This document shows positions 1 to 64,000 of a stretch of DNA of 64,000 nt, in pieces. Source of the DNA: Paramicrobacterium agarici. GTDB taxonomy: Bacteria > Actinomycetota > Actinomycetes > Actinomycetales > Microbacteriaceae. The notes below the pieces were generated by a model. The model was not told the DNA's origin and made no database searches. It saw nothing but the letters and a program-made list of their open reading frames with translations. The first letter of the stretch is position 1, and every line of letters starts with the position of its first letter. The translations under genes were made by a program, and so were the position numbers. The stretch is from contig NZ_PDJE01000001.1 of NCBI RefSeq assembly GCF_002563955.1, positions 3,038,001-3,102,000 on the forward strand. The letters are read 5' to 3'.

Positions 1-1
1 C

Positions 2-805
2 TTCGCCGTGCAGGCAAAGGTGCCGGCTGCGCGCGAGGAGCGCGTTCAGCTGCTGCAGATTCTGAGCACTGCCGCTCGCGCGCACACCGGAAAGCGCGTC
101 GTCGTGAAGACGCGTGCGCGCCGCGGCGAAGCGCAGACGCACCTCGAGCAGTACGACCTCGCGGCGCTGCTCGACACGCCCGACGTCGTCGACGCGATCG
201 GCGGTGTTCCCGACAATCTCGTCGTTTCAGATGGTCCCATGGCGGAGCACCTCTCGCGGGCTGCGGCGCTGGTCACCGTGAGTTCGACGGCGGCGCTCGA
301 GGCCATCGCCGCGGGCGTGCCCGTGCTGCTGCTCGACGACTTCGGCATCGGGCCGCGGCAGATCAACACGGTGTTCGTGGGCAGCGACCTCTTTGGCAAC
401 GCCTCCGATCTGGCGCGCGGCGCGTGGCGGCATCCTGATTCTGCCTGGCTCGACGACAACTACTTTCATCCCGCGCACGCGACCACGGTCGACGACCGGC
501 TCGACGAGCTCGTCCGTCGCAACGCCGCCCGGCCCCTGCCATTTCCCGAGCGCCGCTTCAACCTCACGGGCGGCACTCTGCGCCGAGCGTTCGAGCGCAA
601 GCGGATGCTGGGGCACTACGATCGGTCGCTGTCGGGCACACTGTCACTCGTGGTCGCGCTCCCGGCGCGCGCGGCGGTGCGGCGCGCGAGAAGACTCGCC
701 CGGATGCTGCGCGGCGACCAGCAGCATCCAGCCCTCTTCACGTCGGCTGCCGTGTCGACGTCACCGGGCGCGCACGAGTTCGGAGACTCACGTCCCGTCG
801 GGTGA
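2..805 (+). CDS. Putative glycosyltransferase, DUF6716-like, C-terminal part (5' end outside window)
   Basis: The reading frame is open from base 2, so the true start lies upstream and only the last 267 codons are visible. Around residues 80-115 a segment rich in small and aliphatic residues (SSTAALEAIAAGVPVLLLDDFG) resembles the C-terminal Rossmann half of GT-B glycosyltransferases, where a Ser/Thr-rich loop and a GxPV strand bind the sugar nucleotide. The overall feel matches actinobacterial DUF6716 putative glycosyltransferases; this family call is from memory of the family and moderate at best. The tail (about residues 215-267) is basic and low complexity. No neighbour on this strand explains its role; the next gene is convergent folD. 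Confidence 0.5.
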   Translation, partial: FAVQAKVPAAREERVQLLQILSTAARAHTGKRVVVKTRARRGEAQTHLEQYDLAALLDTPDVVDAIGGVPDNLVVSDGPMAEHLSRAAALVTVSSTAALEAIAAGVPVLLLDDFGIGPRQINTVFVGSDLFGNASDLARGAWRHPDSAWLDDNYFHPAHATTVDDRLDELVRRNAARPLPFPERRFNLTGGTLRRAFERKRMLGHYDRSLSGTLSLVVALPARAAVRRARRLARMLRGDQQHPALFTSAAVSTSPGAHEFGDSRPVG

Positions 806-959
806 CCGCTGACGCGAGAAGCGGGCCGATCATGCTGCAAACCCCGTTTTCTGCCAGCCGATGTTCGCTAGTCGGAAGCCTCCCGGCCGCTGCAGCGTGT
901 TGCGCACGACACGCCGCCGACGCGCCGGAATCTCCGATTATCGGAACGGCACCGCTGCC

Positions 960-1841
960 TCAGCCGGCGGCGCGCTCGGCAGCCTCCACGACGTTGGTCA
1001 TGAGCAGCGCGACGGTCATCGGCCCCACGCCGCCGGGGTTCGGCGACAGGTATCCGGCGACGTCTGCAACCCCGGGGTCGACGTCTCCGAAGACCTTGGC
1101 CTTTCCGCCGTCTGGGTTCTCCTCGCGCGTCACGCCGACGTCGAGAACCGCGGCGCCAGGCTTGACGTCTTCGGGACGAATGAGGTGCTTCACTCCGGCA
1201 GCGGCCACGATCACGTCGCCCTGACGCAGGTAGCGCGGCATGTCGACAGTGCCCGTGTGCGTGAGCGTCACCGTCGCGTTGAGCTGACGTCGCGTCAGCA
1301 GCAGCCCGATCGTGCGACCGATCGTCACGCCCCGACCCACGACGACGACGTGCTTGCCCGTGAGGTCGTAGTCGTTGCGCAGCAGCAGCTCGATCACACC
1401 GCGTGGCGTGCACGGCAGCGGAGTGTCGATCGGCGCATTGACGTTGAGCACAAGTCGGCCCAGGTTGGTGGGGTGCAACCCGTCGGCGTCTTTCGCCGGA
1501 TCGATGCGTTCGAGGATGCTATCGGTGTCGATGTGCTTCGGCAGCGGAAGCTGCACGATGTAGCCGTGGCATTCGGGATCGGCGTTGAGCTCGTCGATCA
1601 GCGCCTCGACCTGCTCTTGCGTCGCATCGGCGGGCAGTTCGCGCTGAATCGAGTTCATGCCGATCGCGACGGACTGCTTGTGCTTCATGCCCACGTACAG
1701 CTGCGATGCCGGGTCGGCACCCACGAGCACCGTCGCGATGCCCGGCGTGATGCCCCTCTGCTTGAGTGCTGCCACGCGCTCGGTCAGCTCGGCTTTGATG
1801 TCGGCAGACGCCGCGCGCCCGTCAAGAATCTGTGCGGTCAT
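960..1841 (-). CDS. folD: Bifunctional methylenetetrahydrofolate dehydrogenase / methenyltetrahydrofolate cyclohydrolase FolD
   Basis: Cytoplasmic one-carbon enzyme that oxidises 5,10-methylene-THF to methenyl-THF (NADP) and hydrolyses it to 10-formyl-THF. At 293 aa it has the usual family length. Visible marks are the YxxxK catalytic motif (Y49, K53), the VQLPLP strand at 96-101 with the conserved D120-GLHP loop, and the NADP-binding segment [15 protein letters not shown] near 165-180. It begins 12 bp after the stop of glyA on the same strand, so the two are one operon: GlyA makes methylene-THF and FolD converts it. Both sit behind a ZTP riboswitch, so the unit probably responds to 10-formyl-THF shortage. 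Start ATG chosen because it is the first in-frame ATG after glyA and the N-terminus aligns with known FolD. Confidence 0.96.
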
Positions 1842-1853
1842 TCGCTGCCCGCC

Positions 1854-3125
1854 CTACTGCTGCAGCCCGGGGTACAGCGGGAAGGCGTCGGTGAGGGTCT
1901 TCACCCGGCCGCGAAGCGCCGCGATGTCAGCATCCGGCCGCACGGCCAGCGCGATGATGTCGGCGACCTCGGCGAATTCCGCATCTCCGAAACCACGCGT
2001 CGCAAGTGCTGGCGTGCCGATGCGCATGCCGCTCGTGACCATCGGCGGGCGCGGGTCGAACGGCACGGAGTTCTTGTTCACCGTGATGCCGACCTCGTGC
2101 AGACGGTTCTCTGCGTCTTGCCCCGATAGCTCGCTCTCGCGCAGGTCGGCGAGCACGAGGTGCACGTCGGTGCCGCCGGTGAGCACGTTGACGCCGGCGG
2201 CGCGCGACTCGTCAGACGTGAGTGCTTCGGCCAGGAGCTTGGCGCCCGAGACGGTGCGCTCCTGGCGATCCTTGAAGTCATCGGATGCTGCCAGCAGGAA
2301 CGCCGTGGCCTTGGCAGCGATGACGTGCATGAGCGGGCCGCCCTGCTGACCGGGGAAGACGTTGGAGTTGAGCTTCTTCGCGAGTTCGGTGTCGCGCGAC
2401 ACGATGAAGCCGGAGCGCGGGCCACCGATGGTCTTGTGCACGGTCGACGACACGACGTCAGCGTACGGAACCGGCGACGGGTGAAGTCCCGCGGCGACGA
2501 GTCCGGCGAAGTGCGCCATGTCGACCCAGAGCTTGGCACCCACCTCGTCGGCGATCGCGCGGAACGCGGCGAAGTCGAGCTGACGCGGGTATGCCGACCA
2601 GCCGGCGATGATGACCTGCGGCTTGTGCTCGAGCGCCTTGTCGCGCACGACGTTCATGTCGACGCGGCACGTCTCGGGGTCAACGCCGTACGAGACGGCG
2701 TTGTACAGCTTGCCCGAGAAGTTGAGCTTCATGCCGTGCGTCAGGTGACCACCGTGAGCGAGCTCGAGGCCGAGAATCGTGTCGCCGGGCGTCGCGATGG
2801 CGGAGAGCACCGCCGCGTTTGCAGACGCACCGGAGTGCGGCTGAACGTTGGCGTACTCGGCGCCGAACAGCGACTTGGCGCGCTCGATCGCGAGGGACTC
2901 GGCGATGTCGACGAACTCGCAGCCGCCGTAGTAGCGACGGCCCGGGTACCCTTCCGCGTACTTGTTCGTGAGCACCGAGCCCTGTGATTGCAGCACGGAG
3001 ACGGGAACGAAGTTCTCGCTCGCGATCATCTCGAGGTAGTCGCGCTGGCGGCCCAGCTCTTGGTCGAGCACGGCGGCGATCTCGGGATCGACCTCCGACA
3101 GCGGCGCGTTGAACGTATCGGTCAT
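1854..3125 (-). CDS. glyA: Serine hydroxymethyltransferase GlyA
   Basis: PLP enzyme that converts serine and THF to glycine and methylene-THF. The 423-aa length is typical. The motif [13 protein letters not shown] carries the PLP lysine (K231); [11 protein letters not shown] (58-68) and the VDMAHFAGL segment (201-209, Asp for the PLP pyridine) are conserved. AAGGAG lies 7 bases before the ATG. First gene of a glyA-folD operon. The 5' leader holds a ZTP riboswitch, so expression should rise when ZTP/AICAR accumulates in folate shortage. Nothing unusual in the protein. Confidence 0.97.
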
Positions 3126-3157
3126 GCTGGCTCCTTTGTGACAGGCGGATGGAAAAT

Positions 3158-3297
3158 CCCGTATCGGCCCAGGCGTGCGGCCGAATCCGCCTCAATGCTG
3201 AGGGTCAGCGTCGCTCCCCGATGGTGCCCCATCTGAGCCGGGTCATCCGCGAGCTGCGAGCCCGCCGGAATCGTCCGTCAATACGCCAGTCGCGACG
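3158..3297 (-). promoter_or_regulatory. ZTP (pfl) riboswitch in the glyA-folD leader
   Basis: Read on the minus strand, three blocks in the right order match the pfl/ZTP riboswitch: CGACTGGCG (around 3284-3292), CACCATCGGGGAGCG (around 3211-3225), and ACGCCTGGGCC (around 3166-3176). The CGCCTGGGC block is the strongly conserved ligand-binding strand and GGGGAGCG lies before the variable hairpin. The element begins a few bases after a plausible transcription start and ends about 40 bases before the AAGGAG of glyA. Known ZTP riboswitches switch on folate and purine genes when ZTP builds up; glyA and folD are classic targets. No clear terminator is visible after the aptamer, so control of translation or Rho access is possible. 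Boundaries are approximate. Confidence 0.85.
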
Positions 3298-3302
3298 CGT
3301 AC

Positions 3303-3308
3303 AGCATA
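3303..3308 (-). promoter_or_regulatory. -10 box (TATGCT) of the glyA-folD promoter
   Basis: On the minus strand TATGCT lies about 7 bases before the first riboswitch block, so transcription would start at the riboswitch 5' end. The -35 region is weak. A copy of the octamer GGATGCTG/CAGCATCC falls in the spacer. Confidence 0.5.
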
Positions 3309-3374
3309 ACAGCGGATGCTGTCGCGGAAGCGCTGCCGCGCGTGTTCCTGCAGCACTCACTCCCGCGCGCGGCG

Positions 3375-4028
3375 TCAGCGAACCCAGCTGGGGTCGTTCA
3401 GGAGTTCTTGCAGTTCATTCACGAGACGCGCCGTGTGGAATCCGTCGGCGGCGGCATGGTGAATCTGCACGGCAAGAGGGAGCACCGTGCGGCCGTCGCG
3501 TTCGATGTAACGACCGAGTGTGAAGATGGGCGCGAAATGCTCCCAGCTGTCGCGGATATTAAGCGTAAATCCGGTAAATGACGTCCACGGAAGACTCGAC
3601 ACGTCGAACGTGTTCGGCGGGAGCGCTCCTTGGGGAAAGAACTCCGTTGCCCGGCTGTGCGCCGCGAGAAGAGCGGCGGCCGACTCGTGAAACACGGCGA
3701 AGTCGGGATCGTAGGGAGCCGAGACGCAGGCGAACGTCTCTCGCTCGGTGTTGAAGACGGTGAAGGCAGGGTCGACGACCGACCAGATGGCCGGGGCTCC
3801 CGATTCCGTGAGGCACATTCTGAATTCGTCGTGCCGGTTGACAACGGTGGCGAGCGCCCAGATTTGAGCGATGTACGTTTTGCGTGCGGAACGGCGCAGA
3901 GCATCGGCAAATGCCGTGACGTCAAGGTCAACGGTCATCGCGTAGGTGCAGGGCACGGTGTTGCGGTAATGCTCGAAGTGCTCCCGGCGCGGCCAGGAGT
4001 CGAGGTCAATGACGACGGGCGCTTCCAT
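3375..4028 (-). CDS. Type A chloramphenicol acetyltransferase-like protein
   Basis: 217 aa, the size of CatA enzymes, which transfer acetyl from acetyl-CoA to chloramphenicol 3-OH in the cytoplasm. The C-terminal motif HHAAADGFH (190-198) matches the CAT signature HHxxxDG with the catalytic histidine; the N-terminal HFEHY (17-21) and FTGFTLNI (151-158) segments also fit. Chromosomal CAT-like proteins often have other or unknown acceptors, so resistance is not shown. It stands alone: glyA leader lies downstream and the DUF2332 gene, with a 57-bp gap, upstream on the same strand. Base use matches the neighbours, giving no sign of recent transfer. Confidence 0.85.
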   Translation of the reverse strand: MEAPVVIDLDSWPRREHFEHYRNTVPCTYAMTVDLDVTAFADALRRSARKTYIAQIWALATVVNRHDEFRMCLTESGAPAIWSVVDPAFTVFNTERETFACVSAPYDPDFAVFHESAAALLAAHSRATEFFPQGALPPNTFDVSSLPWTSFTGFTLNIRDSWEHFAPIFTLGRYIERDGRTVLPLAVQIHHAAADGFHTARLVNELQELLNDPSWVR

Positions 4029-4085
4029 CTCTCGATCTTCTCAGTCAGTACTCGACGGGGTGGGGGCAGTGCGCAATTCGCGCCG

Positions 4086-5072
4086 TCACAGCCAGTGCAT
4101 CCGCTGCCCATGCGGCGCCGCAAACGCCTGCGCCTGCCCATCGAGCGCGAGCACGAAGCGGTTGTCGTCTCGCTGCCTGCGTCCGGGGATCGTACGGTCG
4201 ATCTGGGGAAACACACCGCGCCCCTCGAACGAAATCCAGCGCGCGCCGAGCCGCGCCATCTGCCCGTAGAAGCGGTCGCGCCCTGCCGCGTCCAGGTACG
4301 CGAGCACGGCCGTGTGCTGAACGACCGGCGTCACTCCCGCGGGTACAGCGTCGACGATGCTCTCGATCTGCTCGTTGAGGTCGCCGCGCACGAGGGTCGG
4401 CGGCTCGGCGCGGGCGATCGCCGCGGCAGCATCCAGTCGCTCATCTCTGTCGTTCTGCCCCGGCCAGATAAGCGCGTGCAGCCACCGCATGTCATCGGGG
4501 TCACTCACGTCGAGCGGATTGAGGTCGACGCCGAACCGCGACACGATCTCGGGCACCTGCTGCGGCAGAGGAACACCGCCGGTCGTCGCGCAGCGCGTGA
4601 CGACGGTCGAGGGGCCCGCAGGCGGGTCGATGCGCACCGCGTCGTCATACACGTGGCTATAGCGGTCGGGGTAGAGGCAGAGGCCAGCGGATGCTCCCAC
4701 TTCGATGAGAGCAATCGGACCATCGAGCTGCGCCAGCAGAGGCAGAATCACGGCTGTGCGCCCGGCCTCGTTCGTCTGCGTCGACCGCGCGAGAACCTCG
4801 CGGCGCACGTCGTTCCAGTGCTCACGCAGCCAGGCCAGAAAGACCTCAGGTGGCGCTTCAGGGACTCCGAGATATCGCGTCGCGGCGAGCACGAGGTTGG
4901 GCTGCTGCTTGTGCGCGGGAAGATCGGCGATGAGACCGCACACCTCGTGATCTGCCGCGATCGCCTGGCACCAGTTGTCGTAGCGCTCCGAGTTGCCGTA
5001 TGCCTCGTGATGGGCGAAGTCGGCGAATCGTGCCGCGACGTCCATGCGGTTGTCGACGTCGAGGGGACGCAC
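4086..5072 (-). CDS. DUF2332 family protein
   Basis: 328-aa soluble protein of the DUF2332 family, common in actinobacteria and without an established activity. Visible are an N-terminal helical part, then IALIEVGASAGLCLYPDRYSH (about 138-158), which looks like a glycine-rich nucleotide or SAM-binding strand-loop; a methyltransferase-like fold is a guess only. Its ATG sits one base past the stop of the pentapeptide-repeat gene (stop at 5074), so translation of the two is probably coupled. Function unknown. Confidence 0.8.
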   Translation of the reverse strand: MRPLDVDNRMDVAARFADFAHHEAYGNSERYDNWCQAIAADHEVCGLIADLPAHKQQPNLVLAATRYLGVPEAPPEVFLAWLREHWNDVRREVLARSTQTNEAGRTAVILPLLAQLDGPIALIEVGASAGLCLYPDRYSHVYDDAVRIDPPAGPSTVVTRCATTGGVPLPQQVPEIVSRFGVDLNPLDVSDPDDMRWLHALIWPGQNDRDERLDAAAAIARAEPPTLVRGDLNEQIESIVDAVPAGVTPVVQHTAVLAYLDAAGRDRFYGQMARLGARWISFEGRGVFPQIDRTIPGRRQRDDNRFVLALDGQAQAFAAPHGQRMHWL

Positions 5073-5073
5073 G

Positions 5074-5721
5074 TCAGCACACCTCGATTCCGAGCTGCGA
5101 CGCGAAGAACGGAGCGAGCTGCGCCAGCTGGGATTCGTCGATCACTGTGCCCTTCAACCCGTCGATGCCGACGATGCGCGAGAGCTCGAGACCCCGCAGG
5201 TCGACGTGCGCGAGTGTCGCACCGGGCACCTCGAGCGTGCCCACGCGGCACCCGCTGAGGCTGACCCGTGTGGCCGATGCCGCCCCGAGGTCGAGCTCGT
5301 CGATCTGGCAGTCTTCGAAGACGACATCGACGAGAGCGCTGCCGCGCAGGTTCACGAACCCGAGCTTGCATCCCGTGAAGCGCACTGAATTCCAGCGGCT
5401 GTCGTAGGCCTCGAGCGACCCGATGCGCGAACGGCTGACGTCGACGTCGCGCAGTTTCAGGGACGGTGCCGAAACGGTGGCTCCGTCGCCCGACGCGATC
5501 GTGCAGTCGGTGAAGCGCGCTCCGCGGCAGACGAGTCCGGCGAGAGCGAGATCGTCGAAAGCGCACTCTGAGAACGTGAGGTCGGCAAGGTCACGACCAG
5601 CGAGCGACGCACCCTCGAAACGCTCGCCCTCGCGCAAATCGCCAGGCAGCAGATCGTCGAGATCCGAAGGCGACAGATCGTGAAGTATCGGTGGCTCAAA
5701 TCGCGGTGCGTGAACGGTCAC
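5074..5721 (-). CDS. Pentapeptide-repeat protein
   Basis: 215 aa, with irregular A(D/N)LxF-type five-residue repeats through most of its length, for example EGASLAGRDLADLTFSECAF near the start and LRGSALVDVVFEDCQIDELDL further on. Such repeats form a right-handed beta-helix. Some members mimic DNA and guard gyrase; most have no known role. The start is GTG: six bases upstream on the minus strand is TAGTGT, so the mRNA is probably leaderless. It is followed within 1-2 bp by the DUF2332 gene, a pair likely to work together. Divergent from the GH20 gene. Confidence 0.88.
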   Translation of the reverse strand: MTVHAPRFEPPILHDLSPSDLDDLLPGDLREGERFEGASLAGRDLADLTFSECAFDDLALAGLVCRGARFTDCTIASGDGATVSAPSLKLRDVDVSRSRIGSLEAYDSRWNSVRFTGCKLGFVNLRGSALVDVVFEDCQIDELDLGAASATRVSLSGCRVGTLEVPGATLAHVDLRGLELSRIVGIDGLKGTVIDESQLAQLAPFFASQLGIEVC

Positions 5722-5727
5722 GTCGTC

Positions 5728-5733
5728 ACACTA
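5728..5733 (-). promoter_or_regulatory. -10 box TAGTGT of a leaderless promoter for the pentapeptide gene
   Basis: TAGTGT then exactly six bases then the GTG start at 5721, minus strand. Transcription would begin at or next to the start codon. Confidence 0.5.
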
Positions 5734-5780
5734 TCTCGGTAGACTCGCCGAACCACCACAGCCAACTCCGGAGGGTATTC

Positions 5781-7241
5781 GTGTCGCTTCCCGTGCTCTT
5801 GCCTCAGCCTCGCTCCGTTGACGAGAAGGAGGGAACGTTCACGATCACCGAGGGCACCCGCATCGTGACCGACCGGCCTGAGCTCGGCGACTACCTGGCG
5901 AGCGTGCTGCGTCCCGCCACGGGCTACGAGTTCGCGGTGTCGGCAGGCGCAGCCGCCGAGGGCGACATCGTGCTCGAGATCAACGCCGAGGCTGCGAGTT
6001 CCACCGGCAACCAGGCGGAGGCGTACCGCCTCGTGGTTGACGGACGCAACGCGATAATCGACGCACCCGCAGATGCCGGGCTCTTCGCGGGCATCCAGAC
6101 ACTGCGGCAGCTGCTGCCTGCCGAGATCGAGTCGCGTACGCCAGCGTCAGCACGGTGGGAGGTTTCGGCCGTGACCATCGTCGACGCGCCGCGTTTCGCC
6201 TACCGCGGCGTCATGCTCGACATTGCGCGACACTTCTTCGGCGTCGACACGATCATGCAGCTGATCGACAATGTGGCGGCGTACAAGATCAATCATCTTC
6301 ACCTGCATCTGAGCGACGACCAGGGCTGGCGCATTGAGATTCCGGGGTGGCCGGAGCTGACGCGCTCCGGAGCCGAGTCTCAGGTCGGCGGTGGCGACGG
6401 CGGGTTCTTGACCACGAGCGATTATGAGCAGATCGTGCACTATGCGGCATCCCGCTTCATCACGGTCGTGCCCGAGATCGATATGCCCGGTCACACCAAC
6501 GCCGCGATGGTCGCCTACCCCGAGCTGGCACCCGAGGGGGCGAAGATTGCTCCGTACACGGGCATTGCCGTCGGCTTCTCGTCTTTCAGCATCGAGGCCG
6601 ATGTGACGTACCGGTTCATCGACGACGTCGTCGGCCACATCGCGTCGCTGACGCCAGGGCCGTTCTTTCATCTCGGCGGAGACGAGTCGCTGGCGACGAA
6701 GGACGAGGATTACTGCACCTTCATGTCGCGAGCGAGCCGCATCGTCACGTCTCACGGCAAGACGCCGGTCGGCTGGCTTGAGATCGGCACGTGCGCAGAT
6801 CTTGCGCCCGGCACCGTCGGTCAGTATTGGAGCTACCGGGTTCCGCAAGACGGCGCAGACGACCAGGCGGTCTCAATTGTTCGTCAGGGCGGTGCACTCA
6901 TTCTCTCCCCCGCCGATGCTGTGTATCTCGACATCATGCCCGAATCCGGCTTTCGGCTGGGGCTCGAGTGGACGGGCGCGCCGACTCCGCTGTCGCAGGT
7001 GGCTGACTGGGACCCGGCGACTCTTGTTCCGAGCGTCGGCGAAGAGAACATTCTCGGGATTGAAGCGCCCCTGTGGACGGAAACCGTCGAGACGGCAGCC
7101 GACATCGACGCGCTGATCTTCCCGCGCCTGCTCGCCGTTGCAGATATGGCATGGGCGGATGCTGTCAGCGACAGCGAGACGCGCGTGCGCGCCCTTCTGC
7201 CACGCCTCGATGCGGCGGGCGTGCAGTACGGTCCTGCGTAG
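5781..7241 (+). CDS. Beta-N-acetylhexosaminidase, glycoside hydrolase family 20
   Basis: 486 aa. Removes terminal GlcNAc or GalNAc from the non-reducing end of oligosaccharides by substrate-assisted catalysis. Residues 1-130 form the GH20b-type domain; the catalytic TIM barrel begins at FAYRGVMLDIARHFF and the HLGGDES motif carries the D301-E302 catalytic pair. HLHLSDDQGWR and PEIDMPGH are further family blocks. GTG at 5781 was chosen because GGAGGGT lies 5 bases ahead; an earlier in-frame start at 5691 would overlap the divergent pentapeptide gene and lacks a binding site. No signal peptide, so it probably acts in the cytoplasm on imported oligosaccharides. It lies 267 bp before the amino-sugar operon. 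Confidence 0.93.
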   Translation: MSLPVLLPQPRSVDEKEGTFTITEGTRIVTDRPELGDYLASVLRPATGYEFAVSAGAAAEGDIVLEINAEAASSTGNQAEAYRLVVDGRNAIIDAPADAGLFAGIQTLRQLLPAEIESRTPASARWEVSAVTIVDAPRFAYRGVMLDIARHFFGVDTIMQLIDNVAAYKINHLHLHLSDDQGWRIEIPGWPELTRSGAESQVGGGDGGFLTTSDYEQIVHYAASRFITVVPEIDMPGHTNAAMVAYPELAPEGAKIAPYTGIAVGFSSFSIEADVTYRFIDDVVGHIASLTPGPFFHLGGDESLATKDEDYCTFMSRASRIVTSHGKTPVGWLEIGTCADLAPGTVGQYWSYRVPQDGADDQAVSIVRQGGALILSPADAVYLDIMPESGFRLGLEWTGAPTPLSQVADWDPATLVPSVGEENILGIEAPLWTETVETAADIDALIFPRLLAVADMAWADAVSDSETRVRALLPRLDAAGVQYGPA

Positions 7242-7441
7242 GCCGTTCTCAGCGCGAGGCGGATGGGCTGCCGTGTCGACGTCATGAACGCCGGTGAGGT
7301 CAGGGAGGGGACGCCATTGCGCACACCGGTTGCCCAGCTTGTGGCGTGGCGCATGCCGCTGAGTCGACGGGGCTGAGTGGAGGGCATGGCGACTCTGTGC
7401 GCTGCGGGTGGGCGTCGCTCATGTGAGGTGAGTGATTGCGC

Positions 7442-7480
7442 TTCTGATTGATTCTGATTGATGTGGCTATGCAATAATCA
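7442..7480 (+). promoter_or_regulatory. Tandem-repeat operator and promoter of the GalNAc operon
   Basis: Two exact head-to-tail copies of TTCTGATTGA fill 7442-7461, and an inverted relative (AATAATCAG) follows at 7473-7481. A possible -35 (TTGATT, 7448-7453) lies inside the repeats and AATAAT (7473-7478) could be the -10 with a 19-base spacer. DeoR-family repressors often bind direct repeats overlapping promoters, and a DeoR gene lies in the operon downstream, so it is the likely binder. The remaining upstream spacer (7242-7441) shows nothing else clear. Confidence 0.55.
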
Positions 7481-7508
7481 GTTTCACGCATAAACGAGAG
7501 GATGCGCC

Positions 7509-8399
7509 ATGCCTGACGCCGGTGCCTACATGGCCCAAGAGCTAGCCAGCCAACCCGAGATGTGGTCGCGCGCGATTACGCAGAGCGACGACGCAGCGAA
7601 GCTTCCTGCGGCAGGACAACGCGTCGCCGTCGTCGGGTGCGGAACCTCGTGGTTCATGGCGCAATCCTACGCGGCCCTGCGCGAAACCGCTGGGCTCGGA
7701 ATCACCGATGCCTTCGCCGCAAGCGAGGCGTTCATCGACCGCGACTACGACGCGATCATCGCGCTGACGCGGTCAGGCACCACGACCGAGGTACTCGAGC
7801 TGCTGGAGCACGTGGGCGACTCGACGCGTACGATCGCCATCATCGGCGACACCGAGACCCCCATCGTCAACATGGTCAACGATGTCATCGCGTTTCCCTA
7901 CGCTGACGAGAAGTCCGTCGTGCAGACGCGTTTCGCCACGACCGCGCTCACGTTCCTGCGCCACTCGACGGGCGCCGACGTCTCGGCACAGATCTCTGAC
8001 GCCGAGAAGATTCTCGACGAGCAGCTGCCGACAGAACTCGTCAACGCCGAGCAGTTCTCGTTCCTCGGCCGCGGCTGGACGACCGGCCTCGCCCACGAGG
8101 CCGCGCTGAAGATGCGCGAAGCATCGCAGTCGTGGACCGAGTCGTACTCTGCCATGGAGTACCGCCACGGCCCGATCGCGATCGCCGCTCCCGGCCGCGT
8201 GAGCTGGATGTTCGGAGAGGCCCCGAGCGGGCTCGCCGACAGCGTCGCCCTCACCGGCGCGCACTTTGAAGACGCTCGCATCGACCCGCTCGCCGATCTC
8301 GTGCGCGCCCAGCGCGTCGCCCTTCAGCGGGCGCTCAACGCCGGGCTCGACCCCGACACGCCGCGCAACCTCACGCGGTCGGTGGTTCTCGACGTATGA
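7509..8399 (+). CDS. agaS: Double-SIS sugar isomerase/deaminase, AgaS-like
   Basis: 296 aa with two SIS domains (about 20-140 and 175-280), the fold of the GlmS isomerase half. VVGCGTSWFMAQ and ALTRSGTTTEVLE are the SIS phosphate-binding loops; SAMEYRHGP is the conserved C-terminal active-site block. In this context (kinase, deacetylase, PfkB kinase, aldolase) it most likely deaminates and isomerises galactosamine 6-phosphate to tagatose 6-phosphate, as AgaS does. A GlcN-6-P deaminase of NagB-II type is the alternative; a separate classical nagB lies at 47450-48229. First gene of a six-gene chain joined by 4-bp ATGA/GTGA overlaps. Confidence 0.82.
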   Translation: MPDAGAYMAQELASQPEMWSRAITQSDDAAKLPAAGQRVAVVGCGTSWFMAQSYAALRETAGLGITDAFAASEAFIDRDYDAIIALTRSGTTTEVLELLEHVGDSTRTIAIIGDTETPIVNMVNDVIAFPYADEKSVVQTRFATTALTFLRHSTGADVSAQISDAEKILDEQLPTELVNAEQFSFLGRGWTTGLAHEAALKMREASQSWTESYSAMEYRHGPIAIAAPGRVSWMFGEAPSGLADSVALTGAHFEDARIDPLADLVRAQRVALQRALNAGLDPDTPRNLTRSVVLDV

Positions 8400-9331
8400 C
8401 CTCACTGCTCGGCCCCGGAGCTCCCGTTCTCGCGTTCGACGTGGGCGGCACTGATCTCAAGTCCGCCCTCGTCGCGCCCGACGGCGAACTGCTCGGGGTG
8501 CAGCGCACACCGACGCCCGTTCAGCCGGAGCACACGGAGAAGTCGGTGCTCGAGACGATCACTCGTCTGGGAGCGGCGTTGCGCGAGCAGCATCCATCGA
8601 TCTCGCCTGAAGCGGTCGGACTCATCGCCCCCGGCGTCGTCGACGACGAGCGCGGTCTCGGCCTCTTCGCCGAGAATCTGAACTGGCATGACGTGCCGTT
8701 CCGCGACCTCGCTGAAAAGGCGTTCGGACTGCCGGCATCGTTCACCCACGATGTGCGGGCCGCAGGCGAGGCCGAGTACCGGCTTGGCCCGGCGTCGGCG
8801 TACCGCGATGCGCTCGTCGTCACGATCGGCACGGGCATCGCGGCAGCGATCTTCATCGATGGCAAGCCCGTCGCCGGCGATGGCTACGCGGGAGAGCTCG
8901 GCCACTCGGTCATCGCACCGGGAGGCGAGCCATGCGCGTGCGGGGGCCGCGGCTGCCTTGAGGCAATCGCGTCGGCCGCGTCGATCACCCGCCGCTACAA
9001 CAGGCTCACACCGTCGCCCGTCCCCGGTGCCCGCGAAGTACTCGAGAGGGCCCGCGCGGGAGACACGGATGCCGAGGCGGTCTGGATCACGGCCCTCGAC
9101 GCCCTCGGGCTCGGCCTGTCGCACGCCACGGCGCTGCTCGCCCCCGAGGTCATTGTGCTCGGCGGCGGGCTCGCCCAGGCCGGCGACGCCCTCTTCAATC
9201 CCGTTCGCGAGCGCCTGTATTCGCACTTGACGTTCCACAGGCGCCCAAAGCTCATGCACGCCAGCATCGGTCAGAACGCCGGCCTGGTTGGCGCGGCCCT
9301 GCGCGCTCGTGCTGTGCTGGAGACACCATGA
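8396..9331 (+). CDS. ROK-family sugar kinase (probable N-acetylhexosamine kinase)
   Basis: 311 aa. The N-terminal FDVGGTDLKSALV is the phosphate-1 loop of ROK kinases, VVTIGTGIAAAIF the ATP-binding region, and GELGHSV with CACGGRGCLE the ROK zinc site (His plus three Cys). There is no N-terminal helix-turn-helix, so it is an enzyme and not a regulator. ATP-dependent 6-phosphorylation of GalNAc (or GlcNAc) fits the operon: the next steps are deacetylation, deamination, a second phosphorylation and aldol cleavage. Starts in a 4-bp overlap with the SIS gene and ends in one with the PfkB gene. Confidence 0.88.
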   Translation: MTSLLGPGAPVLAFDVGGTDLKSALVAPDGELLGVQRTPTPVQPEHTEKSVLETITRLGAALREQHPSISPEAVGLIAPGVVDDERGLGLFAENLNWHDVPFRDLAEKAFGLPASFTHDVRAAGEAEYRLGPASAYRDALVVTIGTGIAAAIFIDGKPVAGDGYAGELGHSVIAPGGEPCACGGRGCLEAIASAASITRRYNRLTPSPVPGAREVLERARAGDTDAEAVWITALDALGLGLSHATALLAPEVIVLGGGLAQAGDALFNPVRERLYSHLTFHRRPKLMHASIGQNAGLVGAALRARAVLETP

Positions 9332-10248
9332 TCATCACGGTCACTCCCAACCCAGCGCTCGACGCCACGATCACACTCGAGCGCCTGACGCCCGGTGCCA
9401 CACACCGTGTCGCCCCCGCCGAGCTGCGCGCCGGCGGCAAAGGCATTAACGTCGCGCGTGTGCTGACCGATCAGGGTGAGGATGCTGTCGCCATCGCGCC
9501 CGTGAGCGCGACGGAGGCCGCGTTCAGCGCCGACCTCGGCGACGTGCCGCACTCCCTCGTGGGAACGCCGTGGCCGCTGCGCCGCTCAACCGCGATCGTC
9601 GAGACCGAGGGCGGAACGACGACGGTCATCAACGAATCGGGAAGCCCACAGCCGCTCACCGTATGGACGGAGCTGCACGACGTCGTGACGTCGCGACTGC
9701 CTCGCGCGCGATGCCTCGTCGTCTCGGGCAGCACGCCTCCCGAGGCGCCCGACGACCTCGCGGCAGACCTCATCGCCCCCGCGAACGCCGCCGGCGTCGC
9801 CACGATCGCCGACGCGACAGGCGCACAGCTTCTCGGGGCTGCACGCGCGGGAGCACAGCTGCTCAAGCCCAACCGCGACGAGCTGCGCGACACGACAGGT
9901 GAATCGGATGCTGTCGCGGGAGCCCACGCCCTGCAGAACCTCGGCGCGGGAATCGTTGTCGTCTCGCTCGGCGAAGAGGGAATGATCGCCGTACCCGCGG
10001 ACGGTGCACCCGTGCGCCACGCGCGCCTCGACCGCGTGCTGCGCGGAAACCCCACGGGAGCGGGAGACGCGGCCGTCGCATCGCTTGCGGCACACCTCGC
10101 CGCCCGAGAGACCGACATCGACACGCTGCTGCGGCGGGCCGTCGCCTGGTCGGCAGCCGCCGTGCTCATGCCGCTGGCCGGCAGCATCCATTCTTCTCAT
10201 ACCGACCTCGCCCGTGACGTGACGATCACGACCCTGGAGACTCCATGA
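9328..10248 (+). CDS. PfkB-family hexose-phosphate kinase (tagatose-6-phosphate or 1-phosphofructokinase type)
   Basis: 306 aa. MIITVTPNPALD at the start and GGKGINVARVL (about 32-42) are signatures of the 1-PFK/LacC branch of ribokinases; NPTGAGDA near 232-239 holds the catalytic Asp, and KPNRDEL near 182-188 is also conserved. The usual GDxxGAGD reads GNPTGAGD here, as in many 1-PFK members. In this operon the likely reaction is tagatose 6-phosphate plus ATP to tagatose 1,6-bisphosphate. Fructose 1-phosphate kinase activity cannot be excluded. Translationally coupled on both sides by 4-bp overlaps. Confidence 0.88.
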   Translation: MIITVTPNPALDATITLERLTPGATHRVAPAELRAGGKGINVARVLTDQGEDAVAIAPVSATEAAFSADLGDVPHSLVGTPWPLRRSTAIVETEGGTTTVINESGSPQPLTVWTELHDVVTSRLPRARCLVVSGSTPPEAPDDLAADLIAPANAAGVATIADATGAQLLGAARAGAQLLKPNRDELRDTTGESDAVAGAHALQNLGAGIVVVSLGEEGMIAVPADGAPVRHARLDRVLRGNPTGAGDAAVASLAAHLAARETDIDTLLRRAVAWSAAAVLMPLAGSIHSSHTDLARDVTITTLETP

Positions 10249-11099
10249 CCCTCACCCCGACGCGCAGCATCATCGACGACGCCGTGCAGGCGCGCTCAGG
10301 CGTCGCCGCATTCAACGTGATCCACCTCGAGACGGCCGAGGGCCTCGTCGCCGCCGCCGAACGCTCGCAGCTGCCGGTCGTGCTGCAGATCTCGCAGAAC
10401 TGCGTCGGCTATCACGGCGCGCTCGAACCCATCGCGACCGCGTGCGCTGCCCTCGCCGAGCAGTCGAGCGCGAGCGTCGCCCTGCACCTCGACCACGCCG
10501 AAAGCGAAGACCTCACGCGCGAGGCCGTCGACCTCGGGTTCGGCTCAGTCATGTACGACGGCGCGAAGCTGCCGTATGGCGAGAACGTCGCGGCAACGGC
10601 CCGCAGCGTTGCCTACGCGCACGCGGCGGGCGTCTTCGTCGAGGCCGAGCTCGGCGAAGTGGGCGGCAAAGACGGTGCGCACGCTCCCGGCGTACGCACC
10701 GACCCGGCCGAGGCTTCGGACTTCGTCGCCGAGACGGGAGTCGACGCTCTCGCCGTGGCCGTCGGCTCATCGCACGCCATGACCGAGCGCGTCGCGGCGC
10801 TCGACCTTGACCTCATCTCGCGCCTGCACGCCGCCCTCGACGTGCCGCTCGTGCTGCACGGCTCGTCTGGCGTCGCCGACGATGTGCTCACGCTCGCCGT
10901 GCGCGCGGGCATGACGAAGATCAACGTGTCGACGCACCTCAATGGCGTGTTCACGGGGGCGATTCGCGAGTTTCTGGCGACGAACCCGGCCGTCGTCGAC
11001 TCGCGCAAGTACCTCGCCCCGGCGCGGGCTGCTCTGTCGGCCGAGGCCGAGCGACTGCAGCGACTGTTCGCCCTCGCCCCGCACGGAGGCACAACGTGA
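10245..11099 (+). CDS. Class II ketose-bisphosphate aldolase (tagatose/fructose bisphosphate)
   Basis: 284 aa, the KbaY/GatY/FbaA fold. LHLDHAES carries the catalytic Asp and a zinc His; EAELGEVGGKDG and VLHGSSG supply further zinc and phosphate contacts; INVSTHLN near 230 matches the DxxT/INxxT phosphate loop. It would cleave tagatose 1,6-bisphosphate to glyceraldehyde 3-phosphate and DHAP, the last step of GalNAc breakdown. No KbaZ/GatZ partner is visible nearby. Four-base overlaps with the PfkB and DeoR genes. Confidence 0.9.
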   Translation: MTLTPTRSIIDDAVQARSGVAAFNVIHLETAEGLVAAAERSQLPVVLQISQNCVGYHGALEPIATACAALAEQSSASVALHLDHAESEDLTREAVDLGFGSVMYDGAKLPYGENVAATARSVAYAHAAGVFVEAELGEVGGKDGAHAPGVRTDPAEASDFVAETGVDALAVAVGSSHAMTERVAALDLDLISRLHAALDVPLVLHGSSGVADDVLTLAVRAGMTKINVSTHLNGVFTGAIREFLATNPAVVDSRKYLAPARAALSAEAERLQRLFALAPHGGTT

Positions 11100-11884
11100 A
11101 CCGGTCAGAGCGGCTGCAGGCCGTGCTCGATCTGCTCGCCGAGAACGGGCAGATCGAGGTTGACGACGTCGTCGACGCACTCGAGGTCTCCCCCGCTACC
11201 GTGCGCCGCGACCTCGACACGCTCGCGAGTCAGAACCTCCTCTCGCGCACGCGCGGCGGGGCCGTCGGGCACTCCGTCTCGTACGATCTTCCGCTGCGGT
11301 ACAAGCGCGGGCAGCGGGCCGACGAGAAGGCCGCGATCGCGCGCGCCGCGAGCGAGCTCGTCGCGCCGGGCTCCGTCGTCGGGCTGTGCGGCGGCACCAC
11401 GTCGACCGCGGTCGCGAGCGAGCTTGCCACGCGCGGCGACCTGAGCGACCCGCAGGGCGATGCTGGCCTCACCGTCGTCACCAACGCGATAAACATCGCC
11501 TCGCAGCTGGCCCTGCGCCCGCACATCAAGGTCGTCGTCTCGGGCGGCGTCGTGCACGCCCGCTCCTACGAGCTGACCGGCCCGTATGCCGACGAGATGC
11601 TCGGCAAACTCAGCATCGACGTCGCCTTCATCGGCGTCAACGGCATCGACCCCGAGCAGGGCGCCACGGTGCACGACGAGGGCGAGGCACGCGTCAATCA
11701 GCTCATGGCCGAGCGCGCGAAGTCGGCGGTCATCGTGGCAGACTCTCAGAAGATCGGCCGCCGCGCGTTCGCCTCCGTCGCGCCGCTCGATGCGTTCGAT
11801 CTGCTCATCACCGACGCCGGTGCGAGCCCAGAGACCATCGCCGCGTTCGCCGAGCGCGGCCTCGACGTGAGGATCGCCGAATGA
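11096..11884 (+). CDS. DeoR/GlpR-family transcriptional regulator of the operon
   Basis: 262 aa. Residues 3-57 form the DeoR winged HTH (RLQAVLDLLAENGQIEVDDVVDALEVSPATVRRDLDTL), followed by the DeoR C-terminal sensor fold with GLCGGTTSTAVA as a sugar-phosphate loop. Start is GTG in a 4-bp overlap with the aldolase. Such proteins are usually repressors released by a phosphosugar; GalN-6-P or tagatose phosphates are reasonable effectors here. The tandem repeat at 7442-7461 in front of the operon is the obvious candidate site. Confidence 0.93.
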   Translation: MNRSERLQAVLDLLAENGQIEVDDVVDALEVSPATVRRDLDTLASQNLLSRTRGGAVGHSVSYDLPLRYKRGQRADEKAAIARAASELVAPGSVVGLCGGTTSTAVASELATRGDLSDPQGDAGLTVVTNAINIASQLALRPHIKVVVSGGVVHARSYELTGPYADEMLGKLSIDVAFIGVNGIDPEQGATVHDEGEARVNQLMAERAKSAVIVADSQKIGRRAFASVAPLDAFDLLITDAGASPETIAAFAERGLDVRIAE

Positions 11885-13032
11885 CCGTCATCCACTCCGC
11901 CCGTCTCGTCACCGATGCACAGGTCACCGAGAACGCGTGGGTGCAGATGACGGATGCTGTCGTCACAGCGACCGGCATCGGCGACGACTGGCGCCGCGCC
12001 GCGCCCGACGACGACGTGGTCGACGCCGCGGGCGCGTGGCTGACCCCGGGATTCATCGATATTCACGGGCACGGTGGAGGCGCTGCCGCCTATGACGACG
12101 GGCGCGAGGCCGTCGCCACGGCGGTCGCCGTGCATCGCGCTCACGGAACGACGCGCTCGGTGCTCTCGCTCGTGACAGCATCCGTCGCCGACCTGGCGCA
12201 GCGTGCCGCCATGATCGCCGAGCTGACAGCATCCGACCCGCTCATTCTCGGCTCGCATCTGGAGGGCCCATTTCTCGACGTCGGGCACAAGGGCGCGCAC
12301 ACCGCTGACCTGCTCGTTGCACCGACGCGCGATGACATCGAGACGCTGCTGAGCGCCGCTGACGGTTCGCTGCGGCAGATCACGCTCGCTCCCGAACTCG
12401 ACGGTGGGCTCGACGCCGTTCGCGCGTTCAGCGACGCGGGCGTGCGCGTTGCCGTCGGGCACACGGATGCTGATTACGAGACGACGCTCGCCGCGTTCGA
12501 CGCCGGCGCGACGCTGCTCACACACGCGTTCAACGCGATGAACGGCATTCACCACCGCGCCCCGGGCCCCGTGATCGCCGCGCTCGGCCGCGACGACGTC
12601 ACGCTCGAGGTGATCAACGACGGCACTCACGTGCACGCCGACGTCGTGCGCATGCTCTTCGGCGAGGCGCCTGGCCGGATCGCGCTCATCACCGATGCGA
12701 TGGCCGCCGCCGGAGCCGCCGATGGCGCGTACACGCTCGGCGGACTCGATGTGACCGTGCGCGACGGCGTCGCCCGTCTCGACGACGGGAGCGAGACCGG
12801 CGGTTCGATCGCCGGTTCGACGCTGCTGCTCGACGAGGCGCTGCGCCGCGCGGTGACCGACGTGCGCCTGCCGATCGAACAGGCGGTGGATGCTGTCACG
12901 GGCGCTCCCGCCCGCGCGCTCGGCCTCACCGAGCTCGGCAGTCTGCGCCCCGGATTCGCCGCCGACGCTGTGCTGCTCTCCTCCGAGTTCGACGTTCTCG
13001 GCGTGTGGGCTGACGGCAACCGGCTGCGCTAG
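11881..13032 (+). CDS. nagA: N-acetylhexosamine-6-phosphate deacetylase NagA/AgaA
   Basis: 383 aa, amidohydrolase fold. FIDIHGHGGG is the metal motif, HLEGPF the Glu ligand region, AVGHTDADYE and LLTHAFNAMNG provide His ligands, and LITDAM the catalytic Asp. It removes acetate from GlcNAc-6-P or GalNAc-6-P. ATG at 11881 overlaps the DeoR stop by 4 bp; a longer in-frame reading from 11386 would run through the DeoR gene and is rejected. Last gene of the operon; convergent with the Mrp operon. Confidence 0.94.
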   Translation: MTVIHSARLVTDAQVTENAWVQMTDAVVTATGIGDDWRRAAPDDDVVDAAGAWLTPGFIDIHGHGGGAAAYDDGREAVATAVAVHRAHGTTRSVLSLVTASVADLAQRAAMIAELTASDPLILGSHLEGPFLDVGHKGAHTADLLVAPTRDDIETLLSAADGSLRQITLAPELDGGLDAVRAFSDAGVRVAVGHTDADYETTLAAFDAGATLLTHAFNAMNGIHHRAPGPVIAALGRDDVTLEVINDGTHVHADVVRMLFGEAPGRIALITDAMAAAGAADGAYTLGGLDVTVRDGVARLDDGSETGGSIAGSTLLLDEALRRAVTDVRLPIEQAVDAVTGAPARALGLTELGSLRPGFAADAVLLSSEFDVLGVWADGNRLR

Positions 13033-13089
13033 CGGATCAGCCGTTCGGTTTGACCTCGATGCGCCGCTGAGTTCACCGGCCAACGTGCT

Positions 13090-13189
13090 CTAATTTCGGA
13101 AATTTGGTGCCGATCACCGTCAGCTCTGCGCGCGAGGCCCGGAATCTCGCGGCTCTCATCGAGCCCCCTCGGAGAATTTCCGAATTTAG
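13090..13189. repeat. AT-rich inverted repeat between nagA and mnhG
   Basis: CTAATTTCGGAAATTT (13090-13105) and AATTTCCGAATTTAG (13175-13189) are near-perfect inverse copies 69 bases apart in the convergent gap, and each arm is itself almost palindromic. It may serve as a two-way transcription stop or protein site; there is no U-tract. Confidence 0.35.
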
Positions 13190-13199
13190 CGCATGCGGT

Positions 13200-13562
13200 T
13201 CAGTGTTTCTGCGTGCGCTCTGCCTGCTCGATGCGCCGCGCCAGGTCGTCGCGCAGCAGCGATTCGCGGTGAACGCTGCCCGCGCGGTACCCCGCCCGAC
13301 CGACCATGTGCGCCGAGATCGGCGCCGTGAGTCCCTGGAAGAAGATGATCGCGATCGCCATCGTGATCGTGACAACCGCGGGGGTGTTGAGCGCGATGTC
13401 GGCCATCATCGCGATGAGACCGAGAATCTGCGGCTTCGTCGCCGCGTGCAGTCGCGTCAGAACGTCGGGCATGCGCAGCAGGCCGATGCCCGCCGCGAGG
13501 CACATCACGGCAGCGACGAGCACGAGAACCATCGTGATCCAGTCACGGACTTCGCCGGTCAT
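13200..13562 (-). CDS. mnhG: Na+/H+ antiporter subunit MnhG/MrpG
   Basis: 120 aa with three membrane helices; the block GIGLLRMPDVLTRLHAATKPQILGL is the MnhG/PhaG signature. Start ATG 13562 (MTGEVRDW) overlaps the mnhF stop by 4 bp; a longer in-frame reading to 13691 lies inside mnhF and is not used. Part of the Mrp secondary Na+/H+ antiporter complex in the cell membrane. Last gene of the operon. Confidence 0.93.
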   Translation of the reverse strand: MTGEVRDWITMVLVLVAAVMCLAAGIGLLRMPDVLTRLHAATKPQILGLIAMMADIALNTPAVVTITMAIAIIFFQGLTAPISAHMVGRAGYRAGSVHRESLLRDDLARRIEQAERTQKH

Positions 13563-13831
13563 GTGTCGTCCTTTCGTCCCATGAACTTCGCAACGCTCAC
13601 CGACCCGATGAACGCGAACGCCGCGAGCACGAGCAGCAGCGGAAGCGTCGTCGTGTGGTGGTTGATCGCCATCTCGGCCCCGAGTCCGCACATGACCGTG
13701 ACCAGCAGCACATCACTGGCCACAACCCGGTCGAGCAGCGTCGGCCCCGCGATCAGCCGGTACAGCGACGCGAGGGCACCCGCGGCGAAGAGCACGATCG
13801 CCACTCCGATGAGCACGTTCATGACGGTCAC
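13559..13831 (-). CDS. mnhF: Na+/H+ antiporter subunit MnhF/MrpF
   Basis: 90 aa with three predicted helices and the MnhF block RLIAGPTLLDRVVASD. GTG start at 13831 overlaps the mnhE stop by 4 bp; an internal ATG nine bases later (MNVLIG) is an alternative. Required small subunit of the Mrp complex. Confidence 0.92.
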   Translation of the reverse strand: MTVMNVLIGVAIVLFAAGALASLYRLIAGPTLLDRVVASDVLLVTVMCGLGAEMAINHHTTTLPLLLVLAAFAFIGSVSVAKFMGRKDDT

Positions 13832-14427
13832 TGCTCCTCACCTCTGTCGATGGTGACGGATGCTGCCGAGCCAGCGCGCACGCGATCGATGTCGGCCTTC
13901 GTTCCCAGCGCGAGCGCGATGCGCTTCTCGGTGCGCAGCACTTCGTCTTCGAACGCCTCCACCTCGGCGAGCGTGCGCACGTTGATGACATGCACGTAGA
14001 GAACCGAGTCTTCGCGATCGACGTCGAGAACAATCGAGCCGGGAACGATCGAGATCGCCTCGGCCGTCCACGTCATAATCAGGTCGGAGCGAGTGCGCAG
14101 CGGCACCGCCGTGATCGCGTTCGAGGGCACGTACGTCGGGCGCATCACGAGCCACGCGATGCCGACCGACGCGCGCACGATGTCCCACAGCAGACGCGCG
14201 AAGAATACGAACGTGTACCAGGGGTTCACACGGATGCTCATCTGCACGGCGGGCAGGTAGAACACGATCGAGACGCCGAGGGCGAGAATCACGCCCGTGA
14301 TGAGCGACAGCCAGGTGAACTGCCCCCACAGCAGCATCCAGATCACCACGAGTCCCACGCTGAGAATGATGAGCCCTCCGGGCGACGATCGCTCCTCGCG
14401 CGGCTTCACCTCTGGTTCGCTGCTCAT
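13828..14427 (-). CDS. mnhE: Na+/H+ antiporter subunit MnhE/MrpE
   Basis: 199 aa. Two hydrophobic helices near residues 18-62 are followed by a cytoplasmic part; the blocks PGSIVLDV and LYVHVINV are typical of MnhE/PhaE. A polar N-terminal tail of about 15 residues precedes the first helix. Four-base overlap with mnhD upstream and mnhF downstream, so all subunits are translationally coupled. Confidence 0.93.
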   Translation of the reverse strand: MSSEPEVKPREERSSPGGLIILSVGLVVIWMLLWGQFTWLSLITGVILALGVSIVFYLPAVQMSIRVNPWYTFVFFARLLWDIVRASVGIAWLVMRPTYVPSNAITAVPLRTRSDLIMTWTAEAISIVPGSIVLDVDREDSVLYVHVINVRTLAEVEAFEDEVLRTEKRIALALGTKADIDRVRAGSAASVTIDRGEEQ

Positions 14428-15989
14428 CGCTCACCTCCCCCGAAGACGGCGCTCACGTAGTTGCCGGGGTCGCTCAGGTTGTCTGCGGCCCTGTCGGTGT
14501 AGCCGAACAGCGGCCCGGCGAGCAGCGTGAGCGCGACGGTCACGGCGACGAGCCCCGTCGTCGCGCCGAGCATGAGCTTCGAGATGCTCTTGGTCATGAC
14601 GCTGCCGGAGTCGTCGGGGCTCTCGCTCAGCGATGCGAGTAGCGGAGACGAGTAGCCCCTCACCTCGTTGCGGCTGCGCCAGAACCCCATGTTCCACACG
14701 CGAACAAGGGCGTACAGCGTGAGCAGCGACGTGGCGGCGCCCGCGGCGACGAGCACGTAGATGAGCCAATCCGCCTGCTCAAGACCGGCTTGGAACAGCG
14801 CGAGCTTGCCGAGAAATCCCGAGAACGGTGGGATGCCGCCCAGGTTCATGGCGCCGATGAAGAACAGTACAGCCACCATGGGGGATGCTTTCAGTACGCC
14901 GCCGAGCCGAGAGATCGATGTCGACCCGCCCACGCGCTCCACGAGCCCCGCGGCGAGAAACAGCGTGGTCTGCACGGCAATGTGGTGCACGATGTAGTAG
15001 ATCGTCGCCGAGAGCGCATGGACTCCCCCGATGGCGATGCCGAAGATCATGTACCCGATGTGGCTCACGAGCGTGAACGACAGCAGCCGCTTGATGTCGG
15101 CTTGCGCGAGAGCGCCGAGAATGCCGATGAGCAGCGTGAAGAACGCGACGATCATGAGCGGCACTCTCAGCGGAACGTCGACGAAGAGCACGTTGTCGGT
15201 GCGGATGATCGCGTAGACGCCCACCTTAGTGAGCAACCCGGCGAACACAGCGGTGACCGGCGCGGGCGCGGTCGGGTACGAGTCGGGAAGCCAGAACGAC
15301 AGTGGGAACACGGCCGCCTTGATGCAGAACGCCATAAGCAGTGCGACGCACAGGATCATCTGGATGTCCATCGGCAGGTCGCGGATGCGCTCGGAGATGA
15401 GCGCGATCGTCACGGTTCCTGTCGCGCCATAGATGAGCGCGATGGCGGCGAGAAAGATGATCGACGATACGAGGCTGACGACGATGTACGTCACTCCCGC
15501 TCGGATGCGCGCACCCGTGCCTCCGAGCGTGAGCAGCACGTAGCTCGCCGAGAGCAGCATCTCGAAGGCGACGTAGAGGTTGAACAGGTCGCCCGCGACG
15601 AACGCGTCGAACACGCCAGCGGCCAGCACGAGGTAGGTCGGGTGGAAGATCGAGACCGGCGTCTCCTCGTCGTTCTGATCGACGATGCCCTGACCGATCG
15701 AGAAGATGAGAACGCCGAGCAGCATGAGCGACGAGATCAGGAGCATGATGGCCGACAGCCGGTCGGCGACGAGCACAATCCCCCACGGAGCATCCCACCC
15801 GCCGATGTGCACGACGGCGGTGCCGTTCGTGTCGACGTCGAACATCAGGGCGAGGCTCAGCACCGTCACGAGCACGAGGCTCAGCGTGCTCACGATCACC
15901 TGAAGTCGCGTGCGGCGCCCGAGCGCGAGTGTGACGGCCGCGCCAAGCAGCGGAATGGCGACGACGAGCGGCAGAAGAGAGGCGATCAT
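14424..15989 (-). CDS. mnhD: Na+/H+ antiporter subunit MnhD/MrpD
   Basis: 521 aa, about 14 membrane helices, homologous to NuoM/NuoN. Typical antiporter blocks are seen: YVAFEMLLSASYVLLTLGG, the Lys-containing FCIKAAVFPLSFWLPDSYPTAP, and KVGVYAIIR. Start MIASLLPLV at 15989 overlaps the mnhC stop; the in-frame upstream stretch to 16172 is a shadow of mnhC. One of the two large proton-path subunits of the complex. Confidence 0.94.
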   Translation of the reverse strand: MIASLLPLVVAIPLLGAAVTLALGRRTRLQVIVSTLSLVLVTVLSLALMFDVDTNGTAVVHIGGWDAPWGIVLVADRLSAIMLLISSLMLLGVLIFSIGQGIVDQNDEETPVSIFHPTYLVLAAGVFDAFVAGDLFNLYVAFEMLLSASYVLLTLGGTGARIRAGVTYIVVSLVSSIIFLAAIALIYGATGTVTIALISERIRDLPMDIQMILCVALLMAFCIKAAVFPLSFWLPDSYPTAPAPVTAVFAGLLTKVGVYAIIRTDNVLFVDVPLRVPLMIVAFFTLLIGILGALAQADIKRLLSFTLVSHIGYMIFGIAIGGVHALSATIYYIVHHIAVQTTLFLAAGLVERVGGSTSISRLGGVLKASPMVAVLFFIGAMNLGGIPPFSGFLGKLALFQAGLEQADWLIYVLVAAGAATSLLTLYALVRVWNMGFWRSRNEVRGYSSPLLASLSESPDDSGSVMTKSISKLMLGATTGLVAVTVALTLLAGPLFGYTDRAADNLSDPGNYVSAVFGGGER

Positions 15990-16462
15990 CGGTCCCCTCT
16001 CGTCGTGTCGGAGTCGTCGTCGACGTGCTCGTCGCTCGCGTCGAGCAGGTCTTGAATGGCCTGATCGTCGACGTCGACGGCGTCGAACGTGGCCTCTGTG
16101 GTCTGTTCGGTGTCTGACGCGTGCTCGTCGGGCACGGTGTCTCCGCGATCGCCGAGCCTCGCGAGCCACCACGACCGGTAGATGAGCGCGAGCAGAAATG
16201 CCGTGATGCCGAAGTTGATCACGATGGCCGTGAGCATGAGCACCTGAGGCAGCGCGTCAACCATGGGAGCATCCGCCGTCGAATCGCTCACGATCGGCGC
16301 CGACCCGCTCGGCCCGCTCATGATGAAGATGAGAATGTTCGTGGCGTTGCCCACGAGCAGAAACCCGATGAGCACGCGCGTGAGGCTGCGCTCGAGCATG
16401 ACGTAGACGCCGGCTGCGTACAGCACGGCCATGATGATCACGAGGGTGAGGGATGCTGTCAT
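15986..16462 (-). CDS. mnhC: Na+/H+ antiporter subunit MnhC/MrpC
   Basis: 158 aa, NuoK-like, three helices (residues 3-24, 30-50, 74-97) with the conserved block LIGFLLVGNATNILIF. The last 50 residues are an acidic cytoplasmic tail rich in Asp and Glu, longer than in most MnhC. Overlaps mnhA and mnhD by 4 bp. Confidence 0.93.
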   Translation of the reverse strand: MTASLTLVIIMAVLYAAGVYVMLERSLTRVLIGFLLVGNATNILIFIMSGPSGSAPIVSDSTADAPMVDALPQVLMLTAIVINFGITAFLLALIYRSWWLARLGDRGDTVPDEHASDTEQTTEATFDAVDVDDQAIQDLLDASDEHVDDDSDTTRGDR

Positions 16463-19359
16463 GCCGAACCTCCTCGAGAGCCGACGCTGACCTCGGCGTC
16501 ATCGAGCTGCCGATCGACCTCGCCGCCGAGGCTGCGCAGAATGTCGAGGATGAGCCCGACGACCACGAGGTAGACGCCGATGTCGAAGATCGTCGATGTG
16601 CCGATCGAGAGGTGCCCGAGCACCGCCACGTCGGCCTCGAGGTACGCCGAGGTGAGGGCGTCGGCGCCGAAGAACAGCGAACCGACAGCGGTACCCACAG
16701 CGAGCAGGATGCCGGCGCCGAGAATCTTGCCCGCGTCGACGGTGACGGCCTCCGCGAGCTCGAAGCGGCCGCCAGCGAGATAGCGAGCAATGAGCGCGAG
16801 CCCCGCGAGAAGGCCCCCCGCGAATCCGCCGCCTGGCTGGTTGTGTCCGACGAACAGCAGGTAGATCGACACGATGATCGCGGGGTGGAACAGCAGCCGC
16901 ACGACGACCTCGAGCAGAATCGAACGGTGCCGCAGCGACAGGGTGCGACCGGCGAAGATCCACGTGTGCCGCGTCTCGGTCTCGCCGTGAGCCGGCGCGA
17001 GCGGGTCGTGCACGACTTGGCGGCGACGCGCCGAGCGGCGCATGGCGCGAGCACCTGCGATGCGCGGCATCGCTCCCATGCGCCCCGACACGAACAGCAG
17101 GCTCGCGACTCCCGTCGCCACGACAACGAGCACGGAGATCTCGCCCATCGTGTCCCACGCGCGAATGTCGACGAGCATCACGTTGACGATGTTGCGGCCG
17201 TGCCCCTCGGTCACGGCGAGCTCCGGAAGGTCGACGGCGATCGTCTGAGCTTGACGCGCGGCAAGCGCGACGACGCCGACGATTCCCATTGTGAGGCCGA
17301 CGAGAGCGCCGATCAGCATCCGCCGTTTCTTCTGCACAGGCTTGTTGTGCTGCGCGATCTTGACGGGCAGCCGCCGCAGCACGAGCACGAAGATCACAAT
17401 CGTCGCCATCTCGACGAGCCCCTGCGTGATCGCGAGGTCGGGTGCGCCGTGCAGTGCGAAGAGCGCAACGAGACCGTAGCCCGTGATGCCGACCAGCAAC
17501 ACGGCGGTCATGCGCTGTTCGACCAGGGCGGCCAGGATCGCGGCGACGATCATGATGAGGCCGATAACCGGCTGCGCGGGGTAGTCGAAGAGGCGGATGC
17601 TGTCGGGCCACGTTCGGTTCATCGACAGCGTGAACACGACGCCGGCCACGAACACGACGAGGATCGTGGCGAGGTACTGCGAGAGACCACCGCGCTGGGC
17701 GAAGATCGTCGTGCGGGCGGCGAAGCGGTCGACGACGCTCAGCACGGACCAGTAGCCGCGCGACGCTTCTATCCAGTCGGGCACGAGGTCTTGCAGGCGC
17801 GCCACGGCGGTTCGCACGGCGAACAAGGCGAGACCGACGATGAGCACTCCGGCCGAGACGGCGAGCGCGGGCTGCAGGCCGTGCCACAGGGCGAGATGTG
17901 CCGACCCGGGGCCCGCGAAGCTCGCCGCGTAGACGCCGAGCGGTGCGTCGATCAGGCCGGGGGCGACGCCGAACACGATCGTCGCGACGGTGAGAATGAC
18001 CGGCGACACCATGAGTCCGCGGCTGCTGTGTGTGAGCGGAGTCGGCGCGCAATTCTCGCGGCGGGCGAATGCACCCCAGAAGAAGCGCGCCGTGTACGCG
18101 ACGGTGAGCGCAGAGCCGACCGCGGTTCCGACGAGGGCGACCCAGCCCCAGTCACTTCCCGCGAGCCCCGCGTCGATGAACGACGTGAACACGGCCTCTT
18201 TGGCGACGAAGCCGAATAACAGTGGAACGCCCGCCATTGAGAGGCACGCAACGGCCGAGACGCTCATGAGCACGGGCGCACGCCTGCCGAGGTCTGAGAG
18301 CTTTCGCCAGTCGCGTGTTCCCGTGCGATGGTCGATGATGCCGACCACGAGAAAGAGCGTCGCCTTGTACAACGCGTGCGCGAGCAGAAGCGCCACCGCG
18401 GCGAGGGCGGCATCATGAGTGCCGAATCCGGCGATCACGATCAAGAAGCCCAGTTGACTCACGGTGCCGTATGCGAGAACGAGCTTGAGGTCGTACTGCC
18501 GCAGAGAGCGCCATGCCCCGACGAGCATGGCCGCGAGCCCGAGAACGATGAGTGTCGGCATCCACCCCGGTGAATCTGCATAGCCTGGCGCGAATCGGCC
18601 GACGAGGTAGATGCCCGCTTTGACCATCGCGGCGGCGTGCAGGTACGCACTCACGGGGGTCGGAGCGGCCATCGCGGCGGGCAGCCAGAAGTGGAACGGC
18701 ACGATCGCCGACTTCGACAGCGCGCCGATGAGAATCAGAATGACGGCTGTCGCGACGGCCGGGCCCTCTTGCGGCTGGGCGACCATGGCGGCGATCGATG
18801 TCGTGCCGTTGGCGACGACCATCATCACGACTCCGACGAGCATGATGAGCCCGCCGAATGTCGTGACCAGCAGAGCCTGCAGCGCTGCACCGCGTGATTC
18901 TTTGCGGCCCGTGTAGTGCCCGATGAGCAGATACGACAGAACGCTCGTGATCTCCCAGAACATGAACAGCACGACGATGTCGTCGGTGATCACGAGCCCG
19001 TACATGGTGCCTGCGAACGCGAGCATGAGGCCCGCGAAGCGTCCGAGCCCCGGTTCGTCTGTCGAGAAGTAGTGTGCGCAATACAGCAGAACGAGCGCGC
19101 CGACTCCCGTGACCACGAGAGAGAGCAGCCAGGCCAGGGCATCGACGCGGAATGACAGCTCTACGCCGAGCGAGGGAATCCATGCATACGATTCGAGGGC
19201 TTCGTGCCCGTCGAGAATCGTCGGCGTCTGCAGCAGTGTGAGAACAAATGCCGCCAGCGGAACCAGGGCGATCACGAAGAACACCCGGGTCGAGAGCCAT
19301 CGCGTGAGATTCGGCGTGACAATTGACAGCACCAAGAATGCGGTCAAGAGCACTGCCAT
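16459..19359 (-). CDS. mnhA: Na+/H+ antiporter fused subunit MnhA-MnhB
   Basis: 966 aa. Residues 1 to about 780 are the NuoL-like MnhA part with many helices (FMFWEITSVLSYLLIGHYTG; KSAIVPFHFWLPAAMAAPTPVSAYLHAAAMVKAG); about 820-960 is the MnhB domain (SILLEVVVRLLFHPAIIVSIYLLFVGHNQPGGGFAGGL). The A-B fusion is usual in actinobacteria. First gene of the operon; GGAG lies six bases before the ATG. The complex swaps internal Na+ for external H+ and supports pH and salt tolerance. A TAGAAT at 19394-19399 (minus strand) could be its -10. Confidence 0.94.
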   Translation of the reverse strand: MAVLLTAFLVLSIVTPNLTRWLSTRVFFVIALVPLAAFVLTLLQTPTILDGHEALESYAWIPSLGVELSFRVDALAWLLSLVVTGVGALVLLYCAHYFSTDEPGLGRFAGLMLAFAGTMYGLVITDDIVVLFMFWEITSVLSYLLIGHYTGRKESRGAALQALLVTTFGGLIMLVGVVMMVVANGTTSIAAMVAQPQEGPAVATAVILILIGALSKSAIVPFHFWLPAAMAAPTPVSAYLHAAAMVKAGIYLVGRFAPGYADSPGWMPTLIVLGLAAMLVGAWRSLRQYDLKLVLAYGTVSQLGFLIVIAGFGTHDAALAAVALLLAHALYKATLFLVVGIIDHRTGTRDWRKLSDLGRRAPVLMSVSAVACLSMAGVPLLFGFVAKEAVFTSFIDAGLAGSDWGWVALVGTAVGSALTVAYTARFFWGAFARRENCAPTPLTHSSRGLMVSPVILTVATIVFGVAPGLIDAPLGVYAASFAGPGSAHLALWHGLQPALAVSAGVLIVGLALFAVRTAVARLQDLVPDWIEASRGYWSVLSVVDRFAARTTIFAQRGGLSQYLATILVVFVAGVVFTLSMNRTWPDSIRLFDYPAQPVIGLIMIVAAILAALVEQRMTAVLLVGITGYGLVALFALHGAPDLAITQGLVEMATIVIFVLVLRRLPVKIAQHNKPVQKKRRMLIGALVGLTMGIVGVVALAARQAQTIAVDLPELAVTEGHGRNIVNVMLVDIRAWDTMGEISVLVVVATGVASLLFVSGRMGAMPRIAGARAMRRSARRRQVVHDPLAPAHGETETRHTWIFAGRTLSLRHRSILLEVVVRLLFHPAIIVSIYLLFVGHNQPGGGFAGGLLAGLALIARYLAGGRFELAEAVTVDAGKILGAGILLAVGTAVGSLFFGADALTSAYLEADVAVLGHLSIGTSTIFDIGVYLVVVGLILDILRSLGGEVDRQLDDAEVSVGSRGGSA

Positions 19360-19875
19360 GCGCGTCTCCGAAATGTCGGCGGCGGTTTCTCCTTATTCTA
19401 CAGAGTCCACTACGCGCACTTCCGAGAAAATCGAGAGTAACTCTGCAGATGCCCAGAGAGGAATATTTCCGCCGATCGCGCTGTTGACGCCCCGAAATCC
19501 AGTGCGGTGAGACGCGGCGACCCCCATTGCCGTGCCGCGTCCCACCGCATCCGACCTCGCTGGCGTGCTCCCGAAGTCGGATCCCTGATGGGGCTCGGGT
19601 TTCCCATCAGGTATCCGGCTGCTCGTGACGAGCTTCCGGGCCACCGCTAGGGACGATGGCGTCCGTCGCGCCCACTCCTGTGTCGTGCGTGCGACGTCCT
19701 TCACTCTGAGAGAGGGCAGTATCGCGAGATTATGACGCGGGTTCGCAAATATTCTTTCTGGATATTTTCCCGCCGCTGGCCGACAATGGCCGACGGCGTC
19801 ATAATTCGCCGCTGACCGCATCTCTTAAGGGAGCAGCTCCTGCTTCGCCCCTTCGATCGCTGAGAGAATCACTCT
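19360..19875. other. 516-bp spacer between divergent mnhA and the sigma-factor gene
   Basis: No supported gene. It contains a possible mnhA -10 (TAGAAT, 19394-19399, minus), a 14-bp stem-loop (19579-19616), AT-rich patches near 19745-19770, and a short direct repeat GGCCGAC-AAT-GGCCGAC near 19778-19794. A 142-codon open frame on the minus strand (19393-19821) lacks codon bias and is rejected. Confidence 0.6.
19579..19616. repeat. Stem-loop, 14-bp arms with one mismatch
   Basis: GGATCCCTGATGGG at 19579-19592 pairs with CCCATCAGGTATCC at 19603-19616 save one position; the loop is ten bases. It lies mid-spacer, far from either start codon and without a T-run, so it is more likely a protein site or a structured RNA than a terminator. 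Confidence 0.5.
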
Positions 19876-21990
19876 ATGTTTGGTGCCAACGCCGCTGAGC
19901 CGTCGGACTCCCGTCTGATTGAGCGCACGCGCGACGGCGACGAGAGCGCGTACGCGGAGCTGTGGCGGCGGCATTCGGCGGCTGGTCTCACGGTTGCGCG
20001 GTCGATCACGTCGAGCCTCGACCACGACGACCTCGTGCAAGAGGCGTTCGTGCGCGTGTTCACGGCAGTGCGCAAGGGCGGCGGCCCCAAAGGAGCATTT
20101 CGGCCGTACCTCTTCACGACACTGCGCAACACCGCGGCCGAGTGGGGGCGCAAGCGACGCGAGACCTCGCTCGACAGGCTCGAATCGTTCGAAGACCCGG
20201 CAACCAGCGAGGCTGAGACCGAGGCGGCACTCGATCGCGGGCTGACCGCCAAAGCCTTCCGCAGTCTGCCCTCCCGCTGGCAGGAGGTGCTGTGGTACTC
20301 AGAGGTCGAGCAGATGACGCCCGCCGAGATCGGACCGTTGCTCGGCATGAAGACGAACAGCGTCGCAGCGCTCACCTATCGTGCGCGCGAAGGTCTGCGG
20401 CAGGCCTGGATTCAGGCTCACATCAACTCGGCCGTTGAGGGGTCGGAGTGCCGCTGGACGCTGGAGCGAATGGGTTCGTACGCACGATCGGCTCTCGGCA
20501 AGCGCGACACCGTGCGGTTCGAGGAGCACCTCGACGAGTGCGCACGGTGCACGATCGTCGTTGCCGAGGCGAAGGCAGTTGGCTCGAGAATCGCACTTGT
20601 CCTGCTGCCGCTCGCGATCGGTGCGACGGGGGCGAGTTCGTATCTCGCGTGGCTGCAATCGGGGCAGGATGCTGCGGTCATGGCGATGCCCGCAGGACTC
20701 GCCGCGAGCGTCGGCGCACCGGCTGGCGCGGCCGGCGCAGGAGCCGCGTCCGGTGGCAGTGGTGGCGCGAGCGGAGGAGGAGCAAGCGGCAGCGCGGGCG
20801 GAGCAGGGACGACGAGTACCGGCCTTTCTGCGGGAGCCCTCGCGGTCGGCGGAACGGTGATTGCCGGCGTGCTGGCGGCAGCGGTAGCGGCGGCCGTCAT
20901 CTTCATTCCCACGCTGTCGCCGGTTGACGGCGACGCGCAGACGTCGCCACCGCAGGCTGCGGGGCAGCCGCCAGCCGTCGGGGACCCCGATGATGGCGCG
21001 GAGCTTGTGCTTCCCGACGAGAAGCTTCCACCTGAAGACAGCGTCCCGCCGGCCGACGACGCGCCGCCTGCCGACAGCCCTCCTGCTGCTGAGCCTCCTG
21101 CGCAAGACCCGCCGGTCGCGGCGCCGCCGGTGGACGAACCTCCGTCCGACGACGTGGACGACGCGGCTCCTCCATCGAAGCCGGACGACTCCGACGATGA
21201 CACGGTAAATCCCCCTCCCGGGGAGACACCGCTGGCCGCTCCCTCAGACATCGCGTACGACAACGGCGGCGGTACCTCGTACCCCGTGGTGTCAGGAACA
21301 GCGGCTCCCGGCAGTACGGTGACGCTCGCAATCACGTCGGCGGGCGAAGAGCCGACGACGCAGTCGACCGGAGAATCGGCGAGTCTCATGATGGCGCCGA
21401 CAGCTGCGTCTATCGAACCCCTCGTCGTCACTGCCGACGGGCAAGGAGCATGGGTGACGGAGCCCCTCAGATACAACCCCGGTGCCTACTCACTGACGGC
21501 GACGACAACGCTTGGTGAAAGATCATCTCCGGCGTCGGCTCCCGTCGAGTTCGTCGTAACGGCGTCTCCAGCCATCACGGGCGTCGGAGGCACTGCGCAC
21601 TGCAGCTTGGATCCCGCTACTGAAGAAATTGCCTGCGACGAGGCCACCGCTGTGGACATCACATCACTCACATTTGCGGGGACCAACAACGCGCCGGTGC
21701 AAATTACTCTGACGAACGGCGACGCGTCGCCGTTCGTATGGACGGCAGAGATCAGCGACGAGGGGACGCTGGCGTGGGAATTCGAGGACCCGCTTCCGGT
21801 CGAAGTTGCTCTGGGCGACACCGTGTCGATCGAGTACGTGGCGTCCGGTAGCGCGGTCCCGGGAACGTCGAGGCTTCTCTTGACCTATCTTGAAGATCCT
21901 GCCGTGGCTTCACCTGGATCTTCTGCAGCCGCATCCATCGACCCGCCCAGTCGCGCTATGCGTTCCGAGGATCTGGTCAGCGGAGCCTGA
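19876..21990 (+). CDS. ECF-type sigma factor fused to zinc-finger anti-sigma motif, membrane helices and an outer domain
   Basis: 704 aa in one frame. Residues 12-90 are sigma region 2 (DHDDLVQEAFVRVF), 118-180 region 4 (LPSRWQEVLWYSEVEQMTPAEIGPLLGMKTNSV, an HTH). Residues 192-225 contain C192 and H218-x3-C222-x2-C225, the zinc anti-sigma motif. Two hydrophobic stretches follow (about 237-260 and 317-345) with a Gly/Ala/Ser-rich linker between, then an acidic Pro-rich stalk (about 350-430) and a 270-residue Ig-like or cell-surface domain. So the sigma part would be held at the membrane by its own C-terminus and freed by cleavage or a signal; that mechanism is inference. Fused ECF groups are known in actinobacteria. 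Target genes unknown. Confidence 0.85.
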   Translation: MFGANAAEPSDSRLIERTRDGDESAYAELWRRHSAAGLTVARSITSSLDHDDLVQEAFVRVFTAVRKGGGPKGAFRPYLFTTLRNTAAEWGRKRRETSLDRLESFEDPATSEAETEAALDRGLTAKAFRSLPSRWQEVLWYSEVEQMTPAEIGPLLGMKTNSVAALTYRAREGLRQAWIQAHINSAVEGSECRWTLERMGSYARSALGKRDTVRFEEHLDECARCTIVVAEAKAVGSRIALVLLPLAIGATGASSYLAWLQSGQDAAVMAMPAGLAASVGAPAGAAGAGAASGGSGGASGGGASGSAGGAGTTSTGLSAGALAVGGTVIAGVLAAAVAAAVIFIPTLSPVDGDAQTSPPQAAGQPPAVGDPDDGAELVLPDEKLPPEDSVPPADDAPPADSPPAAEPPAQDPPVAAPPVDEPPSDDVDDAAPPSKPDDSDDDTVNPPPGETPLAAPSDIAYDNGGGTSYPVVSGTAAPGSTVTLAITSAGEEPTTQSTGESASLMMAPTAASIEPLVVTADGQGAWVTEPLRYNPGAYSLTATTTLGERSSPASAPVEFVVTASPAITGVGGTAHCSLDPATEEIACDEATAVDITSLTFAGTNNAPVQITLTNGDASPFVWTAEISDEGTLAWEFEDPLPVEVALGDTVSIEYVASGSAVPGTSRLLLTYLEDPAVASPGSSAAASIDPPSRAMRSEDLVSGA

Positions 21991-21995
21991 AGGAG

Positions 21996-22060
21996 AAGTG
22001 AGTTGCACGAAATGGCTGGCCCAGGAGCATCGCTGAATGACCACTTTCTGCAACTCACTT
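21996..22060. terminator. Possible bidirectional terminator, perfect 12-bp inverted repeat
   Basis: AAGTGAGTTGCA (21996-22007) and TGCAACTCACTT (22049-22060) are exact inverse copies enclosing 41 bases, in the gap between the convergent sigma-factor and MFS genes. Inner bases (GAAATGG/CCACTTTC) can extend the stem with a bulge. No clear T-run, so function is inferred from position. Confidence 0.5.
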
Positions 22061-23288
22061 ACGTGACAACCCGGCGGCGGCTCCGCAGCACGACAGCCAG
22101 CACAATCACGAGACCCACAACCGTGAGCGCCGCATTGACCAGCGGCAGCGACTGAATGCCCAGCCACGGCAGCAGCATCGCGCCGAGGAACGCTCCCCCG
22201 CTGATGCCCACGTTGAAGGCCGTCGTGTAGATCGCACTCGCCGTGTCACGAAAGCGCTCGCTCGCCGTCTGCAGCATCCTTGTCTGCAACAGCGGCGGCA
22301 CCATGCCGAATGCCAGCCCCCACACGGCGAGCGCGACCATCGATCCCCAAAAGCCACCGACCGTGAATGCGAGAGCCAGAACGGATGCTGCGACTCCGGC
22401 GAGCCCGATCACAATGCCGAGCCGCGTGCGGCGGGCGAACACCGTTCCTGTCAGAACGAGACCGATCGCTCCGGCGCCGCCGTAGACGAACAGCGCAATG
22501 CTGATGTACTCGGAGGGCACACCGACGGGGTCGAGCAGAAACGGCGTGACATACGTGTAGAAGGCGTAGTTGCCGATCATGATGATCGCGACGGTGACGC
22601 AGATCACGAGCACCGGAACGACAGTGGAATCGCGGCGCTTCGTGGCGCCAGCATCCTGTGCCTCGTGCTTCTCGCGGGCAACGGGAGCGAGCCAGAGCAG
22701 AACCGCAATCGCCCCCAGAATGAGGCCGGCCGAGATGGCGACGAACGCCCAGCGCCAGCCCACAGCATGCCCGAGTGCTGTCGCGAGCGGAACGCCGAGC
22801 ACGAGCGCGAGCGTGCCGCCCGCAAGCGTGAGCGACACGGCGCGGCTGAGGTTCTCGCGCGAGACGATGCGCGCGGCATACGCCGGAACGAGCGACCAGA
22901 ACAGGCCATGCGCGAGGCCGCCGACAATGCGCGCGACAACCACGAGCGCGTAGGTGGGCGCAAGTCCCGTGGCGAGGTTGGCGATGCCGAGCACAACGAG
23001 CACGGCAACGATGAGCGGCTTGCGCGGCAACCGTACGGTGAGCGCGGTCAGCGGTGCGCTCGTGATCACGACAGTGAATGCGAAGATCGACACGAGTAGG
23101 CCGATCTGACCCTCGGTGACGCTGAGCGCAGAACTCATCTCGGGCAGGAGCCCCGTGGGCGTGACCTCGCTCGTAATCGCGAGAAAGACGCCTGCCGAGA
23201 GCAGAATGAGCCCGAGCCACGGAAACGGCCGGCGGTCGGTGGGGATGCTCGCAGAACGCGGAGCAACAGGAATTGGGGAGGTAGTCAT
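22059..23288 (-). CDS. MFS transporter, AraJ/CmlR-like exporter
   Basis: 409 aa, 12 hydrophobic helices. The motif LTALTVRLPRKPLIV after helix 2 and RIVGGLAHGLFWSLVPAYAARIV in helices 4-5 are typical of the drug:H+ antiporter-1 and arabinose-efflux group. Start MTTSPIPV at 23288 was chosen as it precedes the first helix; the in-frame stretch up to 23450 is arginine- and serine-rich and unlike a membrane protein. Substrate unknown. A possible -10 TAGAAT is at 23402-23407 on the minus strand. A close relative lies at 25378-26610. Confidence 0.88.
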   Translation of the reverse strand: MTTSPIPVAPRSASIPTDRRPFPWLGLILLSAGVFLAITSEVTPTGLLPEMSSALSVTEGQIGLLVSIFAFTVVITSAPLTALTVRLPRKPLIVAVLVVLGIANLATGLAPTYALVVVARIVGGLAHGLFWSLVPAYAARIVSRENLSRAVSLTLAGGTLALVLGVPLATALGHAVGWRWAFVAISAGLILGAIAVLLWLAPVAREKHEAQDAGATKRRDSTVVPVLVICVTVAIIMIGNYAFYTYVTPFLLDPVGVPSEYISIALFVYGGAGAIGLVLTGTVFARRTRLGIVIGLAGVAASVLALAFTVGGFWGSMVALAVWGLAFGMVPPLLQTRMLQTASERFRDTASAIYTTAFNVGISGGAFLGAMLLPWLGIQSLPLVNAALTVVGLVIVLAVVLRSRRRVVT

Positions 23289-23521
23289 CGGAAGAATCCA
23301 ACAACGGCGTTCACTCGGGCGGGGAAGACCTGCGCCACCGAGTTCGACTTCGCGCCCATGTGCGCGCCCAGGGCTCGACGAGAATGCGTGAACCGCCACA
23401 TATTCTACGGCACAGCCCGATTTTCGCGACCCACCGGCGAGGCGCAGCATGGAAAGCTGTGTTTCTGCCGAGAATCACGGCATGATGGGTGCACTACATC
23501 ACTCGAACAACGAGGTGGAAA

Positions 23522-25207
23522 GTGAAAGCTAAATCATCGGCCGTGGGCCTCAGAACGCGCGAGACGTTCTCGGGGCGCAACGCCTTCATCTTCGCGGCGA
23601 TCGGATCCGCCGTCGGGCTGGGCAACATCTGGCGCTTCCCCTACGTCGCGTATGACAACGGCGGCGGCGCCTTCATTGTGCCGTACCTGATCGCGCTGGT
23701 CACGGCGGGAATCCCGCTGCTGTTTCTCGACTACGCCATCGGTCACAAGTTCCGCGGTTCACCGCCCATGGCGTTCCGGCGTCTGCACAAGAAGGCCGAG
23801 ATGTTCGGCTGGTGGCAGGTGCTGATCTGCTTCGTCATCGCCGTGTACTACGCCGTCATCATCGCGTGGGCCGCCTGCTACACCTGGTTCTCTGTCACGA
23901 AGGCGTGGGGGGACGACCCGGCGGGCTTCTTGATGGGCGAATACCTGCAGGTCGCCGACGAGGTGAACGTGCAGTTCAACTTCGTTCCCGGCGTGCTGAT
24001 TCCGCTCATTCTCGTGTGGGTCGCGGCCATCGCGATTCTCGCATTCGGCGTCCAGAAGGGCATCGCCCGCTCGGCGATGATCTTCATTCCGCTGCTCTTC
24101 GTGATGTTCATCATCCTTGTCGTGCAGTCGCTGTTCCTCCCGGGTGCCTTCGAAGGGCTCAACGCACTGTTCACGCCCGACTGGAGCCGCATGGCCGACA
24201 GCGGAATCTGGATCGCGGCGTACGGGCAGATCTTCTTCTCGCTCTCGGTGGCGTTCGGCATCATGCTCACGTACGCGTCGTATCTCAAGAAGAAGACCGA
24301 CCTCACCGGCAGCGGTTTCGTCGTCGGGTTCTCGAACAGCGGGTTTGAGATCCTCGCCGGAATCGGCGTCTTCGCCGCTCTCGGGTTCATCGCAACTCAG
24401 AACGGCCAGGCGGTCGACGAGGTTGCAGCATCCGGTATCGGTCTGGCGTTCATCGGATTCCCGACGATCATCTCGCAGGCTCCGGCGGGCGCTTTGCTCG
24501 GCGTGCTGTTCTTCGCCTCGCTCGTCTTCGCCGGCTTCACGTCGATGGTCAGCATCCTCGAAGTCGTCATCTCGGCGATCAAGGACAAGCTGGGCCTCGG
24601 GCGCGTCAGTGCGACGCTCTGGGTCGGCATTCCCATGGCGATCATCTCGATTCTGCTATTCCCCACGACGACGGGTCTCAACCTGCTCGACGTGACCGAC
24701 GCATTCGTGAACAGCTTCGGAATCGTCGCGGTCGCCCTGGTCGTCGTGATCTTCCTCACGGCGGGCTTCACGGCACTGCCGAAGCTGCGCGATCACCTGA
24801 ACAAGACGTCGTCGATTCGCATGGGCCGCACGTGGATGATGTTCGTCGGCGGAATCACGCCGATCATTCTCGGCTACATTCTCATCGACTCGCTGCAGAC
24901 GATGATCAGCGAAGGCTACGGCGACATGCCCGCGTGGTTCGTCGGCGTGTTTGGCTGGGGCATGGCGATCGCGCTCGTCGTTGTCGCGTACCTGCTGTCG
25001 AAACTGCCGTGGTCGTCGAAGTCAGCGCTTCACGATCCCGACATCGACGGCGAGCCGGTCTCAGCGCCGATTCTCGACCCCGAGATCGACGCGAAGGAAA
25101 TCGCGCGTCACGACGCAGAGACGGGCGAGTTCGCCGCCGCGAACGCACCCGATGAGCCTGCCGCAGCAACGAGACGCTCGGCGCGCAACGGAAAGGACAG
25201 GCCATGA
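23522..25207 (+). CDS. Sodium-dependent amino acid transporter, NSS family (MetP-like)
   Basis: 561 aa, 12 helices. FIFAAIGSAVGLGNIWRFPYVAYDNGGGAF at the N-terminus is the NSS sodium/substrate site of helix 1. The last 60 residues are a charged cytoplasmic tail. GTG 23522 follows a GAGG motif; an upstream GTG at 23489 in the same frame lacks a binding site. It overlaps by 4 bp a 37-codon gene for a MetS-type small subunit, an arrangement known from Corynebacterium glutamicum MetPS (methionine and alanine uptake). Substrate therefore possibly methionine or alanine, by analogy only. Confidence 0.9.
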   Translation: MKAKSSAVGLRTRETFSGRNAFIFAAIGSAVGLGNIWRFPYVAYDNGGGAFIVPYLIALVTAGIPLLFLDYAIGHKFRGSPPMAFRRLHKKAEMFGWWQVLICFVIAVYYAVIIAWAACYTWFSVTKAWGDDPAGFLMGEYLQVADEVNVQFNFVPGVLIPLILVWVAAIAILAFGVQKGIARSAMIFIPLLFVMFIILVVQSLFLPGAFEGLNALFTPDWSRMADSGIWIAAYGQIFFSLSVAFGIMLTYASYLKKKTDLTGSGFVVGFSNSGFEILAGIGVFAALGFIATQNGQAVDEVAASGIGLAFIGFPTIISQAPAGALLGVLFFASLVFAGFTSMVSILEVVISAIKDKLGLGRVSATLWVGIPMAIISILLFPTTTGLNLLDVTDAFVNSFGIVAVALVVVIFLTAGFTALPKLRDHLNKTSSIRMGRTWMMFVGGITPIILGYILIDSLQTMISEGYGDMPAWFVGVFGWGMAIALVVVAYLLSKLPWSSKSALHDPDIDGEPVSAPILDPEIDAKEIARHDAETGEFAAANAPDEPAAATRRSARNGKDRP

Positions 25208-25317
25208 GCGCATCCGCCATCATCATGATGCTCGTCGCGATCGTCACGGTGTGGGGCGGCATGGCCGTCTCGATCGTTCACCTCATGCGGCATCCCGAAG
25301 AGCACGACGACGAGTGA
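25204..25317 (+). CDS. Small subunit of NSS transporter, MetS family
   Basis: 37 aa, easily missed. One membrane helix (AIIMMLVAIVTVWGGMAVSIVHL, residues 5-27) then a short acidic tail, HPEEHDDE. ATG overlaps the stop of the NSS transporter gene by 4 bp. Single-helix partners of this type (MetS) are needed for activity of their NSS transporter in Corynebacterium. A terminator follows 14 bp later. Confidence 0.85.
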   Translation: MSASAIIMMLVAIVTVWGGMAVSIVHLMRHPEEHDDE

Positions 25318-25330
25318 TGCATCCGTGAAC

Positions 25331-25374
25331 ACGAGCGGGCGCTGCGGCATCAGCCGTCGGCGCCCGCTCGTTTT
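25331..25374 (+). terminator. Rho-independent terminator after the NSS transporter pair
   Basis: Perfect 12-bp stem ACGAGCGGGCGC / GCGCCCGCTCGT with a 17-base loop, ending in TTTT (25371-25374). It sits between convergent genes and may also end the MFS transcript from the other side. Confidence 0.85.
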
Positions 25375-25377
25375 CGT

Positions 25378-26610
25378 TCACGCGCGTGCGCGTGAGGCGA
25401 GCTTCTGCGCGAGCAGAACGAGAACGACGGATGCTGTCGAGGCCACGGCCGTGAGGGCGGCATTCGCGGGCGTGCCCGCCGTGCTCTCGACCACGCCGCC
25501 CACCCACGACCCCGCGGCGATTCCGCTGTTGAACGACACGACCAGCGCCGCGCTCGCGGTGGCGCGCAGCTGCGGTGACGCCGTGCGCATGACGGCGGTC
25601 TGCACGAGCGGCGACATTGCTCCCATCGCCACACCCCAGACGAAGACGCCGGCGACGACGAGAGCGGGAACGGCCGGCGCGACAGCAAGCGCCACGGTGG
25701 CCACGGCCATGCTGGCGAAGGTGACGGGCAGCGCGATCGAGGGCCAGCGATCCACCGTCAGTCCGCTCACGAGGATGCCGACGAATCCCGCCGCCCCGAA
25801 GAGCGCGAGCAGCGGCCCCGTCCAGCCCGCGTCGAAGTGCGCCGCGTCGGTCAGGTAGGGCGTGATGTAGGCGAAGAGCGTGAAGTGCCCGAACGCGAAG
25901 ACCAGTGCCGCGGCGAGCAGCGCGGCGACCGGGGCACGCGACGCGTCACCTTTCGCGGGCTCCGCGTCCGGCTCGCTCTGTGCGGGCACGGAAGCCTCGG
26001 AGGCAACGCGCGGCAGAAAGCGCGCCACGACGAACGACAGGATGCCGACGAGCACACCGACCCCGAGAAATGCGAAGCACCAGTCCCCCACGAGCGCGAT
26101 CGCCGCCCCGGCCGGAAGCCCGAGTGCGAGCGCAACCGTGACGCCTCCCGTGACGATCGCGAGCCCGCGCCCGAGATGCCGTGAATCGAGAATCGCCGTC
26201 GCGTACACGATCACGACGGACCACAGCAGACCGTGTGCCGCTGCCGTGACTACGCGGGTCACGAGGGCGATCTCATACGTCGGCGCGAGCGCCGTTCCAA
26301 GGCTTCCCAGGGCGAAGACGGCAAGCGACCCGGACACGACGAGGCGACGGTCGATGCGACGGGTCAGACGAGCAAGCGGGATGCTGGCGAGGATCACCGT
26401 GACGGCCCACGCCGACAACAGAAGACCGATTTGCAGATTGTCGGCGCCGAGCGTGGCAGCCATCTGCGGCATGATCGCCGCGGGCAGCGACTCCGCGGCG
26501 ACAGTGAGTGCCAGCACGAGTGACAGCACACCGGTCGCGAGGTAGGGGAACGACGTGCCCGACTGTACGTCGCTCGGTACCGAGGTGACGGAGGTAGTTG
26601 TTTCAGGCAT
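25378..26610 (-). CDS. MFS exporter under MerR control
   Basis: 410 aa, 12 helices, DHA1/AraJ-like: IPLARLTRRIDRRLVVSG and RVVTAAAHGLLWSVVIVYATAI are family blocks; about 40% of residues look alike to the MFS protein at 22059-23288. ATG at 26610 (MPETTTSVTS); longer in-frame start at 26652 lies inside the operator. It lies exactly six bases after a TACGCT -10, so the mRNA is probably leaderless. The promoter has an overlong 20-base spacer filled by a palindrome, the arrangement activated by MerR proteins, and a merR gene is divergent. Substrate likely a toxic small molecule; identity unknown. Confidence 0.88.
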   Translation of the reverse strand: MPETTTSVTSVPSDVQSGTSFPYLATGVLSLVLALTVAAESLPAAIMPQMAATLGADNLQIGLLLSAWAVTVILASIPLARLTRRIDRRLVVSGSLAVFALGSLGTALAPTYEIALVTRVVTAAAHGLLWSVVIVYATAILDSRHLGRGLAIVTGGVTVALALGLPAGAAIALVGDWCFAFLGVGVLVGILSFVVARFLPRVASEASVPAQSEPDAEPAKGDASRAPVAALLAAALVFAFGHFTLFAYITPYLTDAAHFDAGWTGPLLALFGAAGFVGILVSGLTVDRWPSIALPVTFASMAVATVALAVAPAVPALVVAGVFVWGVAMGAMSPLVQTAVMRTASPQLRATASAALVVSFNSGIAAGSWVGGVVESTAGTPANAALTAVASTASVVLVLLAQKLASRARA

Positions 26611-26616
26611 GGCTTG

Positions 26617-26648
26617 AGCGTAAACTTTGACACTAATGTCAATGTCAA
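26617..26648 (-). promoter_or_regulatory. MerR-type promoter/operator for the MFS exporter
   Basis: Minus strand: -35 TTGACA at 26648-26643, -10 TACGCT at 26622-26617, 20 bases between. Inside the spacer is a perfect inverted repeat TTGACA-TTAG-TGTCAA (26627-26642). Spacers of 19-20 bp with an internal palindrome are the mark of MerR-family promoters, where the regulator twists the DNA to allow polymerase in. Confidence 0.75.
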
Positions 26649-26697
26649 GCACGAATCTCCCTCCGATGCTGAGGGACCCGGCACCAAGGGAGACACG

Positions 26698-27096
26698 GTG
26701 AAGATCGGCGAGCTTTCGGAGCGCACGGGCATACCGACACGGATGCTGCGCTACTACGAACAGCAGGGGCTCATTGCCCCGATGCGCTCAGCCAACGGAT
26801 ACCGCTCATACGCGGAGCGAGACGTCGAGCGCGCGATTCAGGTGCGCGGTCTCGTGCAGTCCGGTCTCTCCACGCGCCTGACGAAGCTCGTGCTCGATGC
26901 CGCAGACGTGTGCTCGAGACAAGAGGTCGTCGAATGCTCTGTCGATGTCGCCGACGAGCTGGCCGACGAACTCGCGGCGATCGAGTCGCGCATCAGCTGC
27001 CTCACCCGCAGCCGTGACACCGTGCGCGACTTTCTCTGCCGTTCGAACAACAAGGAGCGCCTCCTTCCCGCGGCTGCGTCAGCGTCAGCATCCTGA
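26698..27096 (+). CDS. MerR-family transcriptional activator
   Basis: 132 aa. Residues 1-70 form the MerR winged HTH (KIGELSERTGIPTRMLRYYEQQGLIAPMRSANGYRSY), then a dimerisation coiled coil (about 85-118) with little left for an effector domain. Cysteines at 79, 86, 102 and 114 or nearby could sense thiol-reactive agents, but no metal motif is clear. GTG start follows AAGGGA by about seven bases; the longer in-frame start at 26614 lies in the operator. Divergent from the MFS exporter it most likely controls. Confidence 0.9.
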   Translation: MKIGELSERTGIPTRMLRYYEQQGLIAPMRSANGYRSYAERDVERAIQVRGLVQSGLSTRLTKLVLDAADVCSRQEVVECSVDVADELADELAAIESRISCLTRSRDTVRDFLCRSNNKERLLPAAASASAS

Positions 27097-27146
27097 CCCC
27101 TCCCCGCCCGCGTGCGCCGGTCGCCCTCACGGGTGGCCAGAATGGC

Positions 27147-27152
27147 TACTCT
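27147..27152 (+). promoter_or_regulatory. -10 box TACTCT of a leaderless purU promoter
   Basis: TACTCT, six bases, then the GTG start of purU at 27159. Confidence 0.45.
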
Positions 27153-27158
27153 TGAGGA

Positions 27159-28046
27159 GTGACTTCCGCACCCGTTCCCTCTGCTGAGAGCACGAACGAC
27201 CCGAACCACTGGGTTCTCACGTTCGTGTGCCCCGATCAACCTGGAATCGTGCACGACGTGAGCGGTGCGATCGTGGCCGCGCGCGGCAACATCAGCGAAA
27301 GCCAGCAATTCGCGAGCGTCGACACCGACCGGTTCTTCATGCGCCTGCAGGTGCAGTCGTCGGCGTCTCGCGACGAGTTCGAGACGGCGCTGGCCCCCGT
27401 GGCCGAGAAGTTCGGCATGACGTGGAACGTCGACACCGTGGGGCGCCCGGTGCGCACGCTCATGCTCGCGTCGACGGCGGCGCACTGCGTCAATGACCTG
27501 CTGTTCCGCCAGCGCGCGGGGCACCTGCCCATTGACGTTCCGCTCATTCTCGCGAACCACCCCGACCTCGGCTCGCTCGCGGAGTTCTACGGCGTTCCCT
27601 TCGAGTCACAGCCGGTGGTCGACGCCGACACGAAGGCTGCGTTCGAGCAGCGCGTTCTCGACGCCGTCGACGAGTACGACATCGAGCTCGTCGTGCTCGC
27701 CCGCTACATGCAGATCCTCTCGCCCGAGCTGTGCGCCGCGCTCGAGGGTCGCGCCATCAACATCCACCATTCCTTTCTCCCTGGATTCAAGGGCGCCAAC
27801 CCGTACCGCCAGGCGCACGCACGCGGCGTCAAGCTCATCGGCGCCACCGCGCACTTCGTCACGAGCGATCTCGACGAGGGTCCGATCATCGAGCAGAACG
27901 TCGTGCGCGTCGACCACACGCAGTCGCCCAAGCAGCTCGTCGCGATCGGGCAAGACGAAGAGAGCCGCACGCTCACGCAGGCGGTGAAGTGGTTCGCAGA
28001 AAAGCGCGTGCTGCTCGACGGCGCCCGCACGATCATCTTCAAATAG
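27159..28046 (+). CDS. purU: Formyltetrahydrofolate deformylase PurU
   Basis: 295 aa. N-terminal ACT domain (about 18-95; VLTFVCPDQPGIVHDVSGAI) and C-terminal formyltransferase fold with the catalytic blocks INIHHSFLPGFKGANPY (His) and LIGATAHFVTSDLDEGPIIEQ (Asp). It hydrolyses 10-formyl-THF to formate and THF, balancing the one-carbon pool that GlyA and FolD feed 25 kb away. The GTG start lies six bases after TACTCT, pointing to a leaderless transcript. The aminotransferase gene follows after 14 bp with its own GGAGG and may be co-transcribed. Confidence 0.96.
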   Translation: MTSAPVPSAESTNDPNHWVLTFVCPDQPGIVHDVSGAIVAARGNISESQQFASVDTDRFFMRLQVQSSASRDEFETALAPVAEKFGMTWNVDTVGRPVRTLMLASTAAHCVNDLLFRQRAGHLPIDVPLILANHPDLGSLAEFYGVPFESQPVVDADTKAAFEQRVLDAVDEYDIELVVLARYMQILSPELCAALEGRAINIHHSFLPGFKGANPYRQAHARGVKLIGATAHFVTSDLDEGPIIEQNVVRVDHTQSPKQLVAIGQDEESRTLTQAVKWFAEKRVLLDGARTIIFK

Positions 28047-28060
28047 CAACGGAGGCTTGC

Positions 28061-29227
28061 GTGACATTCGCCGAACGCATCGACGCGCTGACCATCGACG
28101 ATCTGAGGCGAACGGGCGCGACAAAGTGGATCGCTCCCGGCATCGACATCGGCGCGTTCATTGCCGAGATGGACTTCGGGGTGGCCGACCCCGTCAAGTC
28201 CGCGCTGCGTGACGCGGTCGACGCCGAGGTCTTCGGCTACCTGCCCGAATCGATGCTGCGGGACGTCAAGGCGGCGACAGCATCCGCGCTCGCCTCGCGC
28301 GGCTACCCGGTCTCGGCCGACCACGTGATCGCCGTTCCCGACGTGCTGCGCGCGCTCGAGCTCACGCTCACGCGTCTCATGAGCCCGCAGGGCAAGGTCA
28401 TCGTTCCGACGCCGTCGTACATGCCGTTCCTGTTTCTGCCCCCGCGGCTCGGGCGCGAGGTCATCGAAGTGCCGATGATCGACGACGACGGCACCTGGCG
28501 CTTTGACCTCGATGCCTTGCGTGCCGCGTTCGCCGCCGGAGGCGAGATTCTGCTGCTCTGCCAGCCCTTCAACCCGCTCGGGCGCGTGTTCAGTCGCGAC
28601 GAGCTTGCCGCGGTGAGCTCCGTCGTGGGCGAGGCGGGTGGACGCGTGTTCGCCGACGAGATCTGGGCACCTCTCGTGCTTCCGGGTGCGACGCACGTGT
28701 CATATGCAACGGTGTCGGATGCTGCCGCACAACACACGGTCACGGCGACGTCCGCCGCCAAGGGGTGGAACCTTCCGGGCCTCAAATGCGCGCAGCTCAT
28801 CGTCTCGGGTGACGCCGATCGCGCCCGTTTCGACGACGCGGACTGGATCTCGCACGGTGCCTCGACCATGGGCGCTGCGGCAACGATCGCGGCGTACACC
28901 GAGGGTGGCCCGTGGCTCGACGACGTCGTGAGCTACCTCGACGGCAACCGTGCCGAGCTGCTCGATCTCGTCGCCGAGCACCTGCCCGGGGTGACGATGC
29001 ATCGCCCCGAGGGCACCTACGTCGCGTGGCTCGACTTCACAGCGCTCGGCATCGACTCCCCCGGCGAGTTCTTCGCCGAGAACGCGCGTGTCGGTGTTAC
29101 CGACGGAGCAGGATGCGGCGCCGCTGGCGTGGGTGGCGCGCGGTTCATCTTCGCAACGCCGCTCCCCATCATGCGCGAGGCGATCACGCGCATGGGAGCG
29201 GCGCTGCGCGAGCACGGGCTGGCCTGA
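28061..29227 (+). CDS. PLP-dependent C-S lyase / aminotransferase, MalY/PatB family
   Basis: 388 aa, fold type I. TSAAKGWNLPGLKCA carries the PLP lysine (K234); LLCQPFNPLGRVF and VFADEIWAPLVLPG are family blocks (NPxGR; DEIH/W variant where His is Trp). MalY/PatB enzymes cleave cystathionine or cysteine conjugates to release pyruvate, ammonia and a thiol. GTG start preceded by GGAGG; longer in-frame reading upstream overlaps purU. The DEIW in place of DEIH is worth noting and is shared with some PatB members. Alternative: a general aminotransferase. Confidence 0.88.
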   Translation: MTFAERIDALTIDDLRRTGATKWIAPGIDIGAFIAEMDFGVADPVKSALRDAVDAEVFGYLPESMLRDVKAATASALASRGYPVSADHVIAVPDVLRALELTLTRLMSPQGKVIVPTPSYMPFLFLPPRLGREVIEVPMIDDDGTWRFDLDALRAAFAAGGEILLLCQPFNPLGRVFSRDELAAVSSVVGEAGGRVFADEIWAPLVLPGATHVSYATVSDAAAQHTVTATSAAKGWNLPGLKCAQLIVSGDADRARFDDADWISHGASTMGAAATIAAYTEGGPWLDDVVSYLDGNRAELLDLVAEHLPGVTMHRPEGTYVAWLDFTALGIDSPGEFFAENARVGVTDGAGCGAAGVGGARFIFATPLPIMREAITRMGAALREHGLA

Positions 29228-29310
29228 CAGCATCCGTTTCGACCCTCTCCTGCGACGCTCATGCGCGCCTCAGCTTGTCGAACCGGCCGATCATTGCCAC
29301 GATAAAGACC

Positions 29311-30018
29311 GTGAGTGAGTCTCCGTACCAGGCCCTGTTCTTCATTTCGGGCGAGCACGAGCAGCTCGTCAGCTACGTGCAATCGCGGCTTGACGACCTC
29401 GCGACCGAGCTCGGGCAGCACGTCGAGCACGACGGCGAGCGCTCTGTGTGGCGGGTGAACGACGACTTCGCGTTCTCGATCACGGCTGAGAAGCTGAGCG
29501 ACGTGCACGCGTGGGAGTACGCCCAGCGCTACGACGACATTCGCGCGGCGTGGACGGTGTACGACTCGAGCACGCTCATCACGCTCGCGGGCCAGCAAGA
29601 CGTGATTCTCGAGACCGACGACCAGTACGACGCCGAGTTTCAGCGCCTGCGGTCAGAGCTCGAGTCGCTCGCCGTTGTCGTCGTGGACCCACTCGCGCCG
29701 CCGGTCGTCACCGACTCGATCATCATCACACCCCGCGCCGACACAAAGGCTGCTCCCGACTGGTTCGAGCACCAGCACGCCCCGGAGCGCCGCCCCGAGA
29801 CCCTTCCGACCACGGCGATCATGCGCGGTGAGAAGCCGCGGACCATGCAGGCGATCCTCATCGGCGTCGTGGTCGTGCTCGCGCTCATCCTTGCGGCGAT
29901 CATCGCGACGTTCGCACCTGTTCTCGGTACGTGGTGGCTCTCGTTCGCGGTGTTCGCCTGCGCCGCGCTCGTGGGAGTCGCTCTCGCAACGTGGCTCGTG
30001 CGCCGCGCCAGAGCCTAG
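29311..30018 (+). CDS. Unknown protein with two C-terminal membrane helices
   Basis: 235 aa, not recognised. Residues 1-140 are soluble and acidic with a regular alpha/beta look (QALFFISGEHEQLVSYVQSRLDDLATELG near the start); 141-175 are a Pro- and charge-rich linker; two membrane helices follow at about 183-205 and 210-230, ending in a basic RRARA tail. GTG at 29311 is the only in-frame start near the beginning of good codon use; no strong ribosome site is seen. It stands 83 bp after the PatB gene on the same strand. No function can be given. Confidence 0.65.
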   Translation: MSESPYQALFFISGEHEQLVSYVQSRLDDLATELGQHVEHDGERSVWRVNDDFAFSITAEKLSDVHAWEYAQRYDDIRAAWTVYDSSTLITLAGQQDVILETDDQYDAEFQRLRSELESLAVVVVDPLAPPVVTDSIIITPRADTKAAPDWFEHQHAPERRPETLPTTAIMRGEKPRTMQAILIGVVVVLALILAAIIATFAPVLGTWWLSFAVFACAALVGVALATWLVRRARA

Positions 30019-30030
30019 CCTTCACGCAAC

Positions 30031-30050
30031 GGCGGGTGCGAGCGCCCGCC
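30031..30050. terminator. Hairpin between convergent genes
   Basis: GGCGGG (30031-30036) pairs with CCCGCC (30045-30050) around an 8-base loop, 13 bases past the stop of the unknown protein gene and 39 bases before the stop of the dctA-like gene. Likely transcription stop; no T-run. Confidence 0.4.
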
Positions 30051-30089
30051 AGAGACGGTAGCTCACACCCGCGGGTCGCGCTGACTGCC

Positions 30090-31457
30090 TCAGCGAGCGG
30101 CCTCGAGTTCCTTCTCGGGTTCTGGTTCCCCAGACTTCGGAGCGGTACTCGTATGTGCATCGGGCTCAAGCGCAAGCTCGTCGAACGGGCTCGTGCCCGA
30201 GAGCGCAGCACGCGCCTGCTGCATGTCGATCTCGTGCGTCCAGCGCCCGATGAGCAGCGTCGCGACGGCGTTGCCCGTGAAGTTGGTGAGCGCGCGGCAC
30301 TCCGACATGAACTTGTCGATGCCGACGATCACGCCCATGCCCTCGAGCAGTTCGGGCCGGTGCGCCTGCAGCCCGGCGGCGAGCGTCGCGAGCCCGGCAC
30401 CCGTGACTCCAGCAGCACCCTTCGACGCGATGATCATGAACACCAGCAGCGACACCTGCTCTCCGAGGTTCATCGGCATGCCCATGGCCGTCGAGACGAA
30501 CAGCGACGCCATGGTGAGGTAAATCGCGGTCCCGTCGAGGTTGAACGAGTACCCGGTCGGCACCGTGATGCCGACGACCGGCTTCGAAACGCCCGCATGC
30601 TCCATCTTCGCGATGAGCCGCGGCAGCGCCGACTCCGACGACGACGTCGAGAAGATCAGCAGGTACTCGCGGGCCAGGTACTTCATGAGCATGAAGATGT
30701 TCAGGCCCGTCACGAGTTTCAGGATGCCGCCAAGCACGACCACGATGAACAGCGCGCACGTGAGGTAGAACGCGCCCATCAGAATCGCCATCGACCCGAT
30801 CGCGGCCCAGCCGGTGTTGCCGACGACGGCGGCGATCGCACCGAAAGCCCCGACGGGAGCGGCCCACATGATCATCATCATGAGCTTGAAGACCACAGCC
30901 TGAATGTGACGGATGCCGTTCACAACGGGTTCTCCGGCCTTGCCCATCGACTGCAGCGCGAAGCCCACGAGCAGGGCAAGCACGAGCGTGGGAAGCACCG
31001 GAATGTCGCCGGGAATGAGGCTCATCAAGAAGTCGACGGTCGCGTTCGACTCGCCGCCCGCGGCCTCCTTGTACGGCTCGAGGTGCAGGCCGCTTCCCGG
31101 ATGCACGATGTTGCCGACGACAAGACCGATGACGAGCGCGAACGTCGCCATGACCAAGAAGTACAGCATGGCGAGCCCGCCGACCTTGCCGACCGTCGCC
31201 GCGCGGGCGACAGAGCCAACGCCGAGCACGATCGTGCAGAAGATCACGGGCGCGATGATCATCTTGATCAGCGCGACAAACGCGGTTCCGAGGGGTTTCA
31301 GCGCGACGCCGGCCTCGGGAAAAATGAGGCCGATCGCGGCGCCAAGCACCACGGCGACGATCACCATGATGTAGAGCCAGTGGGTGCGATCCTTCTTGCG
31401 CTGAGGCGAAGCGTTCGAAGACGCGCCCGATGTGCGGGGTTGTGGCGTCATTGCCAT
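30090..31457 (-). CDS. Sodium:dicarboxylate symporter, DctA-like (DAACS family)
   Basis: 455 aa, eight helices plus two re-entrant hairpins. STSSSESALPRLIAKME is the Ser-rich hairpin 1 motif, SFNLDGTAIYLTMA the helix 7 block, and NFTGNAVATLLI the helix 8 substrate site. TAGGAG precedes the ATG by six bases; the long open frame continuing to 33311 is antisense to the kinase gene. Divergent from a CitA/DcuS-type kinase and regulator, which suggests that the system senses and imports a C4-dicarboxylate or citrate. Confidence 0.92.
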   Translation of the reverse strand: MAMTPQPRTSGASSNASPQRKKDRTHWLYIMVIVAVVLGAAIGLIFPEAGVALKPLGTAFVALIKMIIAPVIFCTIVLGVGSVARAATVGKVGGLAMLYFLVMATFALVIGLVVGNIVHPGSGLHLEPYKEAAGGESNATVDFLMSLIPGDIPVLPTLVLALLVGFALQSMGKAGEPVVNGIRHIQAVVFKLMMMIMWAAPVGAFGAIAAVVGNTGWAAIGSMAILMGAFYLTCALFIVVVLGGILKLVTGLNIFMLMKYLAREYLLIFSTSSSESALPRLIAKMEHAGVSKPVVGITVPTGYSFNLDGTAIYLTMASLFVSTAMGMPMNLGEQVSLLVFMIIASKGAAGVTGAGLATLAAGLQAHRPELLEGMGVIVGIDKFMSECRALTNFTGNAVATLLIGRWTHEIDMQQARAALSGTSPFDELALEPDAHTSTAPKSGEPEPEKELEAAR

Positions 31458-31586
31458 GCCGACTCCTAAGTCTGGTAGCGGTTGTCCTGCGTCACCATGC
31501 TGGTACCGGGCACGGATGCTGTCGCGGTTGCGTTCATAGTGTTCTCGACGTGCGAGGCTAATGTGCGTGAAAAAGGAGATCTGCGC

Positions 31587-33269
31587 ATGAGCTCGAGCCG
31601 CGCTGACCGCGCACCGCGTGCTCCGCGTCGCCGGCGCTCCCTGGCGCGCACGCTGTTCGTCGCGCAGCTGGTGCTGATCGTCGTCGTGTGCGCGACGCTC
31701 AGTCTCACGAGTTATTTCTCGACGCGCGCCGACATGCGCGAGGCCACGGCCAACCGGGTCTTGAGCATCGCGCAGACCCTCGCGAACGATCCGTTCGTGA
31801 CGAATGCCGTGCAGACGGCGCAGCCCTCGGATCAGCTGCAACCCTATGCGCTCACCGTCATGTCGACGGCGAAGGTCGACTTCATCACGATCATGGACCG
31901 CGACCGCACGCGCTACACACATCCGGATCCCGATCAGCTGGGAAAGCCGTATATCGGCAGCATCCAGACCGCGCTCGACGGCGAGAGTCAGGTGGAAGAA
32001 TACGTCGGCACCCTCGGGCCGTCGGTGCGCGCGATCGTGCCAATCTTCGGCGACACGGGCGAGGTCACGGCGATGGTCTCTGTCGGCGTGACGCTCGAGA
32101 CGATCTCCGTCGCTCAGGCGGCCGCGCTGCCGCAGATCATCATCGTGGCTCTCGCGGCGATCGCGCTCGGGGGCATCGGCTCGTGGATCGTGAGCCGCTA
32201 CCTGCGCCGCGTCACCCTGGGCTACGGGCCCGAGCAGCTGCGGAGCCTCTTCGCGTTCTACGATTCGGCGCTGCACTCTCTGCGCGAAGGCCTCGTGCTC
32301 GTCGACACCAACGGCCGTCTCGTGCTCTACAACGACCAGGCCGCCGAGCTTCTCGGGCTGCCGAGCGGCGGTGAGCACGACCCGATTGCGGTGTCGGAGC
32401 TGAGCCTGCCAGCATCCGTTCGCTCGCTTTTCGCCTCGGGGCGGGATGCTGATGACGAAATCCATCTCACACGAGACCGTGTTCTGGTCGTCAATCAGAA
32501 GCAGGCGACGCAGCCGGTCGGCGGCACGCGCATTCGCGAAGGTAGCCGAGGCACGGTCGCGACGCTGCGTGACCGCACCGATATTCAGGAGCTCACGGGC
32601 GAGCTCGAATCGATGACGACGCTGTCTGAGGCGCTGCGCGCGCAGACGCACGAGCACGCGAACCGGCTGCACACGGTCGCGACGCTCATTGAGCTGGGGC
32701 GCGAGCGTGAGGCGCTCGACTTCGCGGTGCACGACCAGCAGGAGTCGCAGCGACTGACCGACACGTTCGTGCAGTCGCTCGATGAGCCGTTCATCACGGC
32801 GCTCATGATCGGTAAGGCCGCGCAGGCGCACGAGCGTGGCATCGAGCTGACGATCACGGCAGCGGGCGAGCTTCCGCCCGGGTCGCTCGACGCCCGCGAT
32901 CTCGTCACCGTCACGGGCAACCTGCTCGACAACGCGTTCGACGCTGCCGCGAGTTCTGACGCGCGGCATGTGTGGGCCGACTTTGCTGCAGCCGACGGTG
33001 AGCTCATCATCACGATCGCGGACTCGGGTCCCGGCGTCGATACGGGTGAGATCGACGCGATCTTCCACCTCGGCGAGTCGAGCAAGGCGGCGCCGCCACG
33101 GTCGGGCGGCCGCGGGTATGGCCTCGTTCTCGTGCGGCAGGCCGTGACGAGGCTCGGCGGCACCCTCGATGTGGAATCTGACGGCGGCGCGATCTTCACG
33201 GTTACACTTCCCCTGGCGTCGCGCGACAGCGGCGCCGCGGCGGGCGAAGGAGGCACCGATGGCGCGTGA
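31587..33269 (+). CDS. Sensor histidine kinase, CitA/DcuS family
   Basis: 560 aa. Membrane helix 1 at about 22-44, an outer PAS-type sensor domain (45-205) typical of CitA/DcuS, helix 2 at about 208-232, a cytoplasmic PAS (about 245-355) and the kinase core: the dimerisation block QTHEHANRLH with probable phospho-His H355, N box GNLLDNAFDA, G1 DSGPGV, G2 GRGYGLVLV. AAGGAG precedes ATG 31587 and TAATGT (31559-31564) may be its -10. The outer domain should bind a carboxylate. The regulator gene overlaps its 3' end by 11 bp. Confidence 0.93.
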   Translation: MSSSRADRAPRAPRRRRSLARTLFVAQLVLIVVVCATLSLTSYFSTRADMREATANRVLSIAQTLANDPFVTNAVQTAQPSDQLQPYALTVMSTAKVDFITIMDRDRTRYTHPDPDQLGKPYIGSIQTALDGESQVEEYVGTLGPSVRAIVPIFGDTGEVTAMVSVGVTLETISVAQAAALPQIIIVALAAIALGGIGSWIVSRYLRRVTLGYGPEQLRSLFAFYDSALHSLREGLVLVDTNGRLVLYNDQAAELLGLPSGGEHDPIAVSELSLPASVRSLFASGRDADDEIHLTRDRVLVVNQKQATQPVGGTRIREGSRGTVATLRDRTDIQELTGELESMTTLSEALRAQTHEHANRLHTVATLIELGREREALDFAVHDQQESQRLTDTFVQSLDEPFITALMIGKAAQAHERGIELTITAAGELPPGSLDARDLVTVTGNLLDNAFDAAASSDARHVWADFAAADGELIITIADSGPGVDTGEIDAIFHLGESSKAAPPRSGGRGYGLVLVRQAVTRLGGTLDVESDGGAIFTVTLPLASRDSGAAAGEGGTDGA

Positions 33270-33960
33270 CCGCGACCTGCGGGTGCTCATCGTCGACGAC
33301 GACCCGCTCACGGCGGAGGCGCACGCGGACTACGTTCGACGCGTGCCTGGCTTCGCGGTCGACAGTGTTGTGCTGACGGGCAACGATGCGATGTCTCGAA
33401 TGGATGCTGCGGCAGCATCCGACTCCCCCGTCGACATCGTGCTTCTCGACATGAACCTCACCGACTCGCACGGCCTCGACGTCGCCTATCGCATGCATCA
33501 GCGCGGGCATGGGGCGGACATCATCGCGATCACGGCGGTGCGCGACTTGCAGGTAGTCAGGTCGGCGATCTCCACCGGGGTGACGCAGTATCTGATCAAG
33601 CCGTTCACTTTCGCGGCGTTCCGCGAGAAGCTCGAGAACCAGCGTGCCTTCCGGCTGAACCTGACCGACACCGGGGCGTTGGCCACGCAAGCATCGGTGG
33701 ACAATGCCCTGAGTGCGCTGCGTTCGGTGTCGCAGAGCCGTCTGCCGAAGGGGCTGCTTGAAGAGACGCTCGCCGCTGTCTCTACGCTGTTGCGTGAATC
33801 CGACGCCGCGCTCTCGGCGACGGAGGTCGGCGAGCGCCTCTCCCTCTCGCGGGTGACGGTGCGTCGCTACCTCGAGTACCTCGCGGAGACGAAGCAGGCC
33901 CGCAAACAGCCCCGCCATGGCACGCCGGGCCGTCCGGAGTACGAGTACCGCTGGCTCTGA
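33259..33960 (+). CDS. Response regulator, CitB/DcuR family
   Basis: 233 aa. Receiver domain 8-120 with acidic pocket DDD (13-15), phospho-acceptor D64 and K114; the C-terminal part holds a winged HTH (ATEVGERLSLSRVTVRRYLEYL). This is the DcuR/CitB layout and not the OmpR or NarL one. ATG 33259 follows GAAGGAG and overlaps the kinase gene. It likely activates the divergent dctA-like gene in answer to its ligand. Confidence 0.92.
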   Translation: MARDRDLRVLIVDDDPLTAEAHADYVRRVPGFAVDSVVLTGNDAMSRMDAAAASDSPVDIVLLDMNLTDSHGLDVAYRMHQRGHGADIIAITAVRDLQVVRSAISTGVTQYLIKPFTFAAFREKLENQRAFRLNLTDTGALATQASVDNALSALRSVSQSRLPKGLLEETLAAVSTLLRESDAALSATEVGERLSLSRVTVRRYLEYLAETKQARKQPRHGTPGRPEYEYRWL

Positions 33961-34049
33961 TCCGCGGTATCAACAGTTGGCATAGAGCCACAGGCAGGCG
34001 TAACCGACGCTTGTCAGGTGATCCAGCGACCCCGGCTTCACAACCTTGT

Positions 34050-34102
34050 TAAAGATAACTACCGGGTGTTGCTATTTATCTTTAGTAGACTAAAGATAAA
34101 TA
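34050..34102 (+). promoter_or_regulatory. Palindromic operator in front of the Fic gene
   Basis: TATTTATCTTTAGT (34073-34086) and ACTAAAGATAAATA (34089-34102) form a perfect 14-bp inverted repeat with a 2-base centre, 38 bp before the ATG. A half-site TAAAGATAA recurs at 34050-34058 in the right-arm orientation. The AT-rich palindrome stands out in this GC-rich DNA. The Fic protein itself ends in a winged HTH and is the likely binder. Confidence 0.65.
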
Positions 34103-34140
34103 ACGAGGGATGCTATCGACACATCGGAGAGGAAGCCGCA

Positions 34141-35334
34141 ATGGCAGGATCAGCAGCGTGGCCGCCGATTGCCAAGGAAACCCTGGCGTGGAAATCGTCA
34201 GTCGAACGCGCCCAGGTGTCGCGACGCGAGTGGGCATTAATCCACACACCATACGAGGCTTCGGTCACGCCCGAGGTCGCCCATCTCCCTGTGAGCGTAG
34301 AATCCGATATTTCGGCGGAGGCAAGCGAAGTCGAATCGATGATGTCGCGTTTCGACGCCGACTTCGGATCGGTCGTAGCGCCGTTCTCGTCGTTATTACT
34401 GCGCTCGGAGTCAGCATCGTCGTCAGAGATCGAGAAGCTTTCTGCGTCTGCTCAAGCGGTTGCCGAGGCCGAAATCGGCGAGAGGCAGCGCGGCAACGCG
34501 GCGCTTGTTGTTGCAAATGTGCACGCGATGCGCGCAGCCCTGTCCTTAGCCGACGACATCTCTCACGACACAATCATCACCATGCACCGGACCTTGCTTG
34601 ATGACACCGCGCCCGAACTGACCGGAGCCTATCGTCGTCAACAAGTCTGGATCGGTGGCGGCCCACAGAGTCCGCACCGCGCCTTGTTTGTTCCGCCCCA
34701 GGCGAAACGTGTTCAAGCGGCGATGGCTGACCTAGTCCGATTTGCTCGGCGTGCTGATGTCCAGGCGATCCCTCACATTGCTCTCGCACATGCTCAATTC
34801 GAGACGATCCACCCGTTTCTCGATGGGAATGGACGCACCGGCCGCGCCCTGGTGCAAGCGATGTTTCGTTCTCAGGGCGTCACGCAGCATGTCACCGTGC
34901 CTGTGTCCGCTGGCCTGCTGGCAGACACTGACGGGTACTTTGCTGCGCTCACCGCGTTCCGAGAAGGTGACATCGAGCCGATTATCCGCGCATTCTTGCA
35001 AGCCACCACACGCGGCATCTGGAATGGTCGGCGTCTCGCGAACGACATCAACGAGATCACCGCGCGATACAACGACTTGCTCTCAGGAATCCGTTCCGAC
35101 TCCGTAGCGCACCGAATTTCCGGCCTGTTGTTCCGGCAGCCCGTTGTAAATGTGAAGTCGGTCATCGCCGAGACCGGATCAGCGCCAGTGAATATCTATC
35201 GTGCTCTCGACTCGATGGCTGAACGCGGAGTGATTCGCGAAGCCACCTCGAAGCGCCGCAATCGCATCTGGGTCGCCGATGACATTATTGACGCGCTCGA
35301 CGCATTTGCCACGCGCTCGGGAAAACGTCGATGA
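34141..35334 (+). CDS. Fic-domain protein with C-terminal winged HTH
   Basis: 397 aa. The Fic core (about 95-300) contains HPFLDGNGRTGR (224-235), the complete HxFx(D/E)GNGRxxR active site of AMP-transferases. N-terminal to it SSEIEK (94-99) resembles the class II inhibition motif (S/T)xxxE(G/N), with the key E98 kept but Lys in place of Gly/Asn. Residues about 320-397 form a winged HTH (VNVKSVIAETGSAPVNIYRALDSMAERGVI). ATG 34141 follows GAGAGGAA. Codon use is less GC-biased than in the neighbours, suggesting transfer. Likely autoregulated AMPylator of unknown target; no separate antitoxin gene is seen. Confidence 0.9.
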   Translation: MAGSAAWPPIAKETLAWKSSVERAQVSRREWALIHTPYEASVTPEVAHLPVSVESDISAEASEVESMMSRFDADFGSVVAPFSSLLLRSESASSSEIEKLSASAQAVAEAEIGERQRGNAALVVANVHAMRAALSLADDISHDTIITMHRTLLDDTAPELTGAYRRQQVWIGGGPQSPHRALFVPPQAKRVQAAMADLVRFARRADVQAIPHIALAHAQFETIHPFLDGNGRTGRALVQAMFRSQGVTQHVTVPVSAGLLADTDGYFAALTAFREGDIEPIIRAFLQATTRGIWNGRRLANDINEITARYNDLLSGIRSDSVAHRISGLLFRQPVVNVKSVIAETGSAPVNIYRALDSMAERGVIREATSKRRNRIWVADDIIDALDAFATRSGKRR

Positions 35335-35359
35335 CGAACATGCGATGCTCCTCGCTCGG

Positions 35360-36595
35360 TCACAGTCCGACTAAACGGGCGAGTCCAGCTTCGTCCACGA
35401 TCGGGATGCTGTACTCGCGCGCTTTCTTCGCTTTGCCTGACAGCGAATCAGGGTCAGCGGCAGCGACGAGAGACACCTTCTTCGTCACGTTTGGATGGGT
35501 CTTGAAGCCTCGAGACTCGATGATCGCGCTCCACTCAGATCGGGGCCTACTCATCTCTCCGGTAAGCACAACCATGTCTTCCGGGCAAAGTGCGAACGCC
35601 TCCATCGCCGGCAATGGCGCCGTCATCGGAGTAGCAACTGCTGCCGGAGGAGTGGCAAGCGCATCGGCAACGGCTTCCACCGGAATCTCAAGAGCCCGAG
35701 CCACCTTCTCAAGCTCTCGTCGCTCGGCTTCTGTGACGATTCCGTCCATCCACGCGGCACTGACCAAGTCGTCGACATAGCCAACGTGCAACACCTCGGC
35801 TGCTCGGCGGTCTAGGCCGATCTCGTCGGCGAGAGCGACCAACATCCCAGCCTCGCTGACCGAAATCGAACGATCCAACAGGCATCGATCGAGCAGGGCA
35901 AGATATTCAGATTCCGCGCCAGGCTCGACGTCACGGTCGAGCCTGGCGGAGAGACGATTCAAGAAACTGGATTGCGGCTCGACAGGACCCTTACGTTGTT
36001 GCCAGAGCACACCTTTCGTGGGAAGCATCGGATAGGAATACGCGCCGCCGCTCCGTTCCCAATCTGCCCAGAACTGGTTCCAATCCGGCCACATGGCACT
36101 TTCTCTGCGGTACACCGCGAGAAGTTGAGCGGCCGCAAATGCATCATCCCCCGCGCGGTGAGCGCTTCCAAGAGGTATCCCAAACGACTCACAGGCGGCC
36201 GCAAGCGAGGCGGAACCACCGAGGCCAAAACTGTGGGCAAGCCGCATCGTGCAGAGCGAGGGTATCTGTGGGTGCAGCAGATACCCCGCGCGCTCAAACT
36301 CGGCCTGCAAAAACCGCAGGTCGAAGTTCACGTTATGGGCGACGAACACACGACCTTGCAGGAGTCCCGCAAGCTCCGGAACGATGTCTGCGAAGTCCGG
36401 CGCATCAAGAACATCAGAAGCTCGGATGCCGTGAATGCTCTGTGACCCAAGATCACGCTGCGGGTTAACGACGGTCTCCCACCGCCCGGACACCGTGCCG
36501 TCTGACTCAACGTGCACGACTCCGATTTCGATTACTCGATGGTGGTACGAAGGGAGAATCCCAGTGGTCTCGAAATCGACGACTGCGTATCCCAT
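35360..36595 (-). CDS. DEDDh 3'-5' exonuclease with TerB-like middle and C-terminal BRCT domain
   Basis: 411 aa. Residues 1-165 are a DnaQ-type exonuclease: VVDFETTG (D7, E9), HNVNFD (D92), HRAGDD (H146, D151). Residues 230-305 look like a TerB-type helical domain with acidic pairs (LADEIGLDRRAAEVLH; GIVTEAERRELEKVA). Residues 335-411 form a BRCT domain (DMVVLTGEMSRPRSEW; KKVSLVAAADPDSLSGKAKKARE) of the NAD-ligase type. Proteins of this make-up are scattered in actinobacteria and presumably act in DNA repair. It is convergent with the Fic gene (stop codons 25 bp apart) in the same lower-GC segment. Confidence 0.88.
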   Translation of the reverse strand: MGYAVVDFETTGILPSYHHRVIEIGVVHVESDGTVSGRWETVVNPQRDLGSQSIHGIRASDVLDAPDFADIVPELAGLLQGRVFVAHNVNFDLRFLQAEFERAGYLLHPQIPSLCTMRLAHSFGLGGSASLAAACESFGIPLGSAHRAGDDAFAAAQLLAVYRRESAMWPDWNQFWADWERSGGAYSYPMLPTKGVLWQQRKGPVEPQSSFLNRLSARLDRDVEPGAESEYLALLDRCLLDRSISVSEAGMLVALADEIGLDRRAAEVLHVGYVDDLVSAAWMDGIVTEAERRELEKVARALEIPVEAVADALATPPAAVATPMTAPLPAMEAFALCPEDMVVLTGEMSRPRSEWSAIIESRGFKTHPNVTKKVSLVAAADPDSLSGKAKKAREYSIPIVDEAGLARLVGL

Positions 36596-37219
36596 TCACA
36601 ACTCTTTCGTATCTGCCGACGAGTACGCGCCGAAGCGTTCTTCAACTCAACGCGTCACGAGATCAATTGTCCGAGACAACGCGTAACGGCAGATAGCCCA
36701 CGAACAGGGGTAACAAGCCGTCGTGATAGGACGTGCGTTGCCCACGTGCGTTCGCACTACGTCAGGGGCGACCGCTTCCCTCGAGAATCGTGATCGTGAC
36801 AATTTTCATGCCGATCACGAATTTCAGGGAAAGCAGTCCTTCCCTCGACATCGACCTTCCAGGTAGGCCTCGCTCTGATGCCCTACGAAACGATCTTTTC
36901 GACGTCACGAACGCGAAGCTTTCCTGACATTCATTGCGGCAAATAGCGCCTCACAGGTCTCACGATCATCAGTGCTCTTGAGACCAGGTTGCCCATCGTT
37001 TTCAGCGTGACCTTTCGGCCTGGCTCACAAGATTTGAACCTGCGACCCCTTGGGCCGCATCGACGGCATCAGCGTGGGGCCACTGGTCGTGCCCGTAATT
37101 GCTATAGGAGAAGCAGCTATGCATCTTCTGCCAGGTGCGGGATGCCGAGCACGGCGAAGGGATCATCATCTCGCGCGATGATATTCCTGCGGCGCGGCTC
37201 GTGCCTGCAGCAGTCGTGA
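36596..37219. other. Gene-free 624-bp stretch at the edge of the lower-GC segment
   Basis: No frame with good codon use or recognisable product. It holds a hairpin, TCGTGATCG (36788-36796) with CGATCACGA (36812-36820), and near the right end a tRNA-like fragment. This looks like leftover sequence from an integration or deletion event. Confidence 0.5.
37019..37053 (-). other. tRNA 3'-end-like fragment (possible attachment-site remnant)
   Basis: On the minus strand AAGGGGTC-GCAGG-TTCAAAT-CTTGT reads as a variable loop, T-stem, T-loop and T-stem of a tRNA; the T-stem pairs with wobbles. It resembles the 3' half of actinobacterial tRNA-Pro. No acceptor stem, D-arm or anticodon arm fits upstream, so it is not a working tRNA. 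Such 3' halves are left as att copies by tRNA-integrating elements. Confidence 0.4.
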
Positions 37220-37780
37220 TTACGCCAGCGTCGAGCGGAGAGTGTTCAGGGCGTCCGCAATGATGTCGGCGAGAGGCGTTTCGTCGTCGCGAGCGAGCCA
37301 CTCCTGCACCGAGACATAGAGCAGCGTCACGCTGGTTTCGGCCAGCAGCGCAGCTTGCGTTGCGGAGACACCGCGCGCAATCAGGGCGTCATGCACGACT
37401 TTGCCCACCGTCTCACGCTTCTGCAGGTCACGCTCCCGCAGGCCAGGGTCTGAACTTACGATCTCACGCCGCATCCGGAGTTCGTCGCGACGCCCCTCGA
37501 AGCGCGTCTCGGCGAACGTGCGGAGGCTCGTCATAATCAAATCGAGCGGTTCGTCGTCTGGCGCAGCATCCGCCAACATCTGGGCAGCTTCCGCCGGTAC
37601 GTCCTCTCCCCCGAAGACCACCTCGCGCTTATCGGCGAAGTACCGGTGAAAAGTGCGCGTACTGAGCCCAGCCCGCGCCGTGATCTCGGGAACCGTCGTC
37701 GCCGCAAAGCCTTGCTCGGCAAAGAGCTCGAAGGCCGCCTTCTCGAGCCTTCGGCGCGCGCCCGGTTCCCATCTGCTCAC
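37220..37780 (-). CDS. TetR-family repressor
   Basis: 186 aa. Residues 8-55 are the TetR HTH ([44 protein letters not shown]); the rest is the helical ligand and dimer domain. GTG start at 37780 lies six bases after TAGACT on the minus strand, so the mRNA is likely leaderless, and the first of two perfect operators covers its -35 region. Divergent from the dehydrogenase-like gene it should control. Confidence 0.92.
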
Positions 37781-37786
37781 GTCTTC

Positions 37787-37792
37787 AGTCTA
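37787..37792 (-). promoter_or_regulatory. -10 box TAGACT of a leaderless tetR promoter
   Basis: TAGACT, six bases, GTG at 37780 on the minus strand. Operator 1 begins three bases upstream of it. Confidence 0.5.
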
Positions 37793-37794
37793 AA

Positions 37795-37845
37795 TGATGA
37801 CATGGCGTGTCATCAGGCGTACAGTGATGACACGTCATGTCATCA
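37795..37845. promoter_or_regulatory. Two TetR operators in tandem
   Basis: TGATGACA-N5-TGTCATCA occurs twice, at 37795-37815 and 37825-37845. Arms are identical in both; only the five central bases differ. Centres are 30 bp apart, about three helical turns, so two dimers would sit on one face and shut both divergent promoters. Confidence 0.8.
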
Positions 37846-37860
37846 ACCGAGGAGCAGACA

Positions 37861-38895
37861 ATGAGCAACGACGTATGGATTGTGGGCGGCGCAGGCCGAA
37901 GCGGACGACACATCGCGACACAGCTGCGGCAGCGCGGCATCGAGCCGGTGCTCGTCGGACGGAACGCCGATCGCCTGGCCGAAGCGGCGAAGGACGGCGA
38001 GCGAACGGTCGTGGCCCACTCGATCGATGAGATTGTCGCAGAGGTGCGGCGACAGCATCCTGCCGTCGTGATCAACACAGTCGCACCGTTCGCCGAGACA
38101 GCCGCGGAACTCGTGTCGACGGGCGCGCACTATATCGACATCGCCAACGATATGGGTGCGATCTCGGGACTACTCGACCGCAACGAGAAACTTTCCGCGC
38201 GCGGACAAACTGCCGTGACCGGCGCCGGGTTCGGCGTGACAGGGACCGAGAGCATCCTCGTGAAGCTCCTCGAAGGTCGCCCGACACCTGCACGGGTTCG
38301 CGTCGACATGCTGCCGTCACTGGAGACCGAGGCAGGAACGGTCGGCGAATCGCTCGCCGCGTCTCTCATCACCGGGTTGGCGTACCGCGACCCGCGGGGC
38401 AGCCGGTTCGGGAGGAATCTCATGCGGCTCGTCCTGCCGGACGGATCGGAGGTGTCGACGGCGAGCATGCCTCTCGGCGACCTAGCGGCCGCGCGCCACG
38501 TCAGCAAGGCGCCCACCGTGATCGCTGCCTCGAGCATGGCACCCACCGGACCGATCCGTTTTGTCGCGCCACTCGCATCGACTCTGCTGGCTGTGCGGCC
38601 GCTTCAGGAGTTCGCCCAGCGCCAGCTGGCGCGCGTGACCGTCAAGGCACAGCCGCGCCCTCGGGAGTACTCGTGGGCGCACGCACACGTTGAGTGGGAT
38701 GACGGCAGCGTGCGCGACGGCTGGCTGCGCATCGGCGATGCGTCGACGTTCACGGGCACGGTGCCGGCGGAGGTCGCTCGCCGTCTGCTCGAGGGCGACG
38801 GGCGCGCGGGTGCGTTCACGCCGGCGTCACTCTTCGGCACCGACCTGGCCGAGGCGTGCGGCGCCGAGTACCTGCCGGGGCTCGTTGCCGCGTGA
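37861..38895 (+). CDS. Saccharopine dehydrogenase-like NAD(P)-binding protein
   Basis: 344 aa. N-terminal Rossmann fold (DVWIVGGAGRSGRHIATQLRQRG, residues 4-26) of the saccharopine-dehydrogenase NADP-binding family, followed by a long catalytic or dimer part of unknown specificity (AHYIDIANDMGAISGLL near 97-113). GAGGAG precedes ATG 37861. Controlled by the divergent TetR through two operators. Relatives act on lysine intermediates, lipids or homospermidine, so the substrate cannot be given. Confidence 0.8.
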   Translation: MSNDVWIVGGAGRSGRHIATQLRQRGIEPVLVGRNADRLAEAAKDGERTVVAHSIDEIVAEVRRQHPAVVINTVAPFAETAAELVSTGAHYIDIANDMGAISGLLDRNEKLSARGQTAVTGAGFGVTGTESILVKLLEGRPTPARVRVDMLPSLETEAGTVGESLAASLITGLAYRDPRGSRFGRNLMRLVLPDGSEVSTASMPLGDLAAARHVSKAPTVIAASSMAPTGPIRFVAPLASTLLAVRPLQEFAQRQLARVTVKAQPRPREYSWAHAHVEWDDGSVRDGWLRIGDASTFTGTVPAEVARRLLEGDGRAGAFTPASLFGTDLAEACGAEYLPGLVAA

Positions 38896-38958
38896 GCGCC
38901 GCGGACTTCTGACCCGTCACGTCGCGTCACAACTCGGGTCGGAGACGCAGCGGCACAA

Positions 38959-38964
38959 TACAAT
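38959..38964 (+). promoter_or_regulatory. -10 box TACAAT of a leaderless promoter
   Basis: TACAAT, then six bases, then the GTG start at 38971 of the fused hydrolase-deaminase gene. No ribosome site is seen. Confidence 0.6.
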
Positions 38965-38970
38965 GAGCGA

Positions 38971-41900
38971 GTGCCGCGCCCCGACGATTCTGCTCCAGCA
39001 TCCCCCACCGAGCACCAGGCAGAGGCCGCGTCAATTCTTGCGGCGGTGAATCGGATCACGAATCGACTGATCGCCGGCACGCGGTTCGCGATTCTCGGCG
39101 GAGCAGACACGGCGAGGGCGCTGCGGGCGATTCTGCACGGCATGGGCGGACACACGGTCTCCCCCGCGCAGTGCGAGATCGTGGTTCTTCTGGGTGGCCT
39201 CACCGATGCAGAGCATGCGGAGATTCGCTCATGGCTGCTCGCTGAATACGCCAAGGATGACGACGGTGCTTCTCGACTGCCGATCGTCGTCGATCACGCC
39301 GGGGTCTTGAGTGCCGGGGCGTCAGAGCCCGCGGACCTTCTTGGTGACAGCGAGCGCGTGCTCCCCGAAGGCCTCCGGGCCGTGCGGGCAGCACGTGGCG
39401 AGATCGTCGTCATCGACACCGAGAGCCTGCAGAAACCGCCGCAGCGCCAGGCATCTGCGCACGAGGACTATCTCGCCGAACGCGGCCTGAGCCGCATCGA
39501 CTGGGCGGCGACAGCGATGCCCGTCACGCGCAAGTTGGCATCACAGCTTGCGGCCACCGGCGCTGTGCGCGGAGTGCGCATCGGAATCGTGCTGGTGCTT
39601 GAGCCGAAGACGGCAGTTCTCGCGATCGAGCTGGCCCGCGCGGGCGCGGACGTGCGCGTGTTCGCGCCGGCGAACGAGGTCGATCCCGAAGCTGCGGCGG
39701 CGCTTCGCACGCGCGGGATCGTCGTGCTGGGCTCCCCCGACGCGACAGAAGAGGACGACGCGAAGCAGGCCCTGGACCTCGTGCGATGGCATCCGGACCT
39801 GCTGATCGACGACGGCGCCCACCTCATTCGCCTCGTGCACGAGCAACCAGATGCCCTGGAACAGCTGCGTGGCGCCGCCGAGGAGACCACGAGCGGCGTG
39901 CGGCCGCTGCGTGAGATGGATGCTGCAGAAAAGCTCGCCGTTCCCGTGGTCCCCGTGAACGACGCTCGCGTCAAGACGCTGTTCGATAACCGGTACGGCA
40001 CCGGACAGACGTGCGCGTTCGCGATCGTCGACCTGCTCGAGGAGGCACACTCGCGCAGGATCAGCGCGTGCGATCCGCTCATCGCGACGTGGCTCGTGGT
40101 CGGCTACGGACCCGTCGGCGAAGGCGTCTGCCGGCACGCCCGTGCACTCGGCGCCCGCGTGATCGTCGCGGAGATCGATCCCGTGCGCGCTCTTGCCGCC
40201 GAGGTCGACGGTTTCGAGGTGATGCCGGCGGAACACGGCGCACGAGAAGCGGACATCGTGGTGTCGGCAACGGGGGTGCGCGGCACGATCCATGAGCAGC
40301 TGATCAGCGCCGCTAGCAACGGCACGATCTTCGCCGTCGCGGGCGGCACGGATGGCGAACTCGAGGCGCCGCACGCGACGTGGACCGACCGTGGACCGCA
40401 GATCAGCGAGGTTGCGCTCGGCGAGCGCCAGGTGATTGTGCTCGCGCACGGGCACGGCGTGAACTACACAGCATCCGGTGGCAACCCCATCGAGATCATG
40501 GACCTCTCGTTCGCCGCGCAGCTTGCCGCGGTCGAGCAGCTCGTCGCGGCGGGGGTTCTCACGGACCCATCCGCGCTCGCACCCGGTTTGCACCCGCTCG
40601 ACCCTGAGCGCGAGAACGATATCGCTCACCTCGCGCTCGCCGCGCGGCATGGCGCCGCAGCATCCGGGCATTCTGCCCCCGTGTCTCGCGTGGCGGCGAC
40701 GGGTTCCGAGCCCAGCCGCTACTCACGAGACGCCGCGCCCACGGTGCTGCAGACGGATGACGCCGCTCACGCCACCGTCACGGTGTACAGCGCGCCGCTC
40801 GTGATCCCGGTGACGGCACCGCGCATTCGCGACGGCGCTGTCGCCGTGCGCGGCGAGCGGATTCTGCACGTCGGCGAGCGCCAGTGGGTGCTGCAGTCGC
40901 TGCGCGATGCCGGGATCGACTTCGTCGAAGAGCACTGGGACGGGGTGATCACACCGGGGCTCGTCAACGCGCACACGCACCTGCAGTACACGCGCATGGC
41001 CGACGTCGCCACACGGCGATACAACGGCTTCGACGACTGGGCCGCGGCATTCGACCGGGTGTACGACAGCGACGGCGCACGGCACGACTGGAGCGCGGCC
41101 GCCGCCGAGGGTGCGCGGCTCGCCGTGGCGTCGGGGACGACAGCCCTGGCCGACGTCGTGACCGACCGCGAGGCGGTGTCGGCGCTGCACGACGCCGGCC
41201 TGCACGGCATCGCCTACTGGGAAGTCATGGGCTGGAGTAACGCCGACTGGCGCGCCCACGGACGCGACGCCGCGATCGCCGACCTCGACAGCATGCCCGC
41301 CACCCCGGGCGTCGGCGTCTCACCGCACGCGCCGTATTCGCTCGAGGTGCAGCCTCTTCTCGACATTCCCGATGTGGTGCGCAACCGCGGCATGCGGCTG
41401 CACATCCACCTCGCCGAAGCGCACTTCGAGAACGAGAATGTCTCGAGCGACGACGCGTGGGTGGGCCTGAACGCCGAGAGCTTCAGAGCGCTGCGCAGCC
41501 GCGGCGTCGGTGTCAGTTCGACGCAGTTCGTCGATCAGCTCGGCGTGCTCGGCCCCGACTGCCATATCGCCCACGGCATCTACATGACCGCCCGCGACCG
41601 TTCGCTGCTGCGCGCACGCGGAACCTCCGTCGCACTCTGCCCGCGCTCGAACGACGTGATCGGGCTCGACGCACCGCCCGTCGCGGCATACCTGCGCGAG
41701 GGAAATCTCATCTGCGTCGGCACTGACTCGCTCTCGTCATCGCCGAGCCTCGACCCGCTCGCAGACGTGGCGCACCTGCACAGAATCGCGCGCGAACAAG
41801 GCTATGCCGACGACGATCTGCACCAGCGGCTCTTCCACGCCGCGACACTCGGCGGAGCGCACGCCCTCGGCCTCAGCGCCGGACCGCAGCGCATCGGGCA

Positions 41901-42060
41901 GCTCGCCGTCGGCGCCCTCGCGGACCTCGCGTTCTTCGCCGTGAGCGACACGTCGCCGCGAGCAGCACTGGCCGAGCTCGTCGAGGCCGGAGCCGGAACA
42001 TGCCGGCGCACGATCGTCGCCGGCGAGACCGTCTTTCGCAGAGAGGAACAGTCGGCATGA
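38971..42060 (+). CDS. Fusion of S-adenosylhomocysteine hydrolase-like protein and amidohydrolase (adenosine/SAH deaminase-like)
   Basis: 1029 aa in one frame. Residues about 180-550 align by eye with AdoHcy hydrolase: EETTSGVRPLREM, PVNDARVKTLFDNRYGTGQT (keeping the Lys and Asp of the active site), and the NAD-binding VVGYGPVGEGVCRHARALGARV; the usual C-terminal KPxxYRY is missing and the N-terminal 170 residues do not look like standard AhcY. Residues about 600-1029 are an amidohydrolase of the MtaD/5'-deoxyadenosine deaminase group: HTH at 668-670, HIHLAEA, GVGVSPHAPYS, and GTDSLSSSPSLD. A plausible role is joint removal of SAH or adenosine to inosine and homocysteine. GTG start is probably leaderless. 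The cupin gene overlaps its end by 4 bp. Confidence 0.85.
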   Translation: MPRPDDSAPASPTEHQAEAASILAAVNRITNRLIAGTRFAILGGADTARALRAILHGMGGHTVSPAQCEIVVLLGGLTDAEHAEIRSWLLAEYAKDDDGASRLPIVVDHAGVLSAGASEPADLLGDSERVLPEGLRAVRAARGEIVVIDTESLQKPPQRQASAHEDYLAERGLSRIDWAATAMPVTRKLASQLAATGAVRGVRIGIVLVLEPKTAVLAIELARAGADVRVFAPANEVDPEAAAALRTRGIVVLGSPDATEEDDAKQALDLVRWHPDLLIDDGAHLIRLVHEQPDALEQLRGAAEETTSGVRPLREMDAAEKLAVPVVPVNDARVKTLFDNRYGTGQTCAFAIVDLLEEAHSRRISACDPLIATWLVVGYGPVGEGVCRHARALGARVIVAEIDPVRALAAEVDGFEVMPAEHGAREADIVVSATGVRGTIHEQLISAASNGTIFAVAGGTDGELEAPHATWTDRGPQISEVALGERQVIVLAHGHGVNYTASGGNPIEIMDLSFAAQLAAVEQLVAAGVLTDPSALAPGLHPLDPERENDIAHLALAARHGAAASGHSAPVSRVAATGSEPSRYSRDAAPTVLQTDDAAHATVTVYSAPLVIPVTAPRIRDGAVAVRGERILHVGERQWVLQSLRDAGIDFVEEHWDGVITPGLVNAHTHLQYTRMADVATRRYNGFDDWAAAFDRVYDSDGARHDWSAAAAEGARLAVASGTTALADVVTDREAVSALHDAGLHGIAYWEVMGWSNADWRAHGRDAAIADLDSMPATPGVGVSPHAPYSLEVQPLLDIPDVVRNRGMRLHIHLAEAHFENENVSSDDAWVGLNAESFRALRSRGVGVSSTQFVDQLGVLGPDCHIAHGIYMTARDRSLLRARGTSVALCPRSNDVIGLDAPPVAAYLREGNLICVGTDSLSSSPSLDPLADVAHLHRIAREQGYADDDLHQRLFHAATLGGAHALGLSAGPQRIGQLAVGALADLAFFAVSDTSPRAALAELVEAGAGTCRRTIVAGETVFRREEQSA

Positions 42061-42479
42061 CGTACGACGCCATTCGCGAGCTGTCGCTTGAACAGCATCC
42101 TGAGGGCGGCTGGTTCCGCCGAACCTACACGGCCGCCGACGCGCTGGCCACACCCGGCGGGGAGCGCCCCGCTGCGACGCTCATTCACTTCTGGCTGCCT
42201 GCAGGAGAGCACTCGCGCTGGCACGTCGTCGCCTCGGACGAGATCTGGATGTGGCACGGCCCCGGCTCCCTGCGACTCGAGCTTGGCGGAACGAGTGACC
42301 AGCCGCGCGACACGGGCGACGGCGGACTGCTCGCCGCACCCGGAACGGTCGGCGCGACACAGCAGCTGATCGTTCCAGGCGGATGCTGGCAGCGCACGGT
42401 TCCGGGCGACGACGACGTGCTCGTGAGCTGCCTCGTGACGCCCGGCTTCGACTTTGCCGATTGGCGCCTCGCCGACTGA
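42057..42479 (+). CDS. Cupin-fold protein, DUF985 family
   Basis: 140 aa. LSLEQHPEGGWFRRTY (9-24) and LIHFWLPAGEHSRWHVVASDEIWMWHGPGSL (about 43-73) are blocks of the DUF985/Cupin_5 family; VPGGCWQRT is the second cupin strand pair. Some members bind metal; no activity is established. Start ATG in a 4-bp overlap with the fused hydrolase gene implies a shared transcript. The longer frame from 42000 is inside that gene. Confidence 0.85.
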   Translation: MTYDAIRELSLEQHPEGGWFRRTYTAADALATPGGERPAATLIHFWLPAGEHSRWHVVASDEIWMWHGPGSLRLELGGTSDQPRDTGDGGLLAAPGTVGATQQLIVPGGCWQRTVPGDDDVLVSCLVTPGFDFADWRLAD

Positions 42480-42581
42480 CCGAGCAACAATTCGTCATTC
42501 CCGCGCGCGAGCGTGCCCGCGACGATAGTCTTTCTCGGTGGCGCGGCATCCCGAACGCGCCCCGTCCCCGAGGAGCCCTCC

Positions 42582-43427
42582 GTGAAATCACGTTCCGTTC
42601 TGCGTGCTGTTGCCATCGCCAGCGCCGCCGCTGCTGCGATCGCCTTGTCCGCCTGCTCGGCATCAACCCCAGAGGATGCTGCCGCCGGCGACGATTCGGG
42701 ACTGCAGACCGTCACGCCGGGCAAGTTCACCATTGCCACGGGCGAGCCCGCCTACTCCCCCTGGGTTGAGAACGACGACCCCGAGTCGGGCGAAGGGTTC
42801 GAGGCGGCAGTCGCCTACGCCGTCGCCGGCCAGCTGGGCTTCGACAAGTCGGACGTCGTCTGGATCCGCACGCCGTTCGACACCGTGATCGCGCCGGGGC
42901 CAAAGGACTTCGACATCAACATTCAGCAGTTCTCGGCAAACGAAGACCGCGAGAAGGCCGTCGACTTCTCATCGCCGTACTACGAGACAACGCAGGGTGT
43001 CGTGAGCGTCGAGGGCAGCCCTGCCGCCGATGCGACATCGCTCGCTGACCTCGCCGACGTGAAGGTCGGCGTGGCCGCCGGATCGACATCGATCGCCGCC
43101 GTGAAGGAAGCCATCGGCACGGACCCCGCGATCTTCAACAGCAACGAAGACACCGTGCAGGCCCTCATCGCCGGCAACATCGACGCCCTCGTCACCGACC
43201 TGCCGACAGCGTTCTACAACGCCAACGCGGTTCTCGACAACGGCGTTCTCGTCGGCCAGTTCGAGAGCTCGGCCGGAGGCGACAAGCTCGCCCTCCTGCT
43301 CGAGAACGACTCGCCACTCACCGACCCGGTGACCGAGGCCGTTGACGCTCTTCGCGAAGACGGCACGCTCGACGAGCTCGCCGAGAAGTGGCTCGCCGAC
43401 AACGCCGGCGCAACGGTTCTGTCGTAG
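42582..43427 (+). CDS. Polar amino acid ABC transporter, substrate-binding lipoprotein
   Basis: 281 aa. Signal peptide with lipobox LSAC (about residue 22-25), then the family 3 solute-binding fold (GKFTIATGEPAYSPWVE; FDINIQQFSANEDREKAVDFSSPYYET; LKVGVAAGSTS-like segment). GTG start after GAGGAG. Anchored outside the membrane, it would deliver a polar amino acid or opine to the permease encoded next. Which amino acid cannot be read from the sequence. Confidence 0.93.
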   Translation: MKSRSVLRAVAIASAAAAAIALSACSASTPEDAAAGDDSGLQTVTPGKFTIATGEPAYSPWVENDDPESGEGFEAAVAYAVAGQLGFDKSDVVWIRTPFDTVIAPGPKDFDINIQQFSANEDREKAVDFSSPYYETTQGVVSVEGSPAADATSLADLADVKVGVAAGSTSIAAVKEAIGTDPAIFNSNEDTVQALIAGNIDALVTDLPTAFYNANAVLDNGVLVGQFESSAGGDKLALLLENDSPLTDPVTEAVDALREDGTLDELAEKWLADNAGATVLS

Positions 43428-43444
43428 GAGCGCCTGCACACCCC

Positions 43445-44329
43445 GTGACGAACGATATAGACACGAGCACGCCGCCCGGCTCGGCGCGTCCCGAACCGAG
43501 TCGGGTCGAGCTGGACAGGCGCGCGTTTCGACGCCGCCAGACGGCACGGTCGCTGCTGATCAGCGTCGTCAGCACGATCATCTTCGCGGTGATCGTGTGG
43601 CTCGTTCTGGTGAACAGCCCCGGCTGGGACGAGGTGCGGCGTTCGTTCTTCGACATCGACACGGCGGTCGCGTCTTTCCCCAGCATCCTTGTCGGTCTCT
43701 GGCTGAACATTCAGGTGCTCTTCTTCGCCGCGATTCTCGTCGGCATTTTCGGCTCGCTTCTGGCCATCGCGCGCACGCTGCGCGGCGCCGTCTTCGCGCC
43801 GATTCGCCTGGCAGCGGCGATATACACGGACTTCTTCCGCGGCATCCCTCTGCTGCTTGTTCTCTACCTCGTCGGCTTCGGCGTTCCCGCCCTCGGCTTC
43901 ACCGACCGTCTGCCCATGCAGTTCTGGGGAACAATCGCTCTGACCCTGACGTACTCGTCGTACGTCGCCGAGGTGCTGCGCGCCGGAATCGAGGCCGTGC
44001 ACCCGTCGCAGCGCATGGCCGCGCGCTCGCTCGGCCTCGGCTACTCGAAGACCCTGCGACTCGTCGTGCTCCCCCAGGCCGTGCGCAAGGTGACGCCGGC
44101 CCTCATGAACGACTTCGTGTCGATGCAGAAAGACGTGGGGCTGATCTCGGTTCTCGGCGCCGTCGACGCGATTCGCGCCGCGCAGATCGAGGTCGCGAGC
44201 GTCTACAACTTCACCCCGTATGTCGTCGCCGGCGTGCTCTTCGTTCTGCTCTCGTGGCCGATGATCCGGCTCACCGACTGGTACACGGCACGCGCACAGC
44301 GCCGCGAGCAGATGGGAGGACAGGTATGA
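43445..44329 (+). CDS. Polar amino acid ABC transporter permease (HisM/GlnP type)
   Basis: 294 aa. An N-terminal basic cytoplasmic tail of about 40 residues, then five or more helices; EVLRAGIEAVHPSQRMAARSLGLGYSKTLRLVVLPQAVR is the EAA loop that docks on the ATPase. GTG at 43445 lies 17 bp past the binding-protein gene with GGAG between. Overlaps the ATPase gene by 4 bp. Probably works as a homodimer since only one permease gene is present. Confidence 0.93.
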   Translation: MTNDIDTSTPPGSARPEPSRVELDRRAFRRRQTARSLLISVVSTIIFAVIVWLVLVNSPGWDEVRRSFFDIDTAVASFPSILVGLWLNIQVLFFAAILVGIFGSLLAIARTLRGAVFAPIRLAAAIYTDFFRGIPLLLVLYLVGFGVPALGFTDRLPMQFWGTIALTLTYSSYVAEVLRAGIEAVHPSQRMAARSLGLGYSKTLRLVVLPQAVRKVTPALMNDFVSMQKDVGLISVLGAVDAIRAAQIEVASVYNFTPYVVAGVLFVLLSWPMIRLTDWYTARAQRREQMGGQV

Positions 44330-45096
44330 CCGACGCGAACACAACCCAGGGTCCTGTCCTGCGCGTCTCGGGCGTGCAGAAATGGTTCGGCGATACTGCC
44401 GTGCTGCAGGGCATCGACATCGAGGTCGCCGAGCACGAGGTCGTCGTGCTCATCGGCGCGAGCGGATCGGGCAAGTCAACGCTGCTCAAGACCATCAACC
44501 TGCTCGAGCGCGTCGACGACGGCCAGATCTTTCTGCAGGGCGACGACATCACCGACCCTCGCGTCAACGCCGACCGCGTTCGGGCTCGCATCGGCGTGGT
44601 ATTTCAGCACTACAACCTCTTTCCGCACCTCTCGGTGCTGCACAACATCACGCTCGCGAGCCGCAATGTCTTCAAGATCGGCAAGGCCGAGGCAGAGTCG
44701 CGCGGGCGCGAGCTGCTGCGGCGCATCGGTCTCGAAGAGAAAGCCAGCGAGTACCCCGACCGGCTTTCGGGCGGCCAGCAGCAGCGCGTCGCGATCGCCC
44801 GCGCCATCGCCACAGAGCCCGAACTGCTGCTGCTCGACGAGATCACGAGCGCTCTCGACCCCCAGCTCGTCGGCGAAGTTCTCGATCTCGTCGGCGAGCT
44901 GAAGCAGGCGGGAAGCACCATGGTCATGGCGACGCACGAGATGTCGTTTGCGCGGCAGGTCGCCGACCGCGTCGTGTTTCTCTCGAACGGCCGCATCGTC
45001 GAGTCGGGCCCGCCGAGCCAGCTTTTCGATGCGCCGCAGAACGACGAGACCAAGGCGTTTCTCTCTCGCGTGCGGCAGGCGAGCCCGGGCCTCTGA
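44326..45096 (+). CDS. Polar amino acid ABC transporter ATP-binding protein
   Basis: 256 aa. Walker A GASGSGKST, Q loop FQHYNLFPHL, signature LSGGQQQRVAIARA, Walker B LLLLDEITSALD, and switch His in MATHEMSF. This is the GlnQ/HisP type. Completes a three-gene importer (binding protein, permease, ATPase). Walker B has DEITSALD where DEPTSALD is usual, a common variation. Confidence 0.95.
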   Translation: MTDANTTQGPVLRVSGVQKWFGDTAVLQGIDIEVAEHEVVVLIGASGSGKSTLLKTINLLERVDDGQIFLQGDDITDPRVNADRVRARIGVVFQHYNLFPHLSVLHNITLASRNVFKIGKAEAESRGRELLRRIGLEEKASEYPDRLSGGQQQRVAIARAIATEPELLLLDEITSALDPQLVGEVLDLVGELKQAGSTMVMATHEMSFARQVADRVVFLSNGRIVESGPPSQLFDAPQNDETKAFLSRVRQASPGL

Positions 45097-45127
45097 CCTC
45101 TCGCGGCCGAGCGTCGTCGACGCGACG

Positions 45128-45133
45128 TAGAAT
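45128..45133 (+). promoter_or_regulatory. -10 box TAGAAT of a leaderless promoter
   Basis: TAGAAT, six bases, then GTG 45140. Confidence 0.5.
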
Positions 45134-45139
45134 TGAAGC

Positions 45140-45493
45140 GTGACTTCAACACCTGCGCCCGCACGCGTCAGCGTGAATGACCTCGTGCGGTTCGTTCTCG
45201 AGCTCTTCGCCTTCGTCTCGCTGGGCCTGTGGGGCTTCCTCTGCTTCGAGCTGCCCTGGAACATCGTCATCGGAATCGGCGCCCCCGTGATCGCGATCGT
45301 GCTCTGGGCTCTGTTCCGCTCCCCCAAGGCCGTCTTCACCATGGACCCTTTCGGCAAAGCGATCGTCGAGATCGCCGTCATGGGCACGGCCGTCTTCGGC
45401 TGGTGGGACATGGGTCAGCCGATCGTCGCCGCGATCTTCGCCATCGTCGCCGTCACGAGCGGCGTCATCAACGGCCGCAGGGAGATCGGCTGA
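45140..45493 (+). CDS. YrdB/DUF2568 family membrane protein
   Basis: 117 aa, four hydrophobic helices. LVRFVLELFAFVSLGLWGF and VIEIAVMGTAVFGW are typical of the YrdB (DUF2568) family, of unknown role. The GTG start lies six bases after TAGAAT, suggesting a leaderless mRNA. The GlcD-type oxidase gene begins 2 bp after its stop and is probably co-transcribed. Confidence 0.85.
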   Translation: MTSTPAPARVSVNDLVRFVLELFAFVSLGLWGFLCFELPWNIVIGIGAPVIAIVLWALFRSPKAVFTMDPFGKAIVEIAVMGTAVFGWWDMGQPIVAAIFAIVAVTSGVINGRREIG

Positions 45494-45494
45494 C

Positions 45495-46850
45495 ATGACC
45501 GAGGTCGTCGCCCAGCTCATCGAGGCGCTCGGCGATGCGGTATCAGTGGATGCTGCGCAGCTCGACGCCGCGCAAGCCGACAAGTCGGGGCACCGTTCCG
45601 GCAGCTCGCCGCTCGCGATCGTGACCGCGCGCTCCATCGACGACGTTCAAGCGACACTGCGCATTGCTACGCAGACCCGCACTCCCGTCGTCACGCGCGG
45701 CGCTGGCACGGGACTCGCTGGCGGCGCCGTCGGCGGCTCCGGCGAGATCATGCTCTCGACACTCGCCATGGACCGTGTGTTCGAAATCAACAGCTCCGAT
45801 CTGCTCGCCGTCGTCGAACCCGGCATCCTGAACGGTCATTTCAACGACATTCTCGCCGAGCAGGGTCTGTGGTTCGCACCCGATCCCGCGTCGAAGGCGA
45901 TCTCGACGGTCGGCGGCAACATCGCCACGAACGCCGGCGGCCTGCTGTGCGCGAAGTACGGCGTCACGCGCGACGCCGTGCTCGGACTCAAGGTCGTGCT
46001 GCCCGACGGCCGGCTGCTCACCCTGGGGCGCCGCAGCGTCAAGGGCGTCACCGGGCTCGACCTCACGGCGCTCATGGTCGGCTCAGAGGGACTGCTCGGC
46101 GTCATCGTCGAGGCGACGGTGCGCATCCGCCGCGCGGTGCCGGGCACGGTGGCGACGATCGCCGCGTTCTATCTGGGGGTTCGGGATGCGGCGGCAAGCT
46201 CCGCCGCGATCACCGCAGCGGGACTGCAGCCCGCCGTCATGGAGCTCATCGACCCGCACGTGCTTCGGGCGATCGACGCGTTTCACGGCAGCTCGCTGTC
46301 GCAGCGCGGTGCCGCCCACCTCGCCGTGCAATTCGACGGACCCGGCGCCGAAAACGACGCCCGTCGCGCGCTCGAGATCATCACGCGCCTCGGCGGAGAC
46401 GCCGACCTCACAACGGACCGCGACGAAGCCGACGAGCTTCTCGCCGCGCGTCGCGCCGCGCATGGGTCGCTTGCCGCGCTCGGCACGACGCTCATTGAAG
46501 ACGTCTCGGTGCCGCGCTCGGCACTGCCTGACATGTTCGACGCGATCGCCGACATCGAGAAACGCTATGGCATCAGCATCCCGACGCTCGCGCACGCGGG
46601 AGACGGCAACCTGCACCCCAATTTCATCTTCGACGGTCCCGAGGTTCCCGACGAGATCTGGGATGCCGCGGGCGAGCTGTTCACCGCGGCGCTGAAGCTC
46701 GGCGGCACCCTCACGGGCGAGCACGGCATCGGCGTGCTCAAGAAGCGCTGGCTCGGCGACGAACTCGGCGACGATCAGCTGCAGCTGCAACGGCAGATCA
46801 AGCAGGTCTTCGATCCCCTCGGCATCCTGAACCCCGGCAAGGTGTTCTAG
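45495..46850 (+). CDS. FAD-linked 2-hydroxyacid oxidase, GlcD/D-lactate dehydrogenase family
   Basis: 451 aa. N-terminal PCMH-type FAD domain (TPVVTRGAGTGLAGGAVGGSGEIMLST; ISTVGGNIATNAGGLLCAKYGVT) and C-terminal FAD-oxidase domain ending GTLTGEHGIGVLKKRWL, with the His-rich active site. Oxidises glycolate or D-lactate (or a similar acid), passing electrons to the membrane pool. No GlcE/GlcF partners follow, so D-lactate or D-2-hydroxyglutarate oxidation is as likely as glycolate. Coupled to the YrdB gene upstream. Confidence 0.92.
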   Translation: MTEVVAQLIEALGDAVSVDAAQLDAAQADKSGHRSGSSPLAIVTARSIDDVQATLRIATQTRTPVVTRGAGTGLAGGAVGGSGEIMLSTLAMDRVFEINSSDLLAVVEPGILNGHFNDILAEQGLWFAPDPASKAISTVGGNIATNAGGLLCAKYGVTRDAVLGLKVVLPDGRLLTLGRRSVKGVTGLDLTALMVGSEGLLGVIVEATVRIRRAVPGTVATIAAFYLGVRDAAASSAAITAAGLQPAVMELIDPHVLRAIDAFHGSSLSQRGAAHLAVQFDGPGAENDARRALEIITRLGGDADLTTDRDEADELLAARRAAHGSLAALGTTLIEDVSVPRSALPDMFDAIADIEKRYGISIPTLAHAGDGNLHPNFIFDGPEVPDEIWDAAGELFTAALKLGGTLTGEHGIGVLKKRWLGDELGDDQLQLQRQIKQVFDPLGILNPGKVF

Positions 46851-46961
46851 GCACACGGCGCCTTGTGCTGGGCGGCCAGCGGTCTGCGGTGTTCTCAGCA
46901 AGATCAGAGTCGAGAGCCTATGCTAGAGGCACTGACTTAGAGCGTCGACGCGGAGGTCCCC

Positions 46962-47186
46962 ATGCTCGCCAATCTCAACGGATGGCACCTTGTCATCATC
47001 CTGTTCCTCGTGCTTCTGCTGTTCGGTGCGCCGAAGCTGCCTGGCCTCGCCAAGAGCGTCGGCGAATCGATGAAGATCTTCAAGAAGGAAGTCCGCGAGG
47101 TCACAGACGACGGCGAGAAGACCGCCGACGGCACCACGACGTCGACCACTGACGCCTCGACGACGCCGCGCTCAGACGCCGCGTAG
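46962..47186 (+). CDS. tatA: Sec-independent protein translocase subunit TatA
   Basis: 74 aa. One N-terminal helix (LVIILFLVLLLFGAPKLPGLAKSVG) followed by the amphipathic helix and an acidic, Thr-rich tail: the TatA/E layout with FGxxKLP. GGAGG precedes the ATG. A -10 candidate TATGCT is near 46919. tatBC are not in the window. Its substrates may include the Tat-signal PL8 lyase at 55640-58222. Downstream 263 bp to nagB carry only a 7-bp hairpin (47204-47227). Confidence 0.92.
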   Translation: MLANLNGWHLVIILFLVLLLFGAPKLPGLAKSVGESMKIFKKEVREVTDDGEKTADGTTTSTTDASTTPRSDAA

Positions 47187-47449
47187 ATCACTGCAACGCG
47201 GCGCCACGTCCACGCACGTCGACGTGGGCACCGACTGACGTAGCAACGGCACGCGCTCGCTCCGTACTCGCACGAACGCGAGCAGCGCTTTGCGGCGATG
47301 CCGACGCTGCGTGCATCTTCTTCTTGCAACACTTCATGGCAGCGCCGCCACGAGACGCACTGTTCATGTGTCAAAACCTGCGGTTCTGGGTGTGAACTGG
47401 CGCAGATATCGACATCTGAATAGGTTCGGCCCGGTTCACTGCATAAGGA

Positions 47450-48229
47450 TTACAAGCCCTGCCACGACGGCTTGTTCGCGTACGCGTGGCGATAATAATC
47501 AGCGTTCTTCAGGTCTGCGGCGGCCGCTTCGTCAACGATGACCGTCGCGCGCTCATGCAGCTGCAGCGCCGATCCGGGCAGCGTCGCACTGATCGGCCCT
47601 TCGACGGCACCGGCAACGGCGCGCGCCTTGCCCGCACCGAACGCGAGCAGCACCAGGTGCCGCGCGCGCTGAATCGTGCCGAGGCCCTGCGTGATGCAGT
47701 GCATGGGCACCTCGTCTTCTGACGCAAAGAACCGCGCGTTGTCGCGCCGCGTCTGCTTCGTCAGGGTCTTGACGCGCGTGCGTGACGCAAACGACGACCC
47801 CGGCTCGTTGAAGCCGATGTGCCCGTCGGTGCCAATGCCGAGAATCTGCAGGTCGATGCCCCCGGCCGCGATGATCGCCTCTTCGTAATCGGCGCCCGCG
47901 TGCTCAATGGTGTCGAGCGCACCGTTCGGCACGTGCACGCGCTCCGGGTCGAGCCCGAGCGGTTCCACGACCTCGCGCGTGATCACCGAGCGATAGCTTT
48001 CAGGGTGGGATGCTGGCAGGCCGACGTACTCGTCGAGCGCAAAGCCCGACACCCCCGACAGATCCATCTCGTCGCGCCGACTCGCGAGCGCCCGATACAC
48101 CGGCAGCGGCGTCGATCCGGTTGCCAGGCCAAGCACGGCGTTCGGCTTGGCAGCGACGAGCGAGACGATCTCGTCGGCAACGAGTGAACCCGCGTCATCT
48201 GCGGAGGTGACGATGATGACTTCAGCCAT
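47450..48229 (-). CDS. nagB: Glucosamine-6-phosphate deaminase NagB
   Basis: 259 aa. LGLATGSTPLPVY (phosphate loop), ALDEYVGL (catalytic Asp) and GIGTDGHIGFNEPGS (His, Glu) define NagB, which turns GlcN-6-P into fructose 6-phosphate and ammonia. Follows the NagZ-like gene by 90 bp on the same strand and ends the importer cluster, as in the Streptomyces das locus. The GlcNAc-6-P deacetylase is encoded 35 kb away in the other amino-sugar operon. Confidence 0.96.
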   Translation of the reverse strand: MAEVIIVTSADDAGSLVADEIVSLVAAKPNAVLGLATGSTPLPVYRALASRRDEMDLSGVSGFALDEYVGLPASHPESYRSVITREVVEPLGLDPERVHVPNGALDTIEHAGADYEEAIIAAGGIDLQILGIGTDGHIGFNEPGSSFASRTRVKTLTKQTRRDNARFFASEDEVPMHCITQGLGTIQRARHLVLLAFGAGKARAVAGAVEGPISATLPGSALQLHERATVIVDEAAAADLKNADYYRHAYANKPSWQGL

Positions 48230-48319
48230 GTACCTGTTCTTTCTGCATTCGAACGAGCGCGAGCACGCGCGAAGATCCCGAGTGGTCCGACTCCGAGCGT
48301 AGCCGGTGCGGCGCGACGG

Positions 48320-49810
48320 CTACGACGCGGGCACGGCGACGTCGCCGAACAGCTCGCGCACGAGGGCAGTGCCGAGCAGCCGCGAAGCGCCGAACGTTGC
48401 GACGTCGGCGTATGCTCGATCGTCTGAGGGCCACCCCATGTCGACGGTCAGAACGCTGCGGCCCGTCGCACGCAGGGCGTCGATCACCGCAATCGCAGTC
48501 GCGTGGCGGTGGTTGCCCTTTCCGACGACGATGACGGTGCCGGCCGGCGCCTCGGCGTCGACGCGCTGGGCAACTCCTGCAGGGTCGTCGGCGGCGAGGT
48601 CCATGCGCGTGACGGGGGCGCCGCGCCACGGGTCGTCGAGGCTGAACGGACCCCAGGGCGCCGTTCCCACGGCGATGTTCGCGGGGGCATCGAGGCGCAG
48701 CACGGCGGCGGGCGTGCGCGCGGCGTCGAGCGCGTCAGCATCCACCTGTACCGAGATCGCCCGACCGGCTTCCTCGACCGCCGCGTCATCGATGAGGGCG
48801 CTGGCCGACCCGGCATCGCCGACGCTCGCTCGCGCCGCGAAGTCCCGCACGCGCTGCGCCGCCTGGTCGACACGGGATGCTGTGAGGCGCCCTGCCTCGA
48901 CAGCATCCGCGATCGCCTGCTCGATCTGCCCCAGCTGTTCGTCGGTGTTCGCCGTGCCAATGCAGAGCAGATCAACCCCGGCGGCGAGCGAACGCACCGC
49001 CGCCTCGGGAATGCCGATCTCGCCACTTGCACCCGCCATGTCGAGGGCGTCGCTCACGATCAGACCCTCGAATCCGAGGTCGCCGCGCAGCAGCCCCTCG
49101 AGCACGGCGCTCGACATGGTGGCTGGGTGCTCGGCGTCGATCTGCGGCAGCATGATGTGGCTCGTCATGATCGATGCGACGCCCGCGTCGATCGCCGCGG
49201 CGAACGGCACGAGCTCGCGGCGCAGCAGCGTCTCGCGGTCGACGTCGAGAACGGGGAGGGCGATGTGTGAGTCGGCGTCGACATCGCCGTGTCCCGGAAA
49301 GTGCTTGGCGCACGCGGCAACCCCTGCGTCCTGCAGGCCGGTGACCCACGCGGCACCGTGCCGCGCGACGAGCTGCTCGTCTGCGCCGAAGCTGCGCACG
49401 CCGATCACGGGGTTCAGCGGGTTGGAATTGACGTCGACGCTCGGGGCGAAGTCGAGGGTGCAGCCCGTCGCGCGCAGCTCGGCGGCGACGGTTGCCGCGA
49501 CGCGCGCCGTAACCGCGGTGTCGTCGAGGCGGCCGAGCACGGCGTTTCCCGGGTACGGCGAGCCCGTGGCATAGTGCAGCCGCGTGACGTCTCCGCCCTC
49601 CTCGTCGATCGCGACGATCGCACGAGGGTTCGCGTCGCGGATCTGATCGGTCAGGCGACGCAGCTGGGCAGCATCCTCAATATTCGGGCCGAAAATGCAC
49701 ACCCCGCCCAGGCCATCGCGAAGCCGCGCGGCGAGCCAGTCGGGCAGCGTCGTTCCTGCGAATCCGGGGAGCAGAGTTGTCGAGGCGGCAGCATGAGGCA
49801 TACCTCTCAT
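48320..49810 (-). CDS. nagZ: Beta-N-acetylhexosaminidase, glycoside hydrolase family 3 (NagZ/DasD-like)
   Basis: 496 aa. IDEEGGDVTRL and CAKHFPGHGDVDADSH (the NagZ catalytic His-Asp loop) plus IMTSHIMLPQID and GLIVSDALDMAG (nucleophile Asp) mark a GH3 hexosaminidase. Residues about 350-496 form the C-terminal alpha/beta domain. No signal peptide, so it acts inside on imported chitobiose or cell-wall amino sugars. ATG 49810 overlaps the permease stop by 4 bp; ATG 49801 is an alternative with AAGGA eight bases ahead. Confidence 0.93.
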   Translation of the reverse strand: MRGMPHAAASTTLLPGFAGTTLPDWLAARLRDGLGGVCIFGPNIEDAAQLRRLTDQIRDANPRAIVAIDEEGGDVTRLHYATGSPYPGNAVLGRLDDTAVTARVAATVAAELRATGCTLDFAPSVDVNSNPLNPVIGVRSFGADEQLVARHGAAWVTGLQDAGVAACAKHFPGHGDVDADSHIALPVLDVDRETLLRRELVPFAAAIDAGVASIMTSHIMLPQIDAEHPATMSSAVLEGLLRGDLGFEGLIVSDALDMAGASGEIGIPEAAVRSLAAGVDLLCIGTANTDEQLGQIEQAIADAVEAGRLTASRVDQAAQRVRDFAARASVGDAGSASALIDDAAVEEAGRAISVQVDADALDAARTPAAVLRLDAPANIAVGTAPWGPFSLDDPWRGAPVTRMDLAADDPAGVAQRVDAEAPAGTVIVVGKGNHRHATAIAVIDALRATGRSVLTVDMGWPSDDRAYADVATFGASRLLGTALVRELFGDVAVPAS

Positions 49811-50751
49811 CCTTTCACTGCTCCCGCCACGAGTCCGCCGGTCATGCGGCCTTGCACGAAGAGGAAGAAGATCACGACGGGCAGAGCGAGCAGGGTCGAC
49901 CCCGCCATGATCGCGGCCCAGTTTGTCGATTGCGTCGCCTGTTGAAAGGCACGCAACCAGATCGGCAGCGTGTACGAGCCGGGGCTCTGCATAATGATGA
50001 GCGCCATGAGAAACTCATTCCAGGCCTGAATGAACGCGAAGACGCCCGTCGAGATGAGGCCAGGCGCGAGCAGAGGAAACGTGACTTTCCAGAACGCCTG
50101 CGTGCGCGTGCAGCCGTCGATCATGGCTGCCTCTTCAAGGTCGGCGGGCACACCGGCAACGAAGCCACGCAGCATCCAGATGGTAAAAGGCAGCACGCCG
50201 GCGAGATACACGATCGTCAGGCCGATCACGGTGTTCAGCAGGCGCCACGAATCAACCATTCCGAAAATGGTGAACATGAGCGCTTCACCGGGAATCATCT
50301 GAATGATCAGCAGAGCGATGATGTACTGCCTGCGACCGCGAAACTTGAAGCGCGATACCGCGACCGCGCCGACGAACGCGAACACGAGGCAGATCAGCAG
50401 TGTCAGTCCCGTGACGGCAAGCGACATGACGAACGCGGAGGGAAAGTTCGCACGATCCGGCCGCGCGGGCTCGAACAGAACCGTGATGTAGTTGCGCAGC
50501 GTGAAGTTCTCGGGCCACCACTGCGGCGTCGGGCTGATCACGTCGGAGTTCGGCTTGAACGAGGTGTTCAGCATCCAGTACACCGGAAAGACCGAGCAGA
50601 CGAACACGATGATCGAGACGACTCCCCACAGGGCATTCGCCGAGAAGCGCTTCAGCTCGCGCGTGGAAGAACGCCGGCGCAGAACCGGTGGCCGAACATC
50701 GGATGCTGCGGACCCGGGGTCCGTGGTCTCGACGCGCGTGGCGACACTCAT
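49807..50751 (-). CDS. Sugar ABC transporter permease, MalG/DasC type
   Basis: 314 aa, six helices. EEAAMIDGCTRTQAFWKVTFPLLAPG is the EAA loop. A 40-residue polar cytoplasmic head precedes helix 1. ATG 50751 (MSVATRVETT) overlaps the first permease gene by 4 bp; the longer open frame to 51489 is antisense or shadow. Works as a pair with the 50748-51698 permease and the binding protein. Confidence 0.94.
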   Translation of the reverse strand: MSVATRVETTDPGSAASDVRPPVLRRRSSTRELKRFSANALWGVVSIIVFVCSVFPVYWMLNTSFKPNSDVISPTPQWWPENFTLRNYITVLFEPARPDRANFPSAFVMSLAVTGLTLLICLVFAFVGAVAVSRFKFRGRRQYIIALLIIQMIPGEALMFTIFGMVDSWRLLNTVIGLTIVYLAGVLPFTIWMLRGFVAGVPADLEEAAMIDGCTRTQAFWKVTFPLLAPGLISTGVFAFIQAWNEFLMALIIMQSPGSYTLPIWLRAFQQATQSTNWAAIMAGSTLLALPVVIFFLFVQGRMTGGLVAGAVKG

Positions 50752-51698
50752 ATTTCTTCGTCCTTCACTGTCTTGCGCACGTAGTAGATCGAGATCACGA
50801 GCATCATGGCGACCATGATGAACGACACGGCGCCCGCAGCACCGAGGTTGCTGGAGCCGAGGTGAAAGATGTACGTGCCGAACACGTCGGTCTGACTCGA
50901 GATGCCGCCGAGCCCCTGCAGCGTGTACGCCTGCGTGAACACGCGCAGGTCCCAGATCATCTGCAGCACGGCGGTGATGAGCAGGATGCTGCGCAGGTAC
51001 GGCAGCACGATGAATCCGAACCTCTTGACGGCGCCCGCGCCATCGAGCTGAGCGGCCTCGAGCACTTCGTCGGGAACCTGTGTGAGCCCCGCGTAGACGG
51101 TGAACGCCACGAACGGCACCGACATCCACGTGATGATGACCGTGAGCACGGCATAGAACGAGAGCGGGTCGATGAGCCACGAGTGTCCCGACCAGTTCGT
51201 CGTTCCGGTCACGGTGTTGAGCACCCAGTTGAGCAGACCGTACTTGGTGTCGACGATCCACCCCCAGACGACGACGGACGACACGGGCGGCATCGCCCAG
51301 GCCAGAAGCAGCCCGATCGAGATCAGCAGGCGGAAGAACGCGTTCACGCGCGTCATGAGAAGCGCGATCAGGATGCCGAGGCCCATCGTCGCGACGACGA
51401 GCACGGCCATGAGCGCGAAGCTGCGTCCGGCGACGGCCCAGAACGTGGGATCCGTGAGCGTGTCCGTGTAGTTCTTCAGCCCGATCCACTCGGGCGGCGC
51501 ACCGAAGATCTGCGCCTTGCCGTATTTCTGAAACGAGTTGATCGCCATCTTGACCAGGGGATAACCGGTCATGACGAGCAGAATGAGAGTTGCGGGTGCC
51601 AGCATCAGCCAGGGCGTCACGCGTCTTCTGCGCGTGCGCTTCCTGTGCTGGCGAGGCGGCGCCGGTTGCGTCCGGGCCTCGCTGACCGCGGTGGTCAT
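50748..51698 (-). CDS. Sugar ABC transporter permease, MalF/DasB type
   Basis: 316 aa, six helices after a very basic head (HRKRTRRRR). EVLEAAQLDGAGAVKRFGFIVLPYLRS is the EAA loop. GGAG lies six bases before ATG 51698. No ATPase gene is present in the cluster; actinobacterial importers of this kind usually share the general ATPase MsiK, encoded elsewhere. Confidence 0.94.
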   Translation of the reverse strand: MTTAVSEARTQPAPPRQHRKRTRRRRVTPWLMLAPATLILLVMTGYPLVKMAINSFQKYGKAQIFGAPPEWIGLKNYTDTLTDPTFWAVAGRSFALMAVLVVATMGLGILIALLMTRVNAFFRLLISIGLLLAWAMPPVSSVVVWGWIVDTKYGLLNWVLNTVTGTTNWSGHSWLIDPLSFYAVLTVIITWMSVPFVAFTVYAGLTQVPDEVLEAAQLDGAGAVKRFGFIVLPYLRSILLITAVLQMIWDLRVFTQAYTLQGLGGISSQTDVFGTYIFHLGSSNLGAAGAVSFIMVAMMLVISIYYVRKTVKDEEI

Positions 51699-51796
51699 GC
51701 GTGCTCCTTCAATGTGCGTGGGCGAGCAGAGTGTGGTGTGACGAGCGATCTCGGTAGGGAGCCGAGACCGCCCGTCACGACCCGCGGGGACGCGGG

Positions 51797-53059
51797 TCAG
51801 CTGTTGAGGATCTCCTCGATCTCGGCGTCGAGGCCCCTCGCGATCTTTGTCACGTCCTTGCCCTGCGCGATCTTGACGAGAGCGTTCTTGATCACTTCGG
51901 ACGCCTCGACGTCGGCCCACTTCGGCGCCGCCGGGGTGAGCCGGGCACTCTCTGCTGCTGCAGCGGCTGCAGCTGTCACCGCGTCATCGGGAAGCGCGTC
52001 TTTCGCTTCACTCGTCGCGGGGATCATGCCGTTCGCGGCGAGCAGCTCCTGGTACTCGACCGAGAGCATGATCTTCAGTGCCTCGTACGCGAGATCCTGG
52101 TTGGCGGAGTTGGCGGCGACAGCGATGTTCGAGCCTCCGGCGAACGCCTGCGCGGCACCGCCGTCCTTGCCCGGAAGAGCGAATGCCGTAGCATCCTTGC
52201 CGAATGTGTCTGGGCACCCCGGAGTGTCAGCGTCAGCTTCGGCCTTCAGCGATCCCATGAACCAGCTCGGTGCCGAGAGAAAGCCGACGTTGCCCTCGCA
52301 GAACGGAACCTGAGCGTTCGTCTCGTCGCCGTCCTTGGGAGCTGACGTCGCGTTCAGGTAGACGCTCTGCAGCTGCTCGAGACCGGCGATGCCGCCCTCG
52401 CTCGAGAAGCCGGCCTTCCATGTGCCGTCGTCTTGCTGCTCGGCAACGAAGCCGCCGTTCTCCCACACGTACGGGAGCATGTTGTACCAGTCCTTGCCCG
52501 GCGCGTAGATTCCCGAGGCGGTACCGGCCTCCTTCATGGCGATGCCTGCCTCGACGTACTCGTCGAACGTCGTCGGCACCTCACCGTCGAACACCTGAGG
52601 CGTGTAGAACACGACGCGCGCTCCGGAGTAGTACGGGTAGGCGTAGATCTTGCCGTCGTACGTTCCGGCCTCGACGAAGCCCTGCAGCAGGTTGTCCCCT
52701 CCGAGCTCGTCGTACTTGTCGGTAAGGTCGGTGAATGCGCCCGCCGAGGTGAACGCGGCCGCCTGGGTGTTTCCGATCTCGACGACGTCGGGAGAGTCGG
52801 AGCCCGACAGAGCTGTCGTGTACTTGTCGACGAGTCCGTTCCACTGCTGCTCTTCGATGACCAGGGTCGAGCCCGGATTCTGCTCTTCGAACGTCTCTTT
52901 CAGGTAGGTGCGCGCGTCGTCGGGCGTGTCGGTGCCGACGAGCCACACGCGAATCTCGGCCGAGCCGCCGTCAGAGGCTCCCTCCGCCGATCCGGAGCAC
53001 CCGGCCAAAGCCAGCGCTGCGATGGCCGCGAGGGCCACAATGCCGGTTTTCCTCATCAT
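51797..53059 (-). CDS. Sugar ABC transporter substrate-binding lipoprotein (DasA-like context)
   Basis: 420 aa, family 1 solute-binding protein. Signal peptide with lipobox LAGC near residue 20; the mature part has SPDVVEIGNTQAAAFTSAGAFTDLTDKYDELGG and YPYYSGARVVFY, usual for oligosaccharide binders. AAAGGA precedes ATG 53059; a second ATG follows at once at 53056. First structural gene after the ROK repressor. From gene order (binding protein, two permeases, GH3 hexosaminidase, NagB) the ligand is probably chitobiose or GlcNAc; this is inference. Confidence 0.92.
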   Translation of the reverse strand: MMRKTGIVALAAIAALALAGCSGSAEGASDGGSAEIRVWLVGTDTPDDARTYLKETFEEQNPGSTLVIEEQQWNGLVDKYTTALSGSDSPDVVEIGNTQAAAFTSAGAFTDLTDKYDELGGDNLLQGFVEAGTYDGKIYAYPYYSGARVVFYTPQVFDGEVPTTFDEYVEAGIAMKEAGTASGIYAPGKDWYNMLPYVWENGGFVAEQQDDGTWKAGFSSEGGIAGLEQLQSVYLNATSAPKDGDETNAQVPFCEGNVGFLSAPSWFMGSLKAEADADTPGCPDTFGKDATAFALPGKDGGAAQAFAGGSNIAVAANSANQDLAYEALKIMLSVEYQELLAANGMIPATSEAKDALPDDAVTAAAAAAAESARLTPAAPKWADVEASEVIKNALVKIAQGKDVTKIARGLDAEIEEILNS

Positions 53060-53132
53060 GAGGTCCTTTCTCAAATGCGGGCGAGCTGTTGTGTCGCCAC
53101 GTCGTTGTGGTGCGAATGCGTGCAGGGTTCTC

Positions 53133-54287
53133 TTACGAGACCCCCAGTTGTCCGGTGAGGACGAGAACCACGGCGCCGAACAGCACGTTGTCGCGTCCGA
53201 GCGTGGTCATCCTGAGCGACAGATCGTCGGGATCGCCGATCATCGTTCGCTCGAGGAGTGTGTCGTGGGCGGCGGCGAGAAAGTCGCCTCCCAGAAGGTG
53301 AGGCGGACCCGACAGCACGATGTCGGTCAGGTCGAGTGTGCGCACGATCGGCGCGAGAGCGATGCCGAGGTGCTCCCCCGCTTCACGGAGGAATGCTGAC
53401 CGCTCGGCCTCGCCCGTGAGTCGTTCGCGCTCCGCAGCCAGCCGTGGCACGCCGACCCAGGCTTCGAGGCACGCTGCACGTCCGCAGCGGCACATCGGGC
53501 CCCCGCTCGTGCCGACGGTGACATGACCGATCTCGCCATCCCAGAAGCGGCTTCCGCGGTACGTTGCGCCGCCGACGATGACTCCGGCTCCGACGCCGTG
53601 GCCGATGCGCACGAGCATGATGTCGTCGCTGTCGACGTCGGCGAAGCTGTGCTCCGCGAGCACGGCCACGTTCACGTCGTTCATGACGGTGACAGGCAGC
53701 CCCGTGCGCTCCGCGATCGCTGCCCGAAGGTTCACGTCCGTCCACCCGAGACTCACGGCCACGCGCACAATCCCGAGATCGTCGACGACCCCCGGGGTGC
53801 CGACCCCGACGCCGAGCAGTGGCGCCGTCGCTCGACCACGCGCGTCGTCGACGACGGCGAGCGCTTTGGCAAGAGCGTCGTCTCCCGTGGCTCCGTCGAT
53901 GGGAATCTCGCAGGTCTCGATGAACTCGCCACCGAGGTTGACGACGGCGGCGCGAAAGACATCGTCGTCCGAGAGATCGACGGCGACCATCTGATGTCCC
54001 TCGCGATCAATGTTGATCATGGTCGCGCGCTTCCCAGGGCGAGATTCATCGCGCAGGCCTTGCTCGACGACGAACCTGTCCTCGATCAGCTCGGCGACGA
54101 GATCAGAGACGGTCACCCGCGTCAGATCGGTCGACCGCGCGATGTCCGCGCGACTCATCGGCCCTTCGCGGTACAGCAGCTGGAGCACGAGCGATCGATT
54201 GTGCGCCCGCGTGTACTCGGGCAGCAGTTTGCTGCTCGGGCGCAGTGCGCGAGCGGCGCCGATTCGGCCAGCATCCTTGGCGGTCAT
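53133..54287 (-). CDS. ROK-family transcriptional repressor (NagC/XylR type)
   Basis: 384 aa. Residues 28-80 are a winged HTH (RSLVLQLLYREGPMSRADIARSTDLTRVTVSDLVAELIED), the rest a ROK sugar-binding domain with the zinc motif CRCGRAACLEAW. It sits at the head of the importer-hexosaminidase-nagB run on the same strand, 73 bp before the binding-protein gene, where Streptomyces has the GntR protein DasR. A perfect inverted repeat lies two bases upstream of its ATG, likely its own operator. Effector probably GlcNAc or GlcNAc-6-P. Confidence 0.93.
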   Translation of the reverse strand: MTAKDAGRIGAARALRPSSKLLPEYTRAHNRSLVLQLLYREGPMSRADIARSTDLTRVTVSDLVAELIEDRFVVEQGLRDESRPGKRATMINIDREGHQMVAVDLSDDDVFRAAVVNLGGEFIETCEIPIDGATGDDALAKALAVVDDARGRATAPLLGVGVGTPGVVDDLGIVRVAVSLGWTDVNLRAAIAERTGLPVTVMNDVNVAVLAEHSFADVDSDDIMLVRIGHGVGAGVIVGGATYRGSRFWDGEIGHVTVGTSGGPMCRCGRAACLEAWVGVPRLAAERERLTGEAERSAFLREAGEHLGIALAPIVRTLDLTDIVLSGPPHLLGGDFLAAAHDTLLERTMIGDPDDLSLRMTTLGRDNVLFGAVVLVLTGQLGVS

Positions 54288-54289
54288 AT

Positions 54290-54312
54290 TTGTTAGTGAA
54301 CCGTACTAACAA
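54290..54312. promoter_or_regulatory. Operator for the ROK repressor
   Basis: TTGTTAGT (54290-54297), seven bases, ACTAACAA (54305-54312): a perfect 8-bp inverted repeat ending two bases before the ROK start codon. AT-rich in a GC-rich setting. Likely self-repression of the whole operon. Confidence 0.65.
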
Positions 54313-54403
54313 TCAAATTGCAAGTTGTCTCCGAGAACAGAGGTTCTTCTCACCCCCACACGGTGAGGAGGAATCGACTAGCGTCGATGCAGGGGGGGGA
54401 ATC

Positions 54404-54829
54404 ATGACGTCACGCACCGCACCACTCGCGCTCGCTCTCACGCTCGTCGCGGGCGCTGCGCTTGCGGGCTGCGCCCCGAGCCAGTCGAAGAGCGACGCCT
54501 GCGACATCTTCAGCAGCGCCGACCTCGCTCTCGTCGATGCGATCACGAGTTCGAGCGGGTCGCTCATCGACGATCCCGCGACAGCTCGCGACGATCTCGA
54601 CGACGCCGTGAGCACGTTCGCGAAGGACGTCTCGTCGATCTCGCACCCCGAGGTGAAGACCTCTGTCGATGCCATGACCGACGCGCTCAAAGACTTCAAC
54701 AGCCAATTCGGGGATGCTGCCGAGGCCGCCGCCGAGAACCCGGAATCCGTCGACAACCAGGCGCTCTCCGAGAGCCTGAACGCTGCCGAGAAGGCTGAGG
54801 CAGGCGTCGTCACGGCGTGCAATTCATAG
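54404..54829 (+). CDS. Small lipoprotein of unknown role
   Basis: 141 aa. Signal peptide with lipobox LAGC (residues about 22-25), then an acidic, helix-rich domain of about 110 residues, with one Cys near its start (DACDIF) and one near the end (VTACNS) that could form a disulphide. ATG 54404 follows a run of eight G that serves as ribosome site. Alone between divergent ROK and the GNAT gene. No function recognised. Confidence 0.75.
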   Translation: MTSRTAPLALALTLVAGAALAGCAPSQSKSDACDIFSSADLALVDAITSSSGSLIDDPATARDDLDDAVSTFAKDVSSISHPEVKTSVDAMTDALKDFNSQFGDAAEAAAENPESVDNQALSESLNAAEKAEAGVVTACNS

Positions 54830-54861
54830 CCGTGCTCTTTCGGTCGAGGGGCCGATGCGGC

Positions 54862-54867
54862 TAGCCT
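54862..54867 (+). promoter_or_regulatory. -10 box TAGCCT of a leaderless promoter
   Basis: TAGCCT, six bases, then ATG 54874 of the GNAT gene. The intervening TGGAGC also looks weakly like a ribosome site, but is too near the ATG. Confidence 0.4.
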
Positions 54868-54873
54868 TGGAGC

Positions 54874-55323
54874 ATGTCTGAGATGCGAGTGGTGGAACTG
54901 TCGGCGTCGACGATCGTGGCGGTCAACGCCCTGTCGCTGCGGCCTGGCCAAGAGCAGTTCGTCGCTCCTGTCTCGTATTCCGTTGCCGCAGCCGTGACGA
55001 ATCCGGCAACGACGTGGCAGCGCGTGGTGCTCGACGGCGACGAAGTCGTCGGCTTTGTGCAGGGCAACTTCGACCACGAGATGGACGACTATTTCAAGAG
55101 CGTGCTCTGGCGCATCAACGTGGACGCCGAGGCTCAGCGGCAGGGCGTCGGCAAGTTTGCCGTCGAGGCTCTTGCGGCAGAGGCGCGTGACCGCGGCTTC
55201 GGGCATCTGAACGTCATGTACGAACCCGGCGAGGGCGGCCCCGAGAAGTTCTTTCTCGCCGTCGGCTTCGAGCCTGTCGACGAAACCGAGTACGGCGAGG
55301 TCGTCGGCCGGCTCAGCATCTGA
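54874..55323 (+). CDS. GNAT-family N-acetyltransferase
   Basis: 149 aa. The fold is compact; LWRINVDAEAQRQGVGKFAVEALAAEARDRGF (about 77-108) is motif A, with QRQGVG as the acetyl-CoA pyrophosphate loop. EKFFLAVGFEPVDETEYGEV is the C-terminal motif B. Close to spermidine/BltD-type acetyltransferases by eye. Substrate unknown. The ATL-like gene follows after 12 bp. Confidence 0.88.
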   Translation: MSEMRVVELSASTIVAVNALSLRPGQEQFVAPVSYSVAAAVTNPATTWQRVVLDGDEVVGFVQGNFDHEMDDYFKSVLWRINVDAEAQRQGVGKFAVEALAAEARDRGFGHLNVMYEPGEGGPEKFFLAVGFEPVDETEYGEVVGRLSI

Positions 55324-55335
55324 CCGACTGCTCAC

Positions 55336-55629
55336 GTGAACGAGGACTTCGTCGAGGCGGTTCTCTCCGTCGTCGAGGAGATACCGCCGGGCAAGGTGAT
55401 GAGTTACGGCCAGGTCGCCGCGCAGTTCGGCTCACGGTCAGCGCGCGGCGTCGGCTGGGTCATGTCGCGGTACGGCAGCGATGTGCCGTGGTGGCGCGTC
55501 GTACAGGCGTCGGGAAAGCCGCCGAGCTGTCACGAGAACTCTGCGCGCGAGCACTATGACGCAGAGGGCACTCCCCTGCGCCTGACGGGAGCGGCGTACC
55601 GCCTCGATCGCTCGGCGTTCGTGGCGTGA
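55336..55629 (+). CDS. Alkyltransferase-like (ATL) MGMT-family protein
   Basis: 97 aa, the size of a stand-alone DNA-binding domain of O6-alkylguanine-DNA alkyltransferase. IPPGKVMSYGQVAAQFGSRSARGVGWVM is the HTH with the Arg finger; the active-site PCHRV of MGMT reads PWWRV (about residues 55-59), so the alkyl-accepting Cys is Trp. ATL proteins of this kind bind alkylated guanine and flag it for nucleotide excision repair instead of repairing it. GTG start. Convergent with the PL8 gene, 10 bp between stops. Confidence 0.9.
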   Translation: MNEDFVEAVLSVVEEIPPGKVMSYGQVAAQFGSRSARGVGWVMSRYGSDVPWWRVVQASGKPPSCHENSAREHYDAEGTPLRLTGAAYRLDRSAFVA

Positions 55630-55639
55630 GACGCCGACC

Positions 55640-58222
55640 TTAGACGATGCCGCGCCCCCGCACCGTGACCGTGATCGTCGCGCCGTAGGCGTGACGCGTC
55701 GTGAAGTCCAGGCGCGTGGCACCTTTCACGCGATGTGCTGTGACGTGGGGGTGCTCGTCGTCGAGGACCGCGCGATTGTCGGGAATCGTAATGCTCACCG
55801 TGTCGCGCGCGAAGGTCGGATCCGAGACGGCGATGACCGTGCGGCCCCTGTCGGCGTTCTGCGCCAGAACAGCCGCCGGACCATCGACGGTGAGCTTACC
55901 GATCTCGTGCTCACCCGTGGAGAACACGTTGATGCCGAGCAGGCCGAGCCCGTCGTGCCGCACGGCATGAACGTCATCGCTGTGCTCGACGATCTGCGGC
56001 TCGGAGCGTCGATTCGCAAGCGACTCGGCCGTGGCGCCGGGAACGATGGCGTAGGCCAGCATCCCGGATTCTGAGCCAGCAGCCCGTGTCTCGGAGAGAT
56101 CGAAGACGGTCTTCGAGACGAGCGTGTCGGAGTTTGACGTGCGAATGAACCGATGGCTGCGCTCCACGGACTCAAGTCGAACATCGATCGTGTTGTCGGT
56201 GTAGAACACGTAGCCGAGCGCGTTTCCGCGTGTCTCGTTCGCATAGCGCAGCCAGCCGGGCGACGACATGGTGCCTGCGCCTGACACGGGGCTTCCGTCC
56301 CGCGTCTCGCCGCTGATGCTGACGGCATCGGCGGTGCCGGCCATACGACTGTCGAGCGTCGTCACCGTCGCTCGGTCGTGTTCATCGCCGATGCCCGAGG
56401 CGACAACCACGATTTCGTCGTCGAACATGAACCACGACTTCGTGGAGCGTGAGTTCGCGTAGACGACAAAATCGTCGGGCAGATCCCCGGCCTGCTTCGC
56501 CGCGTACGCGGCATCGTCTGACTGCTGCATGCCCGCGACGGCATAGGCACCGAGAGTCGTTCCCCCTGAGTACGCGTTCGTACCGAGCGGGAAGTAGACA
56601 TAGGTGTTCTGCTTGACCGACGACGACGTGAAACCGGCATCCGGATTGTCATAGTACGGGGTGCCGTAGAGCTCTGGAATCGTGGCACGGTCTTCAACCG
56701 GCGCCGTCACTCCGGCCAGTTGCATGGCATCGGTGACCGTGAAGTAGTCGACACCGAACGCCTCCGTCTGGTCGTCTCCCGCGAGATACAGATAGTGCGC
56801 GCCGTCGCCTTGAAACCACGGCCTCAGATTCTCACCGCTCATGTACTCGTACTTGCTCACGCGCTCTGAGCTGCGGGCGAGCGCGAAGGTGTACGCGCCG
56901 CGGTGGTGCACGTGGCGATCCATCGCGTTGTAGGCGAACGTGGCCGACTCGGGCACGAGGTTCTGAGGCGAGATCGAGCCGTCGGACACGGTCGCCGCGT
57001 ACCGAACGATGTTCGCCGGATCCGAGAAGGACTCGGGTGCGATGCTCATGTGTGCCAACCCGTGCAGGTAGGCGACGTACGCGTTGAGCTTGGCGGCCGA
57101 TTCCTCGGTGGCGAGGGCCGAGAGAGCGACCACCGACTCGACGACCTTCGTCGCGTTCGTGTAGCCCGTGGCTGTGCGCGACACCGCGCGGCCCTTGATC
57201 ATCTCCATCATCCAGCCCTCGACGATGACGGGCGAGAAACTGGTCGCCAGCCAGTCGTTGATGCGCGACTCGAGGTCAGGCTCTGTGGAATACGAGGTTC
57301 CGTCGAGCATCGCGATCGTTGTGGTCACGCGCTCGAGAAGCCCGATTCCGTAGCTTCCCGTGTAGGCGACAGACGAATGCTGAATGAACGAGCCATCCGC
57401 GTAGAAGCCGTCTGTCACGCCATGCTGCAGGTGATACGGGTCGATGATCTGGTAGACCGTGAGCTGATCGGAGATCGCCTTCGTGATGCGCGCGGAGTCC
57501 CCCACGACGGCGCCCTGCACGATGCGGTTCGTCGTGATGTCGGCCAGATTGGCTCCCGTGTGAAAGCGCGAATCGAGATCGACGTCGCCGTCTATGCCGT
57601 TGCGCAGGTATTTGTCCATCGCGCTGACGTACTGGCTTGCAAGCTCTGGGTCTGCCTCGGCGACGTCTGCGTGCACGAGGGCGAGGGTGCGACCGACGTG
57701 CGTCGGTATGCCGATCTCCCAGTTGTACCAATTGCCGTAGTAACCGGCATCCTGGTCTTCGAAGTAGGTGTCGAACAGCCACCTCAAACCCGAGATGACC
57801 CTGCGCGCTGCATCGGCATTGCGGCTCAGGTCGTCGGGAACCGACGCCGCAGCCGGGACCGGCATGGCAATGGCGACGGCGATCTCGAAGAGGCGCTGAT
57901 ACGTCGTCTCGAGGTTGCGGTCATTGCTGCCGAGCTCGAGGCCGGGAAAGAGCTCCGTCGTCGGGTCGGACACCAGGGCATCGAGGTTCTTCTTCGCCGT
58001 CGCGTAGAGCTTCTCGAGCTTGGGTTGCACGTCGGCTGCAGCATTCGTCTCGCTCGTACCCGCGAGGCTGGCCACGATGTTCTCGAGCAGCGCGCTGCCG
58101 CCCTCGGCGACCGTGGCGTTGCGCGGACTCGCGGCGAAGGCGAGCTGAGGGGCGGGAAAAGCGGCGGCGAGCGCAGCCACCCCCGTCGCGGTGAGAACGG
58201 TTCGACGGCTGACACTGCGCAT
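55640..58222 (-). CDS. Polysaccharide lyase family 8 (hyaluronate/chondroitin/xanthan lyase type), Tat-exported
   Basis: 860 aa. RSVSRRTVLTATGVAALAAAFP is a twin-arginine signal with cleavage after AFA. The N-terminal alpha/alpha toroid holds the PL8 catalytic set: NWYNWEIGIP (Asn), QHSSVAYTGSYG (His, Tyr) and FHTGANLAD; three beta domains make up the rest. Eliminative cleavage of uronic-acid polymers: hyaluronan, chondroitin or xanthan cannot be told apart here. ATG 58222 was chosen as it follows AAGGGAG by six bases and starts the Tat signal; the frame extends to 58267. Amino-sugar genes elsewhere in the window fit a glycosaminoglycan substrate. Confidence 0.92.
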   Translation of the reverse strand: MRSVSRRTVLTATGVAALAAAFPAPQLAFAASPRNATVAEGGSALLENIVASLAGTSETNAAADVQPKLEKLYATAKKNLDALVSDPTTELFPGLELGSNDRNLETTYQRLFEIAVAIAMPVPAAASVPDDLSRNADAARRVISGLRWLFDTYFEDQDAGYYGNWYNWEIGIPTHVGRTLALVHADVAEADPELASQYVSAMDKYLRNGIDGDVDLDSRFHTGANLADITTNRIVQGAVVGDSARITKAISDQLTVYQIIDPYHLQHGVTDGFYADGSFIQHSSVAYTGSYGIGLLERVTTTIAMLDGTSYSTEPDLESRINDWLATSFSPVIVEGWMMEMIKGRAVSRTATGYTNATKVVESVVALSALATEESAAKLNAYVAYLHGLAHMSIAPESFSDPANIVRYAATVSDGSISPQNLVPESATFAYNAMDRHVHHRGAYTFALARSSERVSKYEYMSGENLRPWFQGDGAHYLYLAGDDQTEAFGVDYFTVTDAMQLAGVTAPVEDRATIPELYGTPYYDNPDAGFTSSSVKQNTYVYFPLGTNAYSGGTTLGAYAVAGMQQSDDAAYAAKQAGDLPDDFVVYANSRSTKSWFMFDDEIVVVASGIGDEHDRATVTTLDSRMAGTADAVSISGETRDGSPVSGAGTMSSPGWLRYANETRGNALGYVFYTDNTIDVRLESVERSHRFIRTSNSDTLVSKTVFDLSETRAAGSESGMLAYAIVPGATAESLANRRSEPQIVEHSDDVHAVRHDGLGLLGINVFSTGEHEIGKLTVDGPAAVLAQNADRGRTVIAVSDPTFARDTVSITIPDNRAVLDDEHPHVTAHRVKGATRLDFTTRHAYGATITVTVRGRGIV

Positions 58223-58327
58223 GCGCACTCCCTTGGTCTCCTCGGCACTGAGGTCGCGACCACCCACGATCGGGTGTCACATCGGACAGCGTACCCGAAA
58301 GGAGGGAAAGCGCATACCCTGCGCGCC

Positions 58328-59389
58328 TCAGGCCGAGAGCGATGCCGTGCGTCGCAGCCGGAGCTCCCGAATGAACGTCACGATCAGCCAGACGAAGACA
58401 ACAGCCCAGACCGCGAGGGCGGCCCAGAGAAAGCGACTGCCGATCCAGCCCACGATGGGGAGATTGTCGGCCTCGCCGAGGTAGATTCCCGCGACCGCAT
58501 ACATGCCGAGCGGAAAGACCATACTCCAGAGGGAAGCCTCGTAACGCAGAGGAACGTGCTTGATCTTGTGGCGCCACAGCCCGATGCCGATGAGTGCGGG
58601 AATGAGCCAGGTCGCGAAGGCCCAGAACACGACGGCGGCTGCTGCAACCGGGGCTCGAACCACACTCACCATGGCGGTATCGGTCATCTCGACGATACGA
58701 GATCCCGCGAGCACGGTGATCGCCCCGGCACCCATCGTCACCCAGTACGGCGGCCCGAGCTCCGCGGCCGGAATTCCCCGCGTCAGCAGCCGGATGACGA
58801 CGGCACAGCCGATGACGCCGTACAGAATAAGACCGATCCCCCACGACAGCACGGCGACGATGGAGAGTGCGTCACTGAGGCCGTGCGGCATTTTCGGCTC
58901 AAGGGAGGCGGAGAGCACGGCGAGCGATTGACTCGCCACCGACCAGATGAACCATGTCCCGTTGAGCCCGGCGAGAATGTCGGCGCCCTGGTGGCGCCCG
59001 ATCACGAGCCCCGGAATAACGTAGCCGAGCACGAGCCACGCGGCAAAGCTCACCGCGAGAAGCACGAGTGGAACGGTCACGCTGCCGTCCTGCGCCGCGA
59101 TCCGGGCGCCGAGCACGTTGGTTCCAGCCACGAACGTGAAGAACGAGAATCCGTTGTGCGCCGTCGAAAAGTCGTCGACAACTCGACGAGGGTAACGGAT
59201 GCCGCGCCACACTGTGAGCACGACGAGAATCAGATACGCGGCGGCAGTGATGACCAGCAGAATGACCGACAGCACGTCGATTCCCTCGAAGTGCAGCCCG
59301 AGGGAGATGATTCCCGTCGCCATGACGAATGCGAAGGCTCCAGGCGGAAGATTCCGCACGGCGATCCGTGATTCTGCTGGCGACTCCAC
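58328..59389 (-). CDS. TDT-family transporter (SLAC1/TehA-like)
   Basis: 353 aa, ten helices. NLPPGAFAFVMATGIISLG near the start and FSFFTFVAGTNVLGARI are family blocks. Relatives carry C4-dicarboxylates, tellurite, sulphite or anions; no substrate can be assigned. GTG 59389 lies six bases after TACGCT, pointing to a leaderless mRNA; the longer frame to 59437 is not membrane-like. Between the PL8 gene and the ABC exporter, same strand. Confidence 0.85.
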   Translation of the reverse strand: MESPAESRIAVRNLPPGAFAFVMATGIISLGLHFEGIDVLSVILLVITAAAYLILVVLTVWRGIRYPRRVVDDFSTAHNGFSFFTFVAGTNVLGARIAAQDGSVTVPLVLLAVSFAAWLVLGYVIPGLVIGRHQGADILAGLNGTWFIWSVASQSLAVLSASLEPKMPHGLSDALSIVAVLSWGIGLILYGVIGCAVVIRLLTRGIPAAELGPPYWVTMGAGAITVLAGSRIVEMTDTAMVSVVRAPVAAAAVVFWAFATWLIPALIGIGLWRHKIKHVPLRYEASLWSMVFPLGMYAVAGIYLGEADNLPIVGWIGSRFLWAALAVWAVVFVWLIVTFIRELRLRRTASLSA

Positions 59390-59395
59390 ACAGCC

Positions 59396-59401
59396 AGCGT
59401 A
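59396..59401 (-). promoter_or_regulatory. -10 box TACGCT of a leaderless promoter
   Basis: TACGCT, six bases, GTG 59389 on the minus strand; it lies in the short gap after the ABC exporter stop codon. Confidence 0.45.
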
Positions 59402-59415
59402 GCGGCAGCCTCGAC

Positions 59416-61233
59416 CTACACGAGGGAGTCGCGCCACGCGGCGTGAAGTTGCGCGAACCTTCCGGTTCCGCCGATCAGCTCAGCCGGAGACCCATCTTCG
59501 ACGATGCGCCCGTGCTCCATCACGAGCACACGATCGGCGATCGCAACCGTCGAGAGCCGGTGGGCGATGATCACGGCTGTGCGGTCGGCCAGCAGTGTCT
59601 GCAGCGCCTCTTGAACGAGCCGCTCGCTCGGAATGTCGAGCGACGCCGTCGCCTCGTCGAGGATCAGCACGGCCGGATCGGCGAGAAACGCCCGAGCGAA
59701 CGAGACAAGCTGCCGCTGCCCGGCGGAGACGCGCCCGCCGCGCTTGTTCACGTCGGTGTCGTACCCGTCCGGGAGATCCTCGATGAACTGATGGGCACCG
59801 ACAGCGCGCGCGGCCTCCATGATCTCGTCACGCGTCGCATCCGGTCGCCCAAGCGCGATATTGTCGGCAACCGTGCCCGAGAACAGATATGCCTCCTGCG
59901 TGACCATCACGATCGCACGCCGAAGATCCTTCGGGTGCATGCGGCGCAGATCGACGTCGTCGAGCAGCACCGCTCCTTCACTCGGATCGTAGAAACGCGA
60001 GATGAGCTTGGCGAGCGTCGACTTGCCTGCTCCCGTCGACCCGACGAGCGCGATCGTCTGACCGGCCGGAATGTCGAGCGAGAAGCTCGGCAGCACCGTT
60101 GTCTTGTCGTTGTACGCGAACGTCACGTCATCGAAAGTGACACGTCCTTTCGCCGTCCAGAGATCGATGGGCGTTGTCGGATCGGGAACGCTCGGACGCT
60201 CCTCAAGCACGCCCGAGATCTTCTCGAGCGCCGCTGCGGCCGACTGGTAGGCGTTGTAGAACATCGCCATCTCTTCCATCGGGTCGAAGAAGCGTCGCAC
60301 GTACAGCACGGCCGCCAGCAGAGCGCCGATCTCCATGTAGCCGCCGACCACGCGGAACCCGCCGACGAGCAGAACCGCGGCGACCGCGAGGTTGCCGATC
60401 ATGATGATGCCTGGCTCGTAGATGCCGAAAAGCTGAATGGTGCGGGCGTTGATGTCGCGGTAGTCCTCGACGAGCCGCCCGAACTCCTTTTCATTGCGCT
60501 TCTCTTTGCGGAACGCCTTGACGGCTCGAATGCCGGTCATGGACTCCACGAAGTGCACGATCACCCGCGCTGACAGAACGCGCGACTGCCGGAACATGAC
60601 TTGCGAGCGCTTCTGGAACCAGCGCGTCAGGAAGTACAGCGGAACGACGGACCCCACGACGACGAGACCGCTCGTCCAGTCGAGCAGAAACAGCGCGCCG
60701 AAGATGAACCCCATGTAGAGGATCCCGTTCACGAGCTGGCTGATGCCCTCGTCGAGCAGCTGCTTGATCGCGTCGAGGTCGCTCGTCTGGCGCGAGATGA
60801 TGCGCCCCGATGTGTAGGACTCGTGAAACTCGAGGCTGAGCTTCTGCGTGTGCTGAAACACGCGCATGCGCAGATCGAGAAGAACCGCCTGACTGACGCG
60901 CGCGCTCGCGACGACGTAGCTGGCCATGAACGTCGCTGCAGCGAGCGCGGTCACGAGGTACACGACCCCGACGCCGAGAGCCGGAAGCCAATCGGCGCGC
61001 TCGAGCACGGCGGGAAGCGCCGTGTCGATGCCGAACGCGATCAGGGCGGGACCGGCGACGCTCGCGGCCGTCGAGATGATCACGAGGATCATCGCGGCGA
61101 CGACGCGCTTGCGCAGCGGCTTCAGCAGCGAGCCGAGAAGGCGAAGCGACCTCTGCCGAATCTGCCTGCTCTCTTCTTTCGTGAGGTCTCCGCGCTCTTC
61201 GCCCGAGACCCCGTGCACCGTCGCGGTGCTCAT
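59416..61233 (-). CDS. ABC exporter half-transporter, subunit with intact catalytic Glu
   Basis: 605 aa: six-helix membrane domain (about 40-330) then ATPase. Walker [12 protein letters not shown] loop [10 protein letters not shown], Walker [13 protein letters not shown] with the catalytic Glu, switch His IIAHRLST. The signature reads VSAGQRQ instead of LSGGQ. Together with the overlapping partner (4 bp, 61230) it forms a heterodimer in which one ATP site is standard and the other degenerate. Multidrug or lipid export is the usual role; substrate unknown. Confidence 0.93.
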
Positions 61234-63050
61234 TGTGCGACCTCCTCGCGTTCGCGCTTCTCTTCGTCTTCGAGAGAAGAGATCACGAACCTGTAGTGCT
61301 CGTTGCGCGCGAGCAGTTCTGTGTGGGTGCCGACGTCGACGATTCGCCCGTTCTGCATGAGGGCGACCCGATCGGCGAGCGCCACCGTCGACGGCCGGTG
61401 CGCCACGATGAGCGCTGTTGTCGAGGCCAGCACACGCCGCAGCGCAGCCTCGACCAGCGCCTCCGTGTCGACGTCGAGTGCCGAGAGCGGGTCGTCGAGA
61501 ACGAGCACCGACGGTGCTGCCGCAACGGCCCGGGCAAGCGCGAGGCGCTGCCTCTGCCCGCCCGAGAGACTCAAGCCCTCTTCACCGACCAGCGTGTCGA
61601 CGCCGTACGGGAGATCGTGCACGAACTGGGCCTGCGCGATGCCGATCGCCTCGTCGAGCACGCGCTGGGCTTCGTCGCTGTCGAGATCGAGGTCTTCGCG
61701 ACCCAGCAGAACGTTGTCACGCACGGATGCTGAGAACAGCGTCGCATCTTCGAAGGCCATGGCAATGTGCCGCCGAAGCTCGCCGCGCGTCAGGTTGCGC
61801 ACGTCGACGCCGTCGAGCAGCACGGCCCCACCCGTGAGGTCGTAGATGCGCGTGGTGAGCGACGTGAGCGTCGTCTTGCCGCATCCGGTCAGCCCGACCA
61901 GAGCCATGGTCTCCCCCGGCTGGATCGTGAGATTCACCCCGTCGATCAGGTCGGGATAGCGGGCGGGAGAGTCGGCGAAACGAAAGTGCGCGTCGGCGAA
62001 CTCGAGACGCCCCTGCGGGTTCTCGATGGTCTCGGGATACTCGGGGTCGGTGATCGTGTTCACCTCGTCGAGCACCTCGAAGACGCGGTCGATCGCGGTG
62101 CGCGTGTCGAACGTCATCGAGAGCAGAAAGCCGATGGACTCGATCGGGAATCGCAGAACCGTTGCTGTGGCAAAGAACGCGAAGAGCTCCCCCACGTCGA
62201 TCTGCCCCTGCGACGCAAGCCAGATGCCCGCAACGAGGCACAGGCCGAACCCGATGTCGGGCAGAAGAATCAGCCAGTACCAGATGCCGGCGATCGCCTT
62301 CGCCTTTTCGATTTCGACGCCCCGCAGGCTTTCGGCGCGAACAGAGAAGCCCTTGAGCGCATGCTTGCCGCGACCGAACGCCTTGAGCACGCGGATGCCG
62401 TGAACGGACTCTTCGACGTTCGTTGCGAGGTCGCCCGCCTGGTCCTGGCTGCGTCGCGCGATCGTCGAGTACCTCTTCTCGAAGGCGTACCCGTAGATCC
62501 ACACAGGAATCGCGCAGATCAAGAAGATGGTGCCGAGCAGCCAGTGCCATGTGAACAGCACGACGGTGCCGATCACGATCGTCAGAATGTTGACGACGAG
62601 CAGCACGATGCCGAACGACAGCCAGCGGCGGATCATGTTGAGGTCCTGCATCATGCGTGACAGCAGCTGGCCCGACGGCCACCGGTCGTGGAACGCGACC
62701 GGAAGATCCTGAAGCTGGCGGTAGATCTCATTGCGCATCTTGGCCTCGACCGTTGTGCCGGGAAGCAGCACGAACCAGCGGCGCAGGGCGATCATGGCCG
62801 CCTCGAGAACACCGAGCGCCAGAATGAGCCCCACAGCGGGCCAGATCTCGGCAGGATCGCGCTGCGCGAGGGCACCGTTGACGAGGCGCTCGAGCACCAT
62901 GGGAATGATGAGCGCGACGATCGAACCGAGCAGCGCGGCGATCATGCCGAGCGAGATGCGCGGCAGGGCGTGCTTGGCGAAGGGGTAGATGCGCCAGATC
63001 GCCTGCACGGTGTTGAGGTCTGATTTTCGCGTGGCTTCAGTGCCGGACAT
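61230..63050 (-). CDS. ABC exporter half-transporter, subunit with degenerate Walker B
   Basis: 606 aa. Membrane domain about 25-325, then ATPase: Walker [11 protein letters not shown], signature LSGGQRQR, Walker [13 protein letters not shown] where Asp replaces the catalytic Glu, switch His IVAHRPST. The Glu loss here and the changed signature of the partner both fall in the same composite site, so that site is degenerate, as in BmrCD or TM287/288. ATG 63050 taken; a TTG ten codons earlier is in frame. No good ribosome site; upstream is a structured leader with a small ORF. Confidence 0.93.
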
Positions 63051-63170
63051 AGTGGTGAGTCTCGCTTGTGGTTCTGACAACGGTCATGACGGACGGCGGA
63101 CGCCGGTGCGCGCCGTGGGAGTACGGGCCGGAGTTCTCCGGCTCGGTGCGGGTTGCGGGAGAGGCTGGCG

Positions 63171-63263
63171 CTACATGGCGCCGACGGGGCCGGAATATCC
63201 GACGACCGCGCGGGCTCGGAGGAGACGACCGCTCGGCTGCTGCCCAGAAATGGCAATCGACAT
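63171..63263 (-). CDS. Possible leader peptide (30 codons) upstream of the ABC exporter
   Basis: ATG 63263 is preceded, with a 5-base gap, by GGGAGG, the best ribosome site in this stretch. It encodes 30 residues starting MSIAISGQQ and ends with TAG at 63171, 120 bp before the exporter start. No family is recognised. Position, size, strong ribosome site and hairpins on either side suggest a regulatory upstream ORF, for example one that stalls ribosomes when a drug is present. Unproven. Confidence 0.45.
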   Translation of the reverse strand: MSIAISGQQPSGRLLRARAVVGYSGPVGAM

Positions 63264-63331
63264 GTCGGCCTCCCTACGTACTCGTGGATCGTGCTGCATG
63301 ACCGCTGGTCAGCACGCAGCCTTTTAGACTA
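63264..63331 (-). promoter_or_regulatory. Promoter and structured leader of the ABC exporter
   Basis: Minus strand: TAGTCT (63331-63326) is a fair -10. The leader that follows has GTGCTG and CAGCAC able to pair, with an inner GACC-AGC-GGTC hairpin, just before the GGGAGG of the leader ORF. A second palindrome, GCCGGAG-TT-CTCCGGC, lies after the ORF at 63127-63142. Confidence 0.4.
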
Positions 63332-63365
63332 GACGAGTTCTGTTCGCAGGCGCAAGAGGTGTTTT

Positions 63366-64000
63366 TCAGCGCACCCGAACAGAGAGGCATGTCACCGAAC
63401 CGCCGAGCTTCTCGAACTCCGAGATGTCGGCGGTGACGACCGTGTAGCCGAGGTCTTCAAGCAGATCGGCCGTCTTGGGGGCGGATGCTGCGAGCAGCAC
63501 CGTGTCGTCGGTGAGTACGACGACCGCTGCCCCTGCGGGCTCAGGAGCCGCGATGAACCCAGGAAACAGGCCGATCTCGTCGATCGACGAGGGGTCGCCG
63601 ATGAACGTGCCGTCGGGAAGCGCCGTGATCGCTGCCTTGAGGTGGTGGACCTTGCTCATGGGAGCCGCGACAACGGAGTAGCCGTACGGGGCGGCAATGC
63701 TGCGCAGCTGGCGGATGCCCTCGGCGTTCGTGCGCTCCGTGCGCCCGACGTACAGCGTGTCGCCGACGAGCAGGGCGTCGCCGCCCTCGAAGGTGCCGGG
63801 GTCCATGACCCGCTCCACGGTGAATCCGAGGTCTTGCACCGTCTCTTCGATGCCGTCGAGCTCACGCCGCCTGGTCTCGTCGACCGGGCGCGTGATGATC
63901 GCGAGGTCATCGAGCAGAACCACGCCGTCTTGCACGAACACGGAGTCGGGAAGCTCGCTCGCGAACGGAACCTCCCGCGTCGTCCAGCCGTTGTCTTCGA
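63366..64000 (-). CDS. ddaH: Dimethylargininase (DDAH), C-terminal part; start beyond window
   Basis: The frame is open to the window edge, so 211 codons of the 3' part are seen. LPDSVFVQD and TFEGGDALLVGDTLYVGRTERTNAEG are blocks of the DDAH/arginine deiminase fold; SKVHHLKAAITAL holds the catalytic His and GGSVTCLSV the nucleophile Cys, eight residues from the end. It hydrolyses N-omega-methylated arginines to citrulline and methylamines. The longer known GTG at 63941 is internal, as family residues continue upstream. Confidence 0.9.
   Translation of the reverse strand, partial: EDNGWTTREVPFASELPDSVFVQDGVVLLDDLAIITRPVDETRRRELDGIEETVQDLGFTVERVMDPGTFEGGDALLVGDTLYVGRTERTNAEGIRQLRSIAAPYGYSVVAAPMSKVHHLKAAITALPDGTFIGDPSSIDEIGLFPGFIAAPEPAGAAVVVLTDDTVLLAASAPKTADLLEDLGYTVVTADISEFEKLGGSVTCLSVRVR

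Follow-up and report, generated by a model that had tools for sequence, protein, structure and literature searches.

The locus described here raises the question of what a single polypeptide might do that joins a relative of S-adenosylhomocysteine (SAH) hydrolase, AhcY, to an amidohydrolase of the deaminase type. It lies in a stretch of 64,000 nucleotides from Paramicrobacterium agarici (the window), and its features are collected in Table 1. The AhcY-like/deaminase fusion is genuine, as the preliminary description had held: an open reading frame check found no interruption over the 1029 residues, including residues 550 to 610, where a stop or frameshift had been considered, and the same single-frame fusion recurs in five other genomes, those of Microbacterium sp. 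MPKO10, Leucobacter sp. cx-328, Leucobacter sp. cx-42, Rarobacter faecitabidus, and G242. A frameshift or sequencing artifact as the source of the fusion is very unlikely because of these identical fusions. The protein of Microbacterium sp. MPKO10 matches that of the window at 77% in the best segment. Judging from a deaminase tree from which one locus (L034) was left out, two independent fusion events of an adjacent gene pair would most simply account for the fused forms.

Table 1. Features of the fusion gene and its downstream cluster, with window coordinates; counts refer to 54 distinct relatives or to 39 loci.
Feature	Position	Strand	Basis
Fusion gene, 1029 aa	38971..42060	+	Open frame; GTG start codon not proven
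N-terminal extension, residues 1-160	38971..39450	+	Motif, hhalign, helix/strand order
AhcY-like domain, histidine-less, residues 161-560	39451..40650	+	Profiles, alignment, model, Foldseek
V209, place of catalytic motif histidine (presumably human H55)	39595..39597	+	V 24, T 20, I 10 of 54
E211-P-K213, ExK half of HxExK	39601..39609	+	E and K 54/54
D281, C4'-proton base (presumably human D131)	39811..39813	+	54/54
K335 and D339, 3'-oxidation (presumably human K186 and D190)	39973..39987	+	54/54
G459, place of gate histidine (human H301)	40345..40347	+	G 54/54
N505, place of third histidine (presumably human H353)	40483..40485	+	N 53/54, one row cut there
Linker, residues 561-603	40651..40779	+	Residues 563-573 pLDDT <50
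Amidohydrolase (deaminase-type) domain, residues 604-1029	40780..42057	+	Profiles, alignment; model mean pLDDT 88.0
Cupin_5 (DUF985) gene	42057..42479	+	PF06172 E 2.3e-35; downstream in 36/39 loci
Solute-binding lipoprotein, SBP_bac_3	42582..43427 (longest frame from 42513)	+	PF00497 E 4.1e-20; 35/39 loci; start by inspection
ABC permease	43388..44329 (longest frame; an internal start is possible)	+	PF00528 E 2.1e-14; 35/39 loci
ABC ATPase	44326..45096	+	Orthologues L039, L046 match ABC_tran; 34/39 loci

The AhcY-like half

The first half, as modeled, has the AhcY fold: the model reaches a mean pLDDT of 90.2, and Foldseek matches it to AhcY structures with E 2.4e-33. In profile searches, residues 165-557 matched the adenosylhomocysteinase profile NF004005 at 306.4 bits, above the cut-off of 275, and PF00670 was matched with E 1.7e-23. 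The scores against the AhcY equivalog TIGR00936 (275.8 bits, cut-off 497.6), NF004009 (274.8, cut-off 485), and NF004010 (171.6, cut-off 512) all fall below threshold. The half is distinct from housekeeping AhcY, and in the tree the histidine-less sequences form a clade apart from the canonical enzymes.

The replacement of three histidines, on which the preliminary description was silent, was counted in 54 distinct relatives (L059, with broken frames, was dropped, and L047 is cut at the position of the third histidine). All three are kept in canonical actinobacterial AhcYs (6/6), the window genome's own canonical AhcY has histidine at the position of V209, and the fusion reads G459-T460 where canonical AhcY has the His-Phe of the gate (GHF) and N505 where it has the third histidine (GHP). 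The base motif of the fusion is ExK, not the TxQ of canonical AhcY. The NAD site and active-site lysine and aspartate, already described as kept, hold up across the whole set: the GYGxVG motif is present and K335, D339, N340, D281, and E305 are invariant in all 54 sequences, and this half is therefore not a decaying domain. In the AhcY-like protein of genome G205, one core residue deviates (EQTTSG versus EETTSG). The HxExK motif is reported to mark enzymes preferring S-inosylhomocysteine (SIH), and archaeal AhcYs to have a shortened C terminus (PMC10978960); the KPxxYRY-type tail is likewise missing from the AhcY-like half, as had been noted, while the genome's own AhcY ends in KLEHYRY.

The unusual N terminus pointed out in the preliminary description is likely an additional AhcY cofactor domain that has decayed. 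A pattern search found its TNxLIAG motif in 32 of 39 loci, and its profile aligned with a separate open reading frame of G205 (hhalign probability 93, E 2.9e-7), which itself scored 28.3 bits against PF00670 (cut-off 27). The order of helices and strands in the model, compared by eye, parallels that of the internal cofactor domain. Direct alignment of the extension with AhcY was weak (hhalign probability 20), and a search of the extension alone gave no Pfam match.

The amidohydrolase half

Residues 659-1021 matched Amidohydro_1 with E 1.1e-31. The complete HTH metal motif that had been reported stands, since the 33 aligned amidohydrolase rows show no variation in the ligand pattern HTH, HxH..E, H, D or in a PHAPY motif, and the ligands are kept also in G205 and G538. 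As for the assignment as MtaD-like, each named deaminase family that this half matches is hit at a score far under its cut-off: PRK07228, 96.8 bits (522); PRK15493, 35.9 (779); and PRK08418, 92.6 (320). Identity as an aminofutalosine deaminase was set aside on the last of these scores. The nearest solved relatives by profile include MTA/SAH/5'-deoxyadenosine deaminases such as PDB 4dyk/4gbd, 4f0r, and 1p1m. Inspection of the amidohydrolase rows by eye found no conserved counterpart of the acidic residue following tryptophan in PA3170 (WPAE). The second half is an HxH amidohydrolase of the nucleobase-deaminase kind and likely a purine-nucleoside deaminase. Wider amidohydrolase relatives occur in 46 of 296 genomes of the phylum at E 1e-45, and no AhcY-like match was found near them in the 12 loci taken, so these relatives are uninformative.

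Gene neighborhood and distribution

The start of the Cupin_5 gene overlaps the fusion stop codon (ATGA at 42057), which bears out the translational coupling proposed earlier. The cupin and an amino-acid-type ABC importer follow the pair on the same strand in 34-36 of 39 loci, whereas three other neighbors in the window were each present in one of the 39. In the DUF985 structure 3LZZ the nucleotide present is the purine GDP (PMC11594714). A riboswitch search of window positions 36000-46000, carried to E 1, returned four matches, all below gathering score and from animal RNA families, and seven loci searched at gathering score for SAH/SAM riboswitches gave only tRNAs.

The window genome encodes a separate canonical AhcY elsewhere (TIGR00936, 585 bits, cut-off 497.6), and of 34 pair-bearing genomes examined, 20 have canonical AhcY and 14 have LuxS. 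Because each of the 34 already has one or the other, the AhcY-like/deaminase pair is an additional route. The suggestion that it stands in for a lost ahcY is rejected for the window genome and is not needed in the sampled ones.

The neighborhood varies in some genomes. In G538, of another class, the cluster holds the importer, an AhcY with intact HxExK/GHH/GHP, a histidine-less AhcY, and the deaminase; clusters from the same order as P. agarici showed no intact HxExK partner. The G205 cluster lacks importer and cupin and has instead a nucleoside hydrolase (PF01156), a luciferase-like monooxygenase, and a sugar-type importer. The pair adjoins luxS and an MTA/SAH nucleosidase gene in G028 and G173 and an MTAN-like match in G068, G237, G248, and G288. 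A 59-residue match in an Anaerolineae MAG (L062) was set aside.

Possible function of the gene cluster

We tentatively propose, at somewhat less than even confidence, that the genes of the cluster together take up and salvage a nucleoside bearing an amino acid, likeliest SAH or a close relative such as S-adenosylmethionine (SAM), which would be deaminated and then cleaved without histidines. The family-3 ABC importer would bring in the nucleoside, and the amidohydrolase half would deaminate its adenine to hypoxanthine. The AhcY-like half would then bind the 5'-substituted inosine via the ExK pair; bound NAD with K335/D339 would oxidize C3', D281 would take the C4' proton, and the 5' group would be expelled. 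Given the invariant residues, this chemistry at the 5' position probably differs from that of AhcY because the usual histidines are missing. The fusion would place the deaminase and the cleaving enzyme on one chain. Of the two orders of reaction offered by the preliminary description, deamination of an SAH-type substrate before cleavage is favored over removal of free adenosine because the kept ExK points to a hypoxanthine base.

The salvage proposal draws on the AhcY fold and profile, the invariant ExK and catalytic core, the G538 cluster, and the conserved importer and cupin; the neighboring luxS and nucleosidase genes, the G205 nucleoside hydrolase, and the GDP in 3LZZ also agree with it. 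Against it stand the G205 core change in a cluster without importer or cupin, the sub-cut-off deaminase scores, the unconserved WPAE acid, the lack of an SAH/SAM riboswitch in the regions searched, the 12 amidohydrolase loci without an AhcY-like match, and the absence of the motif and gate histidines. In AgmF, an AhcY-homologous dehydratase of angustmycin biosynthesis, H56A and H299A each abolish activity (PMC8599513), so the AhcY-like half may be inactive or otherwise occupied.

A different substrate for the same 3'-keto intermediate is the rival that fares best, although we consider it unlikely. Here a nucleoside other than SAH or SAM, for example 5'-methylthioinosine, 5'-deoxyinosine, or a natural product of the nucleoside class, would undergo another elimination, and the importer would serve the product or an unrelated amino acid. 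The small residues that replace the three 5'-side histidines in all 54 sequences (53 for the third, one being cut) would suit this, as would a deaminase half that by score is not a named MTA/SAH deaminase, the make-up of the G205 cluster, and the existence of SAHH relatives with other reactions, of which AgmF is one (PMC8599513). Against it, D281, the C4' base for loss of a 5' group, is invariant, the intact HxExK enzyme of the G538 cluster fits SIH, and the transporter conserved beside the pair is an amino-acid-type importer.

AhcY relatives of the AHCYL/IRBIT type are pseudo-enzymes or regulatory partners. The AhcY-like half might similarly sense NAD or inosine and aid another AhcY or the deaminase, as the lost histidines, the further core change in G205, and the partner-like position beside an intact AhcY in G538 would allow; this is rather improbable, as all 54 distinct sequences keep the catalytic Lys, Asp, Asn, and Glu together with the NAD motif and clusters from the order of P. 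agarici show no intact partner. Least probable is an ordinary AhcY with an adenosine deaminase that pulls the reversible hydrolysis forward, the other order in the preliminary description: NF004005 and the fold would agree, but such pulling is not expected of a half that has lost these two histidines, motif and gate, in 54/54 sequences, and ExK in place of TxQ, the low TIGR00936 score, and the AhcY or LuxS in every pair genome also speak against it.

Within the salvage proposal, a bolder version, to which we give a low probability, is that the histidine-less clade is a new enzyme type: imported SAM or its stereoisomers would be deaminated to S-inosylmethionine, which would then be split into methionine and inosine, the bond cut being that of a sulfonium, not a thioether. 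No proton donor would be needed because methionine leaves as a neutral thioether. With Val/Thr/Ile and Gly in the places of two 5'-side histidines, there would be space for the additional methyl group, and the tandem AhcYs of G538 would then serve SIH (the intact enzyme) and S-inosylmethionine (the histidine-less one).

The gene cluster is widespread, and a full-text search of the open-licence PMC literature found no description of the pair or the cluster. If the salvage proposal is true, the actinobacteria with this cluster, among them Bifidobacterium, Gardnerella, Actinomyces, and Schaalia, can take up and salvage SAH- or SAM-like compounds by a route additional to those already known through AhcY and MTAN/LuxS, and its AhcY chemistry proceeds without histidines. 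There is also a warning for annotation: the curated rule NF004005 (cut-off 275) accepts proteins without the three histidines, at 306-375 bits, so that a metabolic model might include an AhcY for Bifidobacterium, for instance, that the genome may lack.

Relationship to known systems

The fusion half has the fold, the NAD domain, and the Lys/Asp/Asn/Glu core in common with canonical AhcY, which differs in its three histidines, TxQ base motif, C-terminal tail, and clade. AgmF is an AhcY relative with another reaction, yet it retains and requires His56 and His299, unlike the fusion half. The deaminase half has the HxH..E..H..D pattern of MTA/SAH/5'-deoxyadenosine deaminases, whose ribose-side acidic residue is, by eye, not conserved in it. 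A close parallel is the system of Methanocaldococcus jannaschii, where the amidohydrolase-superfamily deaminase DadD works with S-inosylhomocysteine hydrolase (SIHH, EC 3.13.1.9) and deamination precedes cleavage (PMC10978960). The two systems are alike in combining such a deaminase with an AhcY-type enzyme bearing the ExK pair. SIHHs keep the catalytic (HxExK) and gate histidines, as does the intact AhcY of G538, whereas both are gone in the histidine-less clade; and DadD and SIHH are separate proteins, whereas the halves in the window are fused, and those of its relatives adjacent or fused, in the company of an importer and a cupin.

Results

The window's fusion gene is open across 1029 residues without a stop, AhcY profiles matching residues 165–557 and Amidohydro_1 residues 659–1021, and the start of the cupin gene sits within its stop codon. 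The uninterrupted frame, the two halves and the coupled cupin agree with the preliminary description. The same single-frame fusion recurs in five genomes beyond the organism's own (Microbacterium sp. MPKO10, Leucobacter sp. cx-328 and cx-42, Rarobacter faecitabidus and the sampled genome G242).

Both halves were present in 34 of the 297 genomes sampled from the order (8 of 95 genera), always as neighbours on one strand; they are fused in the window organism and G242, and a joint match in G075 contains a stop. In the phylum sample (296 genomes), the deaminase alignment at E 1e-90 was matched by the window organism and G538 alone, the latter belonging to another class, among whose 66 genomes it was the sole match at 1e-75. 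Among 31 loci of the genome collection, one of them a weak 59-residue match that was set aside, the named carriers were Microbacterium, Leucobacter, Rarobacter, Bifidobacterium, Gardnerella, Actinomyces, Schaalia, Trueperella, Scrofimicrobium, Pauljensenia and one Sanguibacter-labelled record. Over 40 loci, 5 were fused, 34 separate and one (L059) had broken frames, and at 15 of the separate loci a candidate start codon makes a four-base overlap with the stop of the AhcY-like gene. The fused state requires two changes on the deaminase tree (35 rows, 5 fused), which two independent fusions would most simply explain.

Coordinates of the AhcY-like/deaminase loci and of features beside them
Locus	Coordinates	Strand	Feature
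Window	38971–42060	+	AhcY-like/deaminase fusion gene
L059 (Scrofimicrobium canadense)	7938–10603		Both genes apparently split over several frames; pseudogenes or sequencing errors
L065 (G205)	2028–11199		Divergent cluster version with a separate degenerate AhcY cofactor-domain ORF
L068 (G173)	5110–6260		luxS and MTA/SAH nucleosidase (MTAN) genes
L075 (G538)	9900–12889		Tandem AhcY-like genes whose ends overlap; the three histidines are present in one and absent from the other

Gene neighbours were compared at 39 loci, 30 of them in the named collection and 9 in sampled genomes; these are not fully independent, L033 being a near copy of L034. Downstream on the same strand lay Cupin_5 in 36 cases, a family-3 solute-binding protein in 35, its permease in 35 and its ATPase in 34, sometimes with intervening genes; three other window neighbours, serving as a control, were found at 1 of 39 loci apiece. 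The G538 cluster holds a deaminase, importer genes 43–54% identical to the window's, and an AhcY with HxExK (whose ExK pair binds the base), GHH and GHP alongside a histidine-less AhcY; a cupin match was sought there and not found. At the G205 locus, where neither cupin nor amino-acid importer matches were found, genes for an inosine-uridine nucleoside hydrolase and a luciferase-like monooxygenase stand in their place, along with other transporter genes. Divergent luxS and MTAN genes directly adjoin the pair in G173 and G028, and an MTAN-like match lies next to it in G237 and G288 (above cut-off only with pieces summed) and in G068 and G248 (below it). The cupin's family includes the GDP-bound structure 3LZZ, according to passages of PMC11594714 and PMC8704077, an observation in keeping with purine metabolism, though no proof of it.

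Canonical AhcY and LuxS are a clean either/or among the 34 pair genomes, none having both or neither. Twenty have a canonical AhcY above cut-off without a LuxS match, and the other 14 have LuxS, with MTAN above cut-off in 13 and a weak match in G205. The window organism itself keeps a canonical AhcY (585 bits; cut-off 497.6), as does G538 (629.8 bits). The AhcY-like half is not the housekeeping AhcY. In a tree of 29 rows, the 19 rows of the histidine-less family form a clade (100/99), which the intact G538 copy joins (100/98), and six canonical AhcYs are separate from it (100/100). With midpoint rooting, three archaeal-type PDB sequences group on the side of the canonical enzymes, which means that the family is not nested within them. 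Pairwise identity of the window half is 30.5% with its own genome's canonical AhcY, 37% with the intact copy A in G538 and 40% with copy B there. The NCBIfam adenosylhomocysteinase rule NF004005 admits histidine-less proteins (306–375 bits; cut-off 275), a possible origin of wrong names.

The predicted structure of residues 1–573 (mean pLDDT 90.2, pTM 0.90) has AhcYs as its top Foldseek matches, including the Pyrococcus furiosus enzyme with inosine (rmsd 2.0, target TM-score 0.85). Residues were counted in 54 distinct sequences out of 59 family rows, L059 excluded, at positions given in human numbering. The equivalents of D131, E156, N181, K186, D190, N191 and N346 are unchanged throughout, neither the E nor the K of ExK varies, and R287 and S308, which are specific to the family, are likewise invariant. 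The H55 position is V in 24, T in 20 and I in 10; the gate histidine H301 is G in 54/54, with F302 (both numbered as in a passage of PMC13406329) being V in 37, I in 14 and T in 3; and H353 is N in 53, the remaining row being cut there. G205 and the second G538 copy, compared in addition to this set, have the same histidine replacements, and G205 has Q at the E156-equivalent position. All three histidines are retained in 6/6 canonical actinobacterial AhcYs.

In the deaminase half the metal ligands are invariant; profile comparison places PA3170 (4dyk/4gbd), other nucleobase/nucleoside deaminases and TM0936 among the closest relatives of solved structure. None of the cut-offs of curated families was reached, so this half represents an unnamed subfamily, and adenine-nucleoside deamination is its likely activity.

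A pattern search found a TNxLIAG stretch upstream of the AhcY-like domain at 32 of 39 loci. Taken by itself, the window's extension gave no AhcY domain in Pfam, and hhalign aligns it directly to AhcY only weakly (probability 20, E 0.0011); it matches the separate upstream ORF of G205 at probability 93 (E 2.9e-7), and that ORF scores 28.3 bits against PF00670, narrowly over the cut-off of 27. By eye, the helix/strand order of the predicted extension parallels the cofactor domain. We infer that the extension is a decayed remnant of a tandem AhcY still intact in G538.

Discussion

As described in parts of PMC10978960, HxExK enzymes prefer S-inosylhomocysteine (SIH) and HxTxE(Q) enzymes SAH, and the motif histidine matters for catalysis; a passage of PMC13406329 assigns the AhcY lysine as the 3'-OH base, the aspartate as the C4' base and the histidine as the proton donor to sulfur. 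Read against these roles, the conserved and replaced residues of the alignment suggest that the family retains the requirements for hypoxanthine-nucleoside binding and 3'-keto enolate formation, and that it lacks the usual proton donor and gate.

The best reading, offered tentatively, is that the importer, the deaminase and a histidine-free SIH-hydrolase-like enzyme act together on a SAH/SAM-type nucleoside. Another 5'-modified nucleoside as the substrate is, in our view, rather less probable. The boldest reading, S-inosylmethionine cleavage, is nested in both of these and seems unlikely. It is similarly unlikely that the AhcY-like half is a pseudo-enzyme, a proposal to be weighed with the replaced histidines on one side and the unchanged lysine and aspartate on the other. 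An AhcY coupled to a deaminase that removes adenosine and so pulls the reversible reaction forward, as first proposed, is very improbable beside the housekeeping routes of the pair genomes.

Searches of open-licence PMC full text yielded no description of the AhcY-like/deaminase pair. AgmF, as presented in part of PMC8599513, is an AhcY-like dehydratase whose activity is killed by changing either histidine; whereas AgmF needs both its histidines, the corresponding ones are replaced in the family described here.
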